From positions 62,001 through 126,000 of the forward strand of contig DPJG01000027.1 of NCBI GenBank assembly GCA_003543135.1: DNA of 64,000 bases, read 5' to 3'. This document shows positions 1 to 64,000 of the stretch, piece after piece; position 1 is the first letter of the stretch, and the number at the start of each line of letters is the position of its first letter. Under the pieces are notes generated by a model, which worked only from the letters and a program-made list of their open reading frames with translations, made no database searches and was not told the origin of the DNA. The DNA comes from Rheinheimera sp. Its GTDB lineage: Bacteria > Pseudomonadota > Gammaproteobacteria > Enterobacterales > Alteromonadaceae. The position numbers and the translations under genes were made by a program.

Positions 1-1
1 C

Positions 2-307
2 ACGGCGCTGGGCAATCAGTTTGCAGAAGCCATGGTGACTTTGCTGCCGCAATATGGTGTGGATGTGATTGAATATAAACTGACCCGCGATATTGACGTG
101 AGTCCTAGGGGAGATATTGCGTTGTCGCGCGATGTGCTGAAACTCCAGCAAAAAGTCGGGATGGATTATGTGATGACTGGCACTTTGGTGGCCACCCGCC
201 GTGGTATTCAGGTTAACAGCAGAATAGTATCGGTGCAGGGGCAAAAAGTGATAGCTGCAGCCAGTACTATGGTGCCACATCTGGTGTTACAACAAATTCA
301 GCCTTAG
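2..307 (+). CDS. flgO: FlgO-family outer membrane protein, C-terminal part (5' end outside window)
   Basis: The reading frame is already open at the window edge and ends with TAG, giving about 101 residues. Visible features are an ALSRDV segment followed by GMDYVMTGTL and a VNSRIVSVQGQKV stretch, the pattern of the FlgO domain. FlgO proteins are outer-membrane-associated factors needed for stable sheathed or polar flagella in Vibrio. The FlgT and FlgP genes just downstream fit this. A rho-independent terminator follows within 50 bp. The N-terminus and any lipobox cannot be seen. The family call is by motif memory and is fairly secure because of the neighbours. Confidence 0.75.
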   Translation, partial: TALGNQFAEAMVTLLPQYGVDVIEYKLTRDIDVSPRGDIALSRDVLKLQQKVGMDYVMTGTLVATRRGIQVNSRIVSVQGQKVIAAASTMVPHLVLQQIQP

Positions 308-354
308 TGTCCAGAGGGCTTCAAGCCCAACTCTGGTATCAGGGTGCCAAAAAG

Positions 355-381
355 CGGCGGTTACAGACTGCCGTTTTTTTT
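355..381 (+). terminator. Rho-independent terminator after flgO
   Basis: A 7-bp stem (CGGCGGT/ACTGCCG, one G-T wobble) with a 5-base loop is followed by a run of eight T. It lies about 47 bp after the flgO stop codon. Confidence 0.75.
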
Positions 382-526
382 GCGTAAAGCACTTCGCCTC
401 ACTGTATTAAAAGTAGCTATAGCAGAAAACGGAAGCCGGCTTTTATCTGAGCTTGTGGTTCACTGAGGTCATCGTGATCTTTGGTTGTTCTGCGAGCGGG
501 GGAAACGAGCAAGACAAAAGCCGAGA

Positions 527-601
527 TGGCGGCCCCAACAGGAATCGAACCTGTAACTGCCCCTTAGGAGGGGGCCGTTATATCCATTTAACTATGGGGC
601 C
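527..601 (-). tRNA. tRNA-Arg(CCT)
   Basis: The minus strand folds as a complete tRNA. The acceptor stem is GGCCCCA/TGGGGCC, followed by discriminator G and an encoded CCA end. The T-arm contains GGTTCGATTCC. The anticodon loop CTCCTAA (570-564) gives anticodon CCT, which reads AGG arginine codons. It sits alone between flgO and flgT, unrelated to motility. Such tRNA genes are common integration sites, but no integrase or duplicated 3' end is visible here. Confidence 0.93.
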
Positions 602-736
602 CTATTTTGCTGATTAGCTTACTGAGTGATGGCGGTGCGCTTGTTACTCAGAGGCGCCACATGCTGCTAAAAATGTGGCCTTTTGTCAATTGATGCTGCA
701 TTTATTTGCCGATAGTTGCTGAATAATCAAACAGCT

Positions 737-762
737 GCAGCAATAAATGGCTTTATTGCTGC
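737..762 (-). terminator. Probable terminator of flgT
   Basis: A perfect 11-bp stem (GCAGCAATAAA/TTTATTGCTGC) with a 4-base loop lies about 115 bp beyond the flgT stop. The T tract on the minus strand is weak. The rest of 602-876 holds nothing else I can recognise. Confidence 0.45.
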
Positions 763-876
763 ACATTATTGTTGCAAATGCGCAGCCAGAGTTGTGGCGG
801 TGCCAGCGCTTGCTTTTCTCTCACTGAGGTTCTGAAACGCTGGGGCCGGCTGTTGTTTCTGCTATTGCCAGGCCAC

Positions 877-2061
877 TTATTCTTGTCCGGTCGACTCTTG
901 CTCCACCCATTCATCCTGCACCACTTTCTGCGCTGCTTGTGCCAGATCGCCCACCTGCACATTGGCAAGTAAACGTGCATCGACACTTTGTGCCCAGGCT
1001 GCTTCATGGCTTAACTGGGTGACTTTGACTGTCATATCCGTGACGGCCAATAAGGCCTGGGTTTGACCAAAATTGTCGTTGAGTTCACGCCTGTGTACCA
1101 GGGTAAAGGTATCGCCAACCTGCACCCCATGGGCGCTGCCAAGGTTCAGCAGCACCTGATTGTCTCTGACCTGTAATAACTCGGCCACCACAGGTTCACA
1201 GCGGATGGCTTCTTCCACATCCAGTACTGCGGCATCCAGTACCCGCTCTGCCGCCTGACCATAACTGGTTTGCCAGAATCTGTGATATTGTGGATCTAAA
1301 GCTGTGGTTTTACGCACGCGCCAAATAGCCGAAGTCTGATACTTTTGTTGCATCAACAGTTTTGCTTCGGCTAGATCAAACAGCGACAACTGCAGATGGT
1401 AAAAACGTTCGCGGTCGGCATCACTCCAGAATTGCCAGTTGGTACCCTGGGTTTCACCCAGCGACACGTCGTTTAAAGTGGCGCTTAACAGATAACGGGC
1501 ACCATATTGCCGGCTAATGGCTTGACGTTCGTTGTAACTTAATTTGTCGGCATCGATGGGTGCCGGCAGCGCCTGAGTCCAGCTGCTTTGACTGAGCTCC
1601 GTCAGTTTGTCGTTAAAAAGCTCGCTGCTGACTTTGCCAAGTTCAAATAAACCACCAATGACGGCCTGTTCTGGCACCTTTAATTTAAAAGGTGCGATCA
1701 GTAATTTCTTTTTGTAAGCCACGTTAGGGCAGGCGGCTTCACCTGGCACTATGTCGGCGCGGATCGTCACTTCAAAAGTGCCATTGCTGGCGCGCTCTGA
1801 CACCAGATGCACCTGCTGCACTTCACCATGGCTTTTTAACTGCATGCTGTCCTGTGTCAAAAGACCGTCGGTGACCTGCTGCACACTGCGCACTGACACA
1901 CCGGCAAACAACAATGCCCGTTTTACCGCATCTTCAGTGGCCTGAGCTCTGGCTGCAGCCTGATCACCATTACGGATCGCGGCCTGACCTGTGGTTTCGT
2001 ACCATTCGGCCTGAGCCTGGCTCGCCAGAAGCAGCATTGTGACGCCTGCTAACTTACGCAT
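877..2061 (-). CDS. flgT: Flagellar assembly protein FlgT (H-ring)
   Basis: FlgT is a periplasmic protein that forms the H-ring around the LP-ring in Vibrio-type polar flagella and is needed for outer-ring assembly. I chose the ATG at 2061 (394 residues) because it gives a signal peptide ending ASQAQA before EWYETTG and has a GGAG 10 bp upstream. A longer in-frame extension to 2349 would run back across the divergent promoter region and into flgP. The mature protein has the FlgT N-terminal region (TEDAVKRALLFAG), a middle domain (KKKLLIAPF) and a C-terminal beta domain (VLLNLGSAHGVQVGDTF). It is divergent from flgP and has its own sigma-54 site. Confidence 0.9.
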   Translation of the reverse strand: MRKLAGVTMLLLASQAQAEWYETTGQAAIRNGDQAAARAQATEDAVKRALLFAGVSVRSVQQVTDGLLTQDSMQLKSHGEVQQVHLVSERASNGTFEVTIRADIVPGEAACPNVAYKKKLLIAPFKLKVPEQAVIGGLFELGKVSSELFNDKLTELSQSSWTQALPAPIDADKLSYNERQAISRQYGARYLLSATLNDVSLGETQGTNWQFWSDADRERFYHLQLSLFDLAEAKLLMQQKYQTSAIWRVRKTTALDPQYHRFWQTSYGQAAERVLDAAVLDVEEAIRCEPVVAELLQVRDNQVLLNLGSAHGVQVGDTFTLVHRRELNDNFGQTQALLAVTDMTVKVTQLSHEAAWAQSVDARLLANVQVGDLAQAAQKVVQDEWVEQESTGQE

Positions 2062-2092
2062 ATAAAATTCTCCACTAACTGATAACAGCACA

Positions 2093-2110
2093 AAGCAATT
2101 TACGTGCCTG
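2093..2110 (-). promoter_or_regulatory. Sigma-54 promoter of flgT
   Basis: On the minus strand GGCACGTAAATTGCT matches the sigma-54 consensus GGCACG-N4-TTGC with exactly ten bases between GG (2108-2107) and GC (2096-2095). The expected transcription start, near 2083, is about 20 bp before the flgT ATG. Confidence 0.75.
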
Positions 2111-2129
2111 CTCTTGGCCAACCATAATT

Positions 2130-2147
2130 CTGGCGTGAATTCTGCAA
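2130..2147 (+). promoter_or_regulatory. Sigma-54 promoter of flgP
   Basis: TGGCGTGAATTCTGCA has GG at 2132-2133, ten bases, then GC at 2144-2145. It points toward flgP, with about 75 bp of leader. It stands back to back with the flgT promoter, with about 24 bp between their -24 elements. Confidence 0.7.
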
Positions 2148-2233
2148 GGTTTAGCCAAGACATGTGCCACAAAGTGTTGCTGTTTGCAGTGTGAGTTCTG
2201 CTGTAGCGACCACCGAACGACAGAAGGTGAATA

Positions 2234-2689
2234 ATGAACAAATTTCTGCTGCCCTTGTTAGCCAGCCTGGCCCTTTCAGGTTGTAGTTTGTTTATGGATA
2301 AAGAAGTGCAGTGGGAGTCGGTGCCGCCGGATAATTTCCCGCTGATCAAAGCTGTGGGTTATGCGCCTTTAACCGAGCAAAAAGCCGCGACTGAAGAAGA
2401 GCGTATGCTGATGGCGATGAAAGCCTCCAAGCTCGAAGCTTATAAAGAGTTAGCCGAACAGGTGTATGGCCAGAAAGTGGATTATAAAGTCACTATGGGG
2501 CAGGCGCTGTTAGGCAATGAGCAGTTACGTGCTTCATTACAAGGAGTGATCCGTGGCGCCCGTGTGGTGAAAACCTATCCGGTTGGACAGTTTTATGTCA
2601 CTGAAATGGAGCTTGATTTCAGGCAAGTGTATGACCTGTACCAAAATGCCCAGCCGGTGCGGCGGGTAAAATCAGTCAAATATTATTAA
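2234..2689 (+). CDS. flgP: Flagellar outer membrane lipoprotein FlgP
   Basis: A 151-residue LPP20-family lipoprotein. Its signal peptide has a lipobox ending LALSGC (Cys17). In Vibrio and Campylobacter FlgP is an outer membrane lipoprotein of the basal disk or outer ring, required for motility. The conserved core EERMLMAMKASKLEAYKELA and the C-terminal GARVVKTYPVG are visible. The start has a clear AAGGTG upstream of ATG. It is transcribed alone, away from flgT, and ends before a strong bidirectional terminator. Confidence 0.9.
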   Translation: MNKFLLPLLASLALSGCSLFMDKEVQWESVPPDNFPLIKAVGYAPLTEQKAATEEERMLMAMKASKLEAYKELAEQVYGQKVDYKVTMGQALLGNEQLRASLQGVIRGARVVKTYPVGQFYVTEMELDFRQVYDLYQNAQPVRRVKSVKYY

Positions 2690-2816
2690 ACGGTAATCAC
2701 AAGGCTCAAACCGGTGCCAGAACTGTGGTGCCAGGAGCCAGGGGGCGCAGAGCCTGCAGCCATTGGTTTGTAGCCCTTGGTTCTGTATCGGTGCGGCTTT
2801 ATTATCGCAGAAGACT

Positions 2817-2855
2817 AAAACAACAACAGCGGGCATGGCCCGCTGTTGTTGTTTT
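2817..2855. terminator. Bidirectional terminator between flgP and flgN
   Basis: A perfect 18-bp stem starting AAAACAACAACAGC and ending in TTTT, with loop ATG. The A and T flanks let it work on both strands, which suits the convergent genes flgP and flgN. Confidence 0.9.
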
Positions 2856-2889
2856 AAAAAGCTATGCCAGCAAGTTGCTCAGCACAGCC

Positions 2890-3321
2890 TCAGGCTTTAA
2901 TGCCACCACCTTTGTGGTCAATCGCCGGTTTACCTTTGGCAGTATAAGTCAGGCCGGATTTACCACGGTTTTGCAATAATTCGTGTTTAAACCGTTCCAC
3001 AATCAGCTGGCTTTGTTGCAGAGTCAGGGCGTTAATTTCATTTTGTTCTTTGCACTGCTGCAGTATATGGTCGATGTCCTGCACTTTTTGCACAAACCAG
3101 GCTTCGTTTTTGATGCTGCTCAGCATGGGAAGAGCGGCAATGTCCTGATCTAATTGCTGAATTTGTTCAAGGCAAGCAAGTTTAGCTGCGCCACCCTGTT
3201 CCAGGGCCTCTACGTTGCGACTGGAAATGGCGTCAAGTTCAGCTTTTAATAACGACAAAAGCATCGTCAGATGCTCTTGTTGTTGTTCAAACAAAGGAAG
3301 GATGAGGGTCTCGTCTGTCAT
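2890..3321 (-). CDS. flgN: Flagella synthesis chaperone FlgN
   Basis: A 143-residue, mostly helical protein of the FlgN family, the cytoplasmic secretion chaperone for the hook-junction proteins FlgK and FlgL. It has the glutamine- and leucine-rich helical pattern (LFEQQQEHLTMLLSLLKAE) and a basic tail. Its start overlaps the end of flgM by 4 bp (ATGA), so translation is probably coupled. It belongs to the flgMN transcript from the sigma-28 promoter at 3685-3711. Confidence 0.87.
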   Translation of the reverse strand: MTDETLILPLFEQQQEHLTMLLSLLKAELDAISSRNVEALEQGGAAKLACLEQIQQLDQDIAALPMLSSIKNEAWFVQKVQDIDHILQQCKEQNEINALTLQQSQLIVERFKHELLQNRGKSGLTYTAKGKPAIDHKGGGIKA

Positions 3322-3641
3322 TTTTTGTCGAACAGCTCGCCTTCAAACTGCATAATGCGTCTGGCCAGCGCTTCCACATTAATTTTGTATTTGCCTTCAG
3401 CAATAGCTTGTTTAATTTTGTCGACCTTTTCCTGATCGATACCAGAGCTGTTGCTGGCTTTTTCCTGTGCTTTGGTAAACTGCTGCGCCTGAGTGGTCAA
3501 AGACACAGAGTCCTGCTTTTGTGACGGCGCACTCATATTCACTTGTTGCTGCGCAACTTGTTGTTTCTGAATGCTTTGATCAACTTTGTCAGTTTTCACT
3601 GTGGTGGCATTCTGCACACCTTGATTGACATTAATCGCCAT
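3318..3641 (-). CDS. flgM: Anti-sigma-28 factor FlgM
   Basis: A 107-residue protein. The C-terminal half carries the FlgM signature (KVDKIKQAIAEGKYKINVEA, then ARRIMQFE), which binds FliA. The N-terminal half is Gln/Ser/Thr-rich and probably disordered. FlgM holds FliA inactive until the hook is complete, then is exported through the flagellar apparatus. The sigma-28 promoter directly upstream gives the expected FliA-FlgM feedback loop. Confidence 0.93.
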   Translation of the reverse strand: MAINVNQGVQNATTVKTDKVDQSIQKQQVAQQQVNMSAPSQKQDSVSLTTQAQQFTKAQEKASNSSGIDQEKVDKIKQAIAEGKYKINVEALARRIMQFEGELFDKK

Positions 3642-3684
3642 AATTCACCCCTCATCAGACCCTTTGGCCTATTCCTTAAACTCT

Positions 3685-3711
3685 TTAACGGCCGCAGGCA
3701 GAAAAACTTTA
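3685..3711 (-). promoter_or_regulatory. Sigma-28 (FliA) promoter of flgMN
   Basis: The minus strand reads TAAAGTTT, eleven bases, then GCCGTTAA. This is a perfect -35 and a one-mismatch -10 relative to TAAAGTTT-N11-GCCGATAA. It lies about 45 bp before flgM. Confidence 0.88.
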
Positions 3712-3718
3712 GAACTTT

Positions 3719-4435
3719 TTACAACTTTATTTCGGCTTTTTTTACTGCAGTGACCACAGCACTGATCACCTTTTGCGATTGGTTGTTTTGTAACCGCACA
3801 GTATCGCCAAAACTGCCATCCTGCAAGGCTGTCGCCTGAGTACTGACCGAGAGTGTGCTGGAAATACCTTCAATTGTAACAACATCGCCCTTACATACAA
3901 GACAAAGATCAGCCTGACTCAACATTTGTCCGGCGTTCAGCGCTTTTTTGCTGCGGGCACCTATCACCAGTTGCAGATTGGTCACCGGCATGCCACGGCT
4001 TTGTAATACATCAATATCGGCCATGGTCAGCATTTCTGCAGTCAAATAACTGCCGGCTGCAATTTTTTGTGTGCTGACCACGGTGCTGATTTGCTGACGC
4101 AGCCGAAGCGGTACAAATAATTGCCAGCTGTTGCCTTCATCGGCGCAGCTGATCCTGACAGTATTTTGACGCTGCAGTTTAGGGGTGACCAGACTAAATT
4201 GTGGGGCGCTGTCACAGCTTTTGTCGGCCAAACGGTTATCCAGCGGATAGAGCTCGGCCTGTAGCTGACCATGTTCCATTTGTTGCAGCTGTTGCTGCAG
4301 CCATTCAGAGGCCTGAGCCGACAATTCGGCCATGCTGTAACTGGTTGCGCTCAGTGTAAAACTGCAGTGCAAAAACAACAAACACAACAGTAATTTGCCG
4401 GAAGAAGCGGACAGAAATTTATCGTACATTTTCAT
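3719..4435 (-). CDS. flgA: P-ring assembly chaperone FlgA
   Basis: A 238-residue periplasmic protein with an N-terminal hydrophobic signal region (LLLCLLFLHCSF). The C-terminal SAF-like domain includes GSYLTAEMLTMADIDV and the final GDTVRLQN. FlgA helps FlgI monomers polymerise into the P-ring. It lies upstream of flgM on the same strand, divergent from cheV. Met1 or Met3 could be the start; I kept the first. Confidence 0.88.
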   Translation of the reverse strand: MKMYDKFLSASSGKLLLCLLFLHCSFTLSATSYSMAELSAQASEWLQQQLQQMEHGQLQAELYPLDNRLADKSCDSAPQFSLVTPKLQRQNTVRISCADEGNSWQLFVPLRLRQQISTVVSTQKIAAGSYLTAEMLTMADIDVLQSRGMPVTNLQLVIGARSKKALNAGQMLSQADLCLVCKGDVVTIEGISSTLSVSTQATALQDGSFGDTVRLQNNQSQKVISAVVTAVKKAEIKL

Positions 4436-4452
4436 ATTGTTTCAGCTATGCT

Positions 4453-4479
4453 TTATCGGCAAAGGGCTATAACATACCA
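4453..4479 (-). promoter_or_regulatory. Candidate sigma-28-like promoter of flgA
   Basis: The minus strand has a perfect -10 GCCGATAA (4460-4453), but the octamer eleven bases upstream matches the -35 consensus poorly (about 3 of 8). On the other strand, GCCGCTAT at 4504-4511 is a similarly incomplete candidate for cheV. A small palindrome, CATAC/GTATG, lies between them at 4473-4485. Confidence 0.35.
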
Positions 4480-4559
4480 AGTATGTCAATTTTTCAGTAA
4501 CTTGCCGCTATTTTCCTTCTGCTGCAAGAATCGATCCTGAAAGTTCTGGGGAGTCTCAC

Positions 4560-5489
4560 ATGGCGGGTATTCTTGATTCTGTAAACCAGCGCACCCAGTT
4601 GGTTGGGCAAAACCGGTTAGAGCTGTTGTTGTTCCGGTTGGCTGGTCGGCAGCGTTTTGGCATTAACGTTTTCAAAGTAAGAGAAGTGCTGCAGTGCCCG
4701 CCGCTGACTGCAATTCCAAAACGTAATAAGTTTGTGCGTGGTATTGCCCATATCCGCGGCCAAACCATTTCTGTTATCGATTTAAGCCTGGCAACAGGCG
4801 GACGTCCGATTGAAAATCTGAAAGACAGCTTTATTATCATTGCCGAATACAACCGTTCAGTGCAGGGCTTTTTAGTCAATTCCGTTGAACGTATTATCAA
4901 CATTAACTGGGAATCTATTATGCCGCCGCCAAAAGGCACAGGCGGTCGCCAGAGTTATTTAACGGCAGTGACTGAAATTGACAAAGAGCTGGTGGAAATT
5001 ATCGACGTGGAGAAAATCCTCGAGGAAATTTCACCATCACCCACTACTATTACCGCCGCAGTTGAAACCGAATCTATTATGGCCGACCTTGGTGACAGAA
5101 CCATTCTGATCGCCGATGACTCAGCTGTCGCCCGCAATCAGGTCAAGAGGGCGCTGGAAGGTTTGGGTGTGACCATGCATCTGGTGAAAAATGGCCGGGA
5201 AGCTTTAACCTACCTGCAGGAAGTTGCCGCCAGTTGTGAAGAGTCGGTCACCGAAAAAATCGGTTTGCTGATTTCAGATATTGAAATGCCGGAAATGGAT
5301 GGTTATACCCTGACGGCAGAAATTCGCCTCGACCAGAAACTGAAAAAACTGCATGTGATCCTGCACACTTCATTAAGTGGAGTGTTTAATCAGCAAATGG
5401 TACAAAAAGTTGGTGCAGACGACTTTATCGCCAAGTTTAATCCTGATGAACTTGGTGAGTCGGTACGCAAGTGGTTACATACTGATTGA
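4560..5489 (+). CDS. cheV: Chemotaxis coupling protein CheV
   Basis: A 309-residue protein with an N-terminal CheW-like domain (about 20-160; FRLAGRQRFGINVFKVREVL) and a C-terminal receiver domain (about 180-305; ILIADDSAVARNQVKRALEG). The likely phospho-acceptor is Asp240 in LISDIEMPEMDG; the conserved Lys is in DFIAKF. CheV couples receptors to CheA and adapts through phosphorylation. RBS GGGGAG sits upstream of the ATG. It overlaps or abuts cheR and is the first gene of a cheV-cheR pair. Confidence 0.95.
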   Translation: MAGILDSVNQRTQLVGQNRLELLLFRLAGRQRFGINVFKVREVLQCPPLTAIPKRNKFVRGIAHIRGQTISVIDLSLATGGRPIENLKDSFIIIAEYNRSVQGFLVNSVERIININWESIMPPPKGTGGRQSYLTAVTEIDKELVEIIDVEKILEEISPSPTTITAAVETESIMADLGDRTILIADDSAVARNQVKRALEGLGVTMHLVKNGREALTYLQEVAASCEESVTEKIGLLISDIEMPEMDGYTLTAEIRLDQKLKKLHVILHTSLSGVFNQQMVQKVGADDFIAKFNPDELGESVRKWLHTD

Positions 5490-5503
5490 TAGGTGGCATC
5501 GCA

Positions 5504-6337
5504 GTGGCGAATAAAGAGCTGCATGACAGTGAGTACAAGCTGTTCAGGGATTTCCTTGAGCAGCAGTGCGGCATAGTCCTGGGGGACAATAAACAGTATC
5601 TGGTAAAAAGCCGGCTGGGTCCTTTAATGCAAAGGTTTAATCTGGCCACTTTATCCGAACTGGTCAGTAAAACGCTGAGTCCGTTTGAGCGGCAACTTCG
5701 TTCCGCTGTGATAGACGCTATGACCACCAACGAAACTTTATGGTTTCGCGATACCTACCCCTATGAGCTGTTAAAAAAACAAATTTTCCCGGAGCTGGAA
5801 AAAGATCACCGCAACGTCAAAATTTGGTCAGCGGCCAGCTCGTCCGGCCAGGAGCCTTATTCTATTGCAATGACAGCGCTGGAGTACCAGGCACAAAGGC
5901 CTTCGGCTTTTAGTCTGGGCGTGCAAATTCTGGGTACCGATATTTCCAACGCGATGCTTGAGCATTGTCAGCGTGGTGAATACGATGGCCTGGCTTTATC
6001 CAGAGGTTTGTCACCTGAGCGGCGCAGCAAGTTTTTTGAAGAAAGCGGCAACGGTATGATGCGGGTGCGGGACCAGGTGCGTAAAAATGTGTCATTCCGC
6101 CATTTAAACCTGCTTGATAGTTATACCTTGCTTGGCAAGTTTGACATTATATTCTGCCGTAACGTATTGATTTATTTCTCTCCTGAGGTAAAAGCCAAGA
6201 TCATCCGCCAGTTTGCCCAGTCATTAAATCCACGTGGTTACCTGTTTTTAGGGGCTTCGGAATCTTTAAGCAGCGTGAATACCGATTTTGAAATGTTGCG
6301 CTGTAATCCGGGCATTATTTACCGTCGTAAAAACTAA
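5504..6337 (+). CDS. cheR: Chemoreceptor methyltransferase CheR
   Basis: CheR methylates glutamates of chemoreceptors using S-adenosylmethionine. It has the N-terminal helical CheR domain (DFLEQQCGIVL), then a Rossmann methyltransferase domain with WSAASSSGQEPYSIAM and FDIIFCRNVLIYF. I prefer the GTG at 5504 (277 residues, starting MANKELHD) because AGGTGG is 7 bp upstream. A TTG at 5486 overlapping the cheV stop is possible but lacks a good RBS. A terminator follows, closing the cheV-cheR unit. Confidence 0.93.
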   Translation: MANKELHDSEYKLFRDFLEQQCGIVLGDNKQYLVKSRLGPLMQRFNLATLSELVSKTLSPFERQLRSAVIDAMTTNETLWFRDTYPYELLKKQIFPELEKDHRNVKIWSAASSSGQEPYSIAMTALEYQAQRPSAFSLGVQILGTDISNAMLEHCQRGEYDGLALSRGLSPERRSKFFEESGNGMMRVRDQVRKNVSFRHLNLLDSYTLLGKFDIIFCRNVLIYFSPEVKAKIIRQFAQSLNPRGYLFLGASESLSSVNTDFEMLRCNPGIIYRRKN

Positions 6338-6344
6338 TCAGTCC

Positions 6345-6376
6345 AAAGAGCCGGCAGTCGCCGGCTCTTTGTCTTT
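6345..6376 (+). terminator. Terminator after cheR
   Basis: A perfect 11-bp stem (AAAGAGCCGGC/GCCGGCTCTTT) with loop AGTC, followed by TTTGTCTTTT, 8 bp past the cheR stop. Confidence 0.85.
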
Positions 6377-6424
6377 TGTGAACATCCTGCATTATTTTGC
6401 CTGAAGCACACAGTGCCAAAAATT

Positions 6425-6443
6425 TGTGGCCTGAGTTTTGCTA
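6425..6443 (+). promoter_or_regulatory. Sigma-54 promoter of flgB operon
   Basis: TGGCCTGAGTTTTGCT has GG at 6428-6429, ten bases, then GC at 6440-6441. It is about 40 bp upstream of the flgB ATG and just after the cheR terminator. It probably drives flgBCDE. Confidence 0.78.
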
Positions 6444-6480
6444 AAGAAATTCTGTCATTCACAGAATAGAGTGCTGCATC

Positions 6481-6882
6481 ATGGCAATCAGCTTCGACCG
6501 GGCCTTTGGCCTGCATCCCCAGGGGATGTTACTCAGAGAAAAACGTTCCGAAATATTGGCTGACAATATCGCCAATGCGGACACACCGGGTTTTAAAGCC
6601 AAGGATCTGGATTTTCAGACCGCGCTTGCTAACGCCCGGACTCAGCAAAGTTCCTCACTGAGCCGTACTCATGACAAACATTTTGTGATTTCAACCGATC
6701 TGCGCCAGGAAGTGAAATTCCGCAACGTGGAGCAAACTGATACCGGTGACGGTAACAGTGTTGATATTCATCGTGAGCGCAATGCGTTTAGCCAGAACAG
6801 TATGGAATATCAGGCGTCACTGAATTTTCTGAACGGAAAAATCAGTGGCTTGAAAAAAGCTTTAGGTGGAGGTCAGGCCTAA
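6481..6882 (+). CDS. flgB: Proximal rod protein FlgB
   Basis: A 133-residue rod subunit, first gene of the rod/hook operon. The conserved motif ILADNIANADTPGFKAKDLDF near residues 22-42 is diagnostic for FlgB. FlgB forms the proximal rod next to FliE. The stop codon overlaps the flgC start by one base (TAATG), so the two are translationally coupled. A sigma-54 site lies about 40 bp upstream. Confidence 0.95.
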   Translation: MAISFDRAFGLHPQGMLLREKRSEILADNIANADTPGFKAKDLDFQTALANARTQQSSSLSRTHDKHFVISTDLRQEVKFRNVEQTDTGDGNSVDIHRERNAFSQNSMEYQASLNFLNGKISGLKKALGGGQA

Positions 6883-7295
6883 TGAGTTTATATCGGGTGT
6901 TTGATATTGCCGGTTCCGGTTTAACGGCGCAGGCGCTGAGGCTGAACACCACAGCCAGTAACATTGCCAATGCCAATACAGTCAGTAGCAGCATTGACCA
7001 AACCTATCGTGGCCGTCATCCGGTGTTTGCCGCTGAACTTGACCGGGCACAGGAACAACAGGGCGCAGGGGTGAAAGTGATGGGCATTGTTGAAAGTGAT
7101 GCACCGCTGACCACCGAATACAATCCAAGCCATCCGATGGCGGACGAAAATGGCTTTATCTACAAGCCAAACGTGAATGTCATCGAAGAAATGGCAAACA
7201 TGATTTCAGCCAGTCGCTCATACGACGCCAATGTGCAGATAGCCGACGCAGCCAAACAGATGCTGAGCCGCACTCTGACACTGGGTCAGCGCTAA
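6882..7295 (+). CDS. flgC: Proximal rod protein FlgC
   Basis: A 137-residue rod protein with the N-terminal flagellar rod/hook motif (LRLNTTASNIANANTVSSS) and the C-terminal motif NVIEEMANMISASRSYDANV shared by axial proteins. Length is normal for FlgC. It is coupled to flgB by a one-base overlap. The flgD start follows 10 bp later with its own AAGGAG. Confidence 0.95.
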   Translation: MSLYRVFDIAGSGLTAQALRLNTTASNIANANTVSSSIDQTYRGRHPVFAAELDRAQEQQGAGVKVMGIVESDAPLTTEYNPSHPMADENGFIYKPNVNVIEEMANMISASRSYDANVQIADAAKQMLSRTLTLGQR

Positions 7296-7305
7296 GGAGT
7301 AAGCC

Positions 7306-8004
7306 ATGACGACCGTCAGTAATAATACCAGTAACAGTTATCTGGACAGCCTGAAAGGGGCCAACGGCGCCAAGGAAAAAACCGACGCTGAAAAAGCCGG
7401 TGCTTTAACCCAGGCCGACTTTTTTGCGCTGTTAACCCAGCAGTTGGCGTTTCAGGATCCAACCAAGCCGGTTGAAAACGATCAGATGATCGCGCAGATG
7501 ACCAACTTCACCATGGCGGATGGTATCAGCTCGCTGAACAGCAATTTTAAAGATTTTGCCAGCAGCATGGACTCAAATCAGGCGCTGCAGGCATCGAGCC
7601 TGGTCGGCCGTACAGTGCGGGTCAGCTCGGATCAAATGCCGTTTGACGGCACTAATATGGCGGTAGGCTCTACCGAAGTGCCGGCTAACACCAGTTTATT
7701 GACAGTGAAAATTTATAACGCCGCCGGTGCACTGGTGCGATCTGAGCCGGCCGAAAGCCCGCCAAGCGGTAAGTTCGATTTTGCCTGGGATGGCAATAAT
7801 GATGCCGGCGAAGCACTGCCTAAAGGCATGTATACCGTCAAGGTGGAAGCCACAGTCAATGGCAAAACCGAAGCATTACCCACTTCTTCTTATGTACCTG
7901 TGACCAGTGTGACGCTGGGCAAAGGTACAGGTGACATGACATTAAATCTGTTTGGTTTAGGTGCAAAAAAACTGACAGATATTTTAGAAATTGCAGCGGG
8001 TTAA
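7306..8004 (+). CDS. flgD: Hook capping protein FlgD
   Basis: A 232-residue scaffold that caps the growing hook and is discarded on completion. The N-terminal FlgD signature (ADFFALLTQQLAFQDPTKPV) is followed by a Tudor-like domain and a FlgD Ig-like domain (FDFAWDGNNDAGEALPKG). AAGGAG lies 8 bp before the ATG. It sits between flgC and flgE as in other Gammaproteobacteria. Confidence 0.95.
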   Translation: MTTVSNNTSNSYLDSLKGANGAKEKTDAEKAGALTQADFFALLTQQLAFQDPTKPVENDQMIAQMTNFTMADGISSLNSNFKDFASSMDSNQALQASSLVGRTVRVSSDQMPFDGTNMAVGSTEVPANTSLLTVKIYNAAGALVRSEPAESPPSGKFDFAWDGNNDAGEALPKGMYTVKVEATVNGKTEALPTSSYVPVTSVTLGKGTGDMTLNLFGLGAKKLTDILEIAAG

Positions 8005-8024
8005 CTCCGTCAACGAGGTGAACT

Positions 8025-9341
8025 ATGAGTTTTAATATTGCATTAAGTGGTCTGGCAGCCGCTCAGAAAGACTTGGATACCACGGCAAATAACATTGCCA
8101 ACGTCAATACCACGGGTTTTAAAGAGTCCCGTGCTGAATTTGCCGATGTGTATGCTGGTTCTATTTTTTCCTCGAACCGCACCAAAGTCGGTGACGGTGT
8201 GTCAACGTCGATGGTGGCACAACAATTCAGTCAGGGTGCGCTGAAATTTACCAACAACTCGCTTGATTTGGCTATTACCGGGGATGGTTTTTTTGCCATG
8301 ACACCAGGTCTGGCTGACCGTGATATGTCTTATACCCGCGCCGGTGCTTTTAAATTGTCAAAAGAGAATTTTATTGTCGATAACAACGGCAATTATTTGC
8401 AGGGTTATCCGGTAGACCCAAGCACGGGTTCGGTTAGCTCTATCAGCTTAAGTACCACCAAACCGATTCAGATCCCAAGCACTGCCGGTGCACCACGTTC
8501 AACCTCAAACGTGTATCTGACGATGAACCTGAATTCAAAAGACGTGGCGCCTGCCGGTGGTTTCCCGGCCTTTGATCCACTGGATAAAACCACTTATAAC
8601 TCAACAGCAGGTACGTCCACTACTGTGTATGACAGCTTGGGTGAACCTCATATTCTGTCGTTTTATTTCAGAAGAACAGATCCAGCGACCGACAACGACT
8701 GGGAAGTGTATGCGGTGTTTGATGACAAAACAGCAGCAGGTCAGCCTTTTGGCCCTGTAGTGCTGGATTTTGACGCCAACGGTGTGCCGACTTTACCACT
8801 GACCGCGTCCTTGCCGGATCTGGTGATCCCACAGGCCACATTAAATACACCCACTTACCTGCAAAACGGTGCGCAGTTTACCGGTCCACTGACAGTGAAC
8901 TTCACTGACCAGGCCGCGACCCGTTTCCCAACGCAGTACGCCTCTAAGTTTGAAGTGGGTTCGTTAAGTCAGGACGGTACCACTGTGGGCCGCTTAACCA
9001 GTATCGACATTGATGCGGCCGGTAAAGTGATGGCGAGCTACAGCAACGGTGACCAGACTTATCTGTCACAAATTGCCATGGTGAAATTTGCCAACCCGCA
9101 AGGTTTAACCCAAACCGGCAATACGGCCTGGAAAACCAGTCTGCGCTCCGGTGAACCACTGGCAGGTGAAGCGAACAGCGGTACTTTAGGCGCTATTAAC
9201 TCATCGGCGCTGGAAAACTCCAACGTGAACCTGACCAATGAACTGGTGGACTTGATTTCAGCGCAACGTAACTTCCAGGCCAACTCCAGGGCACTTGAAG
9301 TTAACAGCACCTTGCAGCAAACCGTACTGCAGATCCGCTAA
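8025..9341 (+). CDS. flgE: Flagellar hook protein FlgE
   Basis: A 438-residue hook subunit. The N-terminal rod/hook motif is AANNIANVNTTGFKESRAEF after the start MSFNIALSGL. The C-terminal axial motif is NVNLTNELVDLISAQRNFQA. It has the standard FlgE architecture with a large central domain. It ends the first rod/hook transcript: a strong terminator follows 25 bp later and flgF has a separate promoter. Confidence 0.95.
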   Translation: MSFNIALSGLAAAQKDLDTTANNIANVNTTGFKESRAEFADVYAGSIFSSNRTKVGDGVSTSMVAQQFSQGALKFTNNSLDLAITGDGFFAMTPGLADRDMSYTRAGAFKLSKENFIVDNNGNYLQGYPVDPSTGSVSSISLSTTKPIQIPSTAGAPRSTSNVYLTMNLNSKDVAPAGGFPAFDPLDKTTYNSTAGTSTTVYDSLGEPHILSFYFRRTDPATDNDWEVYAVFDDKTAAGQPFGPVVLDFDANGVPTLPLTASLPDLVIPQATLNTPTYLQNGAQFTGPLTVNFTDQAATRFPTQYASKFEVGSLSQDGTTVGRLTSIDIDAAGKVMASYSNGDQTYLSQIAMVKFANPQGLTQTGNTAWKTSLRSGEPLAGEANSGTLGAINSSALENSNVNLTNELVDLISAQRNFQANSRALEVNSTLQQTVLQIR

Positions 9342-9365
9342 TAGATGCACTGATACTGCACTGAT

Positions 9366-9392
9366 AAAAAACCACCTGCGGGTGGTTTTTTT
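9366..9392 (+). terminator. Terminator between flgE and flgF
   Basis: An 11-bp stem (AAAAAACCACC/GGTGGTTTTTT), loop TGCG, ending in seven T. It splits the flg cluster into two transcripts. Confidence 0.88.
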
Positions 9393-9561
9393 ATGCCCGG
9401 GATTTAACGATACCGGCGTGAGTGCAGTACAAGCCTGGTTGTTGCTTCAGTTATTTCAGCTTCGGCTGCTGTTGTTGCTAAGACCCAGGCCGATCTGACC
9501 ACAGGCAAAAAACAGCCGCCGCAGCGCTCGCTGTCGCTTGTTCTTTGTAGCTTTAAACATC

Positions 9562-9580
9562 ATGGCATCATCTTTGCTTT
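9562..9580 (+). promoter_or_regulatory. Sigma-54 promoter of flgF operon
   Basis: TGGCATCATCTTTGCT has GG at 9564-9565, ten bases, then GC at 9576-9577. It lies 58 bp before flgF and after the flgE terminator. It probably drives flgFGHIJ and perhaps flgKL. Confidence 0.82.
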
Positions 9581-9634
9581 AGTCCTGTATCACGGGCTGA
9601 ACCAGCCGGTACTTTTGAATCACGGAGCAAGGTT

Positions 9635-10381
9635 ATGGACCATTTGCTGTATATCGCGATGAGCGGTGCCAAAGAGAATATGAATGCTCTTGGCGTGCGG
9701 GCAAACAATCTGGCCAACGCCAATACCACGGGTTTTAAAGCAGATTTAGAACAGGCGCGTTCGATGCAGGCCTTTGGCGACGGTTTGCCAAGCCGGGTTT
9801 TTGCCATGACCGAAATGCCAAGTCAGAATTTTGACGCCGGTGAACTGAAGATCACTGAAAACGAATTAGACGTGGCCATCCAGGGTGACGGTTGGTTTGC
9901 GGTGCAGGATGGCGATGGCAATGAAGCCTATACCAGAGCCGGCAGTTTAAAAATAAGCGCCGATGGCATGCTGCAAACCGCTTCAGGTCTGGCTGTGCTC
10001 AGTGATGGTGGCGATCCCATTCAGCTGCCGGTGCCACTGGCAAAAATTGATATTGCCGCAGACGGCAGTATTCAGGCGCTGGCACAAGGTGCACCTGCAA
10101 CAGCGATGGCTGAAGTGGGGCGGATCAAGCTGGTGAAACCAGACAATGCCGATGTGGTGAAAGGCAACGACGGTTTATTTCGCCGTAAAGACGGTGAAGT
10201 GGCTGAAGCTGATGCGACTGTCAGTTTATTGTCCGGAGCCCTTGAGGGCAGCAATGTGAATGCTGTGGGTGAGATGACTTATATGATCAGCCTTCAGCGC
10301 CAGTACGAGTTACAAGTCAAGATGATGAAAACCGCTGAAGATATGGATCGCCAGCATAATCAGATTTTACGCATAATCTAG
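9635..10381 (+). CDS. flgF: Proximal rod protein FlgF
   Basis: A 248-residue rod protein. The N-terminal motif NALGVRANNLANANTTGFKA and the C-terminal GALEGSNVNAVGEMTYMISL mark the axial family. The short length and MDHLLYIAMSG start fit FlgF. It is the first gene after the flgE terminator. The stop is followed 23 bp later by flgG with AGGAGGACACC as ribosome binding site. Confidence 0.94.
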   Translation: MDHLLYIAMSGAKENMNALGVRANNLANANTTGFKADLEQARSMQAFGDGLPSRVFAMTEMPSQNFDAGELKITENELDVAIQGDGWFAVQDGDGNEAYTRAGSLKISADGMLQTASGLAVLSDGGDPIQLPVPLAKIDIAADGSIQALAQGAPATAMAEVGRIKLVKPDNADVVKGNDGLFRRKDGEVAEADATVSLLSGALEGSNVNAVGEMTYMISLQRQYELQVKMMKTAEDMDRQHNQILRII

Positions 10382-10404
10382 AGCCTCAGGCTCAGGAGGA
10401 CACC

Positions 10405-11193
10405 ATGCATCCAGCACTTTGGATCAGCAAAACAGGTTTAGATGCCAAGCAGCGTGATATTTCGGTGATTTCAAACAATCTGGCCAACGCCAGTACTGTC
10501 GGCTACAAAAAAAGCCGGGCTGTGTTTGAAGACTTGTTATATCAAAACGTCAATCAGCCTGGCGGCCGCTCATCACAAAACTCGGAACTGCCCAACGGCT
10601 TAATGCTGGGCGCCGGTACCAAAGTGGTGGCCACCCAGAAAAACTTCACTCAGGGCAATCACATGACCACAGACAATGCGCTCGATGTGATGATCCAGGG
10701 TTCAGGTTTTTTTGAAGTGTTGATGCCGGACGGTTCTATTTCTTATACCCGTAACGGTCAGTTCACCACGGACAGTGAAGGCAACCTGGTGACCTCAGGC
10801 GCCGGTTACCAAATTCAGCCCACTATCACCATTCCGCCGGAAGCGACCGATATCAATATTTCACAGGACGGTGAAGTGTCGGTGAAAATTCCGGGTCAGG
10901 CAGAAAACGCAGTGCTTGGGCAGCTGATCGTCACCAATTTTATTAACCCGGCCGGTTTAGAGCCGATAGGGCAAAACTTATTCCGCCAGACCGGCGCCAG
11001 TGGCGACCCGGTGCAGGGTGTACCGGGCCTTGAAGGTATTGGTTATGTGGTGCAGGGCGCACTGGAGTCGTCCAACGTCAATGTCACCGAAGAGCTGGTG
11101 GGGCTGATTGAAAGTCAGCGGGTGTATGAAATGAACTCCAAAGTGATTTCAGCAGTGGATCAGATGCTGAGCTTTGCTATCCAGCAGCTGTAA
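10405..11193 (+). CDS. flgG: Distal rod protein FlgG
   Basis: A 262-residue protein, the normal FlgG length. The start MHPALWISKTGLDAKQ and the motif VISNNLANASTVGYKKSRAV are typical, as is the C-terminal ESSNVNVTEELVGLIESQR. FlgG builds the distal rod that passes through the P and L rings. Its RBS is strong. The flgH start lies about 13 bp past its stop. Confidence 0.95.
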   Translation: MHPALWISKTGLDAKQRDISVISNNLANASTVGYKKSRAVFEDLLYQNVNQPGGRSSQNSELPNGLMLGAGTKVVATQKNFTQGNHMTTDNALDVMIQGSGFFEVLMPDGSISYTRNGQFTTDSEGNLVTSGAGYQIQPTITIPPEATDINISQDGEVSVKIPGQAENAVLGQLIVTNFINPAGLEPIGQNLFRQTGASGDPVQGVPGLEGIGYVVQGALESSNVNVTEELVGLIESQRVYEMNSKVISAVDQMLSFAIQQL

Positions 11194-11206
11194 GCGGGAG
11201 GTTATG

Positions 11207-11884
11207 ATGCGAATTGGAATTTATTTGCTGGCACTGTGTTTAATTTCTGGCTGTGCCAGTTATGAACCAGAAGCTATGCCTGACGATCCGGCTTTTGCTC
11301 CGCTGCCGCCTGAGCCTGCTGCTGTGCCAGTGGTGCAAACCGGCTCTTTGTTTGCATCAGGTTTATCTAATGGTTTGTATTCAGACAATAAAGCCAGACG
11401 CGAAGGCGACATTATTACCGTGGTGCTACGCGAAAATACTCAGGCGTCGAAAAAAGCCAAAACTGAATTTGGCAAAGACAGCAGCAACAATATTGAGCCT
11501 ATGGTTGGCCTTGGCGGGCGTAATATCAGTGCCGCCGGCAACGTGCTGCAGCTTGGTATGAACTCAAGCACAGATTTTAAAGGTGATTCCAAAGCAGATC
11601 AGAGCAATAGCTTAACCGGCGATATTTCGGTGAATGTGCTTCGGGTGATGGCCAACGGCAACCTGGTGATCCGCGGTGAAAAATGGCTGACGCTGAACAC
11701 AGGTAAAGAATATATCCGCTTAACAGGGGTCATTCGCCCGGAAGACATTGATTCACGCAATACAGTGGAGTCGAGCAAAATTGCCAACGCCCGTATTGAA
11801 TACAGTGGCACAGGGGCGGCACATGGTGGCCAGGGCCCTGGCTGGTTAACCAAGTTTTTTGCATCAGCCTTGTGGCCGTTCTGA
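11207..11884 (+). CDS. flgH: L-ring lipoprotein FlgH
   Basis: FlgH forms the L-ring in the outer membrane. The protein starts [16 protein letters not shown], a lipoprotein signal with the lipobox Cys at about residue 16. The conserved core includes [15 protein letters not shown] and [14 protein letters not shown], and ends RIEYSGTG. I chose the second of two adjacent ATGs (11207; 225 residues) because GGAGG is 5 bp upstream. ATG 11204 would be only 2 bp from it. FlgI follows after 19 bp. Confidence 0.93.
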
Positions 11885-11903
11885 TCTGATTGAGGATAAG
11901 GCG

Positions 11904-12995
11904 ATGAAAATTTCAGCCTGTATGTTGTTAAGTCTGGTGCTCTGGAGCCTGAACGCTCAAGCGGCCCGCATTAAAGATGTGGCGACTGTGGAAGGGGTGC
12001 GTTCTAACCAGCTGGTCGGTTATGGTTTAGTGGTGGGTTTGCCGGGCACTGGGGAACAAAGCCCTTTTACCGAACAAAGCTTTAAAACCATGCTGAGCAA
12101 CTTTGGCATTAATTTGCCGGCTGGCATGAAATCGCAGATCAAAAACGTCGCTGCTGTAGCTGTGCACGCTGAATTACCGGCTTTTGCCAAACCGGGTCAG
12201 GCAATAGATGTGACAGTGTCGTCGGTCGGCAGCTCAAAAGGGCTGCGTGGCGGCACTTTATTACAAACTTTTTTAAAGGGCCTGGACGGGCAGATTTATG
12301 CCGTGGCGCAGGGCAGTCTGGTGGTCAGTGGTTTGGGCGCTGAAGGCGCCGACGGTTCCCGCGTGGTGGTCAACACACCAACTGTAGGTCGTATTCCCAA
12401 TGGCGCTATGGTGGAACGTGAAGTGGCAAGCCCTTTTGCCCAGGGTGATTACATCACCTTTAACCTGAACCGTGGTGACTTCACCACAGCCAAAAATCTG
12501 GCGGCGGCCATCAATGGTTTTATCGGTGATGAAACGGCCAGAACTTTAGATGCACGTTCAGTGCAGGTGCGCGCGCCCCGTGATATCGATCAGCGTGTGT
12601 CTTATCTGGCAACACTGGAAAACCTGACCTTTGAACCCGCGTCGGATTCGGCCAAAATTATTATTAACTCGCGCACCGGTACTATTGTGATTGGCAAAGA
12701 TGTGCGGTTATTTCCGGCTGCTGTGACCCATGGTGGCATGACAGTGACTATTGCTGAAAACCCAACAGTGAGTCAGCCCAACGCCCTGGCCGACGGTGAA
12801 ACCGTGGTGGTGCCTAACACTATTATCGATGTGCGGCCGGACCGGTCACGGATGTTTAAATTTGACCCTGGTGTAACCCTTGATGAGCTGGTCAGTACTG
12901 TGAATGCGGTAGGGGCAGCACCTGGCGATCTGATGGCTATTCTGGAAGCCTTAAAAGAAGCCGGTGCCATTCACGGTGAGCTGGTGGTGATCTAA
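11904..12995 (+). CDS. flgI: P-ring protein FlgI
   Basis: FlgI forms the periplasmic P-ring. I chose ATG 11904 (363 residues), which gives a signal peptide ([11 protein letters not shown]) before [11 protein letters not shown] and follows TGAGGATAAGGC. An in-frame ATG at 11859 would lie inside flgH and lack a signal. The conserved core is [18 protein letters not shown], and the C-terminus ends [12 protein letters not shown], both diagnostic. FlgJ starts one base after the stop. Confidence 0.95.
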
Positions 12996-12996
12996 C

Positions 12997-14268
12997 ATGA
13001 ACAAGCCTGATGTCAGTGTGTCTTATCATGATTTGTCGAGCCTGAATCAACTGCGCTCTACGGCAAAAAAAGATGAAACCGCCTCCATCAAGCAGGCTGC
13101 GCAGCAGTTTGAGTCGGTGTTTATGGGCATGCTGTTGTCCAGTATGCGCAAAGCCAACGAAAGTTTTGGCGAAGATAACCCACTCAATAGCCAGGCCACT
13201 GAATTTTATCGGGATATGCACGACAGCCAGCTGGCAACCGAGTTGTCAAAAAAAGGCGCTTTGGGGCTGGCTGATTTAATGGTGCAGCAGTTAAGCCCGG
13301 AAAAAAGTAAAACCAAAGCGGCCAGTCATATCAGCCCGCCATCACGTTTTGATGTGCCGGAGCAGAAAAATTATTCCCTGCCATCCGACAACAATATGCA
13401 CGCTCTGGACAGCAGAGGACCGCGTTTTGTCAAACTCGACCCTGAACGTATAGTACTCAATGCCAGCCCGGTGAAAACAGTCGCTGATGTTGGTGCACGA
13501 GGCGCTGAGCGCTCAGTAACAGAACTACCGCCAGTTGCAGCGCTGCAACAGCAAACAAATGCCATTCCTTTTGTGCAGCAGTTACCGCCGGAGCAGCAAT
13601 ATGCTGCAGCAACTGAGCGGACAAGTCCGGCGTTGCAGTTTTCTGGTCTGAAGCCGATAACCCTGCTAAGTGGCGTGACCACAGCTGAAACGCTCGTTCA
13701 GACAAAAGTTGAAACAAAAGCTGCGCCAAAAGTTGCAGCAAAGTCTGCCTTGGCTGAAGTAAGCACAGAAAAAAGCGCCGATGCAGCCACAGCTTTTATT
13801 CAGAAGTTATTGCCGGCAGCAGAGCAGGCCGCAGCTAAACTGGGTTTAGAGCCACTGGCGCTCATTGCCCAGGCGGCACTTGAAACCGGCTGGGGCCAAC
13901 GCATGTTTAAAACAGCAGAAGGCCAGAGCAGTAATAATTTGTTTGGTATCAAGGCGATGGGTAACTGGCAGGGCGATGTGGCTGTGGTTGACACCCTGGA
14001 ATACCGCCAGGGCGTGGCACAAAAAGAAAAAGCAAAATTCCGTGCTTATGATAGTGCAGAACAAAGTTTGTCGGATTATGTGGAATTAATTCAGTCCAAC
14101 CCGCGTTATCAGGCGGCGCTGGACGTGGCTGGGGATACCAAAGCTTATTTCCGCCAGTTGCAGGCGGCAGGTTACGCGACAGATCCGAACTATGCCGAGA
14201 AAATATTGTCAGTTTTACAAGGTCGTGCATTTAAAGAGGTACGAAACTTGCTGGACAAATCTTCATAA
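12997..14268 (+). CDS. flgJ: Rod assembly protein and muramidase FlgJ
   Basis: A two-domain protein of 423 residues. The N-terminal rod-capping domain (about 1-95) contains AAQQFESVFMGMLLSSMRKA. The C-terminal glucosaminidase domain (about 265-420) has LIAQAALETGWGQRMF, with the probable catalytic Glu, and SNNLFGIKAMG. FlgJ opens the peptidoglycan for the rod. The linker between the domains (about 105-265) is long and rich in Ala, Lys and Gln. That makes the protein longer than the roughly 310-residue enterobacterial FlgJ. Confidence 0.94.
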   Translation: MNKPDVSVSYHDLSSLNQLRSTAKKDETASIKQAAQQFESVFMGMLLSSMRKANESFGEDNPLNSQATEFYRDMHDSQLATELSKKGALGLADLMVQQLSPEKSKTKAASHISPPSRFDVPEQKNYSLPSDNNMHALDSRGPRFVKLDPERIVLNASPVKTVADVGARGAERSVTELPPVAALQQQTNAIPFVQQLPPEQQYAAATERTSPALQFSGLKPITLLSGVTTAETLVQTKVETKAAPKVAAKSALAEVSTEKSADAATAFIQKLLPAAEQAAAKLGLEPLALIAQAALETGWGQRMFKTAEGQSSNNLFGIKAMGNWQGDVAVVDTLEYRQGVAQKEKAKFRAYDSAEQSLSDYVELIQSNPRYQAALDVAGDTKAYFRQLQAAGYATDPNYAEKILSVLQGRAFKEVRNLLDKSS

Positions 14269-14347
14269 CATCGGCCTATTGAGTGCCAGGAATCGAAGCC
14301 GGGATCAAGCAACCGCTTTCCCGCAGTGACAGAGTCAGGAGTTTCAG

Positions 14348-16333
14348 ATGTCAGATAATTTGCTCACTATAGGCACCTCCGGCGTGCTCGCCAGCAATGG
14401 TCTGCTGAACACTACCTCTAATAACATCAGTAATCTCAATACCAAAGGTTATGTCCGCCAGTCCACCGAATACGAGTCTTCAATTCTGGGGCTGGGCGTT
14501 GGCCGGGGCACCACCAGCCGCATGGTCAACGAATTTGCGCTCAAGCAGCTGCGCCGTGACACCAGCAATGTGGCATTTTACGAACAATATTTAGCCGAAG
14601 CTGGCCGGGTGGACACCTTATTTGCCAACAATGCCAACAGTGTAGGCACTGGTATGACAGATTTATTTAAGCAGCTGCAAACCGCCAATAACGATCCGGC
14701 CAATAACTCGTCGCGCTCTCTGGTGCTCGGCAGTGCACAAACACTGATCAACAAATTTAATACCCAGGCCAATTTGCTGCGGGACCAGCAGGCTTATATC
14801 AACGAACAGCTGTCGGTGTATGTGTCTGATGCCAATTCGATGGTGACTTCCATAGCCCAGCTGAATAAAGAAATTGCCGGTTATGGCTTGTCGATCAACA
14901 CACCACCACCACTGGATTTATTGGATAAAAGGGATGAAGCCATCCGCAAACTGGCCGAGCTTGCTGATATTCAGGTGCTGGATGCCGACAATGGTGAAAA
15001 GCTGGTGTTTTTATCCACCGGCCAGTCTGTAGTGCTGGAGCAGGGCAAATTTAATTTATTAAGTGCCGATGGCGACCCGGAAATCAGCCGCAAAATTGTC
15101 AAAATGCAGCTCGATTTTAATACCAAGGTCACTGCTGAAATCGACAGCAACAAACTGGGTGGCAAAATTGGTGGTTTGCTCGAGTTCCGTTCACAAATTC
15201 TGGAGCCGACGCTGAATAAAATTGGTCAGCTGGCGCTGGGGCTGGGTGACAGCTTTAACGTGCAGAATAAACTCGGTATGGATGGTAATGGCCTGCTTGG
15301 CAAAGACCTGTTTACCTTAGGCGTTTATAGCGGTATGCCGTACCGGCAAAATACCGGCTCAGGCCAGGTACTGGCCACAGTGGAGCCAGGTGAAGGCAAA
15401 AATATTCCGCCCAATGATTTTTTGATTGAATTTGTCGCGCCAAACCAGTTCACCATGTCGGCATTGGATGAGCGCGGTGCTGTGATTGCAGGCTCTGCCG
15501 TGACTCAGGTCACGGGTACAGTGGCTTATGGTTTTGAAATTAATATGGACACCAGCACTGGTGCTTTTGCGGCCGGTGATAAATTTTTATTTAAACCTTT
15601 AAGTGTTGCCGCCAACGAAATAGCGCTTGCCACCACCAGGCCGGAAGATTTGGCGCTGGCATCTCCTGTGCGGGGCGACTTTACGCTGAATAACCTGGGG
15701 AATGCCCGTTTTGGCGACATCAAGGTCACAGACACCACGGCACCACCTTTTGCCACTTCAGGGGTGTTAACCGGCGGGCCTTTTACTGTGCGTTACCTCG
15801 GCGGTAATGATTTTGAAATTTTTGATGGCACTAATACCTCACTGGGTACCACAGGTGCTATGGCAGGTGGTTTGTATAACAATGTGATGGCGGCGGCTGG
15901 CCTTGGCACCTATGGTTTTGATTTTAATATTACCGGCGTGCCTAAGCCCGGTGATACTTTTACCATCGACTACAATACCTCGGGTTTTAAAGACAACCGC
16001 AATGGTCTGGCGTTGTCGTCGTTACAAACCGCAGATTTGATCAGAAAAAATGCAGTTTCTACAGCAGCGGCCGATAACAGTTCATCGCTGACCGAAGCTT
16101 ATGGGGATGTGGTCAGTTTTGTCGGCCAGAAAACCGCGCAAATCCGCATTGCATCAGAGTCGGCAAAGTCGGTACTGGCGCAGTCGGAAGCCTGGTATGA
16201 ATCTGTGTCCGGGGTGAATCTGGATGAAGAAGCGGCAAATTTAATCCGCTTTCAGCAAAGTTATGCCGCAGCGGCCAAGATTATTGCAACTTCACAAACT
16301 ATCTTTGATACGCTGCTGCAAGCTGCGAGGTAA
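14348..16333 (+). CDS. flgK: Hook-filament junction protein FlgK
   Basis: FlgK (HAP1) joins hook to filament. At 661 residues it is at the larger end for the family. The N-terminal motif NGLLNTTSNNISNLNTKGYV and the C-terminal VNLDEEAANLIRFQQSYAAA are diagnostic. The stretch between residues about 330 and 560 is a beta-rich, probably surface-exposed insertion. AGGAG precedes ATG by 7 bp. No sigma-54 or sigma-28 site is clear in the 79-bp gap after flgJ, so it may be read from the flgF promoter. Confidence 0.95.
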   Translation: MSDNLLTIGTSGVLASNGLLNTTSNNISNLNTKGYVRQSTEYESSILGLGVGRGTTSRMVNEFALKQLRRDTSNVAFYEQYLAEAGRVDTLFANNANSVGTGMTDLFKQLQTANNDPANNSSRSLVLGSAQTLINKFNTQANLLRDQQAYINEQLSVYVSDANSMVTSIAQLNKEIAGYGLSINTPPPLDLLDKRDEAIRKLAELADIQVLDADNGEKLVFLSTGQSVVLEQGKFNLLSADGDPEISRKIVKMQLDFNTKVTAEIDSNKLGGKIGGLLEFRSQILEPTLNKIGQLALGLGDSFNVQNKLGMDGNGLLGKDLFTLGVYSGMPYRQNTGSGQVLATVEPGEGKNIPPNDFLIEFVAPNQFTMSALDERGAVIAGSAVTQVTGTVAYGFEINMDTSTGAFAAGDKFLFKPLSVAANEIALATTRPEDLALASPVRGDFTLNNLGNARFGDIKVTDTTAPPFATSGVLTGGPFTVRYLGGNDFEIFDGTNTSLGTTGAMAGGLYNNVMAAAGLGTYGFDFNITGVPKPGDTFTIDYNTSGFKDNRNGLALSSLQTADLIRKNAVSTAAADNSSSLTEAYGDVVSFVGQKTAQIRIASESAKSVLAQSEAWYESVSGVNLDEEAANLIRFQQSYAAAAKIIATSQTIFDTLLQAAR

Positions 16334-16335
16334 TT

Positions 16336-17565
16336 ATGCGTCTTTCATTTAATCAGACCTATGCCGTGAACGTGGCGGCCATTGGTAAAGCGCAGGAACG
16401 ACTGCAAATGGCCAGCGCTAAGCTGGAAAAACAAACCAAAATTCTGACGCCGGCTGATGATCCGTCCGGTGCGGCCCGGGCGGCGGCGCTGGATCAGCAA
16501 ATTGATAGTACAGGTCAGTATCAGGTGAACAGCAATATGCTGTCCAACAGCCTGGATGTGGAAGAAACTGTGCTGCGCAGTATTCAGAGTTCAATTCAGC
16601 AAGCCAAAACCCTGGTGATTTCGTTAGGCAATGGCGCAAATTCACAAACGGAACGGGCCGCTATCGCCGGCCAGCTGGCCAACGTCAGGGCAGAAATTTT
16701 TGATTTAATGAACCAGCGTGACTCCAACGGTGGTTATTTGTTTTCCGGTTTTAATGAAAAAACCCAGTCTTACGAATACAACGAATCAACAGGTTATTAC
16801 GACTTTAAAGGCGATGAAGGCCAGAAGTTTCTGCAGGTGTCCACTTCTGTCACAGTACCAGCCAACGACAGTGGCAAAAACATTTTTGAAACTGTCGATG
16901 CCCGTAATAAAGCCATTAACGTCACACCAGCCGGCGGTATTACCAGTGCGGTGATTGAAGTGGCAAGTCAGTCGATTTTTGACGGTTTTTACAGTCAAAA
17001 ATATGACGGCGTCACCCCAGCCAATAACGATTATCGTGTGACTTATACAGCACCGGATCAATATGCTATTACCTTGCAAAGTGGTGCACCTTTAGTGCCG
17101 CCAGTTGGCGGCACAGTGTTGCCAGGGCAGGCCGTGAATTTTAACGGTTTAAAAATTGATCACATTGGTACCTTCCCAGGCCAGATTGATTTTAGTTTAA
17201 GCGCGCCTGCCAAGAAAAACATCCTCAATACCCTGACTGATGTGATCAACGCTGTGCTGCGTGATCAATTAGCTCCAGAGCAGCTTAAAGAAGTGCTGGT
17301 GGATACCTCGGTACAGGTCGACCGAGCTGCATTAAAAGTGGGTGAAACTGTGTCTGCCCTGGGTGGCCGGCAGAATCTCATCAGCAGTATTTCCGGCAGT
17401 CTGGAAGACTTAAAAATTGCCAACGTGGAATATCGTGCTGATATTTACGAGCTGGATTTAGTGCAGGGTATTACCGAGCTGACTAAACAGGAAACCCAGT
17501 TACAGGTAGTGCAAAGTACTTTTACCAAGGTGACCCAGCTCAGTTTATTTGATTATATCCGCTAG
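16336..17565 (+). CDS. flgL: Hook-filament junction protein FlgL
   Basis: FlgL (HAP3), 409 residues. The flagellin-like N-terminus (LEKQTKILTPADDPSGAARA) and the C-terminal helical region ending LSLFDYIR are conserved. It starts 3 bp after the flgK stop and is clearly co-transcribed. A very strong terminator follows immediately, separating it from the flagellin genes. Confidence 0.95.
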   Translation: MRLSFNQTYAVNVAAIGKAQERLQMASAKLEKQTKILTPADDPSGAARAAALDQQIDSTGQYQVNSNMLSNSLDVEETVLRSIQSSIQQAKTLVISLGNGANSQTERAAIAGQLANVRAEIFDLMNQRDSNGGYLFSGFNEKTQSYEYNESTGYYDFKGDEGQKFLQVSTSVTVPANDSGKNIFETVDARNKAINVTPAGGITSAVIEVASQSIFDGFYSQKYDGVTPANNDYRVTYTAPDQYAITLQSGAPLVPPVGGTVLPGQAVNFNGLKIDHIGTFPGQIDFSLSAPAKKNILNTLTDVINAVLRDQLAPEQLKEVLVDTSVQVDRAALKVGETVSALGGRQNLISSISGSLEDLKIANVEYRADIYELDLVQGITELTKQETQLQVVQSTFTKVTQLSLFDYIR

Positions 17566-17580
17566 CTCACCAGCAGCTGA

Positions 17581-17627
17581 GGGAAAACAAAAAACCAGTC
17601 TTTAGCCGACTGGTTTTTTGTTTTCCC
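17581..17627. terminator. Strong bidirectional terminator after flgL
   Basis: A perfect 20-bp stem (starting GGGAAAACAAAAAACC) with a 7-base loop. A-rich and T-rich arms make it effective on both strands. It lies 16 bp past the flgL stop. Confidence 0.9.
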
Positions 17628-17849
17628 ATTCTGCGTTTTGTTATCTGCCCCAGCCCTAACAAAGCCGCGGTGTTTTTTGCGGATGCAGGCGGATACCGCA
17701 GTTTTTTTGCATCTGAGCTTAAAAATAAGATGCAGTGATGCTGCTTTGCTGCCGATATAACAGCAGATGATGCGCTAGAACCCGCAACAGGATCCGGCAC
17801 AGCGCGCTGTATTCGCAGTCATGATGGGGAAAGGGATTGGTGCAAGAGT

Positions 17850-17940
17850 CTAAAAAGGAGTGGCGCTCTTAACCATTGGGGGTAACGTTAAGAGCGCCGG
17901 TATTTGATAAATGCAATAAGCGGAGGCTATATAGCTTTTA
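17850..17940 (+). pseudogene. Relics of a lost flagellin gene (terminator-like repeat and broken start region)
   Basis: Two adjacent blocks resemble parts of the neighbouring flagellin genes. First, 17850-17898 has a 12-bp perfect inverted repeat (GGCGCTCTTAAC/GTTAAGAGCGCC) almost matching the terminator after the first flagellin (19160-19205), but it lacks the T tract. Second, 17915-17940 contains AATAAGCGGAGGCTAT followed by ATAGCTTTTATC. This mirrors the ribosome binding site and start of the second flagellin (20575-20600, CGGAGGCTAT then TATGGCTTTATC), with the ATG changed to ATA. A sigma-28 -10-like GCCGATAT lies upstream at 17751. No open coding body remains. Confidence 0.4.
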
Positions 17941-18048
17941 TCTGTGACAAGTCAAAAACCCATCACAGTTAAATTATATGCACAGTCTGTGCCAGAATAA
18001 AGAAAGTTTAAGCCCAACAACCTTTTTTAAAAAATCTGCAAAAGTTTC

Positions 18049-18075
18049 TAAAGTTTCCTCCCTGGCGTCCGATAA
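18049..18075 (+). promoter_or_regulatory. Sigma-28 promoter of first flagellin
   Basis: TAAAGTTT, eleven bases, then TCCGATAA: a perfect -35 and a one-mismatch -10. The expected start is near 18082, giving a leader of about 60 bases. Confidence 0.92.
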
Positions 18076-18143
18076 ATAAGTATCAGGCAAAAATACAAAC
18101 AAAACAGTTTGTTAAACGCTTTAAGCTACCAGGAGATACCATC

Positions 18144-19139
18144 ATGGCCTTATATGTAAACAGCAATATCAGCTCATTAAATGCTCAACGTCAGATGATG
18201 AATTCTGGCAATGCTCTGGATACTTCGTTCAAACGTTTGTCATCTGGTCTGCGCATTAACAGCGCTGCTGATGATGCGGCAGGTTTACAAATTTCTGACC
18301 GTCTGGAATCACAAATCCAGGGTCTGAACCAGGGTAACCGTAACGCCAACGACGGTATCTCTTTAGCGCAAACAGCTGAAGGTGCGATGGACGAGTTAAC
18401 CTCAATGTTCCAACGGGTTCGTACCCTGGCATCTCAGGCTGCCAATGGCTCTAACACAGGTGAAGATCGACTGGCGATTCAGGAAGAAATCCGCTCTTTA
18501 ATGGCGGAAGTTAACCGGGTGGCAACAGATACTACATTTGGTGGCCAGAAACTGCTGGATGGTAGCTATAAAGCTGCTTTCCAGGTGGGGGCAGATGCAG
18601 TACAAACGATTGGCTTTTCAATGCAGCAAGTGGGCGGTTCTGATGGTGATGCCGAATTCAGGATGACAGTTGACGGTGGTTTTACGCTATCAGGTATTGC
18701 TGGCGTTGCTTCTGCAGTTACATCTAATGCAATGAGTGCGATTTTAGGTTCTGCAAAAGTATCATCATTAAGTGCAATCGATACCGATTTTGCATTGACT
18801 GATGCAGCATTTTCGACAGTGTTCCAATTAAGTTCAGTGAGTGTTTCAACACAAGGAAATGCTCAGTTGGTGCTTGCGGGCATGGATTCGTTAATAGCGG
18901 TCGTTGATAAAAAACGCGCGGAATTGGGTGCTGTGCAAAACCGGTTTCAGTCAACCATTCGTAACCAGGCAAATATCAGCGAAAACCTGGCTGGCGCTAA
19001 ATCACGGATCAAAGACGCAGACTTTGCATCAGAAACTGCAGCTTTAACCCGGTCACAAATTTTACAACAGGCTTCGTCTACCATCCTGGCCCAGGCGAAC
19101 CAAAGACCTCAGGCAGCTTTAAGTCTGTTACAAGGTTAA
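18144..19139 (+). CDS. fliC: Flagellin 1
   Basis: A 331-residue major-type flagellin. The conserved N-terminal D0/D1 region includes FKRLSSGLRINSAADDAAGL. The C-terminal region includes SRIKDADFASETAALTRSQI and ends RPQAALSLLQG. The central domain (about 150-250) is short. RBS CAGGAG precedes the ATG. It has its own sigma-28 promoter and terminator, so it is transcribed alone. It is paralogous to the gene at 20592. The central part is nearly identical at DNA level while the N-terminal 156 bp differ at 37 positions. Confidence 0.96.
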   Translation: MALYVNSNISSLNAQRQMMNSGNALDTSFKRLSSGLRINSAADDAAGLQISDRLESQIQGLNQGNRNANDGISLAQTAEGAMDELTSMFQRVRTLASQAANGSNTGEDRLAIQEEIRSLMAEVNRVATDTTFGGQKLLDGSYKAAFQVGADAVQTIGFSMQQVGGSDGDAEFRMTVDGGFTLSGIAGVASAVTSNAMSAILGSAKVSSLSAIDTDFALTDAAFSTVFQLSSVSVSTQGNAQLVLAGMDSLIAVVDKKRAELGAVQNRFQSTIRNQANISENLAGAKSRIKDADFASETAALTRSQILQQASSTILAQANQRPQAALSLLQG

Positions 19140-19173
19140 TAGTTAACAAGTCCTGAAGCTAAAGCGGAGGTTG

Positions 19174-19211
19174 GCGCTCTTGACATGGGGTAATGTTAAG
19201 AGCGCTTTTTT
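19174..19211 (+). terminator. Terminator of first flagellin
   Basis: A 13-bp stem (GCGCTCTTGACAT/ATGTTAAGAGCGC, one G-T wobble), loop GGGGTA, then six T. A related repeat without the T tract is at 17850-17898. Confidence 0.9.
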
Positions 19212-19286
19212 GTTGGATAGCAGTACTTTTCATCCGGCGCTGTAGCTGTCATTGACTACTCAGGCTGGACATCGAGGAGACAGGTC

Positions 19287-20501
19287 ATGCAGTTCGATCA
19301 GATCCCGCCATCACTGTGCAGTCCGTTCCCTATGTTTTCAGCCTTTTTATGCCAGGCTGTTGCCCCCTTGTATCCATGTTTTTTTGCATCAAAACACCTT
19401 AGCCCAATCTCAGGTCAAAGCTGTTTGTGGCCACAGTGGTCTGATCAAACCTCAGCGTCTACTCATTGTACAGCTGTTGCTGACACTCCCTATTTTGCAG
19501 TTTCAGAGCCTGAACAACCAGTATCTGAGCGCGCGCAATTTATTATTCATGCTGACACAAAGCCACAAGTTCAAAACTTCAGTGGCAACACCATCGTTGA
19601 TTTTGGTGTTGCCACTGTAGTTTTCCAAGCGGGAAGCAGTTTACAGCAGGCTAAAACTTTATTGTTTAGAGTGCGGCCGCCGTTAACTTGCCAAATTTCT
19701 GCCCTGGCTTCCGTGCCGCCCGGCCGGCAAGGGGCCATACCTGTGCCAGAGCAGCGGATTCTGACTGCAGTCACTGATAAGGTGAATACAGCAGCAAAGA
19801 GCAGATCCAGTAAGCCCGATAAGTGCAGAGAGAAGGGCAAATACAGCACAACCAGCCCGGATGCAGTAGCGCAGGGATGTCAAAAACTTAATCTGTATCA
19901 GATAGATAAAAAAAGGCGCCTGGCGCCTGATGGCCTGCTGTCTGATAGCCAGGGGGCACTTCGTCGGGCGCAAGCAAAGAGGCTGTTTTATGCCAGCTTT
20001 GGCGGCTTGACTCTGTTGTTCAGACCAGTCTTGCGGCAAGACCTTCACCGAGCACTGACAGATCTGCACGGCGGATCCGGTTTTTCTGCTGATCGCAACA
20101 GCTACGCTGCGAGTGCCCAAAGCGGGGCAACGGCAACAGATTTGCGCCTGAGCCAGTTCTCGGAACAGCTTCTACAGCGGCAACCAACAGCAGTTGCGCC
20201 CGCCTGGGGCTGGCCGATATTTGCAGCCATAAGGCATCAAGTTGCCGCACTGCGTGCTTTGCAGCTGCTTCAGATGCAAAACACAGGGCTGCAACAGCAG
20301 AAAACACCTGTCACACAAAAAATGTTTTTAGAGGCAAGTCACTGTTTTAACTTTAAAAAATTTAGGTTTTTGGCGGTATCTGAAATTATTTTTAAATTTT
20401 TTAAAAAAATTCCTAAAGTAATTCAGAACGCCGCCGATACGTTAAACAAGGGGAACTGTAATTGCAGCGACCTTGTGTTAAAAGTCTCATTATCACAATG
20501 A
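19287..20501 (+). CDS. Doubtful hypothetical protein in a 404-codon open frame between the flagellins
   Basis: I do not recognise this protein. The frame is uninterrupted for 404 codons, and GAGGAG lies 8 bp before its ATG. Against it: the product has no recognisable domain, is rich in Ser, Ala, Gln and Cys, carries no clear signal peptide, and its last 30 codons run through the sigma-28 promoter and leader of the second flagellin. A large hairpin (19573-19624) and a possible minus-strand terminator (19907-19928) lie inside it. It could be an orphan gene, a decayed gene or a chance frame. Confidence 0.27.
   Translation: MQFDQIPPSLCSPFPMFSAFLCQAVAPLYPCFFASKHLSPISGQSCLWPQWSDQTSASTHCTAVADTPYFAVSEPEQPVSERAQFIIHADTKPQVQNFSGNTIVDFGVATVVFQAGSSLQQAKTLLFRVRPPLTCQISALASVPPGRQGAIPVPEQRILTAVTDKVNTAAKSRSSKPDKCREKGKYSTTSPDAVAQGCQKLNLYQIDKKRRLAPDGLLSDSQGALRRAQAKRLFYASFGGLTLLFRPVLRQDLHRALTDLHGGSGFSADRNSYAASAQSGATATDLRLSQFSEQLLQRQPTAVAPAWGWPIFAAIRHQVAALRALQLLQMQNTGLQQQKTPVTQKMFLEASHCFNFKKFRFLAVSEIIFKFFKKIPKVIQNAADTLNKGNCNCSDLVLKVSLSQ
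19573..19624. repeat. Large imperfect inverted repeat between flagellins
   Basis: Two 20-base arms, complementary except for one T-T mismatch and containing AGTGGCAACACC/GGTGTTGCCACT, are separated by 12 bases. The outer bases are AAAA and TTTT, so a bidirectional terminator or a structured RNA element are both possible. Confidence 0.7.
19907..19928 (-). terminator. Possible minus-strand terminator
   Basis: Read on the minus strand, AGGCG and CGCCT pair around a 5-base loop and are followed by seven T. A 95-codon minus-strand frame (20307-20020) lies upstream of it, but I cannot support that frame as a gene. Confidence 0.4.
20414..20440 (+). promoter_or_regulatory. Sigma-28 promoter of second flagellin
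   Basis: TAAAGTAA, eleven bases, then GCCGATAC: a near-consensus FliA promoter. The ATG is 152 bp beyond the -10, so the mRNA leader is long (about 145 bases). Confidence 0.88.
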
Positions 20502-20591
20502 GTTAGGTCCAATAAGTTCGTTTACATGCTGTTTTAGCGGTTAGGGGTAACCTGTTAAAACAAGCATTTTTATCAATAATCGGAGGCTATT
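20446..20591 (+). promoter_or_regulatory. Structured 5' leader of second flagellin
   Basis: Three successive inverted repeats lie between promoter and RBS: ACAAGG/CCTTGT (20446-20476), CTCATT/AATGAG (20486-20502), and GTTTTA..GGTTA/TAACC..TAAAAC (20531-20561). The RBS GGAGG is at 20582-20586. GGA motifs at 20451 and in the RBS could be CsrA/RsmA sites, but this is inference. Confidence 0.5.
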
Positions 20592-21584
20592 ATGGCTTTA
20601 TCAGTCAATACCAACGTCAGTTCGTTAAACGCCCAGCGTCAATTAATGAACAGCGGTACCAATCTGGATACATCGTTCAAACGTTTGTCTTCAGGTTTGC
20701 GGATCAACAGCGCAGCTGATGACTCTGCAGGTTTGCAAATTTCTAACCGTTTAACTGGCCAGATCAATGGTCTGAACCAGGGCATCCGTAACGCCAATGA
20801 CGGTATTTCTCTGGCTCAAACTGCTGAAGGTGCAATGGACGAAGTAACGTCCATGTTCCAGCGTGTACGAACTTTGGCTTCTCAGGCTGCAAATGGTTCG
20901 AATACTGGTGAAGATCGTCTGGCGATTCAGGAGGAAATCCGATCTTTAGTGACTGAAGTTAATCGAGTTGCTCAGGATACAACTTTCGGTGGCCAAAAAC
21001 TGCTGGATGGGAGTTATAAAGCAGCCTTCCAGGTGGGAGCCGATGCAGTACAAACGATAGGCTTTTCAATGCAGCAAGTAGGTGGTACTGCAGGTGATGC
21101 CGAATTCCGCATGACAGTTGACGGTGGTTTTACACTGTCAGGTATTGCCGGCGTTGCTTCTGCAGTAACAGCTAACGCTTTGAGTGCAGTTTTAGGTTCT
21201 GCAAAAGTATCATCATTAAGTGCAATTGATACCGATTTTGCATTGACTGATGCAGCATTTTCGGCAGTGTTCCAATTAAGTTCAGTGAGTGTTTCAACGC
21301 AAGGAAATGCTCAGTTGGTGCTCGCGGGCATGGATTCGTTAATTGCCGTAGTTGACAAAAAACGTGCTGAATTGGGTGCTGTGCAAAACCGTTTTCAATC
21401 AACGATTCGTAACGAAGCTAATATCAGTGAAAACCTGTCCGGCGCACGTAGCCGTATTCAGGATACTGACTTTGCTCAGGAAACTGCAGCACTGACCCGT
21501 TCACAAATCCTGCAACAGGCCAGTACGTCGATTTTGTCTCAGGCAAACCAGCGGCCGCAAGTCGCCTTGTCATTACTGGGCTAA
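20592..21584 (+). CDS. fliC: Flagellin 2
   Basis: A 330-residue flagellin. The N-terminal conserved domain includes SFKRLSSGLRINSAADDSAG. The C-terminal domain includes SRIQDTDFAQETAALTRSQI and ends RPQVALSLLG. The central region is almost the same as that of the gene at 18144 (4 differences in 154 bp over 21190-21343). Strong RBS GGAGG. It is transcribed from a sigma-28 promoter through a long structured leader and ends at a strong terminator. Two full-length flagellins suggest a mixed or spatially ordered filament. Confidence 0.96.
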   Translation: MALSVNTNVSSLNAQRQLMNSGTNLDTSFKRLSSGLRINSAADDSAGLQISNRLTGQINGLNQGIRNANDGISLAQTAEGAMDEVTSMFQRVRTLASQAANGSNTGEDRLAIQEEIRSLVTEVNRVAQDTTFGGQKLLDGSYKAAFQVGADAVQTIGFSMQQVGGTAGDAEFRMTVDGGFTLSGIAGVASAVTANALSAVLGSAKVSSLSAIDTDFALTDAAFSAVFQLSSVSVSTQGNAQLVLAGMDSLIAVVDKKRAELGAVQNRFQSTIRNEANISENLSGARSRIQDTDFAQETAALTRSQILQQASTSILSQANQRPQVALSLLG

Positions 21585-21590
21585 TCGTGA

Positions 21591-21625
21591 AAAATGGCCA
21601 GCTCAGTGAGCTGGCCATTTTGATT
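21591..21625 (+). terminator. Terminator of second flagellin
   Basis: A 13-bp stem (AAAATGGCCAGCT/AGCTGGCCATTTT) with a 5-base loop, followed by TGATTTTG, 7 bp after the stop. Confidence 0.85.
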
Positions 21626-21677
21626 TTGTGTCACCACAAGGTGAACAGCGCTATTACGATTAACTGAGGAGGCAATT

Positions 21678-22106
21678 ATGGGTTACGATACAACCTTGTC
21701 TCTGGACAGAGAATTACCTGATTTATTCTCTGGCAACAGAACAAAAATCGTCAATGAAACCGAGGCTTTACCGGCTGTTGGTAAAGCTGAAGCGAAACTG
21801 TCCTCCAGTCAGGACGAGAAAGCTGCAGAAGCTGAAAAAACAGAAAAATTAGAAGAGATGGTCGACAATGACCGGATCAGAGAGTCGCTAGAGTCACTGA
21901 ATCAGTTTATTCCGCTGGTGAATACCAACCTGGTGTTCGAGTTTGATGACTTAAACGAGCCACCTATAATTAAAGTCATCGACAAAGAAAGCAAAGAGCT
22001 GATTCGTGAAATTCCGTCACGGGATTTGGATAAAGTTGCTAAAGCTTTTGGCGATATGGTCGATACACTAAATAAGTCCGGCGCTTTGTTTAATACTGAA
22101 ATTTAG
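21678..22106 (+). CDS. flaG: FlaG family protein
   Basis: A 142-residue protein whose C-terminal half (about 75-142) matches the FlaG family: LVFEFDDLNEPPIIKVIDKE then LIREIPSRDLDKVAKAFGDM. The N-terminal half is charged and probably disordered. FlaG proteins influence filament length in other bacteria; the mechanism is not well defined. It starts the flaG-fliD-fliS-fliT-like group. A GGAGG precedes the ATG. I see no sigma-28 or sigma-54 site in the short gap after the flagellin terminator. Confidence 0.9.
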   Translation: MGYDTTLSLDRELPDLFSGNRTKIVNETEALPAVGKAEAKLSSSQDEKAAEAEKTEKLEEMVDNDRIRESLESLNQFIPLVNTNLVFEFDDLNEPPIIKVIDKESKELIREIPSRDLDKVAKAFGDMVDTLNKSGALFNTEI

Positions 22107-22125
22107 GCCGCAAGGGGAAGATAAC

Positions 22126-23526
22126 ATGGCAGGTATTACTTCAGCAGGTGTAGGTTCTGGTCTTCCGTTGGAAGATATCATTAATGCTACCCTCAATGCG
22201 GAAGACCAACCCAAGCTGAAACGCTTTGAAGCAACCAAAACCCGGTTGAATGTCGAGTTATCTGCTTTGGGTGCCGTGAAATCCAGCTTATCTGCGTTGC
22301 AGGATATTATGAAAAAGCTGGCAGACCCGGATAATTTCAGTAAACGGATTGCCAGCATCAGGCAGCCGACGTCAGGCGACCTGATTTCAGTAGCAACCAC
22401 GGATAAATCCACCACCGGCAGTTTTAACATAGAAGTGACACAGTTGGCGCAAGGCAGCCGCGCTATGTCGAACGCTGCTTTTACCGCTCCAACTGATGTG
22501 GTTAATGCCACCGCCGGTAAGTTAACGTTAAAAGCCGGTACTAAAGATTTTTCGGTGGATATTGCCGCTGGCGCTACTTTAGAAGACATCCGTAATGCCA
22601 TTAACAGCTCAGAGACCAATTTTGGTATTACTGCCAACATCATCAACACAGGTGGTGCCACACCAACCTCAAAATTGGTGATTACCTCCAATGTGACAGG
22701 TGCCGGCAATGATGTGATCATCGAAAACGACAATGCTGATTTAGACGCGGTATCGACAGTTGCTTTTGGTGGTGGTGCAGGCGGTATGACCATTGCTGCA
22801 GCCGATATGGCTAAAGATGCCATCGCCAAAGTAGATGGTGTCACGGTGACCAGTTCGTCCAACAAATTCAGCAACACCATTCAGGATTTAAGTTTTACCG
22901 CGTTAAAAGTGGGTGATGCCGGTGAAAAGGCGCGTATTGATGTGTCCTACGACACGGCCGGTGTTGAAAAGCTGATGGAAGAATTTATCAAGGCGTATAA
23001 CAACGCTTTGGGTACCATCGACTACCACACTAAAGTGGGGGCCGGTTTATATGGTGATTCCACCATGCGCGGCTTAAAAACCCAGTTAACCAACAGCTTG
23101 CAGCAGGTTGTGACAGGCGCTGGTCCTTTTGAAACAATTTTTGATGTGGGTTTGGGTCTGAAAAAAGACGGCACCCTGGAAAAATCCAGCCTGGTGCGCA
23201 GTATGAGTGAAGCCTTAACCGACAACTACGCCGACTTTGGCAAATTGTTTTCCTCAACCGATGGTTTTGCCCAAAATATCAGCAATCTGCTGGAAAAAAA
23301 TCTGGATGCCAAAGGTTCATTTACATTCCGTACTGACAACATCAATCTGTCGTTAAGAGATTTGGAAGTAGAGCGGGAAAAACATGATTACCGCATGTCG
23401 CAAATGGAAGTAAGGTTAAGAGCCCAATATTCAAGTCTGGATTCATTAATAGCCCAGATGCAGAGTTCAGGTATGTATCTGCAATCACAATTGGGTAGTT
23501 TACCTGGTTTTGTAAAATCTAAATAA
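22126..23526 (+). CDS. fliD: Filament cap protein FliD
   Basis: FliD (HAP2), 466 residues. It caps the filament and helps flagellin fold into it. The N-terminal region (ITSAGVGSGLPLEDIINATL) and the C-terminal coiled region (LSLRDLEVEREKHDYRMSQM) are conserved. It follows flaG by 19 bp and precedes fliS by 20 bp, the standard order. The variable middle carries the exposed domains. Confidence 0.95.
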   Translation: MAGITSAGVGSGLPLEDIINATLNAEDQPKLKRFEATKTRLNVELSALGAVKSSLSALQDIMKKLADPDNFSKRIASIRQPTSGDLISVATTDKSTTGSFNIEVTQLAQGSRAMSNAAFTAPTDVVNATAGKLTLKAGTKDFSVDIAAGATLEDIRNAINSSETNFGITANIINTGGATPTSKLVITSNVTGAGNDVIIENDNADLDAVSTVAFGGGAGGMTIAAADMAKDAIAKVDGVTVTSSSNKFSNTIQDLSFTALKVGDAGEKARIDVSYDTAGVEKLMEEFIKAYNNALGTIDYHTKVGAGLYGDSTMRGLKTQLTNSLQQVVTGAGPFETIFDVGLGLKKDGTLEKSSLVRSMSEALTDNYADFGKLFSSTDGFAQNISNLLEKNLDAKGSFTFRTDNINLSLRDLEVEREKHDYRMSQMEVRLRAQYSSLDSLIAQMQSSGMYLQSQLGSLPGFVKSK

Positions 23527-23546
23527 CAGCTGACAGGGGGATAACC

Positions 23547-23966
23547 ATGAGCATTAAGTTTTATCAAAAAGAAGCAACCAAAACCCGGTTAGCCGATGCC
23601 AGCCCATATCAGGTGATTCAGTTATTAATGTCAGGTGTGCTGGATAATCTGGCTTTGGCCAAAGGTGCACTGAGCCGTAAAGATTTCGAAGCCAAAGGCC
23701 GTGCCTTATCCAAAGCGTCCGCAATTCTTGAAGCCTTACGCTCTTGCCTTGACGACAGTTTGGCACCCGAGCTGACCAATAATTTATATGCGCTGTACAG
23801 TTATATGATTGAACGGCTGATTGATGCTGCCGTTGAAAAAGAAAATACCAATGCCATTGATGAAGTGAGTGAGCTGTTTAAAACCATTAAATCAGCCTGG
23901 GATGAAATTCCAATGGAAGCACAGATGCAAGCGGAGCAAGCCAGAGGCATGGCTAATGTTGGCTGA
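23547..23966 (+). CDS. fliS: Flagellin export chaperone FliS
   Basis: A 139-residue helical chaperone that binds flagellin in the cytoplasm and prevents early polymerisation. The family pattern YQKEATKTRLADASPYQVIQ followed by LLMSGVLDNLALAKGAL is clear. The RBS GGGGG lies upstream of the ATG. Its 3' end overlaps the next gene by 11 bp. Confidence 0.94.
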   Translation: MSIKFYQKEATKTRLADASPYQVIQLLMSGVLDNLALAKGALSRKDFEAKGRALSKASAILEALRSCLDDSLAPELTNNLYALYSYMIERLIDAAVEKENTNAIDEVSELFKTIKSAWDEIPMEAQMQAEQARGMANVG

Positions 23967-24255
23967 TCAGCAGCAACTGCAACAACAAATTTGCCAATTT
24001 GAAGCTTTGCTTGCTGCTGAACAGTATGACGAGGCTTGTAAGGCTTGTGTTGAAATTCAGCAGCATCTGATGTTATTTCAGCGCCAGGGCAATACGGCCG
24101 ATGTCGCTGACGACATCAGGGCGTTAAAATCCTTCTTTGATGTCAAAATTGAAGAGCTGAAAAAAAAACTACACCAAATCCAGATAACAGTTGCTTCCCT
24201 TGATCAGTTTCGCTCTAATAAAGTCAGTGAAGCTTATCAGAAGAATATTTTTTGA
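23956..24255 (+). CDS. FliT-like small flagellar chaperone
   Basis: A 99-residue helical protein starting MLADQQQLQQQ. Sequence similarity to FliT is weak, so the call rests mainly on position (immediately after fliS, overlapping by 11 bp), size, helical content and charge. FliT is the chaperone of FliD. A longer in-frame start at 23869 would run far into fliS and is unlikely. Its stop overlaps the ATG of the glycosyltransferase gene (TGATG). Confidence 0.65.
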   Translation: MLADQQQLQQQICQFEALLAAEQYDEACKACVEIQQHLMLFQRQGNTADVADDIRALKSFFDVKIEELKKKLHQIQITVASLDQFRSNKVSEAYQKNIF

Positions 24256-26348
24256 TGACAAATGATCTAGAAAAACAATTAGAAGAGCTCGAGGCAAAAT
24301 TGGCTCAGGTTGTTTTACAAGAAGAATGTGAAAAACAGTTTAGCGAAATATCTAAACGGCGATTTAGTAAAAATCTTGAAGCTTTTGAGAAATACTACCC
24401 TGAGATTTTTGAATCAATAAAAAATTATAAAAAGCGAAGTGACTTTAAGTTTATTGTAAGAACAAGTGACCTTGCCGACTTTGTACCCAGTGGACAAGAT
24501 ATTCCGCTTTATGGGGTGGATGTTCTGGATACTATCGAAAAACAGGTTGAACGTTATAGCAATAATGCATTTTTTAGCATGACCAAGTATGGATTTGGAG
24601 TGCAGAGTGATGATTATCGTATACACGTTAGGTATATGCATGCTTTAGATAATTTGTTAGCTGATTTTTATGGAAAAAAATTCACACCGATAAGTAAACT
24701 TCCAAAGCATTTTCCCAGTGCAATTATTTTTGGGGTAGGTTTAGGTTATCACATCCCTATGCTCCTTGAAAAACATACATTTGATTATTTGTTTATTTCT
24801 GAGCCTGATTTAGAACTTTTTTACGCTAGCTTATATTGTATTGATTGGTGCGAGATTATACATAAAATCGATATAGATGGTAGAACTTTGTTTTTACAAG
24901 TTGGTGTTAGCTATAAGGATTTTTTTGCAACGCTAAAATCAGTTGCGACTGACATTGGCGCTTTTTCTCTTGTTCGTAGTTATTGCTATCAACATTACCC
25001 ATCCACTGAAGTGAACGAGCTTATCAAAGAGTTTTTTGAAAGGTATGGTGACCTTCAGTTAGGGTTTGGCTTTTATAATGATGCGATTACAGGCTTTGCG
25101 CATGGCATTCAAAACTTGAATAATGGATATCCATTTTTTTATCGAACTAAAGAGAAAGTCAAACTACCTCATGTTGATATTCCTGCTTTTATTGTAGGTA
25201 ATGGGCCTTCTTTGGATGACGCTGCAGATTTGCTTCGTCAAATTAATGATCGAGTAATTATCTTCGCTTCGGGTACAGCGTTAGGGTCGTTGATAAAAAT
25301 GGGTGTGAATCCAGACTTTCATGTTCTTGTCGAGCGGCCAAAGTCGACTTATGACATACTTTTAGATACCCAGCCTAAAGAGATATATAAAAAATTTAAC
25401 TTACTTACAGTTGATGTGATGTATCCAGATGTGCTTGATTTGTACAATTGGGCCGGAGTTGGTTTGAAAGGCCCGGAAGCTTCGACATTTTTTATTTATC
25501 AACATGTAGGCATTAAAAAGCAAAAATTATTAATCCCATTGTCGAGTAGCGGACCGCTCGTTGTAAATACAGCTTTATCATACGCTGTGTCTATGGGTTT
25601 TAAAGATATTTATCTTGTTGGCGTTGATAATGGCTATATTAACCAAGCAACACACTCGAAATTTAGTATTTATGTTGATGAAAGCTTAGATATTGCAAAA
25701 ACAGTTAATAAAAATGCTCGCCATAAATTAGAAGGTAATTTTGGTGGAACCGTTATGGCTACAGATCTTCTTAGATCTGCGAAAATACAAATGGAAGGAC
25801 TAATTGCATCTTCGAAGGGGACTGTTTTTTATAATGTTGGTAATGGTGCGAAATTAAATGGGGCTTATCCATTAACAATAGACGATGTAATCTGCCCGCA
25901 ACAAGTAATAAATAAGAACGATATCGTTGATGGTATAAAAGAAAATCTCTTTATCGACTTGGATTTGAAAGTTGAATCTGATGATGTAGACTTTGCACTA
26001 TTTTCTGAAGTTTGTGAACATATGATTTCTATATGTGAGGAGCGTTACAGTTCAATAGCTGAGGCATCAGATTTGCTTAGGCGACAGGCGCGATATATTT
26101 ACGCATTCAGTAACACTAGGTGTGCATACATTTTTCACATGATTAAAGGCTCTCTTTTGTATTACCATTGCCCTATGATAACAATGCTTTATTCTTTTGA
26201 AGAAGAAGAGCAGACTCTACATTATTTTTCTAAAGCAATGGATTTGTGGGTTAAGTATTTGAAAGAAATTAAATCTGACTTTCCTGTAAACTGGAATACT
26301 AAATGTGACTGGGGGATGGACATGGAGTTTAAGTCTGTTCTGCAATGA
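24255..26348 (+). CDS. maf: Maf-type flagellin glycosyltransferase (motility associated factor)
   Basis: A 697-residue protein of the Maf/DUF115 family. The family core near residues 310-350 reads FIVGNGPSLDDAADLL then IIFASGTALGSLIKMGVNPD. Maf enzymes transfer nonulosonic acids (pseudaminic or legionaminic) to Ser/Thr of flagellin in the cytoplasm before export. The legionaminate genes at 29-38 kb fit this role. The coding sequence is much more AT-rich than the flagellar genes, a sign of separate origin. The ATG overlaps the preceding stop; a TTG one codon earlier is also possible. Confidence 0.88.
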   Translation: MTNDLEKQLEELEAKLAQVVLQEECEKQFSEISKRRFSKNLEAFEKYYPEIFESIKNYKKRSDFKFIVRTSDLADFVPSGQDIPLYGVDVLDTIEKQVERYSNNAFFSMTKYGFGVQSDDYRIHVRYMHALDNLLADFYGKKFTPISKLPKHFPSAIIFGVGLGYHIPMLLEKHTFDYLFISEPDLELFYASLYCIDWCEIIHKIDIDGRTLFLQVGVSYKDFFATLKSVATDIGAFSLVRSYCYQHYPSTEVNELIKEFFERYGDLQLGFGFYNDAITGFAHGIQNLNNGYPFFYRTKEKVKLPHVDIPAFIVGNGPSLDDAADLLRQINDRVIIFASGTALGSLIKMGVNPDFHVLVERPKSTYDILLDTQPKEIYKKFNLLTVDVMYPDVLDLYNWAGVGLKGPEASTFFIYQHVGIKKQKLLIPLSSSGPLVVNTALSYAVSMGFKDIYLVGVDNGYINQATHSKFSIYVDESLDIAKTVNKNARHKLEGNFGGTVMATDLLRSAKIQMEGLIASSKGTVFYNVGNGAKLNGAYPLTIDDVICPQQVINKNDIVDGIKENLFIDLDLKVESDDVDFALFSEVCEHMISICEERYSSIAEASDLLRRQARYIYAFSNTRCAYIFHMIKGSLLYYHCPMITMLYSFEEEEQTLHYFSKAMDLWVKYLKEIKSDFPVNWNTKCDWGMDMEFKSVLQ

Positions 26349-26377
26349 TGAATTTGAATATATTATAGGTTGATATC

Positions 26378-27691
26378 ATGACATTTATAAAAGCACCGCA
26401 GCCAGTTGATTACAATATTTTTTCTGCAAAAGAATTAAATTTGCAAACGAAATATGGTTTGCCTCACGATGTGAAATTCTGTAAAAAATGCGTAATATCT
26501 AACCAAAGACCAAACTCAGCCGTAGAGTTTAAACATACGGGTGAATCGAAAAAGAAAACTATTTATTTTGATGAGTATGGCGTATGCGACGCATGTAGGT
26601 TTGCCGAATCAAAGCATCATAATATTGACTGGGTTGAACGAGAAAGGCAACTTATAGCGTTGTGTGATCGATTCCGCAGCAGGAACGGCGCTTATGATTG
26701 TTTAGTCCCAGGTTCTGGCGGTAAGGACAGCTTTTATACCTCTCACGTCTTAAAATATAAATATGGTATGAACCCTTTAACTGTTACTTGGGCTCCGCAC
26801 AAATATACTGAGTGGGGATTTCGTAACTTTCAGGCATGGATTCATGCTGGTTTTGACAACTATCTGATGACACCAAACGGTAGAGTACATCGATTATTAA
26901 CAAGACTGGCCGTTGAGAAATTATTTCATCCTTTTCAGCCGTTTATTTTGGGACAAAAAAACTTAGCCCCTAAAATGTCTGCTCTATTTAACATTCCGCT
27001 TGTATTTTATGGAGAAAATGAAGCCGAATACGGAAACCCATTAGAAGACGCAAAGAAGGCAAAGCGCGACGCAAGCTTTTTTACCCAACAAGATTCTAAA
27101 GATATTTTTTTGGGCGGTGTGTCTGTGGATGAACTTACTACAGATTTTGCGATTCATCCTTCAGAACTGCAACCTTACCTGCCGATTAATCAGCAAGAGA
27201 TTAATAGAATCAACATGGAAGTTCATTATCTTGGTTACTATTTAAAATGGCATCCTCAGAGTTGCTATTATTATGCGGTTGAACATGGAGGTTTTGAAGC
27301 ATCGCCTGAACGAACTCCTGGGACATATAGTAAGTATAATAGTATAGACGATCGCATTGATGACTTTCATTATTATACTACGGGCATTAAATTTGGCATC
27401 GGTCGAGCTACTTATGACGCTGCACAAGAAATTCGGTCAGGTGATATTACACGAGAGGAAGGCGTCGCTTTAGTCAAAAGATTTGATTTAGAGTTTCCTG
27501 ATAGATTTGCTGAGGAAATATTTGACTATCTTAGTATCCACCCAAAAGAATTTCCACTAGCACATAAGATGTTTGAAAATCCAATTTTTGATAAGCAATA
27601 TTTTGATAGGCTAGCAGATAATTTTCGTTCTCCGCATTTATGGTTATATGAAAATAACCAATGGAAACTTCGTCATCATGTTTGGAAGTAG
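26378..27691 (+). CDS. pseA: N-acetyl sugar amidotransferase (PseA/WbpG family)
   Basis: A 437-residue ATP-dependent amidotransferase. It has a zinc-finger-like region with Cys35, Cys38, Cys70 and Cys73 (FCKKC, CDAC) and a PP-loop PGSGGKDS at residues 111-118 that adenylates the substrate. PseA and WbpG convert N-acetyl groups on sugars to acetamidino groups, using ammonia from a HisH/HisF-like pair. That pair follows at once (hisF-like after 6 bp, then hisH-like). The gene lies in the AT-rich cassette. The substrate here is more likely legionaminic than pseudaminic acid, given the neighbours. Confidence 0.87.
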   Translation: MTFIKAPQPVDYNIFSAKELNLQTKYGLPHDVKFCKKCVISNQRPNSAVEFKHTGESKKKTIYFDEYGVCDACRFAESKHHNIDWVERERQLIALCDRFRSRNGAYDCLVPGSGGKDSFYTSHVLKYKYGMNPLTVTWAPHKYTEWGFRNFQAWIHAGFDNYLMTPNGRVHRLLTRLAVEKLFHPFQPFILGQKNLAPKMSALFNIPLVFYGENEAEYGNPLEDAKKAKRDASFFTQQDSKDIFLGGVSVDELTTDFAIHPSELQPYLPINQQEINRINMEVHYLGYYLKWHPQSCYYYAVEHGGFEASPERTPGTYSKYNSIDDRIDDFHYYTTGIKFGIGRATYDAAQEIRSGDITREEGVALVKRFDLEFPDRFAEEIFDYLSIHPKEFPLAHKMFENPIFDKQYFDRLADNFRSPHLWLYENNQWKLRHHVWK

Positions 27692-27697
27692 TAATTT

Positions 27698-28459
27698 ATG
27701 AATGGAAAGCTGGCTCGTGTGATAGCTAGATTAGATATCAAAGCTCCGAATCTGATTAAAGGAATACATTTGGAAGGATTGAGGGTTTTGGGCGAGCCCA
27801 AAAAGTTTGCGTTTGATTATTATACTCAGGGTGTAGATGAAATTTTATACATGGACAGCGTTGCTAGCTTATATCAACGCAATAGTCTTCATTCATTATT
27901 AAGAGATTCAGTCGAGGAGATTTTTATTCCGTTCACGGTTGGTGGAGGAATTCGCTCGCTCGATGATGCAAAAGCTATACTGAAATTGGGCGCAGACAAA
28001 GTTGCCTTGAATACTGCTGTTGTAAAAAATGTTACTTTGTTAAAGGATATTTCGGCTGTTACTGGCGCTCAAGCGATTGTTCTTTCAGTTGAATGTAAAA
28101 AGCAAACGAATGGTTGGGAAGTTTACACAGACTGCGGTCGCGAAAGAACTGGTTTGGATGTTGTTGATTGGGTGAGAAATGCACAACAACACGGCATTGG
28201 CGAAGTGTTACTGACATCCGTTGACAGGGAAGGTACTAGGTCAGGTTACGACCTTGATCTACTCAATACAGTATCTGAGTCGGTGACATTACCCATTATT
28301 GCTAGTGGCGGCTTTGGAGGTTTGAATGATGCAGTTGACGCTCTAAATGTAAAAAATGTGACTGCAATTGCAATAGCGGATGCGCTTCACTATAAACGTT
28401 TTAGTGTTGGTCAAATTAAACGTCATCTATTGGAACATGGGTTTCAGGTGAGGCTCTAA
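27698..28459 (+). CDS. hisF: HisF-like cyclase subunit for sugar amidination
   Basis: A 253-residue (beta/alpha)8 barrel of the HisF family. Asp13 in RVIARLDIK matches the catalytic Asp11 of HisF. The second catalytic acid, Asp130 of HisF, is replaced by Glu132 in VLSVECKK. The phosphate-binding glycines are visible (GGGIRS, ASGGFG). In such clusters HisF acts as partner of HisH and PseA/WbpG to deliver ammonia rather than in histidine synthesis; this is inferred from context. Its stop is coupled to the hisH-like start. Confidence 0.85.
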   Translation: MNGKLARVIARLDIKAPNLIKGIHLEGLRVLGEPKKFAFDYYTQGVDEILYMDSVASLYQRNSLHSLLRDSVEEIFIPFTVGGGIRSLDDAKAILKLGADKVALNTAVVKNVTLLKDISAVTGAQAIVLSVECKKQTNGWEVYTDCGRERTGLDVVDWVRNAQQHGIGEVLLTSVDREGTRSGYDLDLLNTVSESVTLPIIASGGFGGLNDAVDALNVKNVTAIAIADALHYKRFSVGQIKRHLLEHGFQVRL

Positions 28460-29085
28460 TGCAGTTAGTTCAAGTTATCGATACAAAAAGCAATAATCTT
28501 TCAAACGTTTTGCGTGCTTTAGATCGTTGCGATGTCAAATACCAAGTTATTCAATTTGCAAATGAATTAGTGAAAGGAAGCTTAGTCGTGTTGCCTGGGG
28601 TAGGTGCATTCGGAAGTTGTCTAAATGAATTACAAGTTAATGGATTTTGCGAGCATTTAGTAACGCATTTAGCTGCTGGTGGTAAACTACTTGGTATATG
28701 TGTAGGAATGCAAGCTTTAGCAAGGAGTTCTACAGAGTTTGGTTTCCATACTGGTTTATCATTGATTGATGCAGAGGTCACCCGGCTAGCAAATTCAGAG
28801 AGTGCACCTATTATCGTTCCAAATGTAAATTGGTTACCTCTTGATAATGTTAGTGATAGATTCAAGCCTTTTGCTGGTAAGGCTATGTATTTTGTTCATT
28901 CGTATTTTATGACTAATTTTCGTGATCCGCATCAGTGTGCTGCTATCGTAAAATATTCTGGCATTGATATTCCTGCCATTATTGATTCAGGTAATATTAT
29001 CGGTTTCCAGTTTCACCCAGAGAAAAGTGGCGAAGATGGTCTGAGAATTCTACGCCACAGCATTGATTTACTCAGAGGTATTTAA
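28459..29085 (+). CDS. hisH: HisH-like glutamine amidotransferase for sugar amidination
   Basis: A 208-residue class I glutaminase. The triad is visible: Cys81 in GICVGMQ, and His186 and Glu188 in FQFHPEKSG. It should release ammonia from glutamine and pass it through the HisF-like partner to the amidotransferase. It starts where the hisF-like gene ends (shared base) and closes the AT-rich cassette. Its TAA overlaps by two bases the TAA of the convergent SDR gene on the other strand. Confidence 0.88.
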   Translation: MQLVQVIDTKSNNLSNVLRALDRCDVKYQVIQFANELVKGSLVVLPGVGAFGSCLNELQVNGFCEHLVTHLAAGGKLLGICVGMQALARSSTEFGFHTGLSLIDAEVTRLANSESAPIIVPNVNWLPLDNVSDRFKPFAGKAMYFVHSYFMTNFRDPHQCAAIVKYSGIDIPAIIDSGNIIGFQFHPEKSGEDGLRILRHSIDLLRGI

Positions 29086-29837
29086 ATTGTAAAACCATCA
29101 TCCACAATAATATTCTGACCGTTGATGTATCTGGCCTCGTCTGACAGCAGGAATAATACTGTTCCTGCCATACTTTGGGGCGGCAGCATGCCGGTGCCCA
29201 GGCATTTTCCCCGGTACTTTTCTGTAAATTCGACAGGTTGTTGGTCCAGAATACCGCCAGGGCTTATTACATTAACTCTAAAGTCGCTGTTGCCCACATA
29301 CTTGCAGACATACTTGCTCAGATGAATAAGCGCCGACTTGATAGCGGCGTATTCCACCGGCATGGTAAAAGCAACATCCTGATAGATATCAAATTCCGGT
29401 GCAACAACCCCATAAATAGAGGCAAAATTCACCACAGCTAACGGACGCTGATGCTCAAGGAAATATTTGGCGCAGCTTTGTAGCAGGAAAAATGATGAGC
29501 CAAGATTCAGTGCTACATTATCGTTAAAATCGTCCAGTGTGACGGCTAAAAAGTCGGTGCCATATTTTTTATTGCGCGGATAAATACAATTCACCACTCC
29601 GTCGATGTGCTGATACTGCGCAAAAAAAGCTGTGACCTGATCAGTGTTGGTTAAATCCAGCTGTATTAAATTCAGCGCCGGAACTGACAAATCCACACCG
29701 GCATCGCTCAGTCGTTGTTGTAATAAATCCAGGCTTAGATCACAGGCCAGCACCTGATGCCCGGCGGCCAATAAAGTTTTGACTATATGCTTGCCAAGCA
29801 GGCCGGCGGCGCCCGCCACCATTATTGTTTTAGTCAT
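29082..29837 (-). CDS. ptmA: SDR oxidoreductase, PtmA-like
   Basis: A 251-residue short-chain dehydrogenase. It shows the nucleotide-binding glycines (GAAGLLGKHIV), the NFAS motif region with Ser, and the catalytic YAAIKSAL (YxxxK). It is the last gene of the leg operon, next to legF, the same order as legF-ptmA in Campylobacter jejuni. PtmA is needed for legionaminate formation there, perhaps at the amino-sugar precursor stage, but its reaction is uncertain. Its start overlaps legF by 8 bp. Confidence 0.8.
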   Translation of the reverse strand: MTKTIMVAGAAGLLGKHIVKTLLAAGHQVLACDLSLDLLQQRLSDAGVDLSVPALNLIQLDLTNTDQVTAFFAQYQHIDGVVNCIYPRNKKYGTDFLAVTLDDFNDNVALNLGSSFFLLQSCAKYFLEHQRPLAVVNFASIYGVVAPEFDIYQDVAFTMPVEYAAIKSALIHLSKYVCKYVGNSDFRVNVISPGGILDQQPVEFTEKYRGKCLGTGMLPPQSMAGTVLFLLSDEARYINGQNIIVDDGFTI

Positions 29838-30531
29838 CCAATGCAGCTCCGTTTTTTAGCAGCGACTCAGCAAATAAAAAATCATAGATATCGTCAATAT
29901 CTACGGCCCTTTGCTTCGGTACTTCTACACTTGTGACTTTACCGGCAAAAAGCGCATTATTTTCAAGAATATAATTGACTCTGGCTGCATAGACCACAGT
30001 GGTAATATCAAAAGCTACAGGGGCGTCCTGCCGTCTTTTTATCGTTGGCTGATCGTTGATAAAAAGACAAACCTCGTCCGAGCCTTTGGGTTTAACCATA
30101 TTAAAGTAGGGGTTGCGGGCGGCCGGGGTCACGCCAATACAGATATCAGCCTTGCTGCTGTGCAGTCGTGTCAGAGCGGCCGTGACATCTTTGGCGGCGC
30201 GCAGTGGGCTGGTGGCCGGTAAGCTGACAAAGGTGTCAAACTGTACACCTTGTTGCTGAACGTAACGAATGGCATGTTGCCAGGCCAGCCATTCAGCAGC
30301 GGTATCACTGGCAAGTTCAGCCGGCCGGCGAATAACCAGCGCGCCAGCCGCTTTGGCAGCTGCGGCTATTTCATCACAGTCAGTTGATACATAAACTTTT
30401 GAAATTTCGGGAATTTGCTGTGCCACTTCAATGGAATAATGCAATAAAGGTTTGCCACAAAGCGGCTTGATATTTTTGCCGGGCAAACCTTTAGAGCCAC
30501 CGCGGGCAAACACAAAAGCAATCACACTCAT
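29830..30531 (-). CDS. legF: CMP-legionaminic acid synthetase (acylneuraminate cytidylyltransferase)
   Basis: A 233-residue NeuA/PtmB-type cytidylyltransferase. The N-terminal motif FARGGSKGLPGKNIKPLCGK binds CTP. It activates the nonulosonic acid to the CMP-sugar used by the glycosyltransferase. Operon context (LegI, LegG and PtmE-like genes) points to legionaminic acid rather than sialic acid. Starts 13 bp after the upstream gene's stop. Confidence 0.87.
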   Translation of the reverse strand: MSVIAFVFARGGSKGLPGKNIKPLCGKPLLHYSIEVAQQIPEISKVYVSTDCDEIAAAAKAAGALVIRRPAELASDTAAEWLAWQHAIRYVQQQGVQFDTFVSLPATSPLRAAKDVTAALTRLHSSKADICIGVTPAARNPYFNMVKPKGSDEVCLFINDQPTIKRRQDAPVAFDITTVVYAARVNYILENNALFAGKVTSVEVPKQRAVDIDDIYDFLFAESLLKNGAALDD

Positions 30532-30544
30532 AAAAACTCCGGCT

Positions 30545-31555
30545 TTAGCTGCCTTGTTGCTGTGGGGTTATCGGGCCAATACTGGCCTGCTGTTTGCCCT
30601 GTTCAATCAAAGTCAGGGTGCAAAGTGCATCGTCCACTGTGGCAAGTACTGTGCTGGTTGTGCCTGTCTGACTGAGCTGTTGCTCAAAGGCAGTCAGCAT
30701 CTGCAGATACATCTGGTTGCGCTGATATTCAGGTTCACTGAATAGCAGTTGTTGCTCAGAGCCGGTAAAGAGCCAGATGCTGTTTTGCACCAAGTCCCAT
30801 TCCAGCCGCGCCTCTGTGGTACTGATGGTACAGCGGCGCTGCACTGTTTTTTGCAGGAAATCCTGATGCAGGCTCACTGTGGCACCACTTTGGGTGCTCA
30901 TTAATAAATCAGCCTGATCTTCCACATCAATGTCCAGCAAACCGCTGTGCTGTAATTGGCTGTAATGCAGCTGCAGCGGGCCAAATAAATAATGCAGATA
31001 ATCCAGCTCGTGGCTCAGCTCCAGCAGCACACCACCACCGAGTTCAGCTCTTGCCGATACACTTTGCCGGTAGTCTTTGCCCGGCCGCCAGTCGGGCAGA
31101 TACTGAGCAACCTGACAGTTGATATGCAGCACCTTACCAAGGTCGCCGTTTTGCAAAATAGTTTTTAGCTGTTGCAGCGCAGGTAAAAATCTCAGGCAAT
31201 AAGCCACTGCCACAGGTGTTTGTGGGTTCGCCAGGCAAAGTTGCTGCATTTGTTGGCCATCGGCCAGGCTGGCTGCCAGTGGTTTTTCCACCAGCACCGG
31301 GATCTGCTTTGCCAATAAGGCGCACATAAAGTGCAGATGGCTGGACGCGGGGGAGGCCACAATACAATAATCGGGCTGGATACTAAGAAGCTCATCTGAG
31401 TGAGCTGGATATAAAATATCAGCATCACGCTCAGTTTCAGCGATAACACCGGTTGCACCCAGCCAGTAAAGTTGTGCATCGGGATGCAACAAACGCAGAT
31501 TGCTGATGTGGCGCCGGCCAATACTGCCAGCGCCAATCACCGCAATGTGTTTCAT
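30545..31555 (-). CDS. ptmF: Gfo/Idh/MocA-family oxidoreductase, PtmF-like
   Basis: A 336-residue NAD(P)-dependent oxidoreductase with the N-terminal Rossmann motif IAVIGAGSIGRRHISNLRLL and the EKP motif (VLVEKPLAAS) typical of the family. Position between the PtmE-like and LegF genes matches ptmE-ptmF-legF in C. jejuni. Its exact substrate is unknown; PtmF and PtmA are thought to help supply the glucosamine precursor. Its start overlaps the upstream gene's end by 4 bp. Confidence 0.78.
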   Translation of the reverse strand: MKHIAVIGAGSIGRRHISNLRLLHPDAQLYWLGATGVIAETERDADILYPAHSDELLSIQPDYCIVASPASSHLHFMCALLAKQIPVLVEKPLAASLADGQQMQQLCLANPQTPVAVAYCLRFLPALQQLKTILQNGDLGKVLHINCQVAQYLPDWRPGKDYRQSVSARAELGGGVLLELSHELDYLHYLFGPLQLHYSQLQHSGLLDIDVEDQADLLMSTQSGATVSLHQDFLQKTVQRRCTISTTEARLEWDLVQNSIWLFTGSEQQLLFSEPEYQRNQMYLQMLTAFEQQLSQTGTTSTVLATVDDALCTLTLIEQGKQQASIGPITPQQQGS

Positions 31556-32613
31556 GCCGGTAACCTTAAGTTATGCACGTCAATTTGGGCTCTTTGGTAG
31601 TCATCAATACGGCCTATGTCCAGCCAATATTCGTGGATAGGGAACATTGAGACTTTTTTGGTGAGCTCAATATTCTGTTCCAGCAAAGTTGGCATATCAA
31701 TGCGCTGATTGGGTTTCACCTGAGCACGCACTTCCGGATTGATCACATAAATACCGGCATTCACAAAAAGACGCTGAATGGGTTTTTCCACCATGCTGAG
31801 CACCCGCTCGCCGTCGCCGTTAATAACGCCAAAAGGAATTTGATATTCATAATCGCGTACACACATAGTGGCGTCCGAACGGCTTTTATTATGAAATTCC
31901 AGCAGTTGTTCAAAATCTACTGTGGTTAATAAATCACCGTTCATTAATAACACCGGCAGTTTGGGTGCATCAGGCGGCAGCAGGCCAAGGGCGCCGGCCG
32001 TGCCAAGCGGCAAATCTTCATAAATATATTTAATGCTGACGTTCCACTTAGAGCCATCGCCAAAATATTGCTGAATTTGCTCCGGCATATAATGCAACGA
32101 AATATAAAAATTATGAAAACCAGAACGGATAAAACTCAAAAGCACCAGTTCCAGAATAGGTTTGTCACCGACTTTGAGCATCGGTTTAGGGCAATCATTG
32201 GTCAGGGGTTTTAACCGGGTGCCAAAACCTCCGGCCATTAAAAACACCGGATTGTCATGCCTGAATTCAGGGAGCTTACGCTGCAGAATTTCAAGGTCAA
32301 CCACTTTGCCGTTTTCAAGCAGAGGAATAGACAACAAACCTTTGTCGTTCATCAGCTTGATCAGTTCGCGTCTGGATGTTCCGGTTTGGGCCGTCACCGG
32401 ATGAGCGTTCATCACGGCACTGACCGGGCTGTCCAGCGAGAAGTTTTTTAACAAACCACGGCGGATATCACCATCTGTGACCACCCCCAGCAGTTGTTGG
32501 GCTTCTGAGACCACCAGCGCAATACGCAAGGACGCCTGATCGATGATCTTCAGGGCATCACGGATAGAGCTGTCAGGGGCGATAAGGACTTGTTTCCACT
32601 TTTGTTCCATCAT
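31552..32613 (-). CDS. ptmE: Sugar-1-phosphate guanylyltransferase with CBS pair, PtmE-like
   Basis: A 353-residue protein with two CBS domains at the N-terminus (about 1-115; GVVTDGDIRRGLLK) and a nucleotidyltransferase domain (about 120-350; FLMAGGFGTRLKPLTNDCPK). This architecture matches C. jejuni PtmE, which makes GDP-glucosamine, the step that commits GDP-linked sugars to legionaminate. It is the best evidence that the pathway here uses GDP- rather than UDP-sugars. Confidence 0.82.
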   Translation of the reverse strand: MMEQKWKQVLIAPDSSIRDALKIIDQASLRIALVVSEAQQLLGVVTDGDIRRGLLKNFSLDSPVSAVMNAHPVTAQTGTSRRELIKLMNDKGLLSIPLLENGKVVDLEILQRKLPEFRHDNPVFLMAGGFGTRLKPLTNDCPKPMLKVGDKPILELVLLSFIRSGFHNFYISLHYMPEQIQQYFGDGSKWNVSIKYIYEDLPLGTAGALGLLPPDAPKLPVLLMNGDLLTTVDFEQLLEFHNKSRSDATMCVRDYEYQIPFGVINGDGERVLSMVEKPIQRLFVNAGIYVINPEVRAQVKPNQRIDMPTLLEQNIELTKKVSMFPIHEYWLDIGRIDDYQRAQIDVHNLRLPA

Positions 32614-32620
32614 GATGACC

Positions 32621-33271
32621 TCACATAACGATAAAGTGCCGTGCCGGATAAACTTTTTGCTGCTCTAGCAAATCACATACCAAAGTAGCGCCTGCTGCCA
32701 CCAAAGCTGCCTTGCCAATGGCGATATTCTGAATCACAGTGGCGCCGGCGCCGATAAACACCTGCTCGGCGCAGTGCACATTGCCGCAGAGCACAGCGCC
32801 TGGCGCCACCATCACATGGGCATCCAGTTTGCAGTCGTGCTCAATGACCGCAGCAGTGTTGACAATACAGTTCTCTGCAATCTGCACACCGGTATTGACA
32901 ATACTGCCGTCCAGAATTTGCACCCCTTCACCCAGGCTGCAGTAGGCCGACACCAATGCCTTTTCTGAAATGACACTGGCAAACTGGTACCCCATAGCTT
33001 TGAACTTATCAAAAATCTGCATCCGCCTGTGTTCACCGGGTAAGCGGCCGACGGCGTTCACCAGCAGCACGTCATTTGGTGAAAACTCACGCATTTGCTC
33101 GTCCTGGTGATATTGTTTGATGCTGGCAAAAGGGGCGGCTAACTGCGCTTTTTCGGCGCAAAAAATCGCGGTAGGGAGCTGATTTTGCCGCGAGAGAATA
33201 TCCAGCAGCACCCGGGCGTGGCCACCGGCACCAATCATCACCAGCTTTTTAGTTGTCGATAAGTTCGTCAT
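32621..33271 (-). CDS. legH: NeuD/PglD-family sugar acetyltransferase (LegH-like)
   Basis: A 216-residue acetyltransferase with an N-terminal Rossmann-like domain (KKLVMIGAGGHARVLLDIL) and a C-terminal left-handed beta-helix of hexapeptide repeats (GEGVQILDGSIVNTGVQIAE and following). LegH N-acetylates the 4-amino group after LegC. I chose ATG 33271, which gives the family N-terminus; an in-frame ATG at 33334 would extend 63 bp further into legI. It overlaps legI by about 23 bp. An O-acetyltransferase role like NeuD is an alternative. Confidence 0.78.
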   Translation of the reverse strand: MTNLSTTKKLVMIGAGGHARVLLDILSRQNQLPTAIFCAEKAQLAAPFASIKQYHQDEQMREFSPNDVLLVNAVGRLPGEHRRMQIFDKFKAMGYQFASVISEKALVSAYCSLGEGVQILDGSIVNTGVQIAENCIVNTAAVIEHDCKLDAHVMVAPGAVLCGNVHCAEQVFIGAGATVIQNIAIGKAALVAAGATLVCDLLEQQKVYPARHFIVM

Positions 33272-34334
33272 GCTGATAATCCCTGTGGATGGTGCTGCCA
33301 AGCAGTTGCCAATAATCAAATGGACTTTTGCCATCTCCCGGTCTTTTGCAGACTAAATCTTCGGCTTGAAAAGTTTCGCCTGCTTTCAGTGGCCGTGCCG
33401 CCACCAGCGATTTGCGAATAAGAGTGCGGTTTTTCAGCTCAGAAGGGGCGGGCTCCTTGCGGCCATGGCCCAGCACCAGCTCCACCTGACGAATACCATC
33501 CACCATGGCTTTGAGTTCAGCAGGCTCCAGCGATGCCTGATGATCAGGCCCGGGCAGGGTTTTATCCAAGGTAAAATGTTTTTCAATCACAGTGGCATCA
33601 CGGGCCACAGCGGCCATGGGCACCACAATGCCCTGGCTGTGGTCGGAATAACCAACCGCCAGGCCAAATTCCTGCCGTAAGCTATCCATGGCTTTTAAAT
33701 TAATGTCGGCAAAAGGCGCCGGATATTCGGTGGTGCAATGTAATAAGGTGACTTTTTGTTTCAGTTGCGCCTGGCCTGCAGCTGAGTGAAAGGCGCTGAC
33801 AAAGTCGGCACTGCTGGTTGGCAACTGAGTTGCTGGCGTGGTCATGCCATAAGCCAGTACACCCAGTGCATCCCGGATTTCGCTTAAAGTGCTGACACCC
33901 GTTGATAAAATAATATCGGCGCCGGTGCGGGCATATTGTAATAACAGCGGGGCATTGGTGATTTCACCAGACGGTATTTTCATCACCGGCAATCGCAGCT
34001 GGGCTAAAAACTGCAGGCTTTCGCTGTCAAAAGCGGTCGACATAAAACGGATGCCGAGCTCGTCACATTTTTTGATCAGCAGCAGATGGTCAGCATGACT
34101 GAGCTGCAGTTTTTTCAGCATATCCAGCTGATTGCCGTTATTTTGCGTATTTTCAGCTTGGTATTCTGCTTTTTTGGCTCTGTTCGTTACCAGTTGCTCA
34201 GCGTTGAAGGTTTGAAACTTCACCACATCAGCACCGGCGGCACTGGCCGCTTCCACCAGCTTCAAGGCCAGTTCTAAACTGCCATTATGGTTTACGCCGG
34301 CTTCGGCAATGATCAGGGTTTTGCTCATCAGCAT
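33249..34334 (-). CDS. legI: N,N'-diacetyllegionaminic acid synthase
   Basis: A 361-residue NeuB-family enzyme. It condenses the 6-deoxy sugar with phosphoenolpyruvate. The barrel domain starts TLIIAEAGVNHNGSLELALK; the C-terminal SAF antifreeze-like domain (about 295-355) includes ARPLKAGETFQAEDLVCKRP. The first ATG (34334) has AAGAG 7 bp upstream; MSKTLII from 34328 is also possible. LegI versus NeuB or PseI is decided by the surrounding genes, not by a residue I can point to. Confidence 0.87.
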   Translation of the reverse strand: MLMSKTLIIAEAGVNHNGSLELALKLVEAASAAGADVVKFQTFNAEQLVTNRAKKAEYQAENTQNNGNQLDMLKKLQLSHADHLLLIKKCDELGIRFMSTAFDSESLQFLAQLRLPVMKIPSGEITNAPLLLQYARTGADIILSTGVSTLSEIRDALGVLAYGMTTPATQLPTSSADFVSAFHSAAGQAQLKQKVTLLHCTTEYPAPFADINLKAMDSLRQEFGLAVGYSDHSQGIVVPMAAVARDATVIEKHFTLDKTLPGPDHQASLEPAELKAMVDGIRQVELVLGHGRKEPAPSELKNRTLIRKSLVAARPLKAGETFQAEDLVCKRPGDGKSPFDYWQLLGSTIHRDYQHDELIDN

Positions 34335-34342
34335 CTGCGCTC

Positions 34343-35482
34343 TTAATAAATATCAAAAAACTTTTTATGCGCAGTCAGAGGTAATTCCGCCAATAACCGG
34401 GCGACCGTCTGGCTGGTCTGTCCTGCGTCATAAGGGTTATCGGCGGCGCTCAGCAGATCTTTAGTCTGTAGTGCCTGTTGGATGGCATGGCTGATGGCCA
34501 AAGGCTCAGGCGGGCAATGCACTATATGTTTTGAACACTCGCGCCCTTGCTGGCGCACCCCAACATTTACTACAGGCACCGCCAGTGACGGAATTTCAAT
34601 AATGCCGCTGGAGGAGTTACCAATCACCAGCGCGGCATGGCTGACCACATCCAGATAACGATGGCCAAAAGATGCCACAGTTTTAACCTTGCTGTTGCTG
34701 GCTTGCCATTGCTGCAGCGCCTGAATAATCACTTTGCCGCCGTTGTCGGCATTGGGGTAACTTGCCACCACCGCATAATGTTGTTGGTTATCAAGCGCCT
34801 GGATCAGCGCTGCAATGCCGGCGGCCGGGGCTTCATCTGCGGCTGTCACCGGATGATAAGTTAAAAAGATAAATTTGCTATCAGGTGCCAGCCCCAAAAA
34901 CGCCAGGGTATCAGAGCGGCTGGCGCGTTGTTGGCCCCTGATATTATCCAGGCCAATAGCGCCCACATGAAACACCCGTTCCGGCGCCTCACCCAGCTGG
35001 ATCACTCTCTGGCGGTGCTGCAAACAGGACGTTGCATGGTAGGTACTCATTTTGGTGATGGCGTGGCGAATAGCATCATCATAAGCACCTTCGGTAATTT
35101 CACCGCCGTGCAGATGCATAATCGGGATTTGCATAATCAATGCGGCCTGCGCCATGCCAAGGGCTTCGTACCTGTCACCAAGCAGCACCAGCAGATCGGG
35201 TTGCAGCCGCTCCAGCGCATCGGCATAGCCAATAATGCCAAGGCCCAGGCTTTTCAGGGTGCCGACCGGGCTGTCGGACGATAATAAAGTTTCAATTTTG
35301 GCGGCGATGGCAAAACCATCCTGCTCAATACTTTGCACCGTATAACCATAATCAGGCGACAGGTGCATGGCTGAAACGATCAACTGCAGCTCAAGCTCAG
35401 CATGTTGCTGGATTTGTTTGAGCAGCGGGAATAATAATCCGTACTCAGAGCGGGCACCGGTAAAAACTGCAATTTTTCTCAT
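34343..35482 (-). CDS. legG: Hydrolysing UDP/GDP-sugar 2-epimerase (LegG, NeuC family)
   Basis: A 379-residue NeuC-type hydrolysing 2-epimerase. The N-terminus IAVFTGARSEYGLLFPLL and the motif LLGDRYEALGMAQAAL then MHLHGGEITEGAYDDAIRHA are characteristic. It removes the nucleotide and inverts C2, giving the free sugar for LegI. The start ATG is the last of four TCATG units spaced exactly 20 bp apart on the plus strand. RBS AAAGGAG lies upstream. Confidence 0.88.
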   Translation of the reverse strand: MRKIAVFTGARSEYGLLFPLLKQIQQHAELELQLIVSAMHLSPDYGYTVQSIEQDGFAIAAKIETLLSSDSPVGTLKSLGLGIIGYADALERLQPDLLVLLGDRYEALGMAQAALIMQIPIMHLHGGEITEGAYDDAIRHAITKMSTYHATSCLQHRQRVIQLGEAPERVFHVGAIGLDNIRGQQRASRSDTLAFLGLAPDSKFIFLTYHPVTAADEAPAAGIAALIQALDNQQHYAVVASYPNADNGGKVIIQALQQWQASNSKVKTVASFGHRYLDVVSHAALVIGNSSSGIIEIPSLAVPVVNVGVRQQGRECSKHIVHCPPEPLAISHAIQQALQTKDLLSAADNPYDAGQTSQTVARLLAELPLTAHKKFFDIY

Positions 35483-35558
35483 GCCTGGACTCCTTTACTC
35501 ATGGCTTTATTCCTTTTTTCATGCCTGCGCGACTTGACTCATGGCTGTATGCCGGGGG
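35479..35558. repeat. Four-copy 20-bp periodic repeat at legC/legG junction
   Basis: TCATG(C/G)CT recurs at 35479, 35499, 35519 and 35539, exactly 20 bp apart. On the minus strand each unit gives GCCATGA or GGCATGA. The first encountered contains the legC stop TGA and the last contains the legG start ATG. Confidence 0.8.
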
Positions 35559-36699
35559 CGACCGAACTTGGCAGATTCACCAGACGTTTGGCCAGCCATT
35601 CACTGTGGCTAAGGCTACCGCGCGGGCAATCTTTATACATGGGTAAATGATGCATCAGCTCCCACACTGGTCTGGTCATAATGCCATGGTCATTGCTGTG
35701 TTTGAGGAGCTGCTGTTGTTGCTGCTCATCGGCACAAATCACGGCATTTAACCAATAGCTGGATTTGGCGTAAGCAGGCTCAGCGACAAACTGATAATCG
35801 CTGTCTTGCAAAAAGCTTTGGTATAACCCGGCTAAAGCTCTTTTATTGGCAAGATATGAAGGTAATTTTGTCAGTTGGGCACAGCCTAAAGCCGCATTTA
35901 AATTGGGCAGGCGAAAGTTAAAGGCCACTTCGTCATGAAAAAACTGATAAGGATGAGCGACCTTGGCGGTGGTGGTGACATGTTTACAATGTACCCCATC
36001 CTCTATCTGCTGACAGAGCACCATACCGCCGCCACCTGTGGTGATTATTTTATTGCCGTTAAAACTTAAAGCGCCAAAACGGCCAAAGGTGCCGGTGTGT
36101 TGGCCACGATAAAAAGAGCCCAGACTCTCGGCGGCATCTTCTATCAGTGGCAATTGCCATTCACTGCAAATAGCAACAATTTCATCAAGTTGCACCGGGT
36201 GACCAAAGGTGTGCATAGGCACAACAGCGCCAATTTTTTGACCTGTGCTGCGAAGTACAGTGTTGCCGGCTGAATTTTTGCCGCATTGTTCGGTTAAAAA
36301 CTGCTGCAGCGCATCCGGGCATAAGCCGAGACTAATGGGCGACACATCAACAAAAGCCGGTGTGGCCCCCAGAAAATGCACGGCATTACAGGTGGCGACA
36401 AAAGTCAGAGCCAGGGTGATCACAATATCACCCTGGCCCACACCAGCCAGATGTAATGCAGCCTGTAAGGCTGCTGTACCATTGACGGTGGCAACAGCGC
36501 GGCTGCTCTGGCAAAAAACGGCCATTTCTTGTTCAAACTGGTCAACAAAAGGGCCGACGCTGGAGACAAAAGTACTGTCTAAACAAGCCAGCAGGCTGGT
36601 TTTTTCCGCATCATTAAACTGTGGCGCATGGAGTGGAATAGGGCCTGTGCTTTGATAAATGTCGCGGATAAAATTCAGCAGCGCTTTTGTGCCTGTCAT
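35539..36699 (-). CDS. legC: Sugar aminotransferase LegC (DegT/DnrJ/EryC1 family)
   Basis: A 386-residue PLP-dependent aminotransferase. The PLP lysine lies in LSFNGNKIITTGGGG; the acid region IEDAAESLGSFY is typical of the family. LegC aminates the 4-keto sugar made by LegB. It begins at the last base of the legB stop (TAATG), so the two are coupled. The C-terminus ends at an unusual 20-bp repeat before legG. Confidence 0.88.
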   Translation of the reverse strand: MTGTKALLNFIRDIYQSTGPIPLHAPQFNDAEKTSLLACLDSTFVSSVGPFVDQFEQEMAVFCQSSRAVATVNGTAALQAALHLAGVGQGDIVITLALTFVATCNAVHFLGATPAFVDVSPISLGLCPDALQQFLTEQCGKNSAGNTVLRSTGQKIGAVVPMHTFGHPVQLDEIVAICSEWQLPLIEDAAESLGSFYRGQHTGTFGRFGALSFNGNKIITTGGGGMVLCQQIEDGVHCKHVTTTAKVAHPYQFFHDEVAFNFRLPNLNAALGCAQLTKLPSYLANKRALAGLYQSFLQDSDYQFVAEPAYAKSSYWLNAVICADEQQQQQLLKHSNDHGIMTRPVWELMHHLPMYKDCPRGSLSHSEWLAKRLVNLPSSVAPGIQP

Positions 36700-37886
36700 T
36701 ACATTTTTCCATCCAGATATTTGCCGGTGTCCTGATGCATAAAACCCGGTAAAGTGGCAATAAATAATTTGACTATATCGGCCTTGTGCCAGACAGGTTG
36801 AGCTTTGATCTGGTTTATTTGTTGGTAAAAGTGCATCAGCTGCTGCTGATTATCAGCTGCGCTCTGGTGCAGCACGCCAATCTGCTGATAACTGTGAAAA
36901 TCCGGACTGTCCTGTTGCTCGTAAAATTCTTCGGCTTCTTTTTCGCCCGTGGTATCCGACGGACTAAAGACACAAGGCCATTGCCCCTGGGCCGGCAGTG
37001 TGGCCATTAAAGCGCGTGCTTCTTGTTCTGTGCTGCAGAGCTTTGGCGTAAAGCCGTGGTTTTTCAGAAACTTCTCCGCAATGCTTGTCATGCTGATCAG
37101 CTGGCTTTCATCCAGTTTGGGGAAATACACATCGCGGTTCTGACCAAAACAGCAGGACATAATACAAAGCACTGCGGCTTCATGGTCGGTAATAAAATAA
37201 CGTCTGATATCGCTGGGGGCTGCTAAAGGCTGTTGTTTTTGCAGCCGTTTTTCAAAGCCATGCAATAAGGAACCGTCGGAGAATGCCACATTGGCAAAAC
37301 GGGCGGTGGAGATGTTGATTTGGTCGCTGTAGCTTGCCAGCACCAGCTCCATAATACGTTTGGAGGCGCCCATCATATTGACCGGATTGGACGCTTTGTC
37401 GGTCGACACACAAAAGTATTTTTTAACACCGGCCTGCACCGACTGACGCAAGGTTTTTTCGGTGTTCAGAATATTCACGTCAATCATCCGCATCAGCGTA
37501 AAAACGTCTTTTTCGCTTCGCACATGTTTCAGCGCCGACAGGTTCAGCACATAGTCGTATTTGCCGTCGCTGCTGATAAACCTGTCATAAGCCAAAGAAC
37601 CGATATCAAGCGCCAGCGCCTGAAAATCAGCTGGGAAAATGTCAAAGCTGCTACGCAGGTCACGCACCAGCTCAACCAGATTATTCTCACTGAGATCAAC
37701 CAGATGTAGCTTGGCAGGTCCGTAACTCATCAAAAGCCGTGTGACGGCCTGGCCAATAGAGCCGGCGGCACCTAACACCAGACAGGATGAATTGCCAAGC
37801 AGGCTGCACAGTTTGTGATGATGGGCCTGTAAATCGTCGTCCAACATTTCAGATGGGCGGCCTAAATACTGTAAGACATTTTCCAT
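36699..37886 (-). CDS. legB: Nucleotide-sugar 4,6-dehydratase LegB
   Basis: A 395-residue extended SDR dehydratase of the FlaA1/PglF/LegB type. The nucleotide-binding motif is VLGAAGSIGQAVTRLL and the active-site segment is STDKASNPVNMMGASKR, where Met replaces the usual Tyr of YxxxK, as in PglF-like enzymes. It makes the 4-keto-6-deoxy sugar that LegC aminates. It is the first gene of the nine-gene operon. I see no sigma-28 or sigma-54 site upstream; a housekeeping promoter near 37915-37950 is possible. Confidence 0.87.
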   Translation of the reverse strand: MENVLQYLGRPSEMLDDDLQAHHHKLCSLLGNSSCLVLGAAGSIGQAVTRLLMSYGPAKLHLVDLSENNLVELVRDLRSSFDIFPADFQALALDIGSLAYDRFISSDGKYDYVLNLSALKHVRSEKDVFTLMRMIDVNILNTEKTLRQSVQAGVKKYFCVSTDKASNPVNMMGASKRIMELVLASYSDQINISTARFANVAFSDGSLLHGFEKRLQKQQPLAAPSDIRRYFITDHEAAVLCIMSCCFGQNRDVYFPKLDESQLISMTSIAEKFLKNHGFTPKLCSTEQEARALMATLPAQGQWPCVFSPSDTTGEKEAEEFYEQQDSPDFHSYQQIGVLHQSAADNQQQLMHFYQQINQIKAQPVWHKADIVKLFIATLPGFMHQDTGKYLDGKM

Positions 37887-38040
37887 AAAGCACTGACTTT
37901 TGGTTATTTGATTTTAAATCAGTCTATTAGAAAACTTATCAGGCGACAAACCCAAGCGCTGAAATCACTGCTGAGCTCAAGCGGGCGAAGTTGAACCGCG
38001 GGATTAGACAAAGTGTTTGTCAGAGGCTGCGGACAGGCCG

Positions 38041-38069
38041 TGGAACATCAGGTCAATGCGGCATATACT
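38041..38069 (+). promoter_or_regulatory. Possible sigma-70-type promoter of third flagellin
   Basis: TGGAAC, 17 bases, TATACT: a good -10 with a weak -35, about 33 bp before the GTG start. No sigma-28 or sigma-54 match was found in 37887-38102. Confidence 0.35.
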
Positions 38070-38102
38070 AAAACTCCCACTGCCGGAAAAAGGTAAGTTG
38101 CC

Positions 38103-38897
38103 GTGAAAATTAACACCAATATTGCTGCCGAGCCGCTCAGACAAAGCAAGATAGATTCAGACAATCTGCTCAAACAATTGGCCAGTGCCAGAAGAGTCAA
38201 CAGTGCCGCCGACGACGCTGCAGGTTTACAAATCATTGACCGGTTAACGGCGCAGGCCAACAGTGCCAGTCAGGGCATGCGCAATTTGTATGACGGTATA
38301 TCGCTGGCGAATGTGGCTGAGCAGACGCTTGCCGGCGTCAGTGATGGTTTAGCTGAGCTTGATAGTCTGACAGTACAGGCCGGCAACGGTGCTCTGACCG
38401 ATGCCGATCGTGCCGCCATTGCAGAGCAAGCTGCGCAAATCAGCAAGTCGATGCAACAACAAATCGACAACAGCAGTTTTGCCGGTGTGAAGCTGTTTGC
38501 CGAAGAGAAACAACTTGCCTTTAGCAGTGGCGATACGATTTTGAACCTGAAAACGCCGGGGCTTGACGGTGTGGTCAGTGGCAATGGTTTGGCTGCTATT
38601 GATTTTAATACGGAAGCTGGCCGTAGTGCGGCGCAAAATAGTATCCAAAGCCTGAGTAAAACAGTCAATGCCGCCAGGGCAGACTTAGGCGCAGGTGTGA
38701 ATACCTTTGCTGGCGCCGCACGTGGCCTTGCCAGCGCCAATGAAAATGTTAATGCCGCCCGCAGCCGGATTGAAGATTTGGATTATGCCAGTGCTGTGTC
38801 ACAGCAGGTCGCTAACGGAATAAAGGAACAAGCTGCTGTTGCAGTGAGCATCCAAGGCCGGATTTCTGCCGAACAGTCATTGAAATTATTAGCATAA
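38103..38897 (+). CDS. Short divergent flagellin (third flagellin)
   Basis: A 264-residue flagellin-family protein, about 65 residues shorter than the two major flagellins. It keeps the N-terminal ARRVNSAADDAAGLQIIDRL and the C-terminal NAARSRIEDLDYASAVSQQV regions. It has almost no central domain and ends SLKLLA instead of the usual ALSLL. The GTG start has AGGT 9 bp upstream. It lies alone between the divergent leg operon and flrA, closed by its own strong terminator. It could be a minor filament subunit or a regulatory or secreted flagellin homologue; function is unknown. Confidence 0.85.
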   Translation: MKINTNIAAEPLRQSKIDSDNLLKQLASARRVNSAADDAAGLQIIDRLTAQANSASQGMRNLYDGISLANVAEQTLAGVSDGLAELDSLTVQAGNGALTDADRAAIAEQAAQISKSMQQQIDNSSFAGVKLFAEEKQLAFSSGDTILNLKTPGLDGVVSGNGLAAIDFNTEAGRSAAQNSIQSLSKTVNAARADLGAGVNTFAGAARGLASANENVNAARSRIEDLDYASAVSQQVANGIKEQAAVAVSIQGRISAEQSLKLLA

Positions 38898-38926
38898 TTG
38901 CTTTTGCTGAAGTACCAGTCACCACC

Positions 38927-38968
38927 AAACGCTAATTTTTTGACACTAGCGTCAAAAAATTAGCGTTT
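38927..38968. terminator. Strong terminator after third flagellin
   Basis: A perfect 18-bp stem (AAACGCTAATTTTTTGAC and its complement) with loop ACTAGC and a short T tract. It insulates the flagellin from flrA. Confidence 0.85.
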
Positions 38969-38972
38969 TACC

Positions 38973-39000
38973 TTGCAAGCCTGCAATGCCTTTGTAAGAA
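38973..39000 (+). promoter_or_regulatory. Possible sigma-70-type promoter of flrA
   Basis: TTGCAA, 16 bases, TAAGAA, 31 bp before the flrA ATG and just after a strong terminator. A housekeeping-type promoter is expected for the master regulator. Confidence 0.35.
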
Positions 39001-39030
39001 TGAAAAAAAAGCAAAGAGCAGTGCCGCGCC

Positions 39031-40485
39031 ATGACCCCGAAGCTTTATATTCTTGATCAGCAGGAACAACGTGCCCAGCGTCTGAGTATTATTCTGACTT
39101 TTGTGGCAGAGCCGCATCAGCTGGTCAGTGAAACCGAACTACAACAAGCGCTGGCGACCGACGCGAAAGCCGTAGTACTACTGGGCGCGCTCACCAGTCA
39201 GCGGCATGAGCAGCTGATAGAACAATATCCGCAAGCGGCGTTTTTACTGCTGGGCGAAACCTTAAAATCTTTGCTTAAACACGCCAATGTGGTTGGTTTG
39301 CTGACCGAACCTTTTGCTTATGCATCTCTTACCCAGCACCTGCGCGATTGTCAGGAATATCACAGATTGTTACCAGGCCAGCGCCAGCACGAAGTGCAGG
39401 CCCGTTTTGTCGGTATGGTTGGCTTGTCACCACAAATGCAGCAGGTGCGTTTTTTAATTCAGCAGGTGGCAAGAACAGATGCCAATGTGCTGATTTTGGG
39501 GGAGTCCGGCACCGGCAAAGAGGTGGTGGCACGCAATATTCATGTGTTGTCGCATCGCAGTGAAGGGCCTTTTGTGCCTATTAACTGTGGTGCTATTCCG
39601 GCAGAGCTGTTGGAAAGTGAGTTGTTTGGCCATGAAAAAGGCGCTTTTACCGGTGCTATTTCTACCCGCAAAGGCCGTTTTGAACTGGCGCAGGGGGGCA
39701 CACTGTTTTTAGACGAAATTGGTGATATGCCACTGCCGATGCAGGTGAAATTACTGCGGGTGTTGCAGGAACGCACCTACGAGCGGGTTGGCGGTAGTCA
39801 GCCGATTAAAGCTGATGTGCGTATTATTGCAGCTACCCACCGTCAGCTCGAAGATATGATTAGTGATGGCCGCTTTCGGGAAGATTTATTTTACCGGCTC
39901 AATGTGTTCCCTATTGAAACTCCTGCACTGAAAGAACGTGCTGAAGATCTGCCTTTGTTATTGCAGGAATTACAGCATAGGCTGGAGCAGCAGGGCCAGG
40001 CAGCCATTAAATTTACCGAAAGAGCCATTGCCAGCCTGAAGTTGCATCCCTGGCCGGGCAACGTGCGGGAACTGGCTAATCTGGTGGAAAGGTTAAGCAT
40101 TATGTATCCGCAGCAGGTGATTGATGTGGCCGAGTTGCCGCAAAAATACCGTCACCTCGATGTGGAAACCTATGTGCCACATTACCCTGAAGCGCTGCAG
40201 GAAAGAGACGCCATTAACGAGCTGTTCCAGTTTGACCAGGACGAGGATGACAGTGCAGCTGAATTTGGCCCGGCACAAAGTTCAATTGAGCAGTTGCCGG
40301 ATGAAGGTCTGGATTTAAAACAATTCCTGGCCGATCTGGAAATTTCTTTGATAAGCCAGGCGCTGGAACGACACGATTATGTGGTGGCCAGAGCTGCCGA
40401 TATTTTATGTTTACGCCGCACCACTTTAGTGGAAAAAATGCGCAAATATAATCTGGTGCGTGACGAGCTGAACACCGAAGAATAA
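39031..40485 (+). CDS. flrA: Flagellar master regulator FlrA/FleQ (sigma-54 activator)
   Basis: A 484-residue enhancer-binding protein. It has an N-terminal FleQ-type domain (about 1-125) and a central AAA+ domain with Walker A GESGTGKE (about 157-164), the sigma-54 contact loop GAFTGA (about 205) and [10 protein letters not shown]. The C-terminal helix-turn-helix is [20 protein letters not shown]. FlrA starts the flagellar cascade by activating flrBC and other early sigma-54 promoters. It is the first gene of the flrA, flrB, flrC block, and flrB has a sigma-54 promoter as expected. Confidence 0.93.
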
Positions 40486-40550
40486 CCGGCTTGTCAAATT
40501 TTTGGCTGGCATTTTTTGTTGTAACATCCTGAAAGTAATCTTTATTTTTA

Positions 40551-40569
40551 ATGGCACGCTTTGTGCTTT
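40551..40569 (+). promoter_or_regulatory. Sigma-54 promoter of flrBC
   Basis: TGGCACGCTTTGTGCT has GG at 40553-40554, ten bases, then GC at 40565-40566: near-perfect. It lies 38 bp upstream of flrB and is the expected FlrA target. Confidence 0.88.
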
Positions 40570-40603
40570 ACCCCGTTAGTATTTTTATCTGACGGGGACT
40601 TGT

Positions 40604-41941
40604 ATGCAAAGCATCGCTTTTGTTGCCAAAGCCAGCAAAACGCCGCGCCGCACTGTTGTGCCAACGCCGTTATTTGAGCTGGTTTGCGCTGACCATACCG
40701 ACAGTGCCAACTTAGTGCCGGCCAGTGCACTGTTTGCCGCCAACGCGGCCAATAGCGCTGCAGGCAGGTCTGACCGCGGCAAACCACAAGCAAAGCAGGG
40801 CAGTATAGTCACAGCCTTGTTTCCTCAGACCTTATATCAGGCGGCTGCCGGCCTTACATCGGCCGCGCCTTTATTGACTGACTTAACCTCAATACCAAGC
40901 CCCCCTTCGGCGCAGCTGCAGGAACTAAAACGGCTGCAACATATTCTGCAGGCCTTGCCAACAGGTGTGGTGGTACTTGATAGCAAGGGTTATGTGCAGC
41001 ATGCCAATCCGGTTGCTATTGAAATGTTGGGCGAGCCTTTGATCTGGCAACGCTGGCTGGATGTGATCACCCGCAGTTTCCGGCCACGCAGTGATGATGG
41101 CCTCGAGGTGTCGTTACATGATGGTCGTCGTGTGCAGTTGGCGATCAGTGCGCTGGAAGACGGCGCTGGTCAGCTCATAGTGCTGACCGACTTAACCGAA
41201 ACCCGTCAGTTACAAAGCCGTATTGCCCATCTGCAACGTTTGTCGTCGCTTGGCAAAATGATGGCGTCACTGGCACATCAAATCCGCACGCCGTTATCCA
41301 GTGCCATGTTGTATGCGCAGAATCTGTGCAGTCAGAAAATTGCCCCAACAGCCCGGCTGCAATTTCAGCAAAAACTATTAAACCGGTTGCAGGATTTAGA
41401 GCAACAGGTCAACGATCTTTTGCTGTTTGCCCGCTCCGGTCGCGAACAGCAGGTGGCGCCTTTGTCGTTGCAGCAGCTGTTAAACGAAGTGCATAACTCA
41501 GTGGAAACCCTGGTGCAGCAAGAGCAGGGCAATATTGAGCTACAGCTGCCAGAGCCGGATCTGCTGATCCTGGGCAACCACACCGCACTTTCTGGCGCCA
41601 TGGCCAATCTCATTCAGAATGCGCTGCAACACGCAGGCCCAGGTGCCCGTATTCAGTTGTCAGCACTGCCAGGCCCCGATGGCAAACAGGTGCTGCTGGC
41701 GGTAGAAGACTCAGGCCCTGGTGTGCCCAGGGCGCTGCAACAACAAATTTTTGAACCCTTTTTTACCACCCGCCCAAGTGGCACAGGCCTTGGCCTTGCG
41801 GTAGTGCAGGCGGTTGCCCATTCCCATCACGGCTCAGTGCGCTGTGTGGATGGCAAAGCCGGTGGTGCCAGATTTGAAATGATTTTGCCGGTATTGCCAG
41901 CCACAGCCGCAGTGCAATCAGGCCAACAGGAGGAGTTATAA
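40604..41941 (+). CDS. flrB: Flagellar sensor kinase FlrB/FleS
   Basis: A 445-residue histidine kinase without transmembrane segments. The N-terminus (about 1-100) is of unknown fold, followed by a PAS domain (about 110-195; LPTGVVVLDSKGYVQHANPV). The HisKA domain has His225 in MASLAHQIRTPLS. The ATPase domain shows the N box (MANLIQNALQHA) and G boxes (VEDSGPGVP, GTGLGLAVVQ). It phosphorylates FlrC. The stop is 1 bp before flrC, so the pair is coupled. Confidence 0.93.
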   Translation: MQSIAFVAKASKTPRRTVVPTPLFELVCADHTDSANLVPASALFAANAANSAAGRSDRGKPQAKQGSIVTALFPQTLYQAAAGLTSAAPLLTDLTSIPSPPSAQLQELKRLQHILQALPTGVVVLDSKGYVQHANPVAIEMLGEPLIWQRWLDVITRSFRPRSDDGLEVSLHDGRRVQLAISALEDGAGQLIVLTDLTETRQLQSRIAHLQRLSSLGKMMASLAHQIRTPLSSAMLYAQNLCSQKIAPTARLQFQQKLLNRLQDLEQQVNDLLLFARSGREQQVAPLSLQQLLNEVHNSVETLVQQEQGNIELQLPEPDLLILGNHTALSGAMANLIQNALQHAGPGARIQLSALPGPDGKQVLLAVEDSGPGVPRALQQQIFEPFFTTRPSGTGLGLAVVQAVAHSHHGSVRCVDGKAGGARFEMILPVLPATAAVQSGQQEEL

Positions 41942-41942
41942 A

Positions 41943-43304
41943 ATGCAACAGACTAAAATTCTGGTGGTGGAAGATGACGCCGGTTTACGCGAAGCACTTT
42001 GTGACACCTTGCTGCTGGCGCAATATCAGGTGATTGCCGCTGACAGTGCCGAGCAGGCCATGCAGCTGCTCAAACAGCATAAAATCCGCCTGGTGGTCAG
42101 CGATGTGCAGATGCAGGGCATGTCGGGTCTGGATTTATTAAAATCAGTGAAGCTGAATTATCCGAATCTACCCGTGCTGATGATGACGGCTTATGCCACA
42201 GTCAATGATGCAGTGCAGGCCATCCGGTTGGGTGCTGTGGATTATCTGGCCAAACCCTTTTCACCGGAAGTGCTGGTCAATACTGTCGGCCGTTATGTGC
42301 AAAGTGACGAAACGCCGGCTTTTGAGCCTATTGTGGCAGCGCCTGTCAGTCAGCAGTTGGTAAAACTGGCCGCCAAAGTGGCGCGTTCTGATGCCAGTGT
42401 GATGGTGCTAGGCCCAAGCGGTTCAGGCAAAGAAGTGCTGGCGCGTTATATCCACCAGCAATCACCGCGCCACGACGGCCCTTTTATTGCCATTAACTGC
42501 GCCGCCATTCCGGAAAATATGCTCGAATCCACTTTATTTGGTTATGAAAAAGGTGCTTTTACCGGCGCTATTGCCGCTTGCCCGGGCAAGTTTGAACAGG
42601 CACAACAAGGCACTATATTGCTCGATGAAATCAGCGAAATGGATTTAAACCTGCAGGCCAAGTTATTAAGGGTATTGCAGGAACGGGAAGTGGAGCGGTT
42701 AGGCTCGCGCAAAACCATCAAGCTGGATGTGCGGGTGATTGCCACCAGTAACCGCGATTTACGCCAGACAGTGGCGCAGGGGCTGTTCCGTGAAGATTTA
42801 TTTTACCGGCTCAATGTGTTCCCGCTGACCTGGCCGGCGCTGGCCGACAGGCCGGAGGATATTCTGCCTTTGTGCCGGCATTTACTGGAGCGCCATTGCC
42901 AGCAGGCAGGCACGGCCACACCAGAGCTGACACCAACAGCACAACGTAAGTTGTTGCAGCACAACTGGCCTGGCAATGTGCGGGAGCTGGATAACGTGAT
43001 GCAAAGGGCGCTGATAGTGCACAATGCAGCGGAAATTACCGCAGATGATATTTTGCTTGAATCCACTGAATTTAGCAGTCAGTTCCAGGAACCGGCGCCG
43101 GTTGCTGTAGCTGCTGGCAACGATCCTGATTTAAGTTTATTTAAATCAGGGGTGTATGAGCAGGAACATCGTATTATTCTGGAAACGATGAAAGCCTGTG
43201 CCAACAGACGCAAGGAAGTTGCAGAGAAACTTGGTATCAGCGCCCGTACTTTAAGGTACAAACTGGCGCGGATGCGCGAGTCAGGTATTCAGTTACCAGC
43301 CTGA
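41943..43304 (+). CDS. flrC: Flagellar response regulator FlrC/FleR
   Basis: A 453-residue NtrC-family regulator. It has a receiver domain with Asp11, Asp12 and phospho-acceptor Asp54 (VVSDVQMQG), an AAA+ domain with Walker A GPSGSGKE (about 157) and GAFTGA, and a C-terminal HTH (RKEVAEKLGISARTLRYKLA). With sigma-54 it drives the hook-basal body promoters. Targets in this window probably include the sites before flgT, flgP, flgB, flgF, fliE and flhA. A terminator follows. Confidence 0.94.
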   Translation: MQQTKILVVEDDAGLREALCDTLLLAQYQVIAADSAEQAMQLLKQHKIRLVVSDVQMQGMSGLDLLKSVKLNYPNLPVLMMTAYATVNDAVQAIRLGAVDYLAKPFSPEVLVNTVGRYVQSDETPAFEPIVAAPVSQQLVKLAAKVARSDASVMVLGPSGSGKEVLARYIHQQSPRHDGPFIAINCAAIPENMLESTLFGYEKGAFTGAIAACPGKFEQAQQGTILLDEISEMDLNLQAKLLRVLQEREVERLGSRKTIKLDVRVIATSNRDLRQTVAQGLFREDLFYRLNVFPLTWPALADRPEDILPLCRHLLERHCQQAGTATPELTPTAQRKLLQHNWPGNVRELDNVMQRALIVHNAAEITADDILLESTEFSSQFQEPAPVAVAAGNDPDLSLFKSGVYEQEHRIILETMKACANRRKEVAEKLGISARTLRYKLARMRESGIQLPA

Positions 43305-43322
43305 TATAACAGCAGCATAATG

Positions 43323-43348
43323 GCAGGGCCATCAGGCTCTGCTGTTTT
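43323..43348 (+). terminator. Terminator after flrC
   Basis: An 8-bp stem (GCAGGGCC/GGCTCTGC, one wobble), loop ATCA, then TGTTTT. The rest of 43349-43578 shows nothing recognisable. Confidence 0.65.
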
Positions 43349-43580
43349 GTGTTATGCCTTTTATCTGCAAAGATACGCACCTGGTGTTTTCTGCTGCGCT
43401 GGTTTTAGTCCGGTATTGGGCATTTGCAACCAGGGACATTTGCGTTAATGGTCCTGTGTTCGTCTGCTGCCTTTTGAATTGCCTATAGCAGCTTTAGTCT
43501 TTTGCCTCTGCTTTTCTATGGTGTCAGCATTTTGACATCACAGTTTACAGTTTAACTTATTGAATTAAAAAGATTAAATT

Positions 43581-43599
43581 GTGGCACATCTTGTGCTTA
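43581..43599 (+). promoter_or_regulatory. Sigma-54 promoter of fliE operon
   Basis: TGGCACATCTTGTGCT has GG at 43583-43584, ten bases, then GC at 43595-43596. It is about 49 bp before fliE and probably drives the fliE-to-fliJ run or beyond. Confidence 0.88.
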
Positions 43600-43644
43600 A
43601 TACTGGTATTCCGGCTTCAGGCTGTTGTTTACAGGTAATTAATC

Positions 43645-43980
43645 ATGGATATCAAAGGTGCCGCTTTATTTCAGGAAATGCAGGCTTATGCGCAGCAGGC
43701 CCGCAATTTATCCAACGACATTCAACCCCGTGATGTACAACTGAACAATACCAGTCAGTCTGAGTTTGGTGACCTGTTTAAGCAGGCACTGGATAACGTC
43801 AATGCGTTACAAAAAACATCCAATACGCTGGCCACAGCCGTTGAAATGGGCGATCCCAAAGTCTCGTTGGCTGAGGCGATGATTGCCGGGCAAAAATCGT
43901 CAGTGGCCTTTGAAGCCACTGTGCAGGTGCGCAATAAGCTGGTGGAAGCTTATAAAGAAATTATGGCGATGCCGGTGTAA
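43645..43980 (+). CDS. fliE: Basal body protein FliE
   Basis: A 111-residue protein linking the MS-ring to the rod. The conserved stretch SEFGDLFKQALDNVNALQKT and the C-terminal FEATVQVRNKLVEAYKEIM are diagnostic. It heads a long fli operon behind a near-consensus sigma-54 promoter. FliF follows 9 bp after the stop. Confidence 0.95.
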   Translation: MDIKGAALFQEMQAYAQQARNLSNDIQPRDVQLNNTSQSEFGDLFKQALDNVNALQKTSNTLATAVEMGDPKVSLAEAMIAGQKSSVAFEATVQVRNKLVEAYKEIMAMPV

Positions 43981-43989
43981 TAGGGGGGC

Positions 43990-45708
43990 ATGACTGTGGC
44001 TGAATCAACTTCAACTGAATTAACCTTAAGCAGCAATGACTTTGGCCATAGTGCCGAAGACAATGCGCAGCAGGAACAAAAGTCAGGCTTTTTGGGCTCG
44101 ATGGGCGGCATGGATATAGTGCGCCAGATGACACTGATCATTGCACTGACCATTTGTATCGCTATCGCCATTCTGATCATCCTGTGGGCGCGTGAACCGG
44201 AAATGCGTCCGCTTGGCACCTTTGAAACTTCTGAGCTTATTCAGCATCTGGATTATCTGGACGCGCAAAAAATTGAATACAAACTGGAAGGCAATGTGAT
44301 TTCAGTGCCTGGTGATAAATATCAGGACATCCGCCTGGGCTTAAGCCGCGCCGGTTTGCAAAAAGAAGCCAGTTCAGGTGAAGAAATTCTGATGAAAGAC
44401 AGTGGCTTTGGGGTCAGTCAGCGTCTGGAAATGGAAAGACTAAAACACAGCCGTGAACAACAGCTGGCCAGAACCATCGAAGAATTCCAGAGTGTGGCGC
44501 GTGCCAGAGTGTTATTGGCCATTCCAAAAGAAAACATTTTTGCCCGCACCGAAAAACAACCTTCAGCCACTGTCATGATCTCAGCCCGCGGCGGCAAAAC
44601 CATTAAAGACAGCGAAGTTGACGCTATTGTCGATTTAGTGGCTTCTGCAGTGCAGGGGCTGGAACCGTCCAAAGTCACAGTGACAGACCAAAATGGCCGT
44701 TTGCTCAATAGTGGCTCACAAGATGCCAGTTCTGCCCGTTCGCGCCGTGAATATGAAGTAGAACAAAAACGGGAAGAAGAATACCGCCAGAAAATTGACT
44801 CTATCCTGATCCCTGTGCTGGGCATCGATAATTACACCGCTCAGGTGGACTTACAGATGGATTTCACTACCACTGAACAAACGCAAAAACGTTTTAATCC
44901 GGATTTACCGGCCGTGCGCAGTGAAATGACCATTGAAGAAAACAGCGTCGGTGGTGGTTCTATGGGCATTCCAGGTGCCTTATCCAATCAGCCGCCGCTG
45001 GATTCTAATATTCCGGAAAAAGCCACTGATGGCAGCACGCCAGTGGTGCCTGGCCGCAACAGCAAAGAACAAACCCGTAATTATGAGCTCGATACCACCA
45101 TCAGCCATTCCACCCAACAATCGGGTGTGATTAAACGCTTAAGTGTATCAGTGGCTGTGGATTACAAAATGACGCCAGCCAGTGGTGATGAGCCGGCCAA
45201 AGCTGAACCCAGAACCCAGGCTGAAATTCAGAATATCCGCCGTTTGTTACAAGGTGGTATTGGTTTTGATGTGCAGCGCGGCGACACTATTGAAGTGGTG
45301 TCTGTGCCCTTTACCCGCGAAACTGTGGTGGCAGCTACCGAAGTGCCGATTTACGAGCAGGAATGGTTCTTACGGGTGGTCCGTCTGGCCCTTGGCGCCC
45401 TGGTGATTATCGTATTAATCCTGGCCATAGTGCGGCCAATGCTGAAGAAACTGATTTACCCTGAAGACACCACTGAATCTTATGATGAACATTCATTGTC
45501 GCGCGGTGTTGATTTAGGTGATGATACCATCGACATGCTGAGCAAAGAGTTTGACGTCAAGTCGGTTGGTTTTGCGCCGGACGGTACCCTGATGTTGCCG
45601 GACCTGCATGGTGACGAAGACTTATTAAAGGCGGTGCGTGCGCTGGTGGCGAACGAACCTGAACTGTCCTCACTGGTCGTGAAAAATTGGTTGGCTGAAG
45701 ATGAGTAA
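43990..45708 (+). CDS. fliF: MS-ring protein FliF
   Basis: A 572-residue inner membrane ring protein. It has two transmembrane segments, near residues 42-62 (LIIALTICIAIAILIILWA) and 455-475 (VRLALGALVIIVLILAIV), with a large periplasmic region containing the YscJ/FliF domain (QRLEMERLKHSREQQLARTI). The cytoplasmic tail ends VVKNWLAEDE, the FliG-binding end. Its 3' end overlaps fliG by 8 bp. Confidence 0.95.
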   Translation: MTVAESTSTELTLSSNDFGHSAEDNAQQEQKSGFLGSMGGMDIVRQMTLIIALTICIAIAILIILWAREPEMRPLGTFETSELIQHLDYLDAQKIEYKLEGNVISVPGDKYQDIRLGLSRAGLQKEASSGEEILMKDSGFGVSQRLEMERLKHSREQQLARTIEEFQSVARARVLLAIPKENIFARTEKQPSATVMISARGGKTIKDSEVDAIVDLVASAVQGLEPSKVTVTDQNGRLLNSGSQDASSARSRREYEVEQKREEEYRQKIDSILIPVLGIDNYTAQVDLQMDFTTTEQTQKRFNPDLPAVRSEMTIEENSVGGGSMGIPGALSNQPPLDSNIPEKATDGSTPVVPGRNSKEQTRNYELDTTISHSTQQSGVIKRLSVSVAVDYKMTPASGDEPAKAEPRTQAEIQNIRRLLQGGIGFDVQRGDTIEVVSVPFTRETVVAATEVPIYEQEWFLRVVRLALGALVIIVLILAIVRPMLKKLIYPEDTTESYDEHSLSRGVDLGDDTIDMLSKEFDVKSVGFAPDGTLMLPDLHGDEDLLKAVRALVANEPELSSLVVKNWLAEDE

Positions 45709-46732
45709 CGTAGAGAACAAACCGGCCTTTGATGTCGGCAAATTAGATGGCGTGGAGAAGGCCGCCATCCTGCTGCTGAGTTTATCGGAAGAAGACGCGG
45801 CGCAGATCTTAAAACATCTCGAACCCAAACAAGTGCAGAAGGTTGGTATGGCGATGGCGCAGATCGAAGATCTGAACCAGGCAAAAATCTCTGCGGTGCA
45901 CCGTTTGTTTATCGAGCAAATTCAGAACTTCAGCACCATCGGCTTCCAGAGTGAAGACTTTATCCGCCGTGCCTTAACAGCAGCGCTGGGTGAAGAAAAA
46001 GCTTCGAACCTGATTGACCAGATTATTCTGGGCGGTGGCGCTAAGGGTCTGGATTCACTGAAATGGATGGACTCCAAACAGGTGGCCAACATTATCCGCA
46101 ACGAACACCCGCAGATTCAGACCATTGTACTGTCGTACCTGGAGCCTGAGCAGTCGGCGGAGATTTTGTCGCAGTTCCCGGAAAAAGTGCGGCTGGATTT
46201 AACCATGCGCATTGCCAACCTGGAAGAAGTACAACCTGCTGCTTTGCAAGAATTAAACGAAATTATGGAGAAACAGTTTGCCGGTCAGGCGGGTGCCCAG
46301 GCGGCGAAGATGGGCGGCTTAAAAGCAGCGGCCGACATTATGAACTACCTCGATACCAATATCGAAGGTCAGCTGATGGATTCTATCCGCGAGCACGACG
46401 AAGAAATGGCACAACAAATCCAGGACTTAATGTTTGTGTTCGAAAACCTGCTGGAAGTAGACGACAGGGCAATCCAGGCCATTCTGCGCGAAGTACAGCA
46501 GGATGTGCTGATGAAGGCGCTCAAAGGCACAGACGACAATTTAAAAGAGAAAATTCTGAAGAATATGTCCAAACGGGCGGCGGAACTTTTGGCGGACGAT
46601 CTGGAAGCCATGGGGCCGGTACGGGTCAGCGAAGTGGAAACAGCCCAAAAAGAAATTCTGTCCACAGCGCGTCGTCTGGCCGATGCCGGCGAAATTATGC
46701 TCGGTGGTGGTGGTGGCGAAGACTTCCTGTAA
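45701..46732 (+). CDS. fliG: Motor switch protein FliG
   Basis: A 343-residue rotor protein that binds FliF and FliM and meets the stator. The N-terminal KAAILLLSLSEEDAAQILKH, the EHPQ motif (NIIRNEHPQIQTIVLSYL) and the C-terminal charged torque helix region (DDRAIQAILREVQQDVLMKA) are all present. Length is normal. A GC-rich hairpin (46742-46763) follows in the 73-bp gap to fliH. Confidence 0.95.
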   Translation: MSNVENKPAFDVGKLDGVEKAAILLLSLSEEDAAQILKHLEPKQVQKVGMAMAQIEDLNQAKISAVHRLFIEQIQNFSTIGFQSEDFIRRALTAALGEEKASNLIDQIILGGGAKGLDSLKWMDSKQVANIIRNEHPQIQTIVLSYLEPEQSAEILSQFPEKVRLDLTMRIANLEEVQPAALQELNEIMEKQFAGQAGAQAAKMGGLKAAADIMNYLDTNIEGQLMDSIREHDEEMAQQIQDLMFVFENLLEVDDRAIQAILREVQQDVLMKALKGTDDNLKEKILKNMSKRAAELLADDLEAMGPVRVSEVETAQKEILSTARRLADAGEIMLGGGGGEDFL

Positions 46733-46741
46733 GCCAAAGCA

Positions 46742-46763
46742 GGCAGTGGCGGGTGCCGCTGCC
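46742..46763 (+). other. Hairpin in fliG-fliH gap
   Basis: A 9-bp stem (GGCAGTGGC/GCCGCTGCC, one wobble) with loop GGGT and no T tract. It may stabilise or process the fliEFG message rather than end transcription. Confidence 0.55.
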
Positions 46764-46805
46764 TGAGCCCATACTGATCAGGTTCTATTTATTGAGTTGT
46801 AAGCC

Positions 46806-47699
46806 ATGAGCACCAATGCATTCCAACAAAAAAGGCCATTTAAACCTGAAGAAGGTGTGATGGATATTTTAAAAGACTGGCCTATGCCGGACGATGAGCA
46901 CCAGGGCGATCACAATTCAGACCATCAGGCTGACGACTTATCTGCACAGCACAATGCCAGGGCGCAGGTGCAATCGCCAGCCAGTCAGTATAAAACCAAC
47001 GCTTTTTATAAGATAAAACCTGAACCAGGCCGGCCCAAACCCAAAGTACAAGAAGAACTGACTGTTAAACCATTAACGGCAGAAGATATTGAAGAGATCC
47101 GTCAGGCCGCTTACGACGATGGTTTAGCCCAGGGAAAAGAAGAAGGTTTTAGCCAGGGTTATGCCGAAGGCCGCGAGCAGGGTTATCAGGACGGCATGCA
47201 ACAAGGCCAGGCCGAAGGCAAAAAACAAGGTCTGCAGGAAGGTGAAAGCCTTGTTCGCGAGCAATTAGCCCAGTTGCAGGGGCTGATTGAACAATTACAA
47301 AAACCTTTGCAAAAAGTCGATGCACAAGTGGAGCAGGCGCTGTTAACACTGAGCCTTGCTATGGCGGAAGCTGTGATTGGTGTTGAAGTCAAAACCAATC
47401 CACAGCTGATTTTGCAAACTTTGCGTCAGGCGGTCGATGCCTTGCCTTATCAGGCGGAAAAACTCACCATCAAATTGCATCCCGATGATTTAGCCGTGGT
47501 ACGCAGCCATTACACTGAGCAGGATTTAGCAGAACGGCAGTGGCAACTACGTGCAGAGCCTGCCTTTGAGCGTGGTGATTGTACTGTGGAATCGGCAGAG
47601 TCAACTGTTGATCGCAGTCTGAAATTAAGATTACAAAGCAGTTTGGAGCACTTTTTGCAGGAGCCTGTGCAAAGCCCGTCAGCACCGACGGAAGATTGA
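46806..47699 (+). CDS. fliH: Flagellar export regulator FliH
   Basis: A 297-residue peripheral export protein that holds the FliI ATPase. The central glycine-repeat helix (about 100-150), with GxxxG steps such as GFSQGYAEGREQGYQDGMQQ, is the FliH hallmark. The C-terminal domain (AEAVIGVEVKTNPQLILQTL) binds FliI. The N-terminal 90 residues are long and polar. FliI starts 27 bp after the stop. Confidence 0.93.
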   Translation: MSTNAFQQKRPFKPEEGVMDILKDWPMPDDEHQGDHNSDHQADDLSAQHNARAQVQSPASQYKTNAFYKIKPEPGRPKPKVQEELTVKPLTAEDIEEIRQAAYDDGLAQGKEEGFSQGYAEGREQGYQDGMQQGQAEGKKQGLQEGESLVREQLAQLQGLIEQLQKPLQKVDAQVEQALLTLSLAMAEAVIGVEVKTNPQLILQTLRQAVDALPYQAEKLTIKLHPDDLAVVRSHYTEQDLAERQWQLRAEPAFERGDCTVESAESTVDRSLKLRLQSSLEHFLQEPVQSPSAPTED

Positions 47700-47726
47700 C
47701 GCAGTGAGCCCACTGCAAGGATAGGC

Positions 47727-49064
47727 ATGAGCAGTTCAAGTCTGGCAGAGCGTCTGCTACAGCAACAACAACATATCAAACCGAATAAAGCCGTGGTGGC
47801 CGGCCGCCTGGTGCGGGTGGTTGGCCTGACGCTGGAGGCAACGGGCCTCAGTGCCGCTATAGGCCAAACCTGTGAAGTGGAAACCGCCGCCGGCCAGCTG
47901 CAGGCCGAAGTGGTGGGTTTTGCCAAAGACCGTATTTTCCTGATGCCCAAAGATGATGTGACAGGCGTCGTGCCTGGTGCACGGGTGACGCCTTTGCTTG
48001 GTTACAAAGGCGTACCGCTTAGTATGGCGCTGCTTGGTCGTGTCATAGACGGCGCCGGTAAACCACTGGATGGCCGTGGCCCTGTGCTTGCCAACGAATA
48101 CAGCACTGGTAAAAAAGCCCCGATTAACCCCTTGCAACGTCGTCCTATTAAACAGCCGCTGGACGTCGGCGTGCGTGCCATCAACAGCATTATTACTGTG
48201 GGCAAAGGCCAGCGGATGGGTCTGTTTGCCGGCTCAGGTGTGGGTAAATCTGTGCTACTCGGCATGATGACCCGCGGTACTGCTGCTGATGTGATAGTGG
48301 TGGGGCTGGTTGGTGAACGGGGCCGTGAAGTCAAAGAATTTATCGATGAGATTCTGGGCGATGAAGGGCGCAGGCGTGCTGTGGTGGTGGCCGCACCTGC
48401 CGATGTTTCGCCGCTGATGCGCCTCAAAGGTTGTGAAACTGCAGTACAGGTGGCTGAGTATTTTCGCGATCAAGGCCTGGATGTATTACTGCTGCTCGAT
48501 TCTGTGACCCGTTACGCCCAGGCGCAGCGGGAAATTGCCCTGGCGGTGGGCGAGCCACCGGCCACCAAAGGGTATCCGCCATCGGTGTTTGCCAAATTAC
48601 CTGCGCTGGTGGAGCGCGCAGGTAACGGCGCTGAAGGTCAGGGCTCTATCACGGCTTTTTATACCGTGCTGTCCGAAGGTGACGATTTACAGGATCCTAT
48701 TGCCGATGCCGCCCGTGCCATTCTGGATGGTCATATAGTGCTGTCGCGCCAGTTGGCCGACAGTGGCCATTTTCCGGCCATTGATATTGAAAAATCCATT
48801 AGCCGGGTGATGCCTGCTGTGACCAGCCAGGAACATCAGCTGCTGGCGCGTAGCATCAAACAGCTGTATGCCAGTTACAGTCAAAGCAAAGACCTGATAG
48901 CCATAGGTGCTTATGTCAAAGGCTCAGATCCAATGCTGGATCTGGCCATCAGCCTGATGCCAAAAATTAATAAATTCCTGCAGCAGGGCATGACAGATGT
49001 GGTGCCTTATGACGAAAGTCTGAGTCTGCTGTCGACCTTAGTACCCCAGGGTAGAGGAGTCTGA
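47727..49064 (+). CDS. fliI: Flagellum-specific ATPase FliI
   Basis: A 445-residue F1-like ATPase that powers early export. Walker A is in [15 protein letters not shown] (about 165-180), and Walker B is in [20 protein letters not shown]. The secretion-ATPase signature [16 protein letters not shown] is present. It sits between fliH and fliJ, 2 bp from fliJ. Confidence 0.96.
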
Positions 49065-49066
49065 TC

Positions 49067-49519
49067 ATGGCATTAGCACAGTTACAACTGCTGGCCAAAG
49101 TGCAGCGCGAAAAAGAAGACAAACTGCAGGCGCTTTATATTCAGGCACAACAATTTGCCAAAAATCAGCAGGATAAATATGACGGTCTGGCCAATTACCG
49201 CACCGACTATATCCGCCAGAGCCAGCAGCGCGGGATGCAGGGTGTACAAAGCCGCCAGTTTAACCAGTACCTGGCTTTTATTACCAAGCTGGATCAGGCG
49301 CTGGAACAACAAAACATGCAGGTGCAACAAGCCAAAAAAGTGGCGGAAACCCGGCGCGTCAACTGGATTCTGCTGCAGCGTAAACGCAAAGCCATTGATT
49401 TGTTGATTGAAAAAGAGCTGGAAAAAATGGCCATCAAAGCACAAAAACAAGAACAAAAAATGCTGGATGAAATTGCCACCCAACAGTTTTTCCGCAATTT
49501 GCACAGCGAAGCAGGTTAA
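49067..49519 (+). CDS. fliJ: Flagellar export protein FliJ
   Basis: A 150-residue coiled-coil protein, rich in Gln, Lys and Ala, matching FliJ by size, helix pattern (QLLAKVQREKEDKLQALYIQ) and position after fliI. FliJ is the central stalk of the FliI ring and links it to FlhA. It is the last gene before a 222-bp gap preceding fliK. Confidence 0.92.
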   Translation: MALAQLQLLAKVQREKEDKLQALYIQAQQFAKNQQDKYDGLANYRTDYIRQSQQRGMQGVQSRQFNQYLAFITKLDQALEQQNMQVQQAKKVAETRRVNWILLQRKRKAIDLLIEKELEKMAIKAQKQEQKMLDEIATQQFFRNLHSEAG

Positions 49520-49594
49520 TTGTCGGGCAAAAGAAGCCTTGGGCCAGTCACGGTAAAACCTGCGTTCTACAAAGCATCTGTAAATTTTTTCAGC

Positions 49595-49613
49595 TCTGGC
49601 GCGATTTTTGAAT
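49595..49613 (+). promoter_or_regulatory. Imperfect sigma-54-like site before fliK
   Basis: TGGCGCGATTTTTGAA has GG at 49598-49599, ten bases, then GA instead of GC at 49610-49611. It lies in the 222-bp gap between fliJ and fliK. The -12 change makes function uncertain. Confidence 0.35.
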
Positions 49614-49741
49614 AGCTTTTAACACAAACAGGTTCGGCACTTTTACAGAGCAACAGCAAAACGCCCACAGGCGGCAAGCATCAAGGTTCTGTATTGCAGA
49701 TTGCACCAACACCTGACGAGTTCAGGTTTATGGGAGTTCAG

Positions 49742-51769
49742 ATGAGTATCGATATGCAGTTTTCTTTGTTAAGCAGTGACTTAGATGCAGCTCCTTCCGG
49801 TTCAGCCCGAGCCCGTGGCAGCGATGCCGACAATGGGTTTGCTGAGGCATTTGACGAGCAGCTGCAACAGGTAAACGACGCCGAATCGGCCAGAGCTTCA
49901 GGTAAAAATCAGCAGCCTGCGGGGCAGGAAGTTGCCACTTCGCAAAAAGCTCAGTCTGACCTTGCCGCAACTGTAACAGCCGATACTTCTTCTGGTAAAG
50001 AAGTGTCTGCAGAGCCGGCGTCACAACTGTCGCCTCTTAACCTGCTGTCTGAAACGGAAGAAGGAACTGGTAAGTCCGGCAATATGGAGGCAGGCATCGA
50101 GGCCGAACGGGCCGCTTCGTTATTTCAGTTAATTGCCAGATCGCGTGATTACGCCGCTGAACTGGAGCCGGCGGCCAGGGGCACTATGGCACAAAATAGT
50201 GCTGAGATCGCTGCCGATAGTGCGAACGCTGGCACAGCTGATGAAGCGGCGCTGTTGCTGGAGCAGCTGCAACAACCAGAACAACTGAATACTGAACTGA
50301 ATGCAGCTCAGCTGAAAACAGCATCTGCTGCAACTGATATCAGCGGTCAGGAAGAAACAAACAGCCTGACACTACAGGCGTTATATGTGTCAAGCGAGGC
50401 CGGAACTGACGCAGCTGCGGACAACACAGCACAGAATACAACAGAGCAAGCCCTGACACAGCAAACTGCAATACAGCAAAAGTTGGCAGAGCAGAGCACT
50501 GCACAACAACATACCGATCAGCAAAACACTAAGACACAAGCAGGTCAGTCTTCGACATCAGCAGCCGACTTATCTGTACAAGCTGCACAGTCAACTGAGG
50601 CTCTAAAGCTGCAATCTGAACTGCAGGGGGATGCTGGTGCAAAAGCAGCTGAGAGTGTCGCGCCTGAGCTTGCTGGAACCCGTCAGGATGGCAACCCGGG
50701 TGCCCTGAGCCGGGCAGAAAAATTCTTTGCTGAGCAAGGCATGCCAGAGCAGAAAGAACAACAACTGACTGAACTTAGCCGGCTGGAGTCAGAAACCACA
50801 GCAGGTCAGACCCAGCCGCAGTTGGCAAAAACAGCAGAACAACAAGCCGCCAGTGTTTTGAGCAACAGCCAGAATCCGGTTAGCGCTCAGCAGGGCGCAG
50901 CAGAAACTGTCAGCACTGATGGTGCACAATTGACCGAGCAGAACCAACTGGCCGCTACATTGCTGGGTCAAATGCCCGGCCCGGTGTCTGGTAAAGACAA
51001 AAATAAAGGCATGACAGCGGCCTTTGCTGAATTTCAGAAATCGGCCAATGCTGCATTAGCACAACAACAAAAACAGCAGCAACAAAACGAAGCACAATAC
51101 AGCACAGTACCTGGTAAGGCCGGTGCTGAAGCTGCGGTAGCAGAAACGCTGACCGCAGCGATGCAGATGCCGCAGCAGGAAGGCGCAGCTGTGCCGGTGT
51201 TGGCTGCAACTGACAAATCTTTGGCGGCAACTTCGGCTTTTAATCAGGCGGGGTCTCAGTCTGGCTCGCAGCAGGGGGCTCAGCAGCACAGCAGTTTTAG
51301 CCAGATTTTAGCGACAAAACAGGCTGATCAGCAGATCCAAACCCAGCCGGCGTTATCTTTGCTCGAACCCAATGCCGCCACTCAGCTCAAAGAGCGGGTG
51401 ATGTATCAGGTGAATCAAAAAATTCAGAGTGCCGACATCCGGTTAACGCCGGAAGATCTGGGCTCAGTGCAAATTAAAATAAATCTGCAGCAGGAGCAGT
51501 TGTCGGTGCAATTTGTGGTGCAACAAAGTGCCGCCAAAGAAGCGCTGGAACAACAAATGCCCAGATTAAAAGAATTGCTGCAGGAGCAAGGCATGGCGCT
51601 GACCGATGGTCAGGTACATCAGCAGCAGGGTGAGCAGCATCAGCAGCAGGATGAAAGACGTACGACCGGCCGTGGCAATACTTCTGGTCATTCGCAGCCA
51701 GAAGATGAAGACGTGCAGCATCAGGTGCAGGTCGCAGTGTCTGACCGGATGGTGGATTATTACGCATAA
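49742..51769 (+). CDS. fliK: Hook-length control protein FliK
   Basis: A 675-residue protein, longer than the roughly 400-residue enterobacterial FliK. The N-terminal 540 residues are very rich in Gln, Ala, Ser and Thr and probably disordered, acting as a molecular ruler. The C-terminal FliK domain (about 540-625) contains LTPEDLGSVQIKINLQQEQL, the type III export switch. It is followed by a Gln/His-rich tail. I chose ATG 49742 because GGGAG is 5 bp upstream; upstream in-frame starts at 49694 (TTG) and 49730 lack this spacing. Confidence 0.9.
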   Translation: MSIDMQFSLLSSDLDAAPSGSARARGSDADNGFAEAFDEQLQQVNDAESARASGKNQQPAGQEVATSQKAQSDLAATVTADTSSGKEVSAEPASQLSPLNLLSETEEGTGKSGNMEAGIEAERAASLFQLIARSRDYAAELEPAARGTMAQNSAEIAADSANAGTADEAALLLEQLQQPEQLNTELNAAQLKTASAATDISGQEETNSLTLQALYVSSEAGTDAAADNTAQNTTEQALTQQTAIQQKLAEQSTAQQHTDQQNTKTQAGQSSTSAADLSVQAAQSTEALKLQSELQGDAGAKAAESVAPELAGTRQDGNPGALSRAEKFFAEQGMPEQKEQQLTELSRLESETTAGQTQPQLAKTAEQQAASVLSNSQNPVSAQQGAAETVSTDGAQLTEQNQLAATLLGQMPGPVSGKDKNKGMTAAFAEFQKSANAALAQQQKQQQQNEAQYSTVPGKAGAEAAVAETLTAAMQMPQQEGAAVPVLAATDKSLAATSAFNQAGSQSGSQQGAQQHSSFSQILATKQADQQIQTQPALSLLEPNAATQLKERVMYQVNQKIQSADIRLTPEDLGSVQIKINLQQEQLSVQFVVQQSAAKEALEQQMPRLKELLQEQGMALTDGQVHQQQGEQHQQQDERRTTGRGNTSGHSQPEDEDVQHQVQVAVSDRMVDYYA

Positions 51770-51864
51770 CAGGTTATCAAACAGCGCTCTGGCACAATCT
51801 TGATTGCGTTTGCCAGGACAAGCGGTAAATAATAGCAAAAAACCGCAACTGAACCGGAGTTCAC

Positions 51865-52401
51865 ATGGCTGCTGAAAAAGATTTGCAAATCGCTGATGGC
51901 GGAGCAAAAAAGAAAAAAATGATCATCATTGCCGCGGCAGTGGTGGTGTTGGGGGCGGGCGCTGGTGGTTATTTTGCATTCAGTGGTGGTGATGCCCCTG
52001 AATCAACGCCGGCTGCGGCGGCAGATGCCCCGGCGGCAGAAGGTGAAGTTGCTGCAGCTCCTGCGGCTTCAGGCGAACTGGGCACAGCGCTTTATGTGTC
52101 GATGCCGAGGCCATTTGTATTTAACGTGCCAGGCGCTTCGCGTGACCGGCTGGTGCAAATTAAGGTGCAGGTGCTGGTGCGGGGCAGCAACAACGAAGAA
52201 ATTGCCAAACAGCATATTCCATTAATGGAAAGCACCATGCTCAGAACTTTTAGTAAAGCCAATGCAGATGATCTGGTCACTGCTGCCGGCAAAGACACTT
52301 TAAAAGCGGCGGCACTGAAAGATGTGCAGGAAGCGCTGATTGGAGTGGCGGGCAGCCCGATAGTGGAAGAGATCCTGTTTACCGGTTTTGTAATGCAATA
52401 A
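51865..52401 (+). CDS. fliL: Flagellar basal body-associated protein FliL
   Basis: A 178-residue single-pass inner membrane protein. The transmembrane segment is near residues 20-40 (MIIIAAAVVVLGAGAGGYFAF), after a Lys-rich cytoplasmic start. An Ala/Pro-rich linker and the periplasmic FliL domain (YVSMPRPFVFNVPG) follow, ending VEEILFTGFVMQ. FliL forms rings around stator units and affects torque. FliM follows after 30 bp. Confidence 0.92.
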   Translation: MAAEKDLQIADGGAKKKKMIIIAAAVVVLGAGAGGYFAFSGGDAPESTPAAAADAPAAEGEVAAAPAASGELGTALYVSMPRPFVFNVPGASRDRLVQIKVQVLVRGSNNEEIAKQHIPLMESTMLRTFSKANADDLVTAAGKDTLKAAALKDVQEALIGVAGSPIVEEILFTGFVMQ

Positions 52402-52431
52402 GTCTGAGCATGCAGACAGAGGGTAACCAAC

Positions 52432-53526
52432 TTGACTGATTTACTGTCACAAGACGAAATAGACGCGCTACTGCATGGTGTTGATGACGTCGAAGAAGAA
52501 GAAATAGAGGACGGTTCCGGCCCTGGCGGTCGTTCTGCCCTTGAATACGATTTTTCTTCTCAGGACCGTATCGTCCGTGGCCGGATGCCAACGCTGGAAA
52601 TGGTGAACGAGCGTTTTGCCCGCCATATGCGGATCAGCTTGTTTAACATGATGCGCCGCACCGCCGAGGTATCGATCAACGGTGTGCAGATGATCAAGTT
52701 TGGTGAATACGTGCACACGCTCTTTGTGCCAACCAGTTTAAATATGGTGCGCTTCCGTCCACTCAAAGGCACGGGCCTCATTACGATGGAAGCCCGTCTG
52801 GTGTTTATTCTGGTGGACAACTTTTTTGGTGGTGACGGTCGTTATCACGCCAAAATTGAAGGCCGGGAATTTACGCCGACCGAACGCCGTATTATCCAGA
52901 TGCTGCTCAAATTGATTTTTGAAGACTACAAAGAAGCCTGGGCGCCGGTGATGGACGTTTCTTTTGAATATCTGGATTCAGAAGTCAACCCGGCGATGGC
53001 CAACATTGTCAGCCCGACCGAAGTGGTGGTGATCAGCTCCTTCCATATTGAACTGGACGGTGGTGGTGGGGACTTCCACGTGGCCCTGCCTTATTCAATG
53101 CTGGAGCCTATCCGCGAACTGCTGGACGCCGGTGTCCAAAGTGACAAAGAAGACACCGATTTGCGCTGGAGTAAGGCGCTGCGCGACGAAATTATGGATG
53201 TGAAGGTAAACCTCAGCACCAAAATGATGGACGTGGAGCTGACGCTGGAGCAGGTGATGAATATGCAGCCCGGCGACATTATTCCGGTGGAAATTCCGGA
53301 ACACATCACGGTGCTGATTGAAGATTTACCGACTTACCGCGCCAAAATGGGCCGCTCCCGCGACAATGTGGCGCTGAAAATTATTGAGAAGATTAAACGA
53401 CCAGAGTCGGTTAAATCTGAAATGCATGTATTTACCAAAGGTGGCCGTCGTTTAGACAGTGACGCCGATATCAGTGAATTAGAAGCAGATTTGATCTTAT
53501 CTGAACAACCAGAGGACAGATGGTAA
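52432..53526 (+). CDS. fliM: Motor switch protein FliM
   Basis: A 364-residue C-ring protein. The start is TTG at 52432, giving MTDLLSQDEIDALLHGVDDV, the conserved CheY-P-binding N-terminus of FliM; GAGGG lies 8 bp upstream. The middle CheC-like domain includes GRMPTLEMVNERFARHMRIS, and the C-terminal SpoA-like domain follows. Its stop codon overlaps the fliN ATG by one base. Confidence 0.95.
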   Translation: MTDLLSQDEIDALLHGVDDVEEEEIEDGSGPGGRSALEYDFSSQDRIVRGRMPTLEMVNERFARHMRISLFNMMRRTAEVSINGVQMIKFGEYVHTLFVPTSLNMVRFRPLKGTGLITMEARLVFILVDNFFGGDGRYHAKIEGREFTPTERRIIQMLLKLIFEDYKEAWAPVMDVSFEYLDSEVNPAMANIVSPTEVVVISSFHIELDGGGGDFHVALPYSMLEPIRELLDAGVQSDKEDTDLRWSKALRDEIMDVKVNLSTKMMDVELTLEQVMNMQPGDIIPVEIPEHITVLIEDLPTYRAKMGRSRDNVALKIIEKIKRPESVKSEMHVFTKGGRRLDSDADISELEADLILSEQPEDRW

Positions 53527-53924
53527 TGGCTGACGATAAAGACACCATGGACGAATGGGCAGCGGCTTTAGCCGAAGCCGAAGGCGCGAGCGCTGGAGAC
53601 GGTGCTGAGCCGGTTGAACTGGAAGAATTACAGGAAGAACGAGCGCCGATTTCGGCTGATGAAAAACGCAAACTGGATACCATTTTAGATATTCCGGTGA
53701 CCATTTCGATGGAAGTGGGGCGGGCTAAAATCAGTATCCGTAACCTGCTGCAATTAAACCAGGGGTCTGTGGTGGAGCTGGAGCGGGTGGCCGGTGAGCC
53801 TTTGGATGTGCTGGTGAACGGCACCCTGATCGCCCACGGTGAAGTGGTTGTGGTGAACGATAAATTTGGTATTCGTTTAACTGACGTCATCAGTCAGATT
53901 GAACGGATTAAGAAGTTACGCTGA
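53526..53924 (+). CDS. fliN: Motor switch protein FliN
   Basis: A 132-residue C-ring protein. The C-terminal SpoA domain (about 55-130) has LDIPVTISMEVGRAKISIRN and LDVLVNGTLIAHGEVVVVND. The N-terminal 50 residues are acidic. I prefer ATG 53526 (MADDKD), with AGAGGA 9 bp upstream, over ATG 53520, which is only 3 bp from it. The stop shares a base with the fliO start (TGATG). Confidence 0.95.
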   Translation: MADDKDTMDEWAAALAEAEGASAGDGAEPVELEELQEERAPISADEKRKLDTILDIPVTISMEVGRAKISIRNLLQLNQGSVVELERVAGEPLDVLVNGTLIAHGEVVVVNDKFGIRLTDVISQIERIKKLR

Positions 53925-54355
53925 TGCGCTGTTGTTTGACTGCTTTTGCCGTTGGCGCATCTTTATTGCCTCTGCAGTTGCTGGCTCAGGTGGCAGAGCA
54001 GGCACCCACTGCCGCTGCCGCAACCAAAGAGGTCAGCAAAGCATCGGCCAATTTACCCGGTGTCGGGCAGATCGTCATTTCTTTGGCGCTGGTGATTGGT
54101 CTGGTGCTGATGCTGGCTTTTGCCTATAAAAAAATGCAGTTCAGACTGCCGGGCGCAAAACATTTTCGCATTGTTTCCACCTTAAGTGTTGGCCCAAGAG
54201 AGCGCATCTTAGTTATTGAAATACAAGGAAAACAACGGGTGATTGGCGTTACGCCCAATAACGTAAATTTCCTGTTTGATTTAGAATCTCCCCTTCCAGA
54301 AGAAAAGTTGGCATCAGATTTTCATACGCAGTTACAGTCGTTCCTGAAAAAATAG
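53924..54355 (+). CDS. fliO: Flagellar export protein FliO
   Basis: A 143-residue membrane protein. An N-terminal signal-like hydrophobic segment, a transmembrane segment near 48-68 (QIVISLALVIGLVLMLAFAY) and a cytoplasmic FliO domain (STLSVGPRERILVIEIQGKQ) are visible. FliO stabilises FliP assembly in the export gate. It lies between fliN and fliP as usual. Confidence 0.92.
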   Translation: MRCCLTAFAVGASLLPLQLLAQVAEQAPTAAAATKEVSKASANLPGVGQIVISLALVIGLVLMLAFAYKKMQFRLPGAKHFRIVSTLSVGPRERILVIEIQGKQRVIGVTPNNVNFLFDLESPLPEEKLASDFHTQLQSFLKK

Positions 54356-54364
54356 ATTGATGTC

Positions 54365-55108
54365 ATGTTCAGATTGGTTCTCCTGCTGCTGGTGCTGCTA
54401 AGCCCGGCAGCTTTTGCCGACAACGGTGCTATGTCGGCGCTGCAAATTACCACCAACCCGGATGGGTCCCAGGAATACAGTGTGACACTGCAAGTCCTGG
54501 CCATGATGACGGCGCTGAGTTTCCTGCCGTCGATGATCATTATGATGACCTGTTTCACCCGCATTATTATTGTGCTGGCGATCTTGCGTCAGGCTATGGG
54601 TCTGATGCAAAGCCCGTCCAACCAGGTGCTGATTGGCATCACCTTGTTTATGACCTTTTTTATTATGGCGCCGGTGTTTAAGCAGGTGAATGACACAGCG
54701 CTGCAGCCTTATCTGGCCGAAGACATGACCTCATTGCAGGCGCTTGACGCTGCAATTATTCCGGTGAAGGCTTTTATGCTGCAACAAACCAGGGTGAAAG
54801 ACTTAGAAACCTTTGCCGATATTGCCGGCCATCCACCTGTTGCCAGTAACAAAGATTATCCGATCACTATTGTGATCCCGGCTTTTGTTACCAGCGAGCT
54901 GAAAACCGCCTTCCAGATTGGTTTTATGATTTTTATCCCTTTTTTAATCATCGACCTGGTGGTCGCCAGCGTGCTGATGGCCATGGGTATGATGATGTTG
55001 TCACCAATGATAGTGGCGCTGCCATTCAAACTGATGATGTTTGTACTGGTGGACGGCTGGTTACTGGTGATGGGGACTTTAGCCACCAGCTATGGGGTAG
55101 GGACTTAA
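54365..55108 (+). CDS. fliP: Export gate protein FliP
   Basis: A 247-residue export-gate protein with a cleavable signal peptide ([11 protein letters not shown]) and four transmembrane segments. The signature [20 protein letters not shown] and the C-terminal [19 protein letters not shown] are conserved. FliP and FliR form the core channel with FliQ. FliQ starts 1 bp after the stop. Confidence 0.96.
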
Positions 55109-55109
55109 C

Positions 55110-55379
55110 ATGACTCCGGAAATTTTTGTCGATGTGCTGAACGATGCACTTTATATGGTGATTTTACTGGTCAGCGTCATTATTCTGCCGTCGCTGGCAA
55201 TAGGTTTGGTAGTGGCTGTATTTCAGGCCGCAACCTCGATTAACGAACAAACCTTAAGCTTTTTGCCCCGTTTAATTGTGACTTTACTGGCGCTGATGTA
55301 CGGTGGTCACTGGATGACACAAACCCTGATGGATTACACCACAGGTTTGTTCCTCAGTATTCCGACTGTGGTGAGCTAA
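55110..55379 (+). CDS. fliQ: Export gate protein FliQ
   Basis: An 89-residue protein with two transmembrane helices (MVILLVSVIILPSLAIGLVV and LIVTLLALMYGGHWM). The motif AVFQAATSINEQTLSFLPRL is diagnostic. It packs around the FliP/FliR core. FliR starts 1 bp after the stop. Confidence 0.96.
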   Translation: MTPEIFVDVLNDALYMVILLVSVIILPSLAIGLVVAVFQAATSINEQTLSFLPRLIVTLLALMYGGHWMTQTLMDYTTGLFLSIPTVVS

Positions 55380-55380
55380 G

Positions 55381-56154
55381 ATGGAATTCCCGCTGCAAAC
55401 TCTGATGCAGGCCATTGCAGATTTTCTGCTGCCGCTGACCCGGATTGCAGCAATGTTTTCGCTGATGGCAGGTTTGGGTGCCAAAACTGTACCCACCCGG
55501 ATCAAAATGGGCCTGGCGGTGATGTTCACCCTGATTATTATGCCGGTGATTCCACCTGCCACAGACGTCAATTTAATGTCGTTTAATACCGTGATTCAGG
55601 TCATGCAGCAGATGATTATCGGCATGGCGATTGGCTTTATCTCTTTGATGTTTATCAATACTTTTATTCAGGCCGGCCAAATTCTGGCCACTCAGACAGG
55701 TTTAGCTTTTGCATCAATGATTGATCCGTCCAGTGGTGTCAGTGTGCCTTCGATTGGCCAGTTTTATCTGATTTTGGCCACTTTATTGTTCTGGGTGTAC
55801 GACGGACACCTCATCATGTTTCAGATGGTGGTGTTTAGTTTTACTTCTTTGCCGATAGATGGTGGCTGGTGGGATGTTTCCCATTACTGGACTGTCGCCG
55901 AATTTGGCCTGTGGATTTTTTCTGCATCGCTTGCCATTGTGTTAGCGCCTGTCACCGCTATGCTGCTGGTGAACATGGCCTTTGGCATTATGACGCGCGC
56001 TGCCCCTCAGCTGAACATTTTTGCCATAGGTTTCCCTGTTACCATGATTTCCGGTTTACTGATCATGTGGCTTACCATGGACACTTTTGCCTATCACTTT
56101 AATCTGCAATGGCAGCATGGTATTGAATATACCTGCAAGCTGATTGGCTGCTAG
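55381..56154 (+). CDS. fliR: Export gate protein FliR
   Basis: A 257-residue multispanning membrane protein, with about six hydrophobic segments. GLGAKTVPTRIKMGLAVMFT and the QAGQILATQTGLAFASMIDP segment are characteristic. It is a core component of the type III export gate, with FliP. FlhB follows after 8 bp with AGGAGG. Confidence 0.95.
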   Translation: MEFPLQTLMQAIADFLLPLTRIAAMFSLMAGLGAKTVPTRIKMGLAVMFTLIIMPVIPPATDVNLMSFNTVIQVMQQMIIGMAIGFISLMFINTFIQAGQILATQTGLAFASMIDPSSGVSVPSIGQFYLILATLLFWVYDGHLIMFQMVVFSFTSLPIDGGWWDVSHYWTVAEFGLWIFSASLAIVLAPVTAMLLVNMAFGIMTRAAPQLNIFAIGFPVTMISGLLIMWLTMDTFAYHFNLQWQHGIEYTCKLIGC

Positions 56155-56162
56155 GAGGTCTC

Positions 56163-57293
56163 ATGGCAGCTGATACCGATATGGAAAAAACCGAAGACCC
56201 CACGAGTAAGAAGCTCGAGGACGCGGCGAAAAAAGGCAATATCGCCCGCTCCAAAGAGCTTGGAACAGCGTTTGTATTGATGGGGTCGAGTCTGGGTTTG
56301 TTGATTTTTGGCAGTGAGCTGGCCAATACCACTTTGCAGGTGTGCCGGCGTTTGTTGTCGCTCGATGCCAAAGATATGTTTGAAACCAATTCGATGTTCA
56401 CTGCGATGGGCGCCGCATTGTCCACAGTGATGCCGCCGCTTTTGAAACTTTTTGCGGTGATCCTGATCGCGGCTTTTATCGGTAACACCTTGCTCGGTGG
56501 TTATAACTTTACCTGGTATGGTGCCAGTTTCCGGCCAGCCAAAATGAACCCCTTGTCCGGTTTAAAACGGATGTTTGGCCTGCAGTCGCTGGTGGAGCTG
56601 TTAAAGAGTATCCTGAAAGTGGCGGTGGTCGCCGGCTGTGCTTACATGATCCTGAACATCTTCTTTGACGATATTATGGCGTTGTCGTTAATGAATGACT
56701 TTGACGATATGTCAGATGCGCTTTACCTGCTCGGTTGGATGTTTTTTGGCTTGTGCGCCAGCATGATTATCATTGCTGTGGTCGACGCGCCTTATCAAAG
56801 CTGGAATCATCACAAGCAAATGATGATGACCAAACAGGAAGTAAAAGACGAATACAAAAACTCTGAAGGTAATCCGGAAATTAAAGGCCGTATTCGGCGC
56901 ATGCAAATTCAGATGTCGCGCCGTCGTATGATGCAGGCGGTACCGACCGCCGACGTGGTGGTCACCAACCCGACCCACTATTCAGTGGCCTTAAAATATG
57001 AGCAGGGTAAACACCGTGCTCCTGTGGTCGTGGCCAAAGGGGTGGATGAGGTAGCGCTTTATATCCGTCAAATTGCCGACGCTAACAAGGTGCCAATTGT
57101 GCAGTCTCCGGCGCTGGCCCGTTCTATTTATTTCACCACTGAAATTGATCATCCAATTCCGGACCAGCTGTTTGCCGCTGTGGCCCAGGTACTGGCTTAT
57201 GTATTCCAGCTTAAAGTGTACAAACGGGGTAAAGGCCAGAAACCAAGACCTCTGGCGAAAGATTTACCTATCCCCGAGGGCTACCGCCATTAA
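56163..57293 (+). CDS. flhB: Export gate protein FlhB
   Basis: A 376-residue export switch protein. The N-terminus EKTEDPTSKKLEDAAKKGNI is conserved, followed by four transmembrane segments and the cytoplasmic domain with the self-cleaving NPTH motif at residues 269-272 (VVTNPTHYSVALKY). Cleavage, together with FliK, changes substrate specificity from hook to filament. It ends the long fliE-to-flhB run. Confidence 0.96.
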   Translation: MAADTDMEKTEDPTSKKLEDAAKKGNIARSKELGTAFVLMGSSLGLLIFGSELANTTLQVCRRLLSLDAKDMFETNSMFTAMGAALSTVMPPLLKLFAVILIAAFIGNTLLGGYNFTWYGASFRPAKMNPLSGLKRMFGLQSLVELLKSILKVAVVAGCAYMILNIFFDDIMALSLMNDFDDMSDALYLLGWMFFGLCASMIIIAVVDAPYQSWNHHKQMMMTKQEVKDEYKNSEGNPEIKGRIRRMQIQMSRRRMMQAVPTADVVVTNPTHYSVALKYEQGKHRAPVVVAKGVDEVALYIRQIADANKVPIVQSPALARSIYFTTEIDHPIPDQLFAAVAQVLAYVFQLKVYKRGKGQKPRPLAKDLPIPEGYRH

Positions 57294-57456
57294 GAAGTCG
57301 AAGCCTGTTATAAAACAGCGGTAAAACCCTCATTCAGCGCTGTGTTGTCATTACCGGTTTTTTGGTGCAATAAGGTGCTTATTTTTCCATGAAAATAGTC
57401 TCATTCCGGGCGTTGCATTACGCCTGTCTCCGGTCGATATGCCAAAACACTACTAA

Positions 57457-57475
57457 CTGGAACAGTTTTTGCCTA
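57457..57475 (+). promoter_or_regulatory. Sigma-54 promoter of flhA operon
   Basis: TGGAACAGTTTTTGCC has GG at 57459-57460, ten bases, then GC at 57471-57472. It lies 39 bp before the chosen flhA ATG and overlaps a TTG that could otherwise be taken as the start. Confidence 0.75.
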
Positions 57476-57510
57476 AGCCTTCACAGCGTCAATTTTTTAT
57501 CAGGCTTTTT

Positions 57511-59622
57511 ATGCAACTTCCTTCAGTATTCGGCAAATTTGACCGCAGCCAGTTACAACATGCCAAAGGGGTAGCCACACCGCTGCTGATCATGGCGGCG
57601 CTTGCCATGGTGGTGTTGCCAATGCCACCGCTGCTGCTGGACATATTGTTCTCCTTTAACATCGCGCTGGCGCTGGTGGTATTACTGGTCACCATTTATG
57701 TCAGAAAACCGCTGGAATTTGCTATTTTCCCTTCTGTGTTGCTGGTGGCCACTATTTTGCGGCTGGCGCTGAATGTGGCCAGTACCAGGGTGGTATTGCT
57801 GGAAGGTCATAATGGCCCTGGCGCGGCCGGTGCTGTGATCGAATCTTTTGGTCACGTGGTGATAGGTGGCAACTTTGCTGTTGGTATTGTGGTGTTTTTG
57901 ATCCTGATCATCATTAACTTTGTGGTGGTGACCAAAGGTGCCGGCCGTATTGCGGAAGTCACAGCCCGTTTTACGCTGGATGCGATGCCGGGTAAACAAA
58001 TGGCCATTGATGCCGATTTAAACTCAGGTTTTATCGATCAGGATCAGGCACGTAAACGCCGCGATGAAGTCACAGCCGAAGCTGACTTTTATGGTTCGAT
58101 GGACGGTGCCACCAAGTTTGTCAAAGGCGACGCCATTGCCGGTTTAGTCATTGTGGGTATCAACCTGATCGGCGGTTTGTTTATCGGCATGATCCAACAC
58201 GGTTTAACATTTAGCGAATCTCTGGAAATTTATACCCTGCTGACCATAGGTGACGGTCTGGTGGCGCAAATCCCGGGTTTATTGTTGTCTATTGGCACCG
58301 CCATTATTGTGACGCGGCAGAACAAAGACACCAATATGGGCGAGCAGATGTCAGGCCAGCTTGGCAATATCAAGGTACTGACTGTCGCTGCTGCGTTGTT
58401 ATTTATTATGGGCATAGTGCCTGGCATGCCACATTTTGCCTTTTTATCACTGGCCGCTGCTGTCGGTGGTGCTGCTTATTTCCTGCAACATCAGAAGAAA
58501 AACCCTGCCAGTGAATTGGTCGGCCGTGGTAAAGCAGAGCTGGTGCCTGGTGCTTCTGACAATATCCAGCCACAAAAAGAAATCAGCTGGGACGATGTAC
58601 AGCCGGTCGACATTATCGGTCTGGAAGTGGGTTATCGATTAATTCCGTTGGTGGATAAATCTCAGGGTGGCGAATTGCTGACCCGGATCAAAGGGGTACG
58701 TAAAAAACTGTCACAGGAGCTTGGTTTTCTGGTGCCGGCAGTACATATCCGCGACAACCTGGATCTGGAACCCAACACTTACCGGGTTACCCTGATGGGG
58801 GTGACCAGCGGCAGCTCAGAGCTTCGCCATGACAATGAGCTCGCCATTAACCCAGGCCAGGTGTTTGGCACAGTGAAGGGGATTGCCACCCGTGATCCGG
58901 CCTTTGGTCTGGAAGCTGTGTGGATCCCGAAAAATCAGCGGGAACATGCGCAAACTCTGGGTTATACAGTGGTGGATGCCGCAACAGTGGTGGCGACTCA
59001 TTTAAGCCAGATCTTAAGTAACAACGCAGCCAGCCTGCTTGGCCACGAGGAAGTGCAGAACCTTCTGGATATGCTGGCCAAAACCTCGCCCAAACTGGTG
59101 GAAGCTTTGGTGCCTGACACCATGGCGCTGACGGCTGTGGTGAAAGTGCTGCAAAACCTGCTGCACGAAGGGGTGCCTATCCGTGATATGCGCACCATAG
59201 TACAAACACTGGTGGATTATGGCGCGCGCAGTCAGGATATTGACGTGTTAACCGCTGCCTGCCGCATCGCACTGCGCCGGTTAATAGTGCAGGAAGTGGC
59301 GGGTTCAGCCGATGAAATAGCTGTGATGACGTTCGCCCCTGAACTTGAGCAGATGTTGCATCAATCGATGCAGGCCGCCGGCAATGACGGTTCCGGCATA
59401 GAACCTGGCCTGGCTGAACGTATTCAGAACTCGCTCAGAGAAGCCAGCCAGCAGCAGGAACTCAGTGGTGAACCTGCAGTGTTGTTAACTTCCGGCATAC
59501 TGCGCTCAGTGATGGCACGATTCGTGAAATACACTATTCCAGGACTGCGGGTATTGTCCTATCAGGAAATTCCGGATGACAAACAGGTCCGGATCGTCAG
59601 TGTGGTAGGACAGGCGGGTTAG
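57511..59622 (+). CDS. flhA: Export gate protein FlhA
   Basis: The largest export-gate protein, 703 residues from ATG 57511. The N-terminal half has about eight transmembrane segments and the FHIPEP-type signature (ATILRLALNVASTRVVLLEG; TKGAGRIAEVTARFTLDAMP). The C-terminal half is the cytoplasmic chaperone-docking ring. I chose ATG 57511 because the TTG at 57469 lies inside the sigma-54 promoter, upstream of the expected transcription start. FlhF follows 10 bp after the stop. Confidence 0.95.
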   Translation: MQLPSVFGKFDRSQLQHAKGVATPLLIMAALAMVVLPMPPLLLDILFSFNIALALVVLLVTIYVRKPLEFAIFPSVLLVATILRLALNVASTRVVLLEGHNGPGAAGAVIESFGHVVIGGNFAVGIVVFLILIIINFVVVTKGAGRIAEVTARFTLDAMPGKQMAIDADLNSGFIDQDQARKRRDEVTAEADFYGSMDGATKFVKGDAIAGLVIVGINLIGGLFIGMIQHGLTFSESLEIYTLLTIGDGLVAQIPGLLLSIGTAIIVTRQNKDTNMGEQMSGQLGNIKVLTVAAALLFIMGIVPGMPHFAFLSLAAAVGGAAYFLQHQKKNPASELVGRGKAELVPGASDNIQPQKEISWDDVQPVDIIGLEVGYRLIPLVDKSQGGELLTRIKGVRKKLSQELGFLVPAVHIRDNLDLEPNTYRVTLMGVTSGSSELRHDNELAINPGQVFGTVKGIATRDPAFGLEAVWIPKNQREHAQTLGYTVVDAATVVATHLSQILSNNAASLLGHEEVQNLLDMLAKTSPKLVEALVPDTMALTAVVKVLQNLLHEGVPIRDMRTIVQTLVDYGARSQDIDVLTAACRIALRRLIVQEVAGSADEIAVMTFAPELEQMLHQSMQAAGNDGSGIEPGLAERIQNSLREASQQQELSGEPAVLLTSGILRSVMARFVKYTIPGLRVLSYQEIPDDKQVRIVSVVGQAG

Positions 59623-59632
59623 GAGTTAAAAG

Positions 59633-61060
59633 ATGAAAATTAAACGTTTTGTAGCCAAAGACATGCGGACAGCTTTAACCGAAGTTAAAGAGTTTCTCGG
59701 CCCGGATGCCATTATTTTATCGAACAAAAAAGTGGCCGGTGGCGTGGAAATTGTCGCAGCCGTGGACCCGGAAGCCGCGCCAGCCAAGGCGCAGGCCGCA
59801 GTTGCTGAAACCGCAGCTGCCAAACCCGCAGCCAAATCCCGCCTCGATATCCGGGTGGGCGATGACGAAGAAGAAGCCGAACCTGCAGATTCATTGCGCG
59901 CTTTATTGGCGCGTCAGATGATTAAACAGCAAAAAGCGGCACCTGATCTTCAGGCCGCTGCTGCCGTCAATCCGCTGACGCAAAATCTGCAAAGTGCGAT
60001 GCAGAGTCCACGTCAAAGTCCATTAAAAGCCAGAACAGAGCCACAGGAGCGTCAGAATTCTGTCACTTCAGGGCCAAATCTGCAGGAGCTGTCGGCACTG
60101 CAGAAACAACAAGCCAGTCTGATGCAGCAACAATTTGACGTGATGCGCCAGGAAATGCAGTCGATGAAACAACTGCTGCAGCATCAGGTGTCGGGGTTAA
60201 TGTGGCAAGACCTCGCCAGACGCGAGCCAGTGCGCGCACTGGTGATTGAACAGCTGATGCAACTTGGCCTGTCTGAAGCCATGGCCGATCAGCTTGCCTG
60301 TTTTATGCCGGAAGATATCAGCGACCGTGATGCCTGGAGCTGTGCGTTGGAATTGTTGGCGGGTCAGCTCACCACCACCAACGACGACATTATGCGCCGT
60401 GGCGGCGTGATTGCGCTGGTGGGGCCGACCGGTGTTGGCAAAACCACCACTGTTGCTAAATTGGCAGCACAGTTTGCCAAACGCCATGGCGCCGATCAGG
60501 TGGCGTTGATTACCACAGACACTTTCCGTATTGGCGCTTTTGAACAGTTAGCCACTTTTGGCCGTATTATTGGTTGTCCGGTGAAACAGGCCAAAGATCA
60601 CGAAGAACTGACATTATTGTTAACCCAGTTACAACAACGTAAGTTAATTTTGATCGACACCGCCGGCATGAGTCAAAGAGACGTGCGACTGGCTGAAAAT
60701 CTGTCGGCTTTGATGCATAATTCGCGTGTCAAAATAAAGAGTTATCTGGTATTGTCAGCGACATCCCAAGCAAGGGTCATGCAGGAAACTGTAGACCACT
60801 TTAAACGAATTTCACTGGCAGGTTGTATTTTCACCAAACTTGATGAATGCTTAAGTCTGGGTGAAATTATCAATGTCGCTGTTCAAAATGCGTTACCTGT
60901 CAGTTATTTGACCAACGGTCAACGGGTTCCGGAAGATATCGAAATTGCTGAAGCAACGGCGATGGTGACGCAGGCAGAACAATTACGCATGGCCCACACC
61001 AGTTCGGGGCATCAGTGGTATCAGGATGGTTTGACCCGGACGGAAGCAACCTATGCATAA
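59633..61060 (+). CDS. flhF: Flagellar placement GTPase FlhF
   Basis: A 475-residue SRP-type GTPase that sets flagellum position at the pole. The N-terminal basic domain (about 1-150) begins MKIKRFVAKDMRTALTEVKE. The NG domain has GPTGVGKTT (about 264-272), TTDTFRIGAFEQL and LIDTAGMSQRD. It marks a polar rather than peritrichous flagellation plan. Its 3' end overlaps flhG by 8 bp. Confidence 0.96.
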   Translation: MKIKRFVAKDMRTALTEVKEFLGPDAIILSNKKVAGGVEIVAAVDPEAAPAKAQAAVAETAAAKPAAKSRLDIRVGDDEEEAEPADSLRALLARQMIKQQKAAPDLQAAAAVNPLTQNLQSAMQSPRQSPLKARTEPQERQNSVTSGPNLQELSALQKQQASLMQQQFDVMRQEMQSMKQLLQHQVSGLMWQDLARREPVRALVIEQLMQLGLSEAMADQLACFMPEDISDRDAWSCALELLAGQLTTTNDDIMRRGGVIALVGPTGVGKTTTVAKLAAQFAKRHGADQVALITTDTFRIGAFEQLATFGRIIGCPVKQAKDHEELTLLLTQLQQRKLILIDTAGMSQRDVRLAENLSALMHNSRVKIKSYLVLSATSQARVMQETVDHFKRISLAGCIFTKLDECLSLGEIINVAVQNALPVSYLTNGQRVPEDIEIAEATAMVTQAEQLRMAHTSSGHQWYQDGLTRTEATYA

Positions 61061-61934
61061 TCATGAATTAACTTACGATCAAGCCAGTGGCCTGAGAAGA
61101 ATGAAACAGCGTATGGTCAAAGTAATAGCGGTCACAGGCGGTAAAGGTGGGGTGGGTAAAACCAACGTCACACTAAACCTGGCGATGGCCATGGCACAAA
61201 TGGGCAAAAAGGTGCTGGTACTGGATGCCGACCTTGGCCTGGCCAATTGTGACGTGATGTTGGGCCTGAGGGTCGAACGTAACCTGTCTCATGTGTTATC
61301 CGGCGAAGCTGAACTAGACGACATTCTGGTTACTGGCCCTTTTGGTATCAAAATTGTGCCAGCCACATCGGGTACCCAATCGATGACTGAGCTGAGTCCG
61401 GCGGAACACGCTGGTCTTATCCGTGCTTTTAGTGAATTAAAAACCTCTTTTGATGTACTACTGGTCGACACTGCCGCCGGTATTTCAGATATGGTGTTAA
61501 GTTTCTCGCGGGCTTCACAGGATGTGTTGGTGGTGGTTTGTGATGAACCTTCATCGATCACTGACGCTTATGCCTTAATGAAAATTCTGAGCCGCGAACA
61601 TGCAGTGCAGAAATTTAAAATTGTTGCCAATATGGTGCGCAGTTTAAAAGAAGGCCAGGAGCTTTTTGCCAAATTAAGCCGGGTTACAGACAGGTTTTTG
61701 GATGTGACTCTGGAGCTGGTTGCCACTATTCCTTTTGATGAAAATGTGCGAAAAGCAGCCCGCAAGCAAAAGGCCTTTATTGAAGCATTTCCTAAAACGC
61801 CGGCTTCGCTGGCGGTTAAAACTCTGGCGACCCGTGCTGTACAATGGCCGGTGCCGCCCAGTGCATCCGGTCATCTCGAGTTTTTCCTGGAGCAACTTGT
61901 GCAACCACAGCATGAACCACGGGGTATGGCGTGA
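61053..61934 (+). CDS. flhG: Flagellar number regulator FlhG/FleN
   Basis: A 293-residue MinD-like ATPase that limits flagellar number, by acting on FlhF and FlrA/FleQ. The deviant Walker A GGKGGVGKTN (about 29-38), LDADLGLANCDVMLGL and LLVDTAAGISDMVLSF are visible. It overlaps flhF at its start and fliA at its end (4 bp), so the three are translationally coupled. Confidence 0.95.
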   Translation: MHNHELTYDQASGLRRMKQRMVKVIAVTGGKGGVGKTNVTLNLAMAMAQMGKKVLVLDADLGLANCDVMLGLRVERNLSHVLSGEAELDDILVTGPFGIKIVPATSGTQSMTELSPAEHAGLIRAFSELKTSFDVLLVDTAAGISDMVLSFSRASQDVLVVVCDEPSSITDAYALMKILSREHAVQKFKIVANMVRSLKEGQELFAKLSRVTDRFLDVTLELVATIPFDENVRKAARKQKAFIEAFPKTPASLAVKTLATRAVQWPVPPSASGHLEFFLEQLVQPQHEPRGMA

Positions 61935-62650
61935 ATAATCGCCTCGCAGCCTACGGTGCTGCTAATCAGATGCAATTACTGGTGGAGAAACATGCGCCGC
62001 TGGTAAAACGTATTGCCTACCACCTGCTGGCAAGGTTACCCGCCAGCGTGCAGGTTGATGATTTAATTCAGGCCGGTATGATAGGTTTGATTGAGGCGGC
62101 AAAAAATTTTGATGGCACCAAAGGTGCCAGTTTCGAAACCTTCGCCGGTATTCGTATTCGTGGTTCCATGCTCGATGAAATCCGCCGCGGTGACTGGACC
62201 CCCCGCTCAGTACACCGCAACGCCCGCCTGATTGCTGAAACAATAGCCGAACTTGAAGCAGAACTGGGCCGGGACGTAAAAGATGTTGAAGTTGCTGAAA
62301 AACTTGATATAACTTTAGATGAATACCACCATATGCTGAGTGATGTCAGTAGTGGACGCATCATCGGCATCGAAGATTTAGGTGTCACCGACGATGCCTT
62401 GGTTACTGCAGATGATCGTGAAAATGATCATTTATATGAAGAGCAGGCTAACGATTCGTTTCAACAGGCTTTAATAAAAAATATCAGTAGCTTACCTGAG
62501 CGGGAAGCAATAGTATTGTCGCTATATTATAATGACGAACTAAATCTGAAAGAGATTGGCGAAGTTTTAAGCGTCAGCGAGTCTCGTGTCAGTCAAATCC
62601 ATAGTCAGGCACTGGTGCGGTTAAGAGCCCGGATGCAGGACTGGTTGTAA
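61931..62650 (+). CDS. fliA: Flagellar sigma factor FliA (sigma-28)
   Basis: A 239-residue sigma factor. The start is GTG at 61931, overlapping the flhG stop. Region 2 (VDDLIQAGMIGLIEAAKNFD; RIRGSMLDEIRRGDWTPRSV), region 3 and region 4 (LSLYYNDELNLKEIGEVLSV, then SESRVSQIHSQA) are all present. It should read the TAAAGTTT-N11-GCCGATAA promoters seen before flgMN and the two long flagellins, and is held in check by FlgM. Confidence 0.96.
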   Translation: MNNRLAAYGAANQMQLLVEKHAPLVKRIAYHLLARLPASVQVDDLIQAGMIGLIEAAKNFDGTKGASFETFAGIRIRGSMLDEIRRGDWTPRSVHRNARLIAETIAELEAELGRDVKDVEVAEKLDITLDEYHHMLSDVSSGRIIGIEDLGVTDDALVTADDRENDHLYEEQANDSFQQALIKNISSLPEREAIVLSLYYNDELNLKEIGEVLSVSESRVSQIHSQALVRLRARMQDWL

Positions 62651-62691
62651 TACTTGAGAATAACCATTGAGGTATCTCGTCGGAGGGGATT

Positions 62692-63075
62692 TTGGATAAG
62701 AATATGAAAATTCTTGTGGTAGACGACTTTTCTACTATGAGACGCATCATCAAAAACCTGTTGCGCGATCTTGGCTTTACTAACGTGTCGGAAGCCGATG
62801 ACGGCAGTACTGCACTTCCAATGTTGCAAAACGGCGATTTCGATTTTGTCGTGACAGATTGGAATATGCCGGGTATGCAAGGTATTGATTTACTTCGCGC
62901 TATTCGTGCTGATGCCCGACTGAAACACATCCCGGTATTGATGGTGACTGCGGAAGCCAAAAAAGAACAAATTATTGCCGCAGCACAGGCCGGTGTGAAC
63001 GGTTATATCGTCAAACCTTTTACTGCAGCCACCTTACAAGAGAAGTTGTCTAAAGTTTTTGAACGCTTAGGTTAA
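62692..63075 (+). CDS. cheY: Chemotaxis response regulator CheY
   Basis: A 127-residue single receiver domain. The acidic pair is Asp11-Asp12, the phospho-acceptor is Asp56 ([13 protein letters not shown]) and the conserved Lys is Lys108 (NGYIVKPF), counted from the TTG at 62692. GGAGG lies 5 bp before that TTG, while the internal ATG at 62704 is about 17 bp away; hence the TTG start. CheY-P binds FliM to switch rotation. Confidence 0.95.
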
Positions 63076-63100
63076 CCGTATCTGACAAAGGAGTGGCGCC

Positions 63101-63859
63101 ATGTCTGCAATTACGGCACCTATGATCACCTTGGAACAGGCTCGTGAGCTTGTGCAGTTGTTGGAAATGGAGCAGCAGGAAGCTGCAAATGAACTTGTGC
63201 AGGGGCTTGCAGTGCCCGGCTCCTCCGAGTTGTTCGCCGAAGTAGGCAAACTTACCCGTCAGTTACACGATTCCCTGAAAAACTTTCAGGTTGACCCAGC
63301 CATCGATAGTTTGCTCACCGAAGATATTCCGGACGCCAAACGTCGGTTGAATCATGTTATTGACATGACAGAGCAGGCGGCCAACAAAACGATGGACGCC
63401 GTTGAATCCTGTCTTCCTATCGCTGATAAATTAAATTCCGACATTTCTCATATCTTACCTGCATGGCAAAAGTTGATGAGTCGGAATATGAAAGTTGGTG
63501 AATTCAAAGAGTTATGCCATAGTCTGAACGGTTTCCTAAGCCATGCTTCGAACGATGCAACCGCTTTGCAATCATCACTGACTGAAGTTTTGATGGCGCA
63601 GGATTATCAGGATCTCACCGGACAAATATTGCGTCGTGTTATTGAGCTGGTGCGTGAAGTTGAAGACAGTCTGATAGGGCTTCTGACAGCATTTGGTCAT
63701 CAAAATATCGCTGTACTGGATAAACCAGCGCCTGTGGTTGCGAAAAAACCTAAAGCAGGCCACGAAGCTGAAGGCCCGATTATTGACGCGCAGTTGCGGG
63801 ATGATGTGGTGCACGGCCAGGACGACGTTGATGATTTATTATCGAGTTTAGGTTTTTAA
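63101..63859 (+). CDS. cheZ: CheY-P phosphatase CheZ
   Basis: A 252-residue helical phosphatase. The catalytic region AQDYQDLTGQILRRVIELVR contains the conserved Asp and Gln, and the C-terminal CheY-binding peptide DDVDDLLSSLGF is intact. AAGGAG precedes the ATG. It lies between cheY and cheA as in Vibrio and Pseudomonas. Confidence 0.95.
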   Translation: MSAITAPMITLEQARELVQLLEMEQQEAANELVQGLAVPGSSELFAEVGKLTRQLHDSLKNFQVDPAIDSLLTEDIPDAKRRLNHVIDMTEQAANKTMDAVESCLPIADKLNSDISHILPAWQKLMSRNMKVGEFKELCHSLNGFLSHASNDATALQSSLTEVLMAQDYQDLTGQILRRVIELVREVEDSLIGLLTAFGHQNIAVLDKPAPVVAKKPKAGHEAEGPIIDAQLRDDVVHGQDDVDDLLSSLGF

Positions 63860-63874
63860 GAGAGGTGCGGTAGC

Positions 63875-64000
63875 ATGGGCTTTGATTTAGATGAGGACAT
63901 TTTACAGGATTTCCTAGTCGAAGCCGGCGAGATCCTCGAGCTGTTGCAGGAGCAGTTGGTCGAACTAGAAAATAACCCCGACGATGCCAGCTTATTAAAT
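63875..64000 (+). CDS. cheA: Chemotaxis histidine kinase CheA, 5' part (runs off the window)
   Basis: The first 42 codons are visible, starting MGFDLDEDILQDFLVEAGEI. This is the beginning of the HPt (P1) domain of CheA; the phospho-accepting His lies beyond the window. The ATG has AGAGGTG upstream and lies 15 bp after cheZ. Confidence 0.88.
   Translation, partial: MGFDLDEDILQDFLVEAGEILELLQEQLVELENNPDDASLLN

Follow-up and report, generated by a model that had tools for sequence, protein, structure and literature searches.

A legionaminic-class nonulosonic acid operon in a flagellar locus of Rheinheimera sp. and its probable product, 8-epilegionaminic acid

Which nonulosonic acid is made by the nine-gene operon carried in a flagellar locus of Rheinheimera sp., legionaminic acid (Leg) or 8-epilegionaminic acid (8eLeg)? 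In the window, i.e., the whole stretch of 64,000 nucleotides that was analysed, nine open reading frames (ORFs), tightly packed or overlapping, lie on the minus strand from 37886 down to 29082, in the order legB-legC-legG-legI-legH-ptmE-ptmF-legF-ptmA (Table 1). The original prediction of a nonulosonic acid operon with this content and order, located in a flagellar locus and adjoined by an amidotransferase set, was borne out by the ORF positions and family scans: family matches to flagellar genes were found on both sides, and an amidotransferase trio occupies 26378-29085, with a WbuX match over the cut-off. The order ptmE-ptmF-legF-ptmA, ascribed to Campylobacter by that prediction, was likewise found in the window. 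As judged from gene families, the presence of a complete nonulosonic acid set of the legionaminic class is confirmed, and many genomes repeat this operon with its gene order unchanged, which excludes chance. The listed start of legH overlaps legI; the real start may lie about 60 bases further inside.

Table 1. Predicted features of the nonulosonic acid locus, with positions in the window and family matches.
Feature	Predicted identity	Position	Strand	Match
legB	NDP-GlcNAc 4,6-dehydratase, Mx3K (PglF/WbpM-like), predicted C5-retaining	36699..37886	-	PF02719, 143.2 bits
legC	LegC-family aminotransferase	35539..36699	-	TIGR04181, 511.6 bits (cut-off 420)
legG	hydrolysing NDP-sugar 2-epimerase, NeuC-like	34343..35482	-	TIGR03568, 431.7 bits (cut-off 235.9)
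legI	nonulosonic acid synthase, NeuB-like	33249..34334	-	TIGR03569, 477.4 bits (cut-off 399.65)
legH	LegH-like N-acetyltransferase, NeuD/PglD family	32621..33334	-	TIGR03570, 194.2 bits (cut-off 160.8)
ptmE	CBS + sugar-1-phosphate nucleotidyltransferase, predicted	31552..32613	-	PF00483 (NTP_transferase) + 2 CBS stretches
ptmF	Gfo/Idh/MocA oxidoreductase; putative half of C8-inverting pair	30545..31555	-	PF22725/PF01408
legF	CMP-nonulosonate synthetase, ptmF-associated kind	29830..30531	-	PF02348 (CTP_transf_3)
ptmA	SDR (adh_short_C2); putative other half of C8-inverting pair	29082..29837	-	PF13561, 109.9 bits
hisH-like	glutaminase, predicted	28459..29085	+	TIGR01855, 151.1 bits (over HisH cut-off 105.4)
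hisF-like	predicted ammonia-channelling partner	27698..28459	+	TIGR03572, 250.8; TIGR00735, 246.1; both below cut-off
pseA/wbuX-like	N-acetyl sugar amidotransferase	26378..27691	+	TIGR03573 (WbuX), 373.2 bits (cut-off 203.2)
amidotransferase cassette	without counterpart in L036 and L037	26321..29080	.	blastn
maf	predicted flagellin nonulosonate transferase	24252..26348	+	NF050051, 63.8 bits (below cut-off 670)

LegI is the sole NeuB match of its genome (one PF03102 match) and scored higher with the NeuB model (477.4) than with the PseI model (259.4, cut-off 340.25). A pseudaminic acid (Pse) pathway in this genome was rejected, as the PseB model gave five matches, none over its cut-off. PtmA scored 311.6 bits with PRK09186 (cut-off 255) and 174.9 with the PtmA model NF050062, under its cut-off of 350; it carries Y163-x3-K, while E90-K91-P92, E179 and H182 of PtmF are invariant across 48 rows. 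A structure search for PtmE and PtmF returned distant relatives only.

This operon type is already known, from Plesiomonas flagella and the E. coli O108 O-antigen. Indeed, the view that its presence in such a Gammaproteobacterium is notable does not hold, since a PtmE relative was found in 11 of the 22 genomes of the genus searched and passages of PMC4481668 describe the same operon in Plesiomonas together with flagellin mass spectrometry. The mass test first put forward as a discriminator cannot separate Leg, 8eLeg and Pse, which are isomers; derivatives of these three sugars are equal in mass, so that flagellar sugars named by mass spectrometry and gene lists may be misnamed.

Loci with solved sugars offer a more direct comparison. 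The E. coli O108 O-antigen locus (L070, wzx/wzy named O108) shares its nine genes and their order with the window, with identities of 58% for LegF, 40% for PtmF, 52% for PtmA and 61% for LegB; it serves O-antigen, and the stretch fetched contains no match to maf or to an amidotransferase, whereas the window has both. The O108 O-antigen contains 8eLeg, according to a title cited in PMC3628348. By contrast, the E. coli O161 locus (L068) has relatives of LegB, LegC, NeuC, NeuB and PtmE in common with the window (43-59% identity) but neither PtmF nor PtmA, a LegF only 38% identical, and a FemA/B-like gene where the window has LegH. A table in PMC10609480 gives the O161 sugar as Leg with N-acetyl and N-alanyl groups, and the FemA/B-like gene would fit the alanyl group. 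The legionaminic class of the operon as first described stands, but Leg itself is doubtful, gene content and LegF kind matching O108 rather than O161; the product name should probably change to 8eLeg. Loci were read directly for one 8eLeg serotype (O108) and one Leg serotype (O161). P. aeruginosa PA7, which we take to be O12 with 8eLeg, was not used as an anchor, and a literature search found no report joining P. aeruginosa O12 to 8eLeg. In Acinetobacter, the genes listed for Leg are lgaABCDEFG and those for 8eLeg are lgaABCDEF plus elaABC; ElaA is a putative oxidoreductase (PMC9676051). The V. fischeri O-antigen contains 8eLeg (PMC7940393), and V. fischeri relatives of PtmE, PtmF and PtmA are listed in passages of PMC4481668.

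Two kinds of PtmE cluster were observed. From 65 distinct PtmE-seeded places (sets of 20 and 52, with 7 in common), three (L053, L054 and L195, <45% identity) were dropped. Among the remaining 62, 29 have ptmF and ptmA with a LegF sharing at least 45% identity with that of the window; in 31, both genes are missing and LegF falls short of 45%. Two were mixed, L046 with PtmA, no PtmF and the other LegF, and L155 with PtmF, the window-kind LegF and no PtmA; both count against the rule. Over 120 non-redundant rows, LegF identity to the window was 50.9-100% with ptmF (86 rows) and 26.8-38.2% without it (34 rows). LegF of the window carries P105, T177 and T178, where the other kind mostly has Q, N and G; the two kinds diverge at positions that align with Q104 and N175 in the Neisseria synthetase, residues named in PMC2901514.

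All six genes used for trees were present in 91 of 124 non-redundant places. Of these, 64 carry ptmF and ptmA (38 entered the trees), 26 carry neither (all entered) and one, L108, is mixed (left out). L070, with a PtmE at least 99.5% identical, stood in for L066, in which ptmA is broken into two ORFs. The LegF tree of the resulting 64 clusters (38 and 26) was perfectly split by ptmF/ptmA, with one label change: the 38 rows with both genes, including the window and L070, lie on one side of a branch with 100/100 support and the other 26, including L068 (named O161), on the other. Label changes numbered 17 each for LegB, LegC and LegG, 15 for LegI and 13 for PtmE, with shuffled means of 20.3-20.8; out of 200 shuffles, 10, 9, 19, 0 and 0, respectively, were as low as observed, the upstream trees thus not being label-free. 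This clean split of LegF, while the five other trees are mixed, would place the Leg/8eLeg fork at LegF. Among 80 PtmF-seeded loci kept of 173 relatives, L108 has no PtmA, L131 shows transposase-looking ORFs (by eye) after ptmF where legF and ptmA are expected, and L088 and L148 keep ptmF-legF-ptmA without a nearby PtmE of at least 40% identity, L088 having one 52-residue PtmE-like stretch.

We consider it rather probable that the operon makes CMP-8eLeg, with inversion of C8 by PtmF and PtmA, an epimer-adapted kind of LegF, conversion to an acetamidino form by the trio and transfer to flagellin by Maf. LegB would dehydrate NDP-GlcNAc with retention of C5, LegC would aminate C4 and LegH acetylate, LegG would invert C2 and release the hexose, and LegI would join it to PEP, giving Leg5Ac7Ac. 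As oxidoreductases of the NAD(P) type, PtmF and PtmA may next oxidise C8 and reduce it again in the opposite sense, so inverting it; after the LegI step the C8 hydroxyl is free. The adapted LegF would activate 8eLeg with CMP, the PseA-like/HisF-like/HisH-like trio would turn one acetamido group into acetamidino, both this group and its position being predicted, and Maf would place the sugar on flagellin.

In Campylobacter, the role proposed for PtmF and PtmA is to contribute to making the hexosamine phosphate for PtmE. An alternative is thus that the product is Leg and that both enzymes act early, toward this phosphate. Campylobacter indeed combines the same ptmE-ptmF-legF-ptmA order with a Leg sugar (gene identities in passages of PMC4481668), and in these passages the Plesiomonas authors adopt this reading of the operon, placing PtmA in the first pathway segment. 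However, half of the PtmE-seeded clusters (31/62) lack both genes, PtmE thus being independent of them, and PtmF and PtmA track LegF, the last step. Moreover, 2 of the 80 PtmF-seeded loci, L088 and L148, keep the block without such a PtmE, and E. coli O108 has 8eLeg with the same genes. A requirement of PtmE for PtmF/PtmA was rejected on the clusters without both and on L088 and L148, and we regard a Leg product as unlikely.

8eLeg is the counterpart of a C5-inverted hexose, and LegB shares its Pfam family with PseB-type enzymes, which catalyse such an inversion. A PseB-like LegB fixing the 8-epi configuration at the start of the pathway nevertheless seems very improbable. LegB matched PDB 3pvz over its full length (527.7 bits) and carries STDKASNPVNMMGASK from residue 161, with TDK...Mx3K instead of Yx3K. 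Mx3K is present in 66/66 LegB rows with ptmF and 27/27 without, i.e., in both cluster kinds, so that C5 inversion at LegB would not be the cause of the Leg/8eLeg difference; this origin was rejected on the motif and on the mixed LegB tree (17 changes), and the PseB-model score of LegB is 65.6 (cut-off 407.75).

The GDP route of the original prediction is doubtful. According to a table in PMC8987622, Mx3K is the PglF/WbpM signature, and characterised members use UDP-GlcNAc. The early steps may hence run on UDP-sugars, with PtmE making a UDP- or other NDP-sugar instead of a GDP-sugar, a possibility that we put somewhat short of even and that is compatible with an 8eLeg product. In line with this, LegB gave no match in the family scan to TIGR04180, presumably the LegB family of Campylobacter, whose LegB we take to belong to another family than that of the window, and the guanylyl-, uridylyl- and thymidylyltransferase models all scored PtmE under their cut-offs, leaving the base unsettled. 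The top model is, however, guanylyltransferase (131.1 bits, cut-off 440), and, if plain UDP-GlcNAc served as substrate, there would be no work for the dedicated nucleotidyltransferase that accompanies this LegB in both kinds of cluster.

The flagellar setting bears on the destination of the sugar. FlaG-, FliD-, FliS- and Maf-like genes lie on one flank of the operon, and a short flagellin adjoins legB (family matches, several below curated cut-offs). The sugar could be destined for LPS or capsule, the position among flagellar genes being incidental, as in 21 of 30 ptmF-containing places seeded with PtmE the stretch fetched contains no gene resembling flagellin, FliD, FliS or Maf. We find this quite improbable here: maf, the sole MptE-like match of its genome (one PF01973 match), sits between fliS and the operon, and the layout in which fliS-maf and the operon face each other and a short flagellin closes the operon's far end is repeated in L036, L037, L107, L115, L121 and L123. 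Among these six loci, the amidotransferase trio occurs in L107 and L123 only. In blastn against L036, the stretch between 26320 and 29081 stays unaligned, L036 having 92 bases there; the trio is thus a 2.8-kb cassette absent from the two nearest relatives, L036 and L037. It places a WbuX-type gene beside HisF-like and HisH-like genes, as in the WbpG/WbuX, HisH and HisF acetamidino set, and its hisF-like gene is a second copy, a full-score histidine HisF (358.1 bits) lying on contig 8. The trio suggests an acetamidino form of the sugar.

Some data count against 8eLeg, above all Campylobacter, which carries both PtmF and PtmA and whose reported sugar is Leg. No Campylobacter record was present among the 80 PtmF-seeded loci, so that this comparison, the most important one, draws on published identities. 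In passages of PMC4481668, LegF identity to Plesiomonas is 31% for C. coli versus 70-74% for E. coli and V. fischeri, and PtmF of C. coli is 46% identical; C. coli LegF thus falls with the other kind despite its PtmF, so that PtmF/PtmA alone need not mean 8eLeg. Ten Plesiomonas proteins are said to resemble O161 Leg genes (PMC4875605), which would include PtmF and PtmA, in conflict with the locus named O161 here. Passages of PMC7371886 infer different NeuB substrates, from active-site differences, for one producer of 8eLeg5Am7Ac and one of a Leg5Ac7AcAla-like sugar, which would move the fork to a step ahead of LegI (these sugars also differ in their acyl groups), and PMC5595891 predicts CMP-Leg first and conversion afterwards, an order different from ours. 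Finally, the Y. ruckeri O1 sugar is called legionaminic in a review, and the Y. ruckeri locus L124, whose serotype may not be O1, is a window-kind cluster.

More broadly, we see about an even chance that the flagella of Rheinheimera (in acetamidino form), Plesiomonas and other Gammaproteobacteria with ptmF-legF-ptmA carry 8eLeg, that PtmF and PtmA act as a C8 epimerase on the free sugar acid before the adapted LegF, and that the three-gene block is a swappable ending switching between Leg and 8eLeg. Passages of PMC7371886 and PMC3628348 report no 8eLeg on flagella (literature search without the spelling '8-epi-legionaminic'). The LegF/ptmF/ptmA rule would offer a sequence test for Leg versus 8eLeg; it also points to candidate enzymes for C8 inversion and opens the way to a clear assay in environmental bacteria.

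As regards the closest known systems, passages of PMC4481668 describe in Plesiomonas shigelloides 302-73 this nine-gene set in identical order, flanked by polar flagellar regions, with a LegB of 395 aa, flagellin modified by nonulosonic acids of 316 and 358 Da, and loss of flagella in ptmA, legH and legF mutants. The sugar was named Leg from mass spectrometry and genes, the text mentioning NMR zero times; the same passages show an extra GlmU-like acetyltransferase and no amidotransferase trio, whereas Rheinheimera has the trio. The GDP-Leg pathway of Campylobacter jejuni/coli resembles the window in its ptmE-ptmF-legF-ptmA order, flagellar use and acetamidino forms, but there the acetamidino group is made by PtmG. 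Searches of mobile elements gave 23 PtmA records from a phage collection, 12 of them listed at 23.1-31.9% identity and none of these annotated EpaB, and 24 PtmF records from plasmids, none above 60% identity. EpaA/EpaB of Acinetobacter baumannii convert Pse to 8ePse, according to passages of PMC12053666, and thus resemble PtmF/PtmA as a reductase/dehydrogenase-domain pair for C8 inversion of a nonulosonic acid; EpaA is a cytidylyltransferase fused to an aldo-keto reductase, whereas PtmF is of the Gfo/Idh/MocA type, and EpaB belongs to PF13561, as does PtmA.

The nine genes legB, legC, legG, legI, legH, ptmE, ptmF, legF and ptmA had been predicted as an apparently complete legionaminic acid operon in a flagellar locus with an adjoining amidotransferase set, and these elements were all recovered: family matches suit each gene name, FlaG-, FliD-, FliS- and Maf-like genes lie on one side and a flagellin open reading frame (ORF) on the other, and the three amidotransferase genes are present. 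The operon class and its setting thus held, while the product is more probably 8-epilegionaminic acid (8eLeg) than legionaminic acid (Leg). The source genome comprises 3,991,986 bases, with the window on its contig 4. The legH ORF as listed overlaps legI, and its true start may be a later ATG. A short flagellin occurs at the same site in six further loci (L036, L037, L107, L115, L121 and L123; 44-94% identity) and is 31% identical to the longer flagellin ORF.

Features of the locus, in window coordinates
Feature	Position	Strand	Remark
FlaG-, FliD-, FliS- and Maf-like, then WbuX/PseA-like, HisF-like and HisH-like genes		+	last gene abuts ptmA
Amidotransferase trio (2.76 kb)	26321-29080	+	92-base counterpart in L036
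legB-legC-legG-legI-legH-ptmE-ptmF-legF-ptmA	37886-29082	-	nine genes in this order
Overlap of legH (as listed) and legI	33249-33334	-	86 bases
Short flagellin ORF	38103-38897	+	GTG start, 264 aa; reads away from legB
Stretches matched by L036	20171-26320 and 29081-41310

The amidotransferase trio, located between maf and ptmA, is carried by some close relatives and absent from others. The closest named relative at the locus was Rheinheimera sp. 4Y26 (L094, which is one locus with L036; PtmE 98%), further loci of the same genus group being those of R. texasensis (L136/L050) and Rheinheimera sp. 1928-s (L126/L048). L036 matches the window on both sides of the trio and, like L037, lacks it, while L107 (Arsukibacterium perlucidum) and L123 carry it at the same site (PseA-like protein 78%); it was missing at that site in L115 and L121. 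The G+C content of maf and the trio is 35.3-41.2%, versus 46.0-52.5% in the operon. The window Maf is 70-71% identical to those of L036 and L037, which share 85% with each other, whereas FliS is 96-100% identical in this comparison; against L036, the values are 70% for Maf and 100% for FliS. This divergence of Maf, which goes with the presence of the trio, would fit its adaptation to an amidino sugar. The amidino group may sit at position 5 or 7. An amidino form of the epimer, 8eLeg5Am7Ac, is described in Aeromonas salmonicida LPS (PMC7371886). By mass, acetamidino forms can be distinguished from the diacetyl form (316 Da residue), but isomers cannot be separated.

The operon was further predicted to be notable for a Gammaproteobacterium of this kind, which was not upheld: a PtmE relative (E up to 1e-30) was found in 11 of the 22 genomes searched within the genus, and the operon of Plesiomonas had already been published. 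In Plesiomonas shigelloides 302-73, the region holds these nine genes and a GlmU-like one; the flagellin bears glycans of 316 and 358 Da, and mutants without flagella are described (available part of PMC4481668). With the threshold used for the genus, 20/79 genomes of the full set of relatives were positive; at the stricter limit of 1e-60, a PtmE relative was found in 50/394 genomes of the order sample and a LegB relative in 10/369 of the class sample, the window's own genome being included in all four counts. The operon is therefore one of a known kind.

The window's proteins were used to annotate stretches of at most 20 kb around PtmE and LegB matches, as well as the 80 best of the 173 loci that a PtmF profile had located. 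Among the 62 PtmE-seeded places, 29 carried both PtmF and PtmA, and their LegF shared at least 45% identity with that of the window; in 31, both PtmF and PtmA were missing and LegF identity was below 45%. The two remaining places were mixed. In L046, a LegF of the other kind (37%) is accompanied by a PtmA relative (45%), the nearest thing to PtmF being a distantly similar gene (23%), and the cluster may lead to a third sugar; L155 has PtmF and a LegF of the window kind without PtmA, an ORF resembling RmlB by eye following legF. L155 and L108, from an Aliivibrio metagenome-assembled genome, both have PtmF and this LegF kind without PtmA. Both kinds of cluster occur in the window's genus, nine of the 11 positive genomes having ptmF and ptmA and two (L044, L051) neither. 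Identity to the window's LegF, taken across 120 non-redundant rows, ranged from 50.9 to 100% with PtmF (86 rows) and from 26.8 to 38.2% without it (34 rows), the ranges being disjoint. LegF, PtmA and PtmE lay near PtmF in 76 of the 80 best PtmF-seeded loci; L108 and L131 were incomplete, and L088 and L148 had LegF and PtmA with no neighbouring PtmE match of at least 40%. In these last two (Legionella sp. km772 and a member of the Rhizobiales, respectively), ptmF-legF-ptmA adjoins distant LegC and LegG relatives, which suggests that this block can move from one nonulosonic acid pathway to another.

The presence of PtmE in both kinds of cluster speaks for its making a special nucleotide sugar, possibly the GDP-GlcN(Ac) of the predicted GDP route. 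LegB carries the PglF/WbpM signature (STDK...Mx3K), is related over its full length to PDB 3pvz, named UDP-N-acetylglucosamine 4,6-dehydratase, and gave no match to TIGR04180. The Mx3K signature was found in all LegB proteins, with ptmF (66/66) or without it (27/27).

Trees were built from 38 of the 64 clusters having both ptmF and ptmA, together with all 26 lacking them. The label "has ptmF and ptmA" required one change on the LegF tree, versus 17 for LegB, LegC and LegG, 15 for LegI and 13 for PtmE, with shuffled-label means of 20.3-20.8. Shuffles as low as the observed value numbered 10 (LegB), 9 (LegC), 19 (LegG), 0 (LegI) and 0 (PtmE) per 200; the upstream genes are not label-free. A perfect split was seen in the LegF tree only, with support of 100/100 and 200/200 bootstrap trees, although one long row, L191, meets the opposite group at the joining branch. 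As LegF alone splits perfectly, these trees argue that PtmF and PtmA go with the last pathway step. This would fit an inversion at C8 by PtmF and PtmA, the C8 hydroxyl being free after LegI makes the nine-carbon acid. The conversion has been predicted to follow CMP activation (PMC5595891), and different NeuB substrates were inferred for an 8eLeg5Am7Ac producer in the available text of PMC7371886; if either view is correct, the place of the inversion shifts.

The two LegF kinds differ at nearly fixed residues (F8/P, P105/Q, D175/R, T177/N, T178/G and V179/A, window kind first). When LegF is aligned by HMMER with the Neisseria synthetase (1eyr), P105 stands opposite Q104 and T177 opposite N175; a paper on the catalytic residues of this enzyme names Gln104 40 times and Asn175 six times in its available text (PMC2901514). 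The LegF of the E. coli O161-annotated locus retains the Neisseria stretches lqptsplr and ngaiy. This locus has LegB, LegC, a FemA/B-like gene, NeuB, NeuC, PtmE and a cytidylyltransferase; PtmF and PtmA were not found in it, and the O161 antigen contains Leg bearing an alanyl group (table in PMC10609480).

Named Leg producers could instead suggest that the window makes Leg. The weightiest case is Campylobacter, which has PtmF and PtmA, yet its sugar is called Leg; the identities to Plesiomonas in the available part of PMC4481668 (PtmF 46%, PtmA 36%, LegF 31%) assign its LegF to the Leg kind. Ten Plesiomonas proteins were likened to O161 Leg genes (PMC4875605), which is at odds with the O161-annotated locus, and we think that the O61 record was meant. 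Yersinia ruckeri O1 is named as a Leg producer in a review, while L124, which may not be O1, has a cluster of the window kind.

8eLeg is nevertheless probably the product of the window, since ptmF, ptmA and the LegF kind separate an 8eLeg locus from a Leg locus in E. coli. In an E. coli locus with O108-annotated flippase and polymerase (L070), the nine genes of the window recur in unchanged order; 8eLeg is a component of the O108 antigen (title cited in PMC3628348) and, according to the same paper, of O61, with elg genes. The ptmA homologue, one gene in L070, is annotated as two overlapping pieces in E. coli ECZP248 (L066, 20798-21561). In E. coli S30 (L067/L202), genes bearing the names of an O8-family ABC transporter come directly after an O-antigen cluster of the 8eLeg kind; these are two neighbouring O-antigen loci. 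By published description rather than by sequence, Acinetobacter obeys this rule too: lgaABCDEFG is assigned to Leg and lgaABCDEF with elaABC to 8eLeg (predicted sugars, Table 7 of PMC9676051), and in LAC-4, an 8eLeg strain, the K locus contains six additional ORFs, two being oxidoreductases (PMC4345345). The Vibrio fischeri O-antigen carries 8eLeg (PMC7940393).
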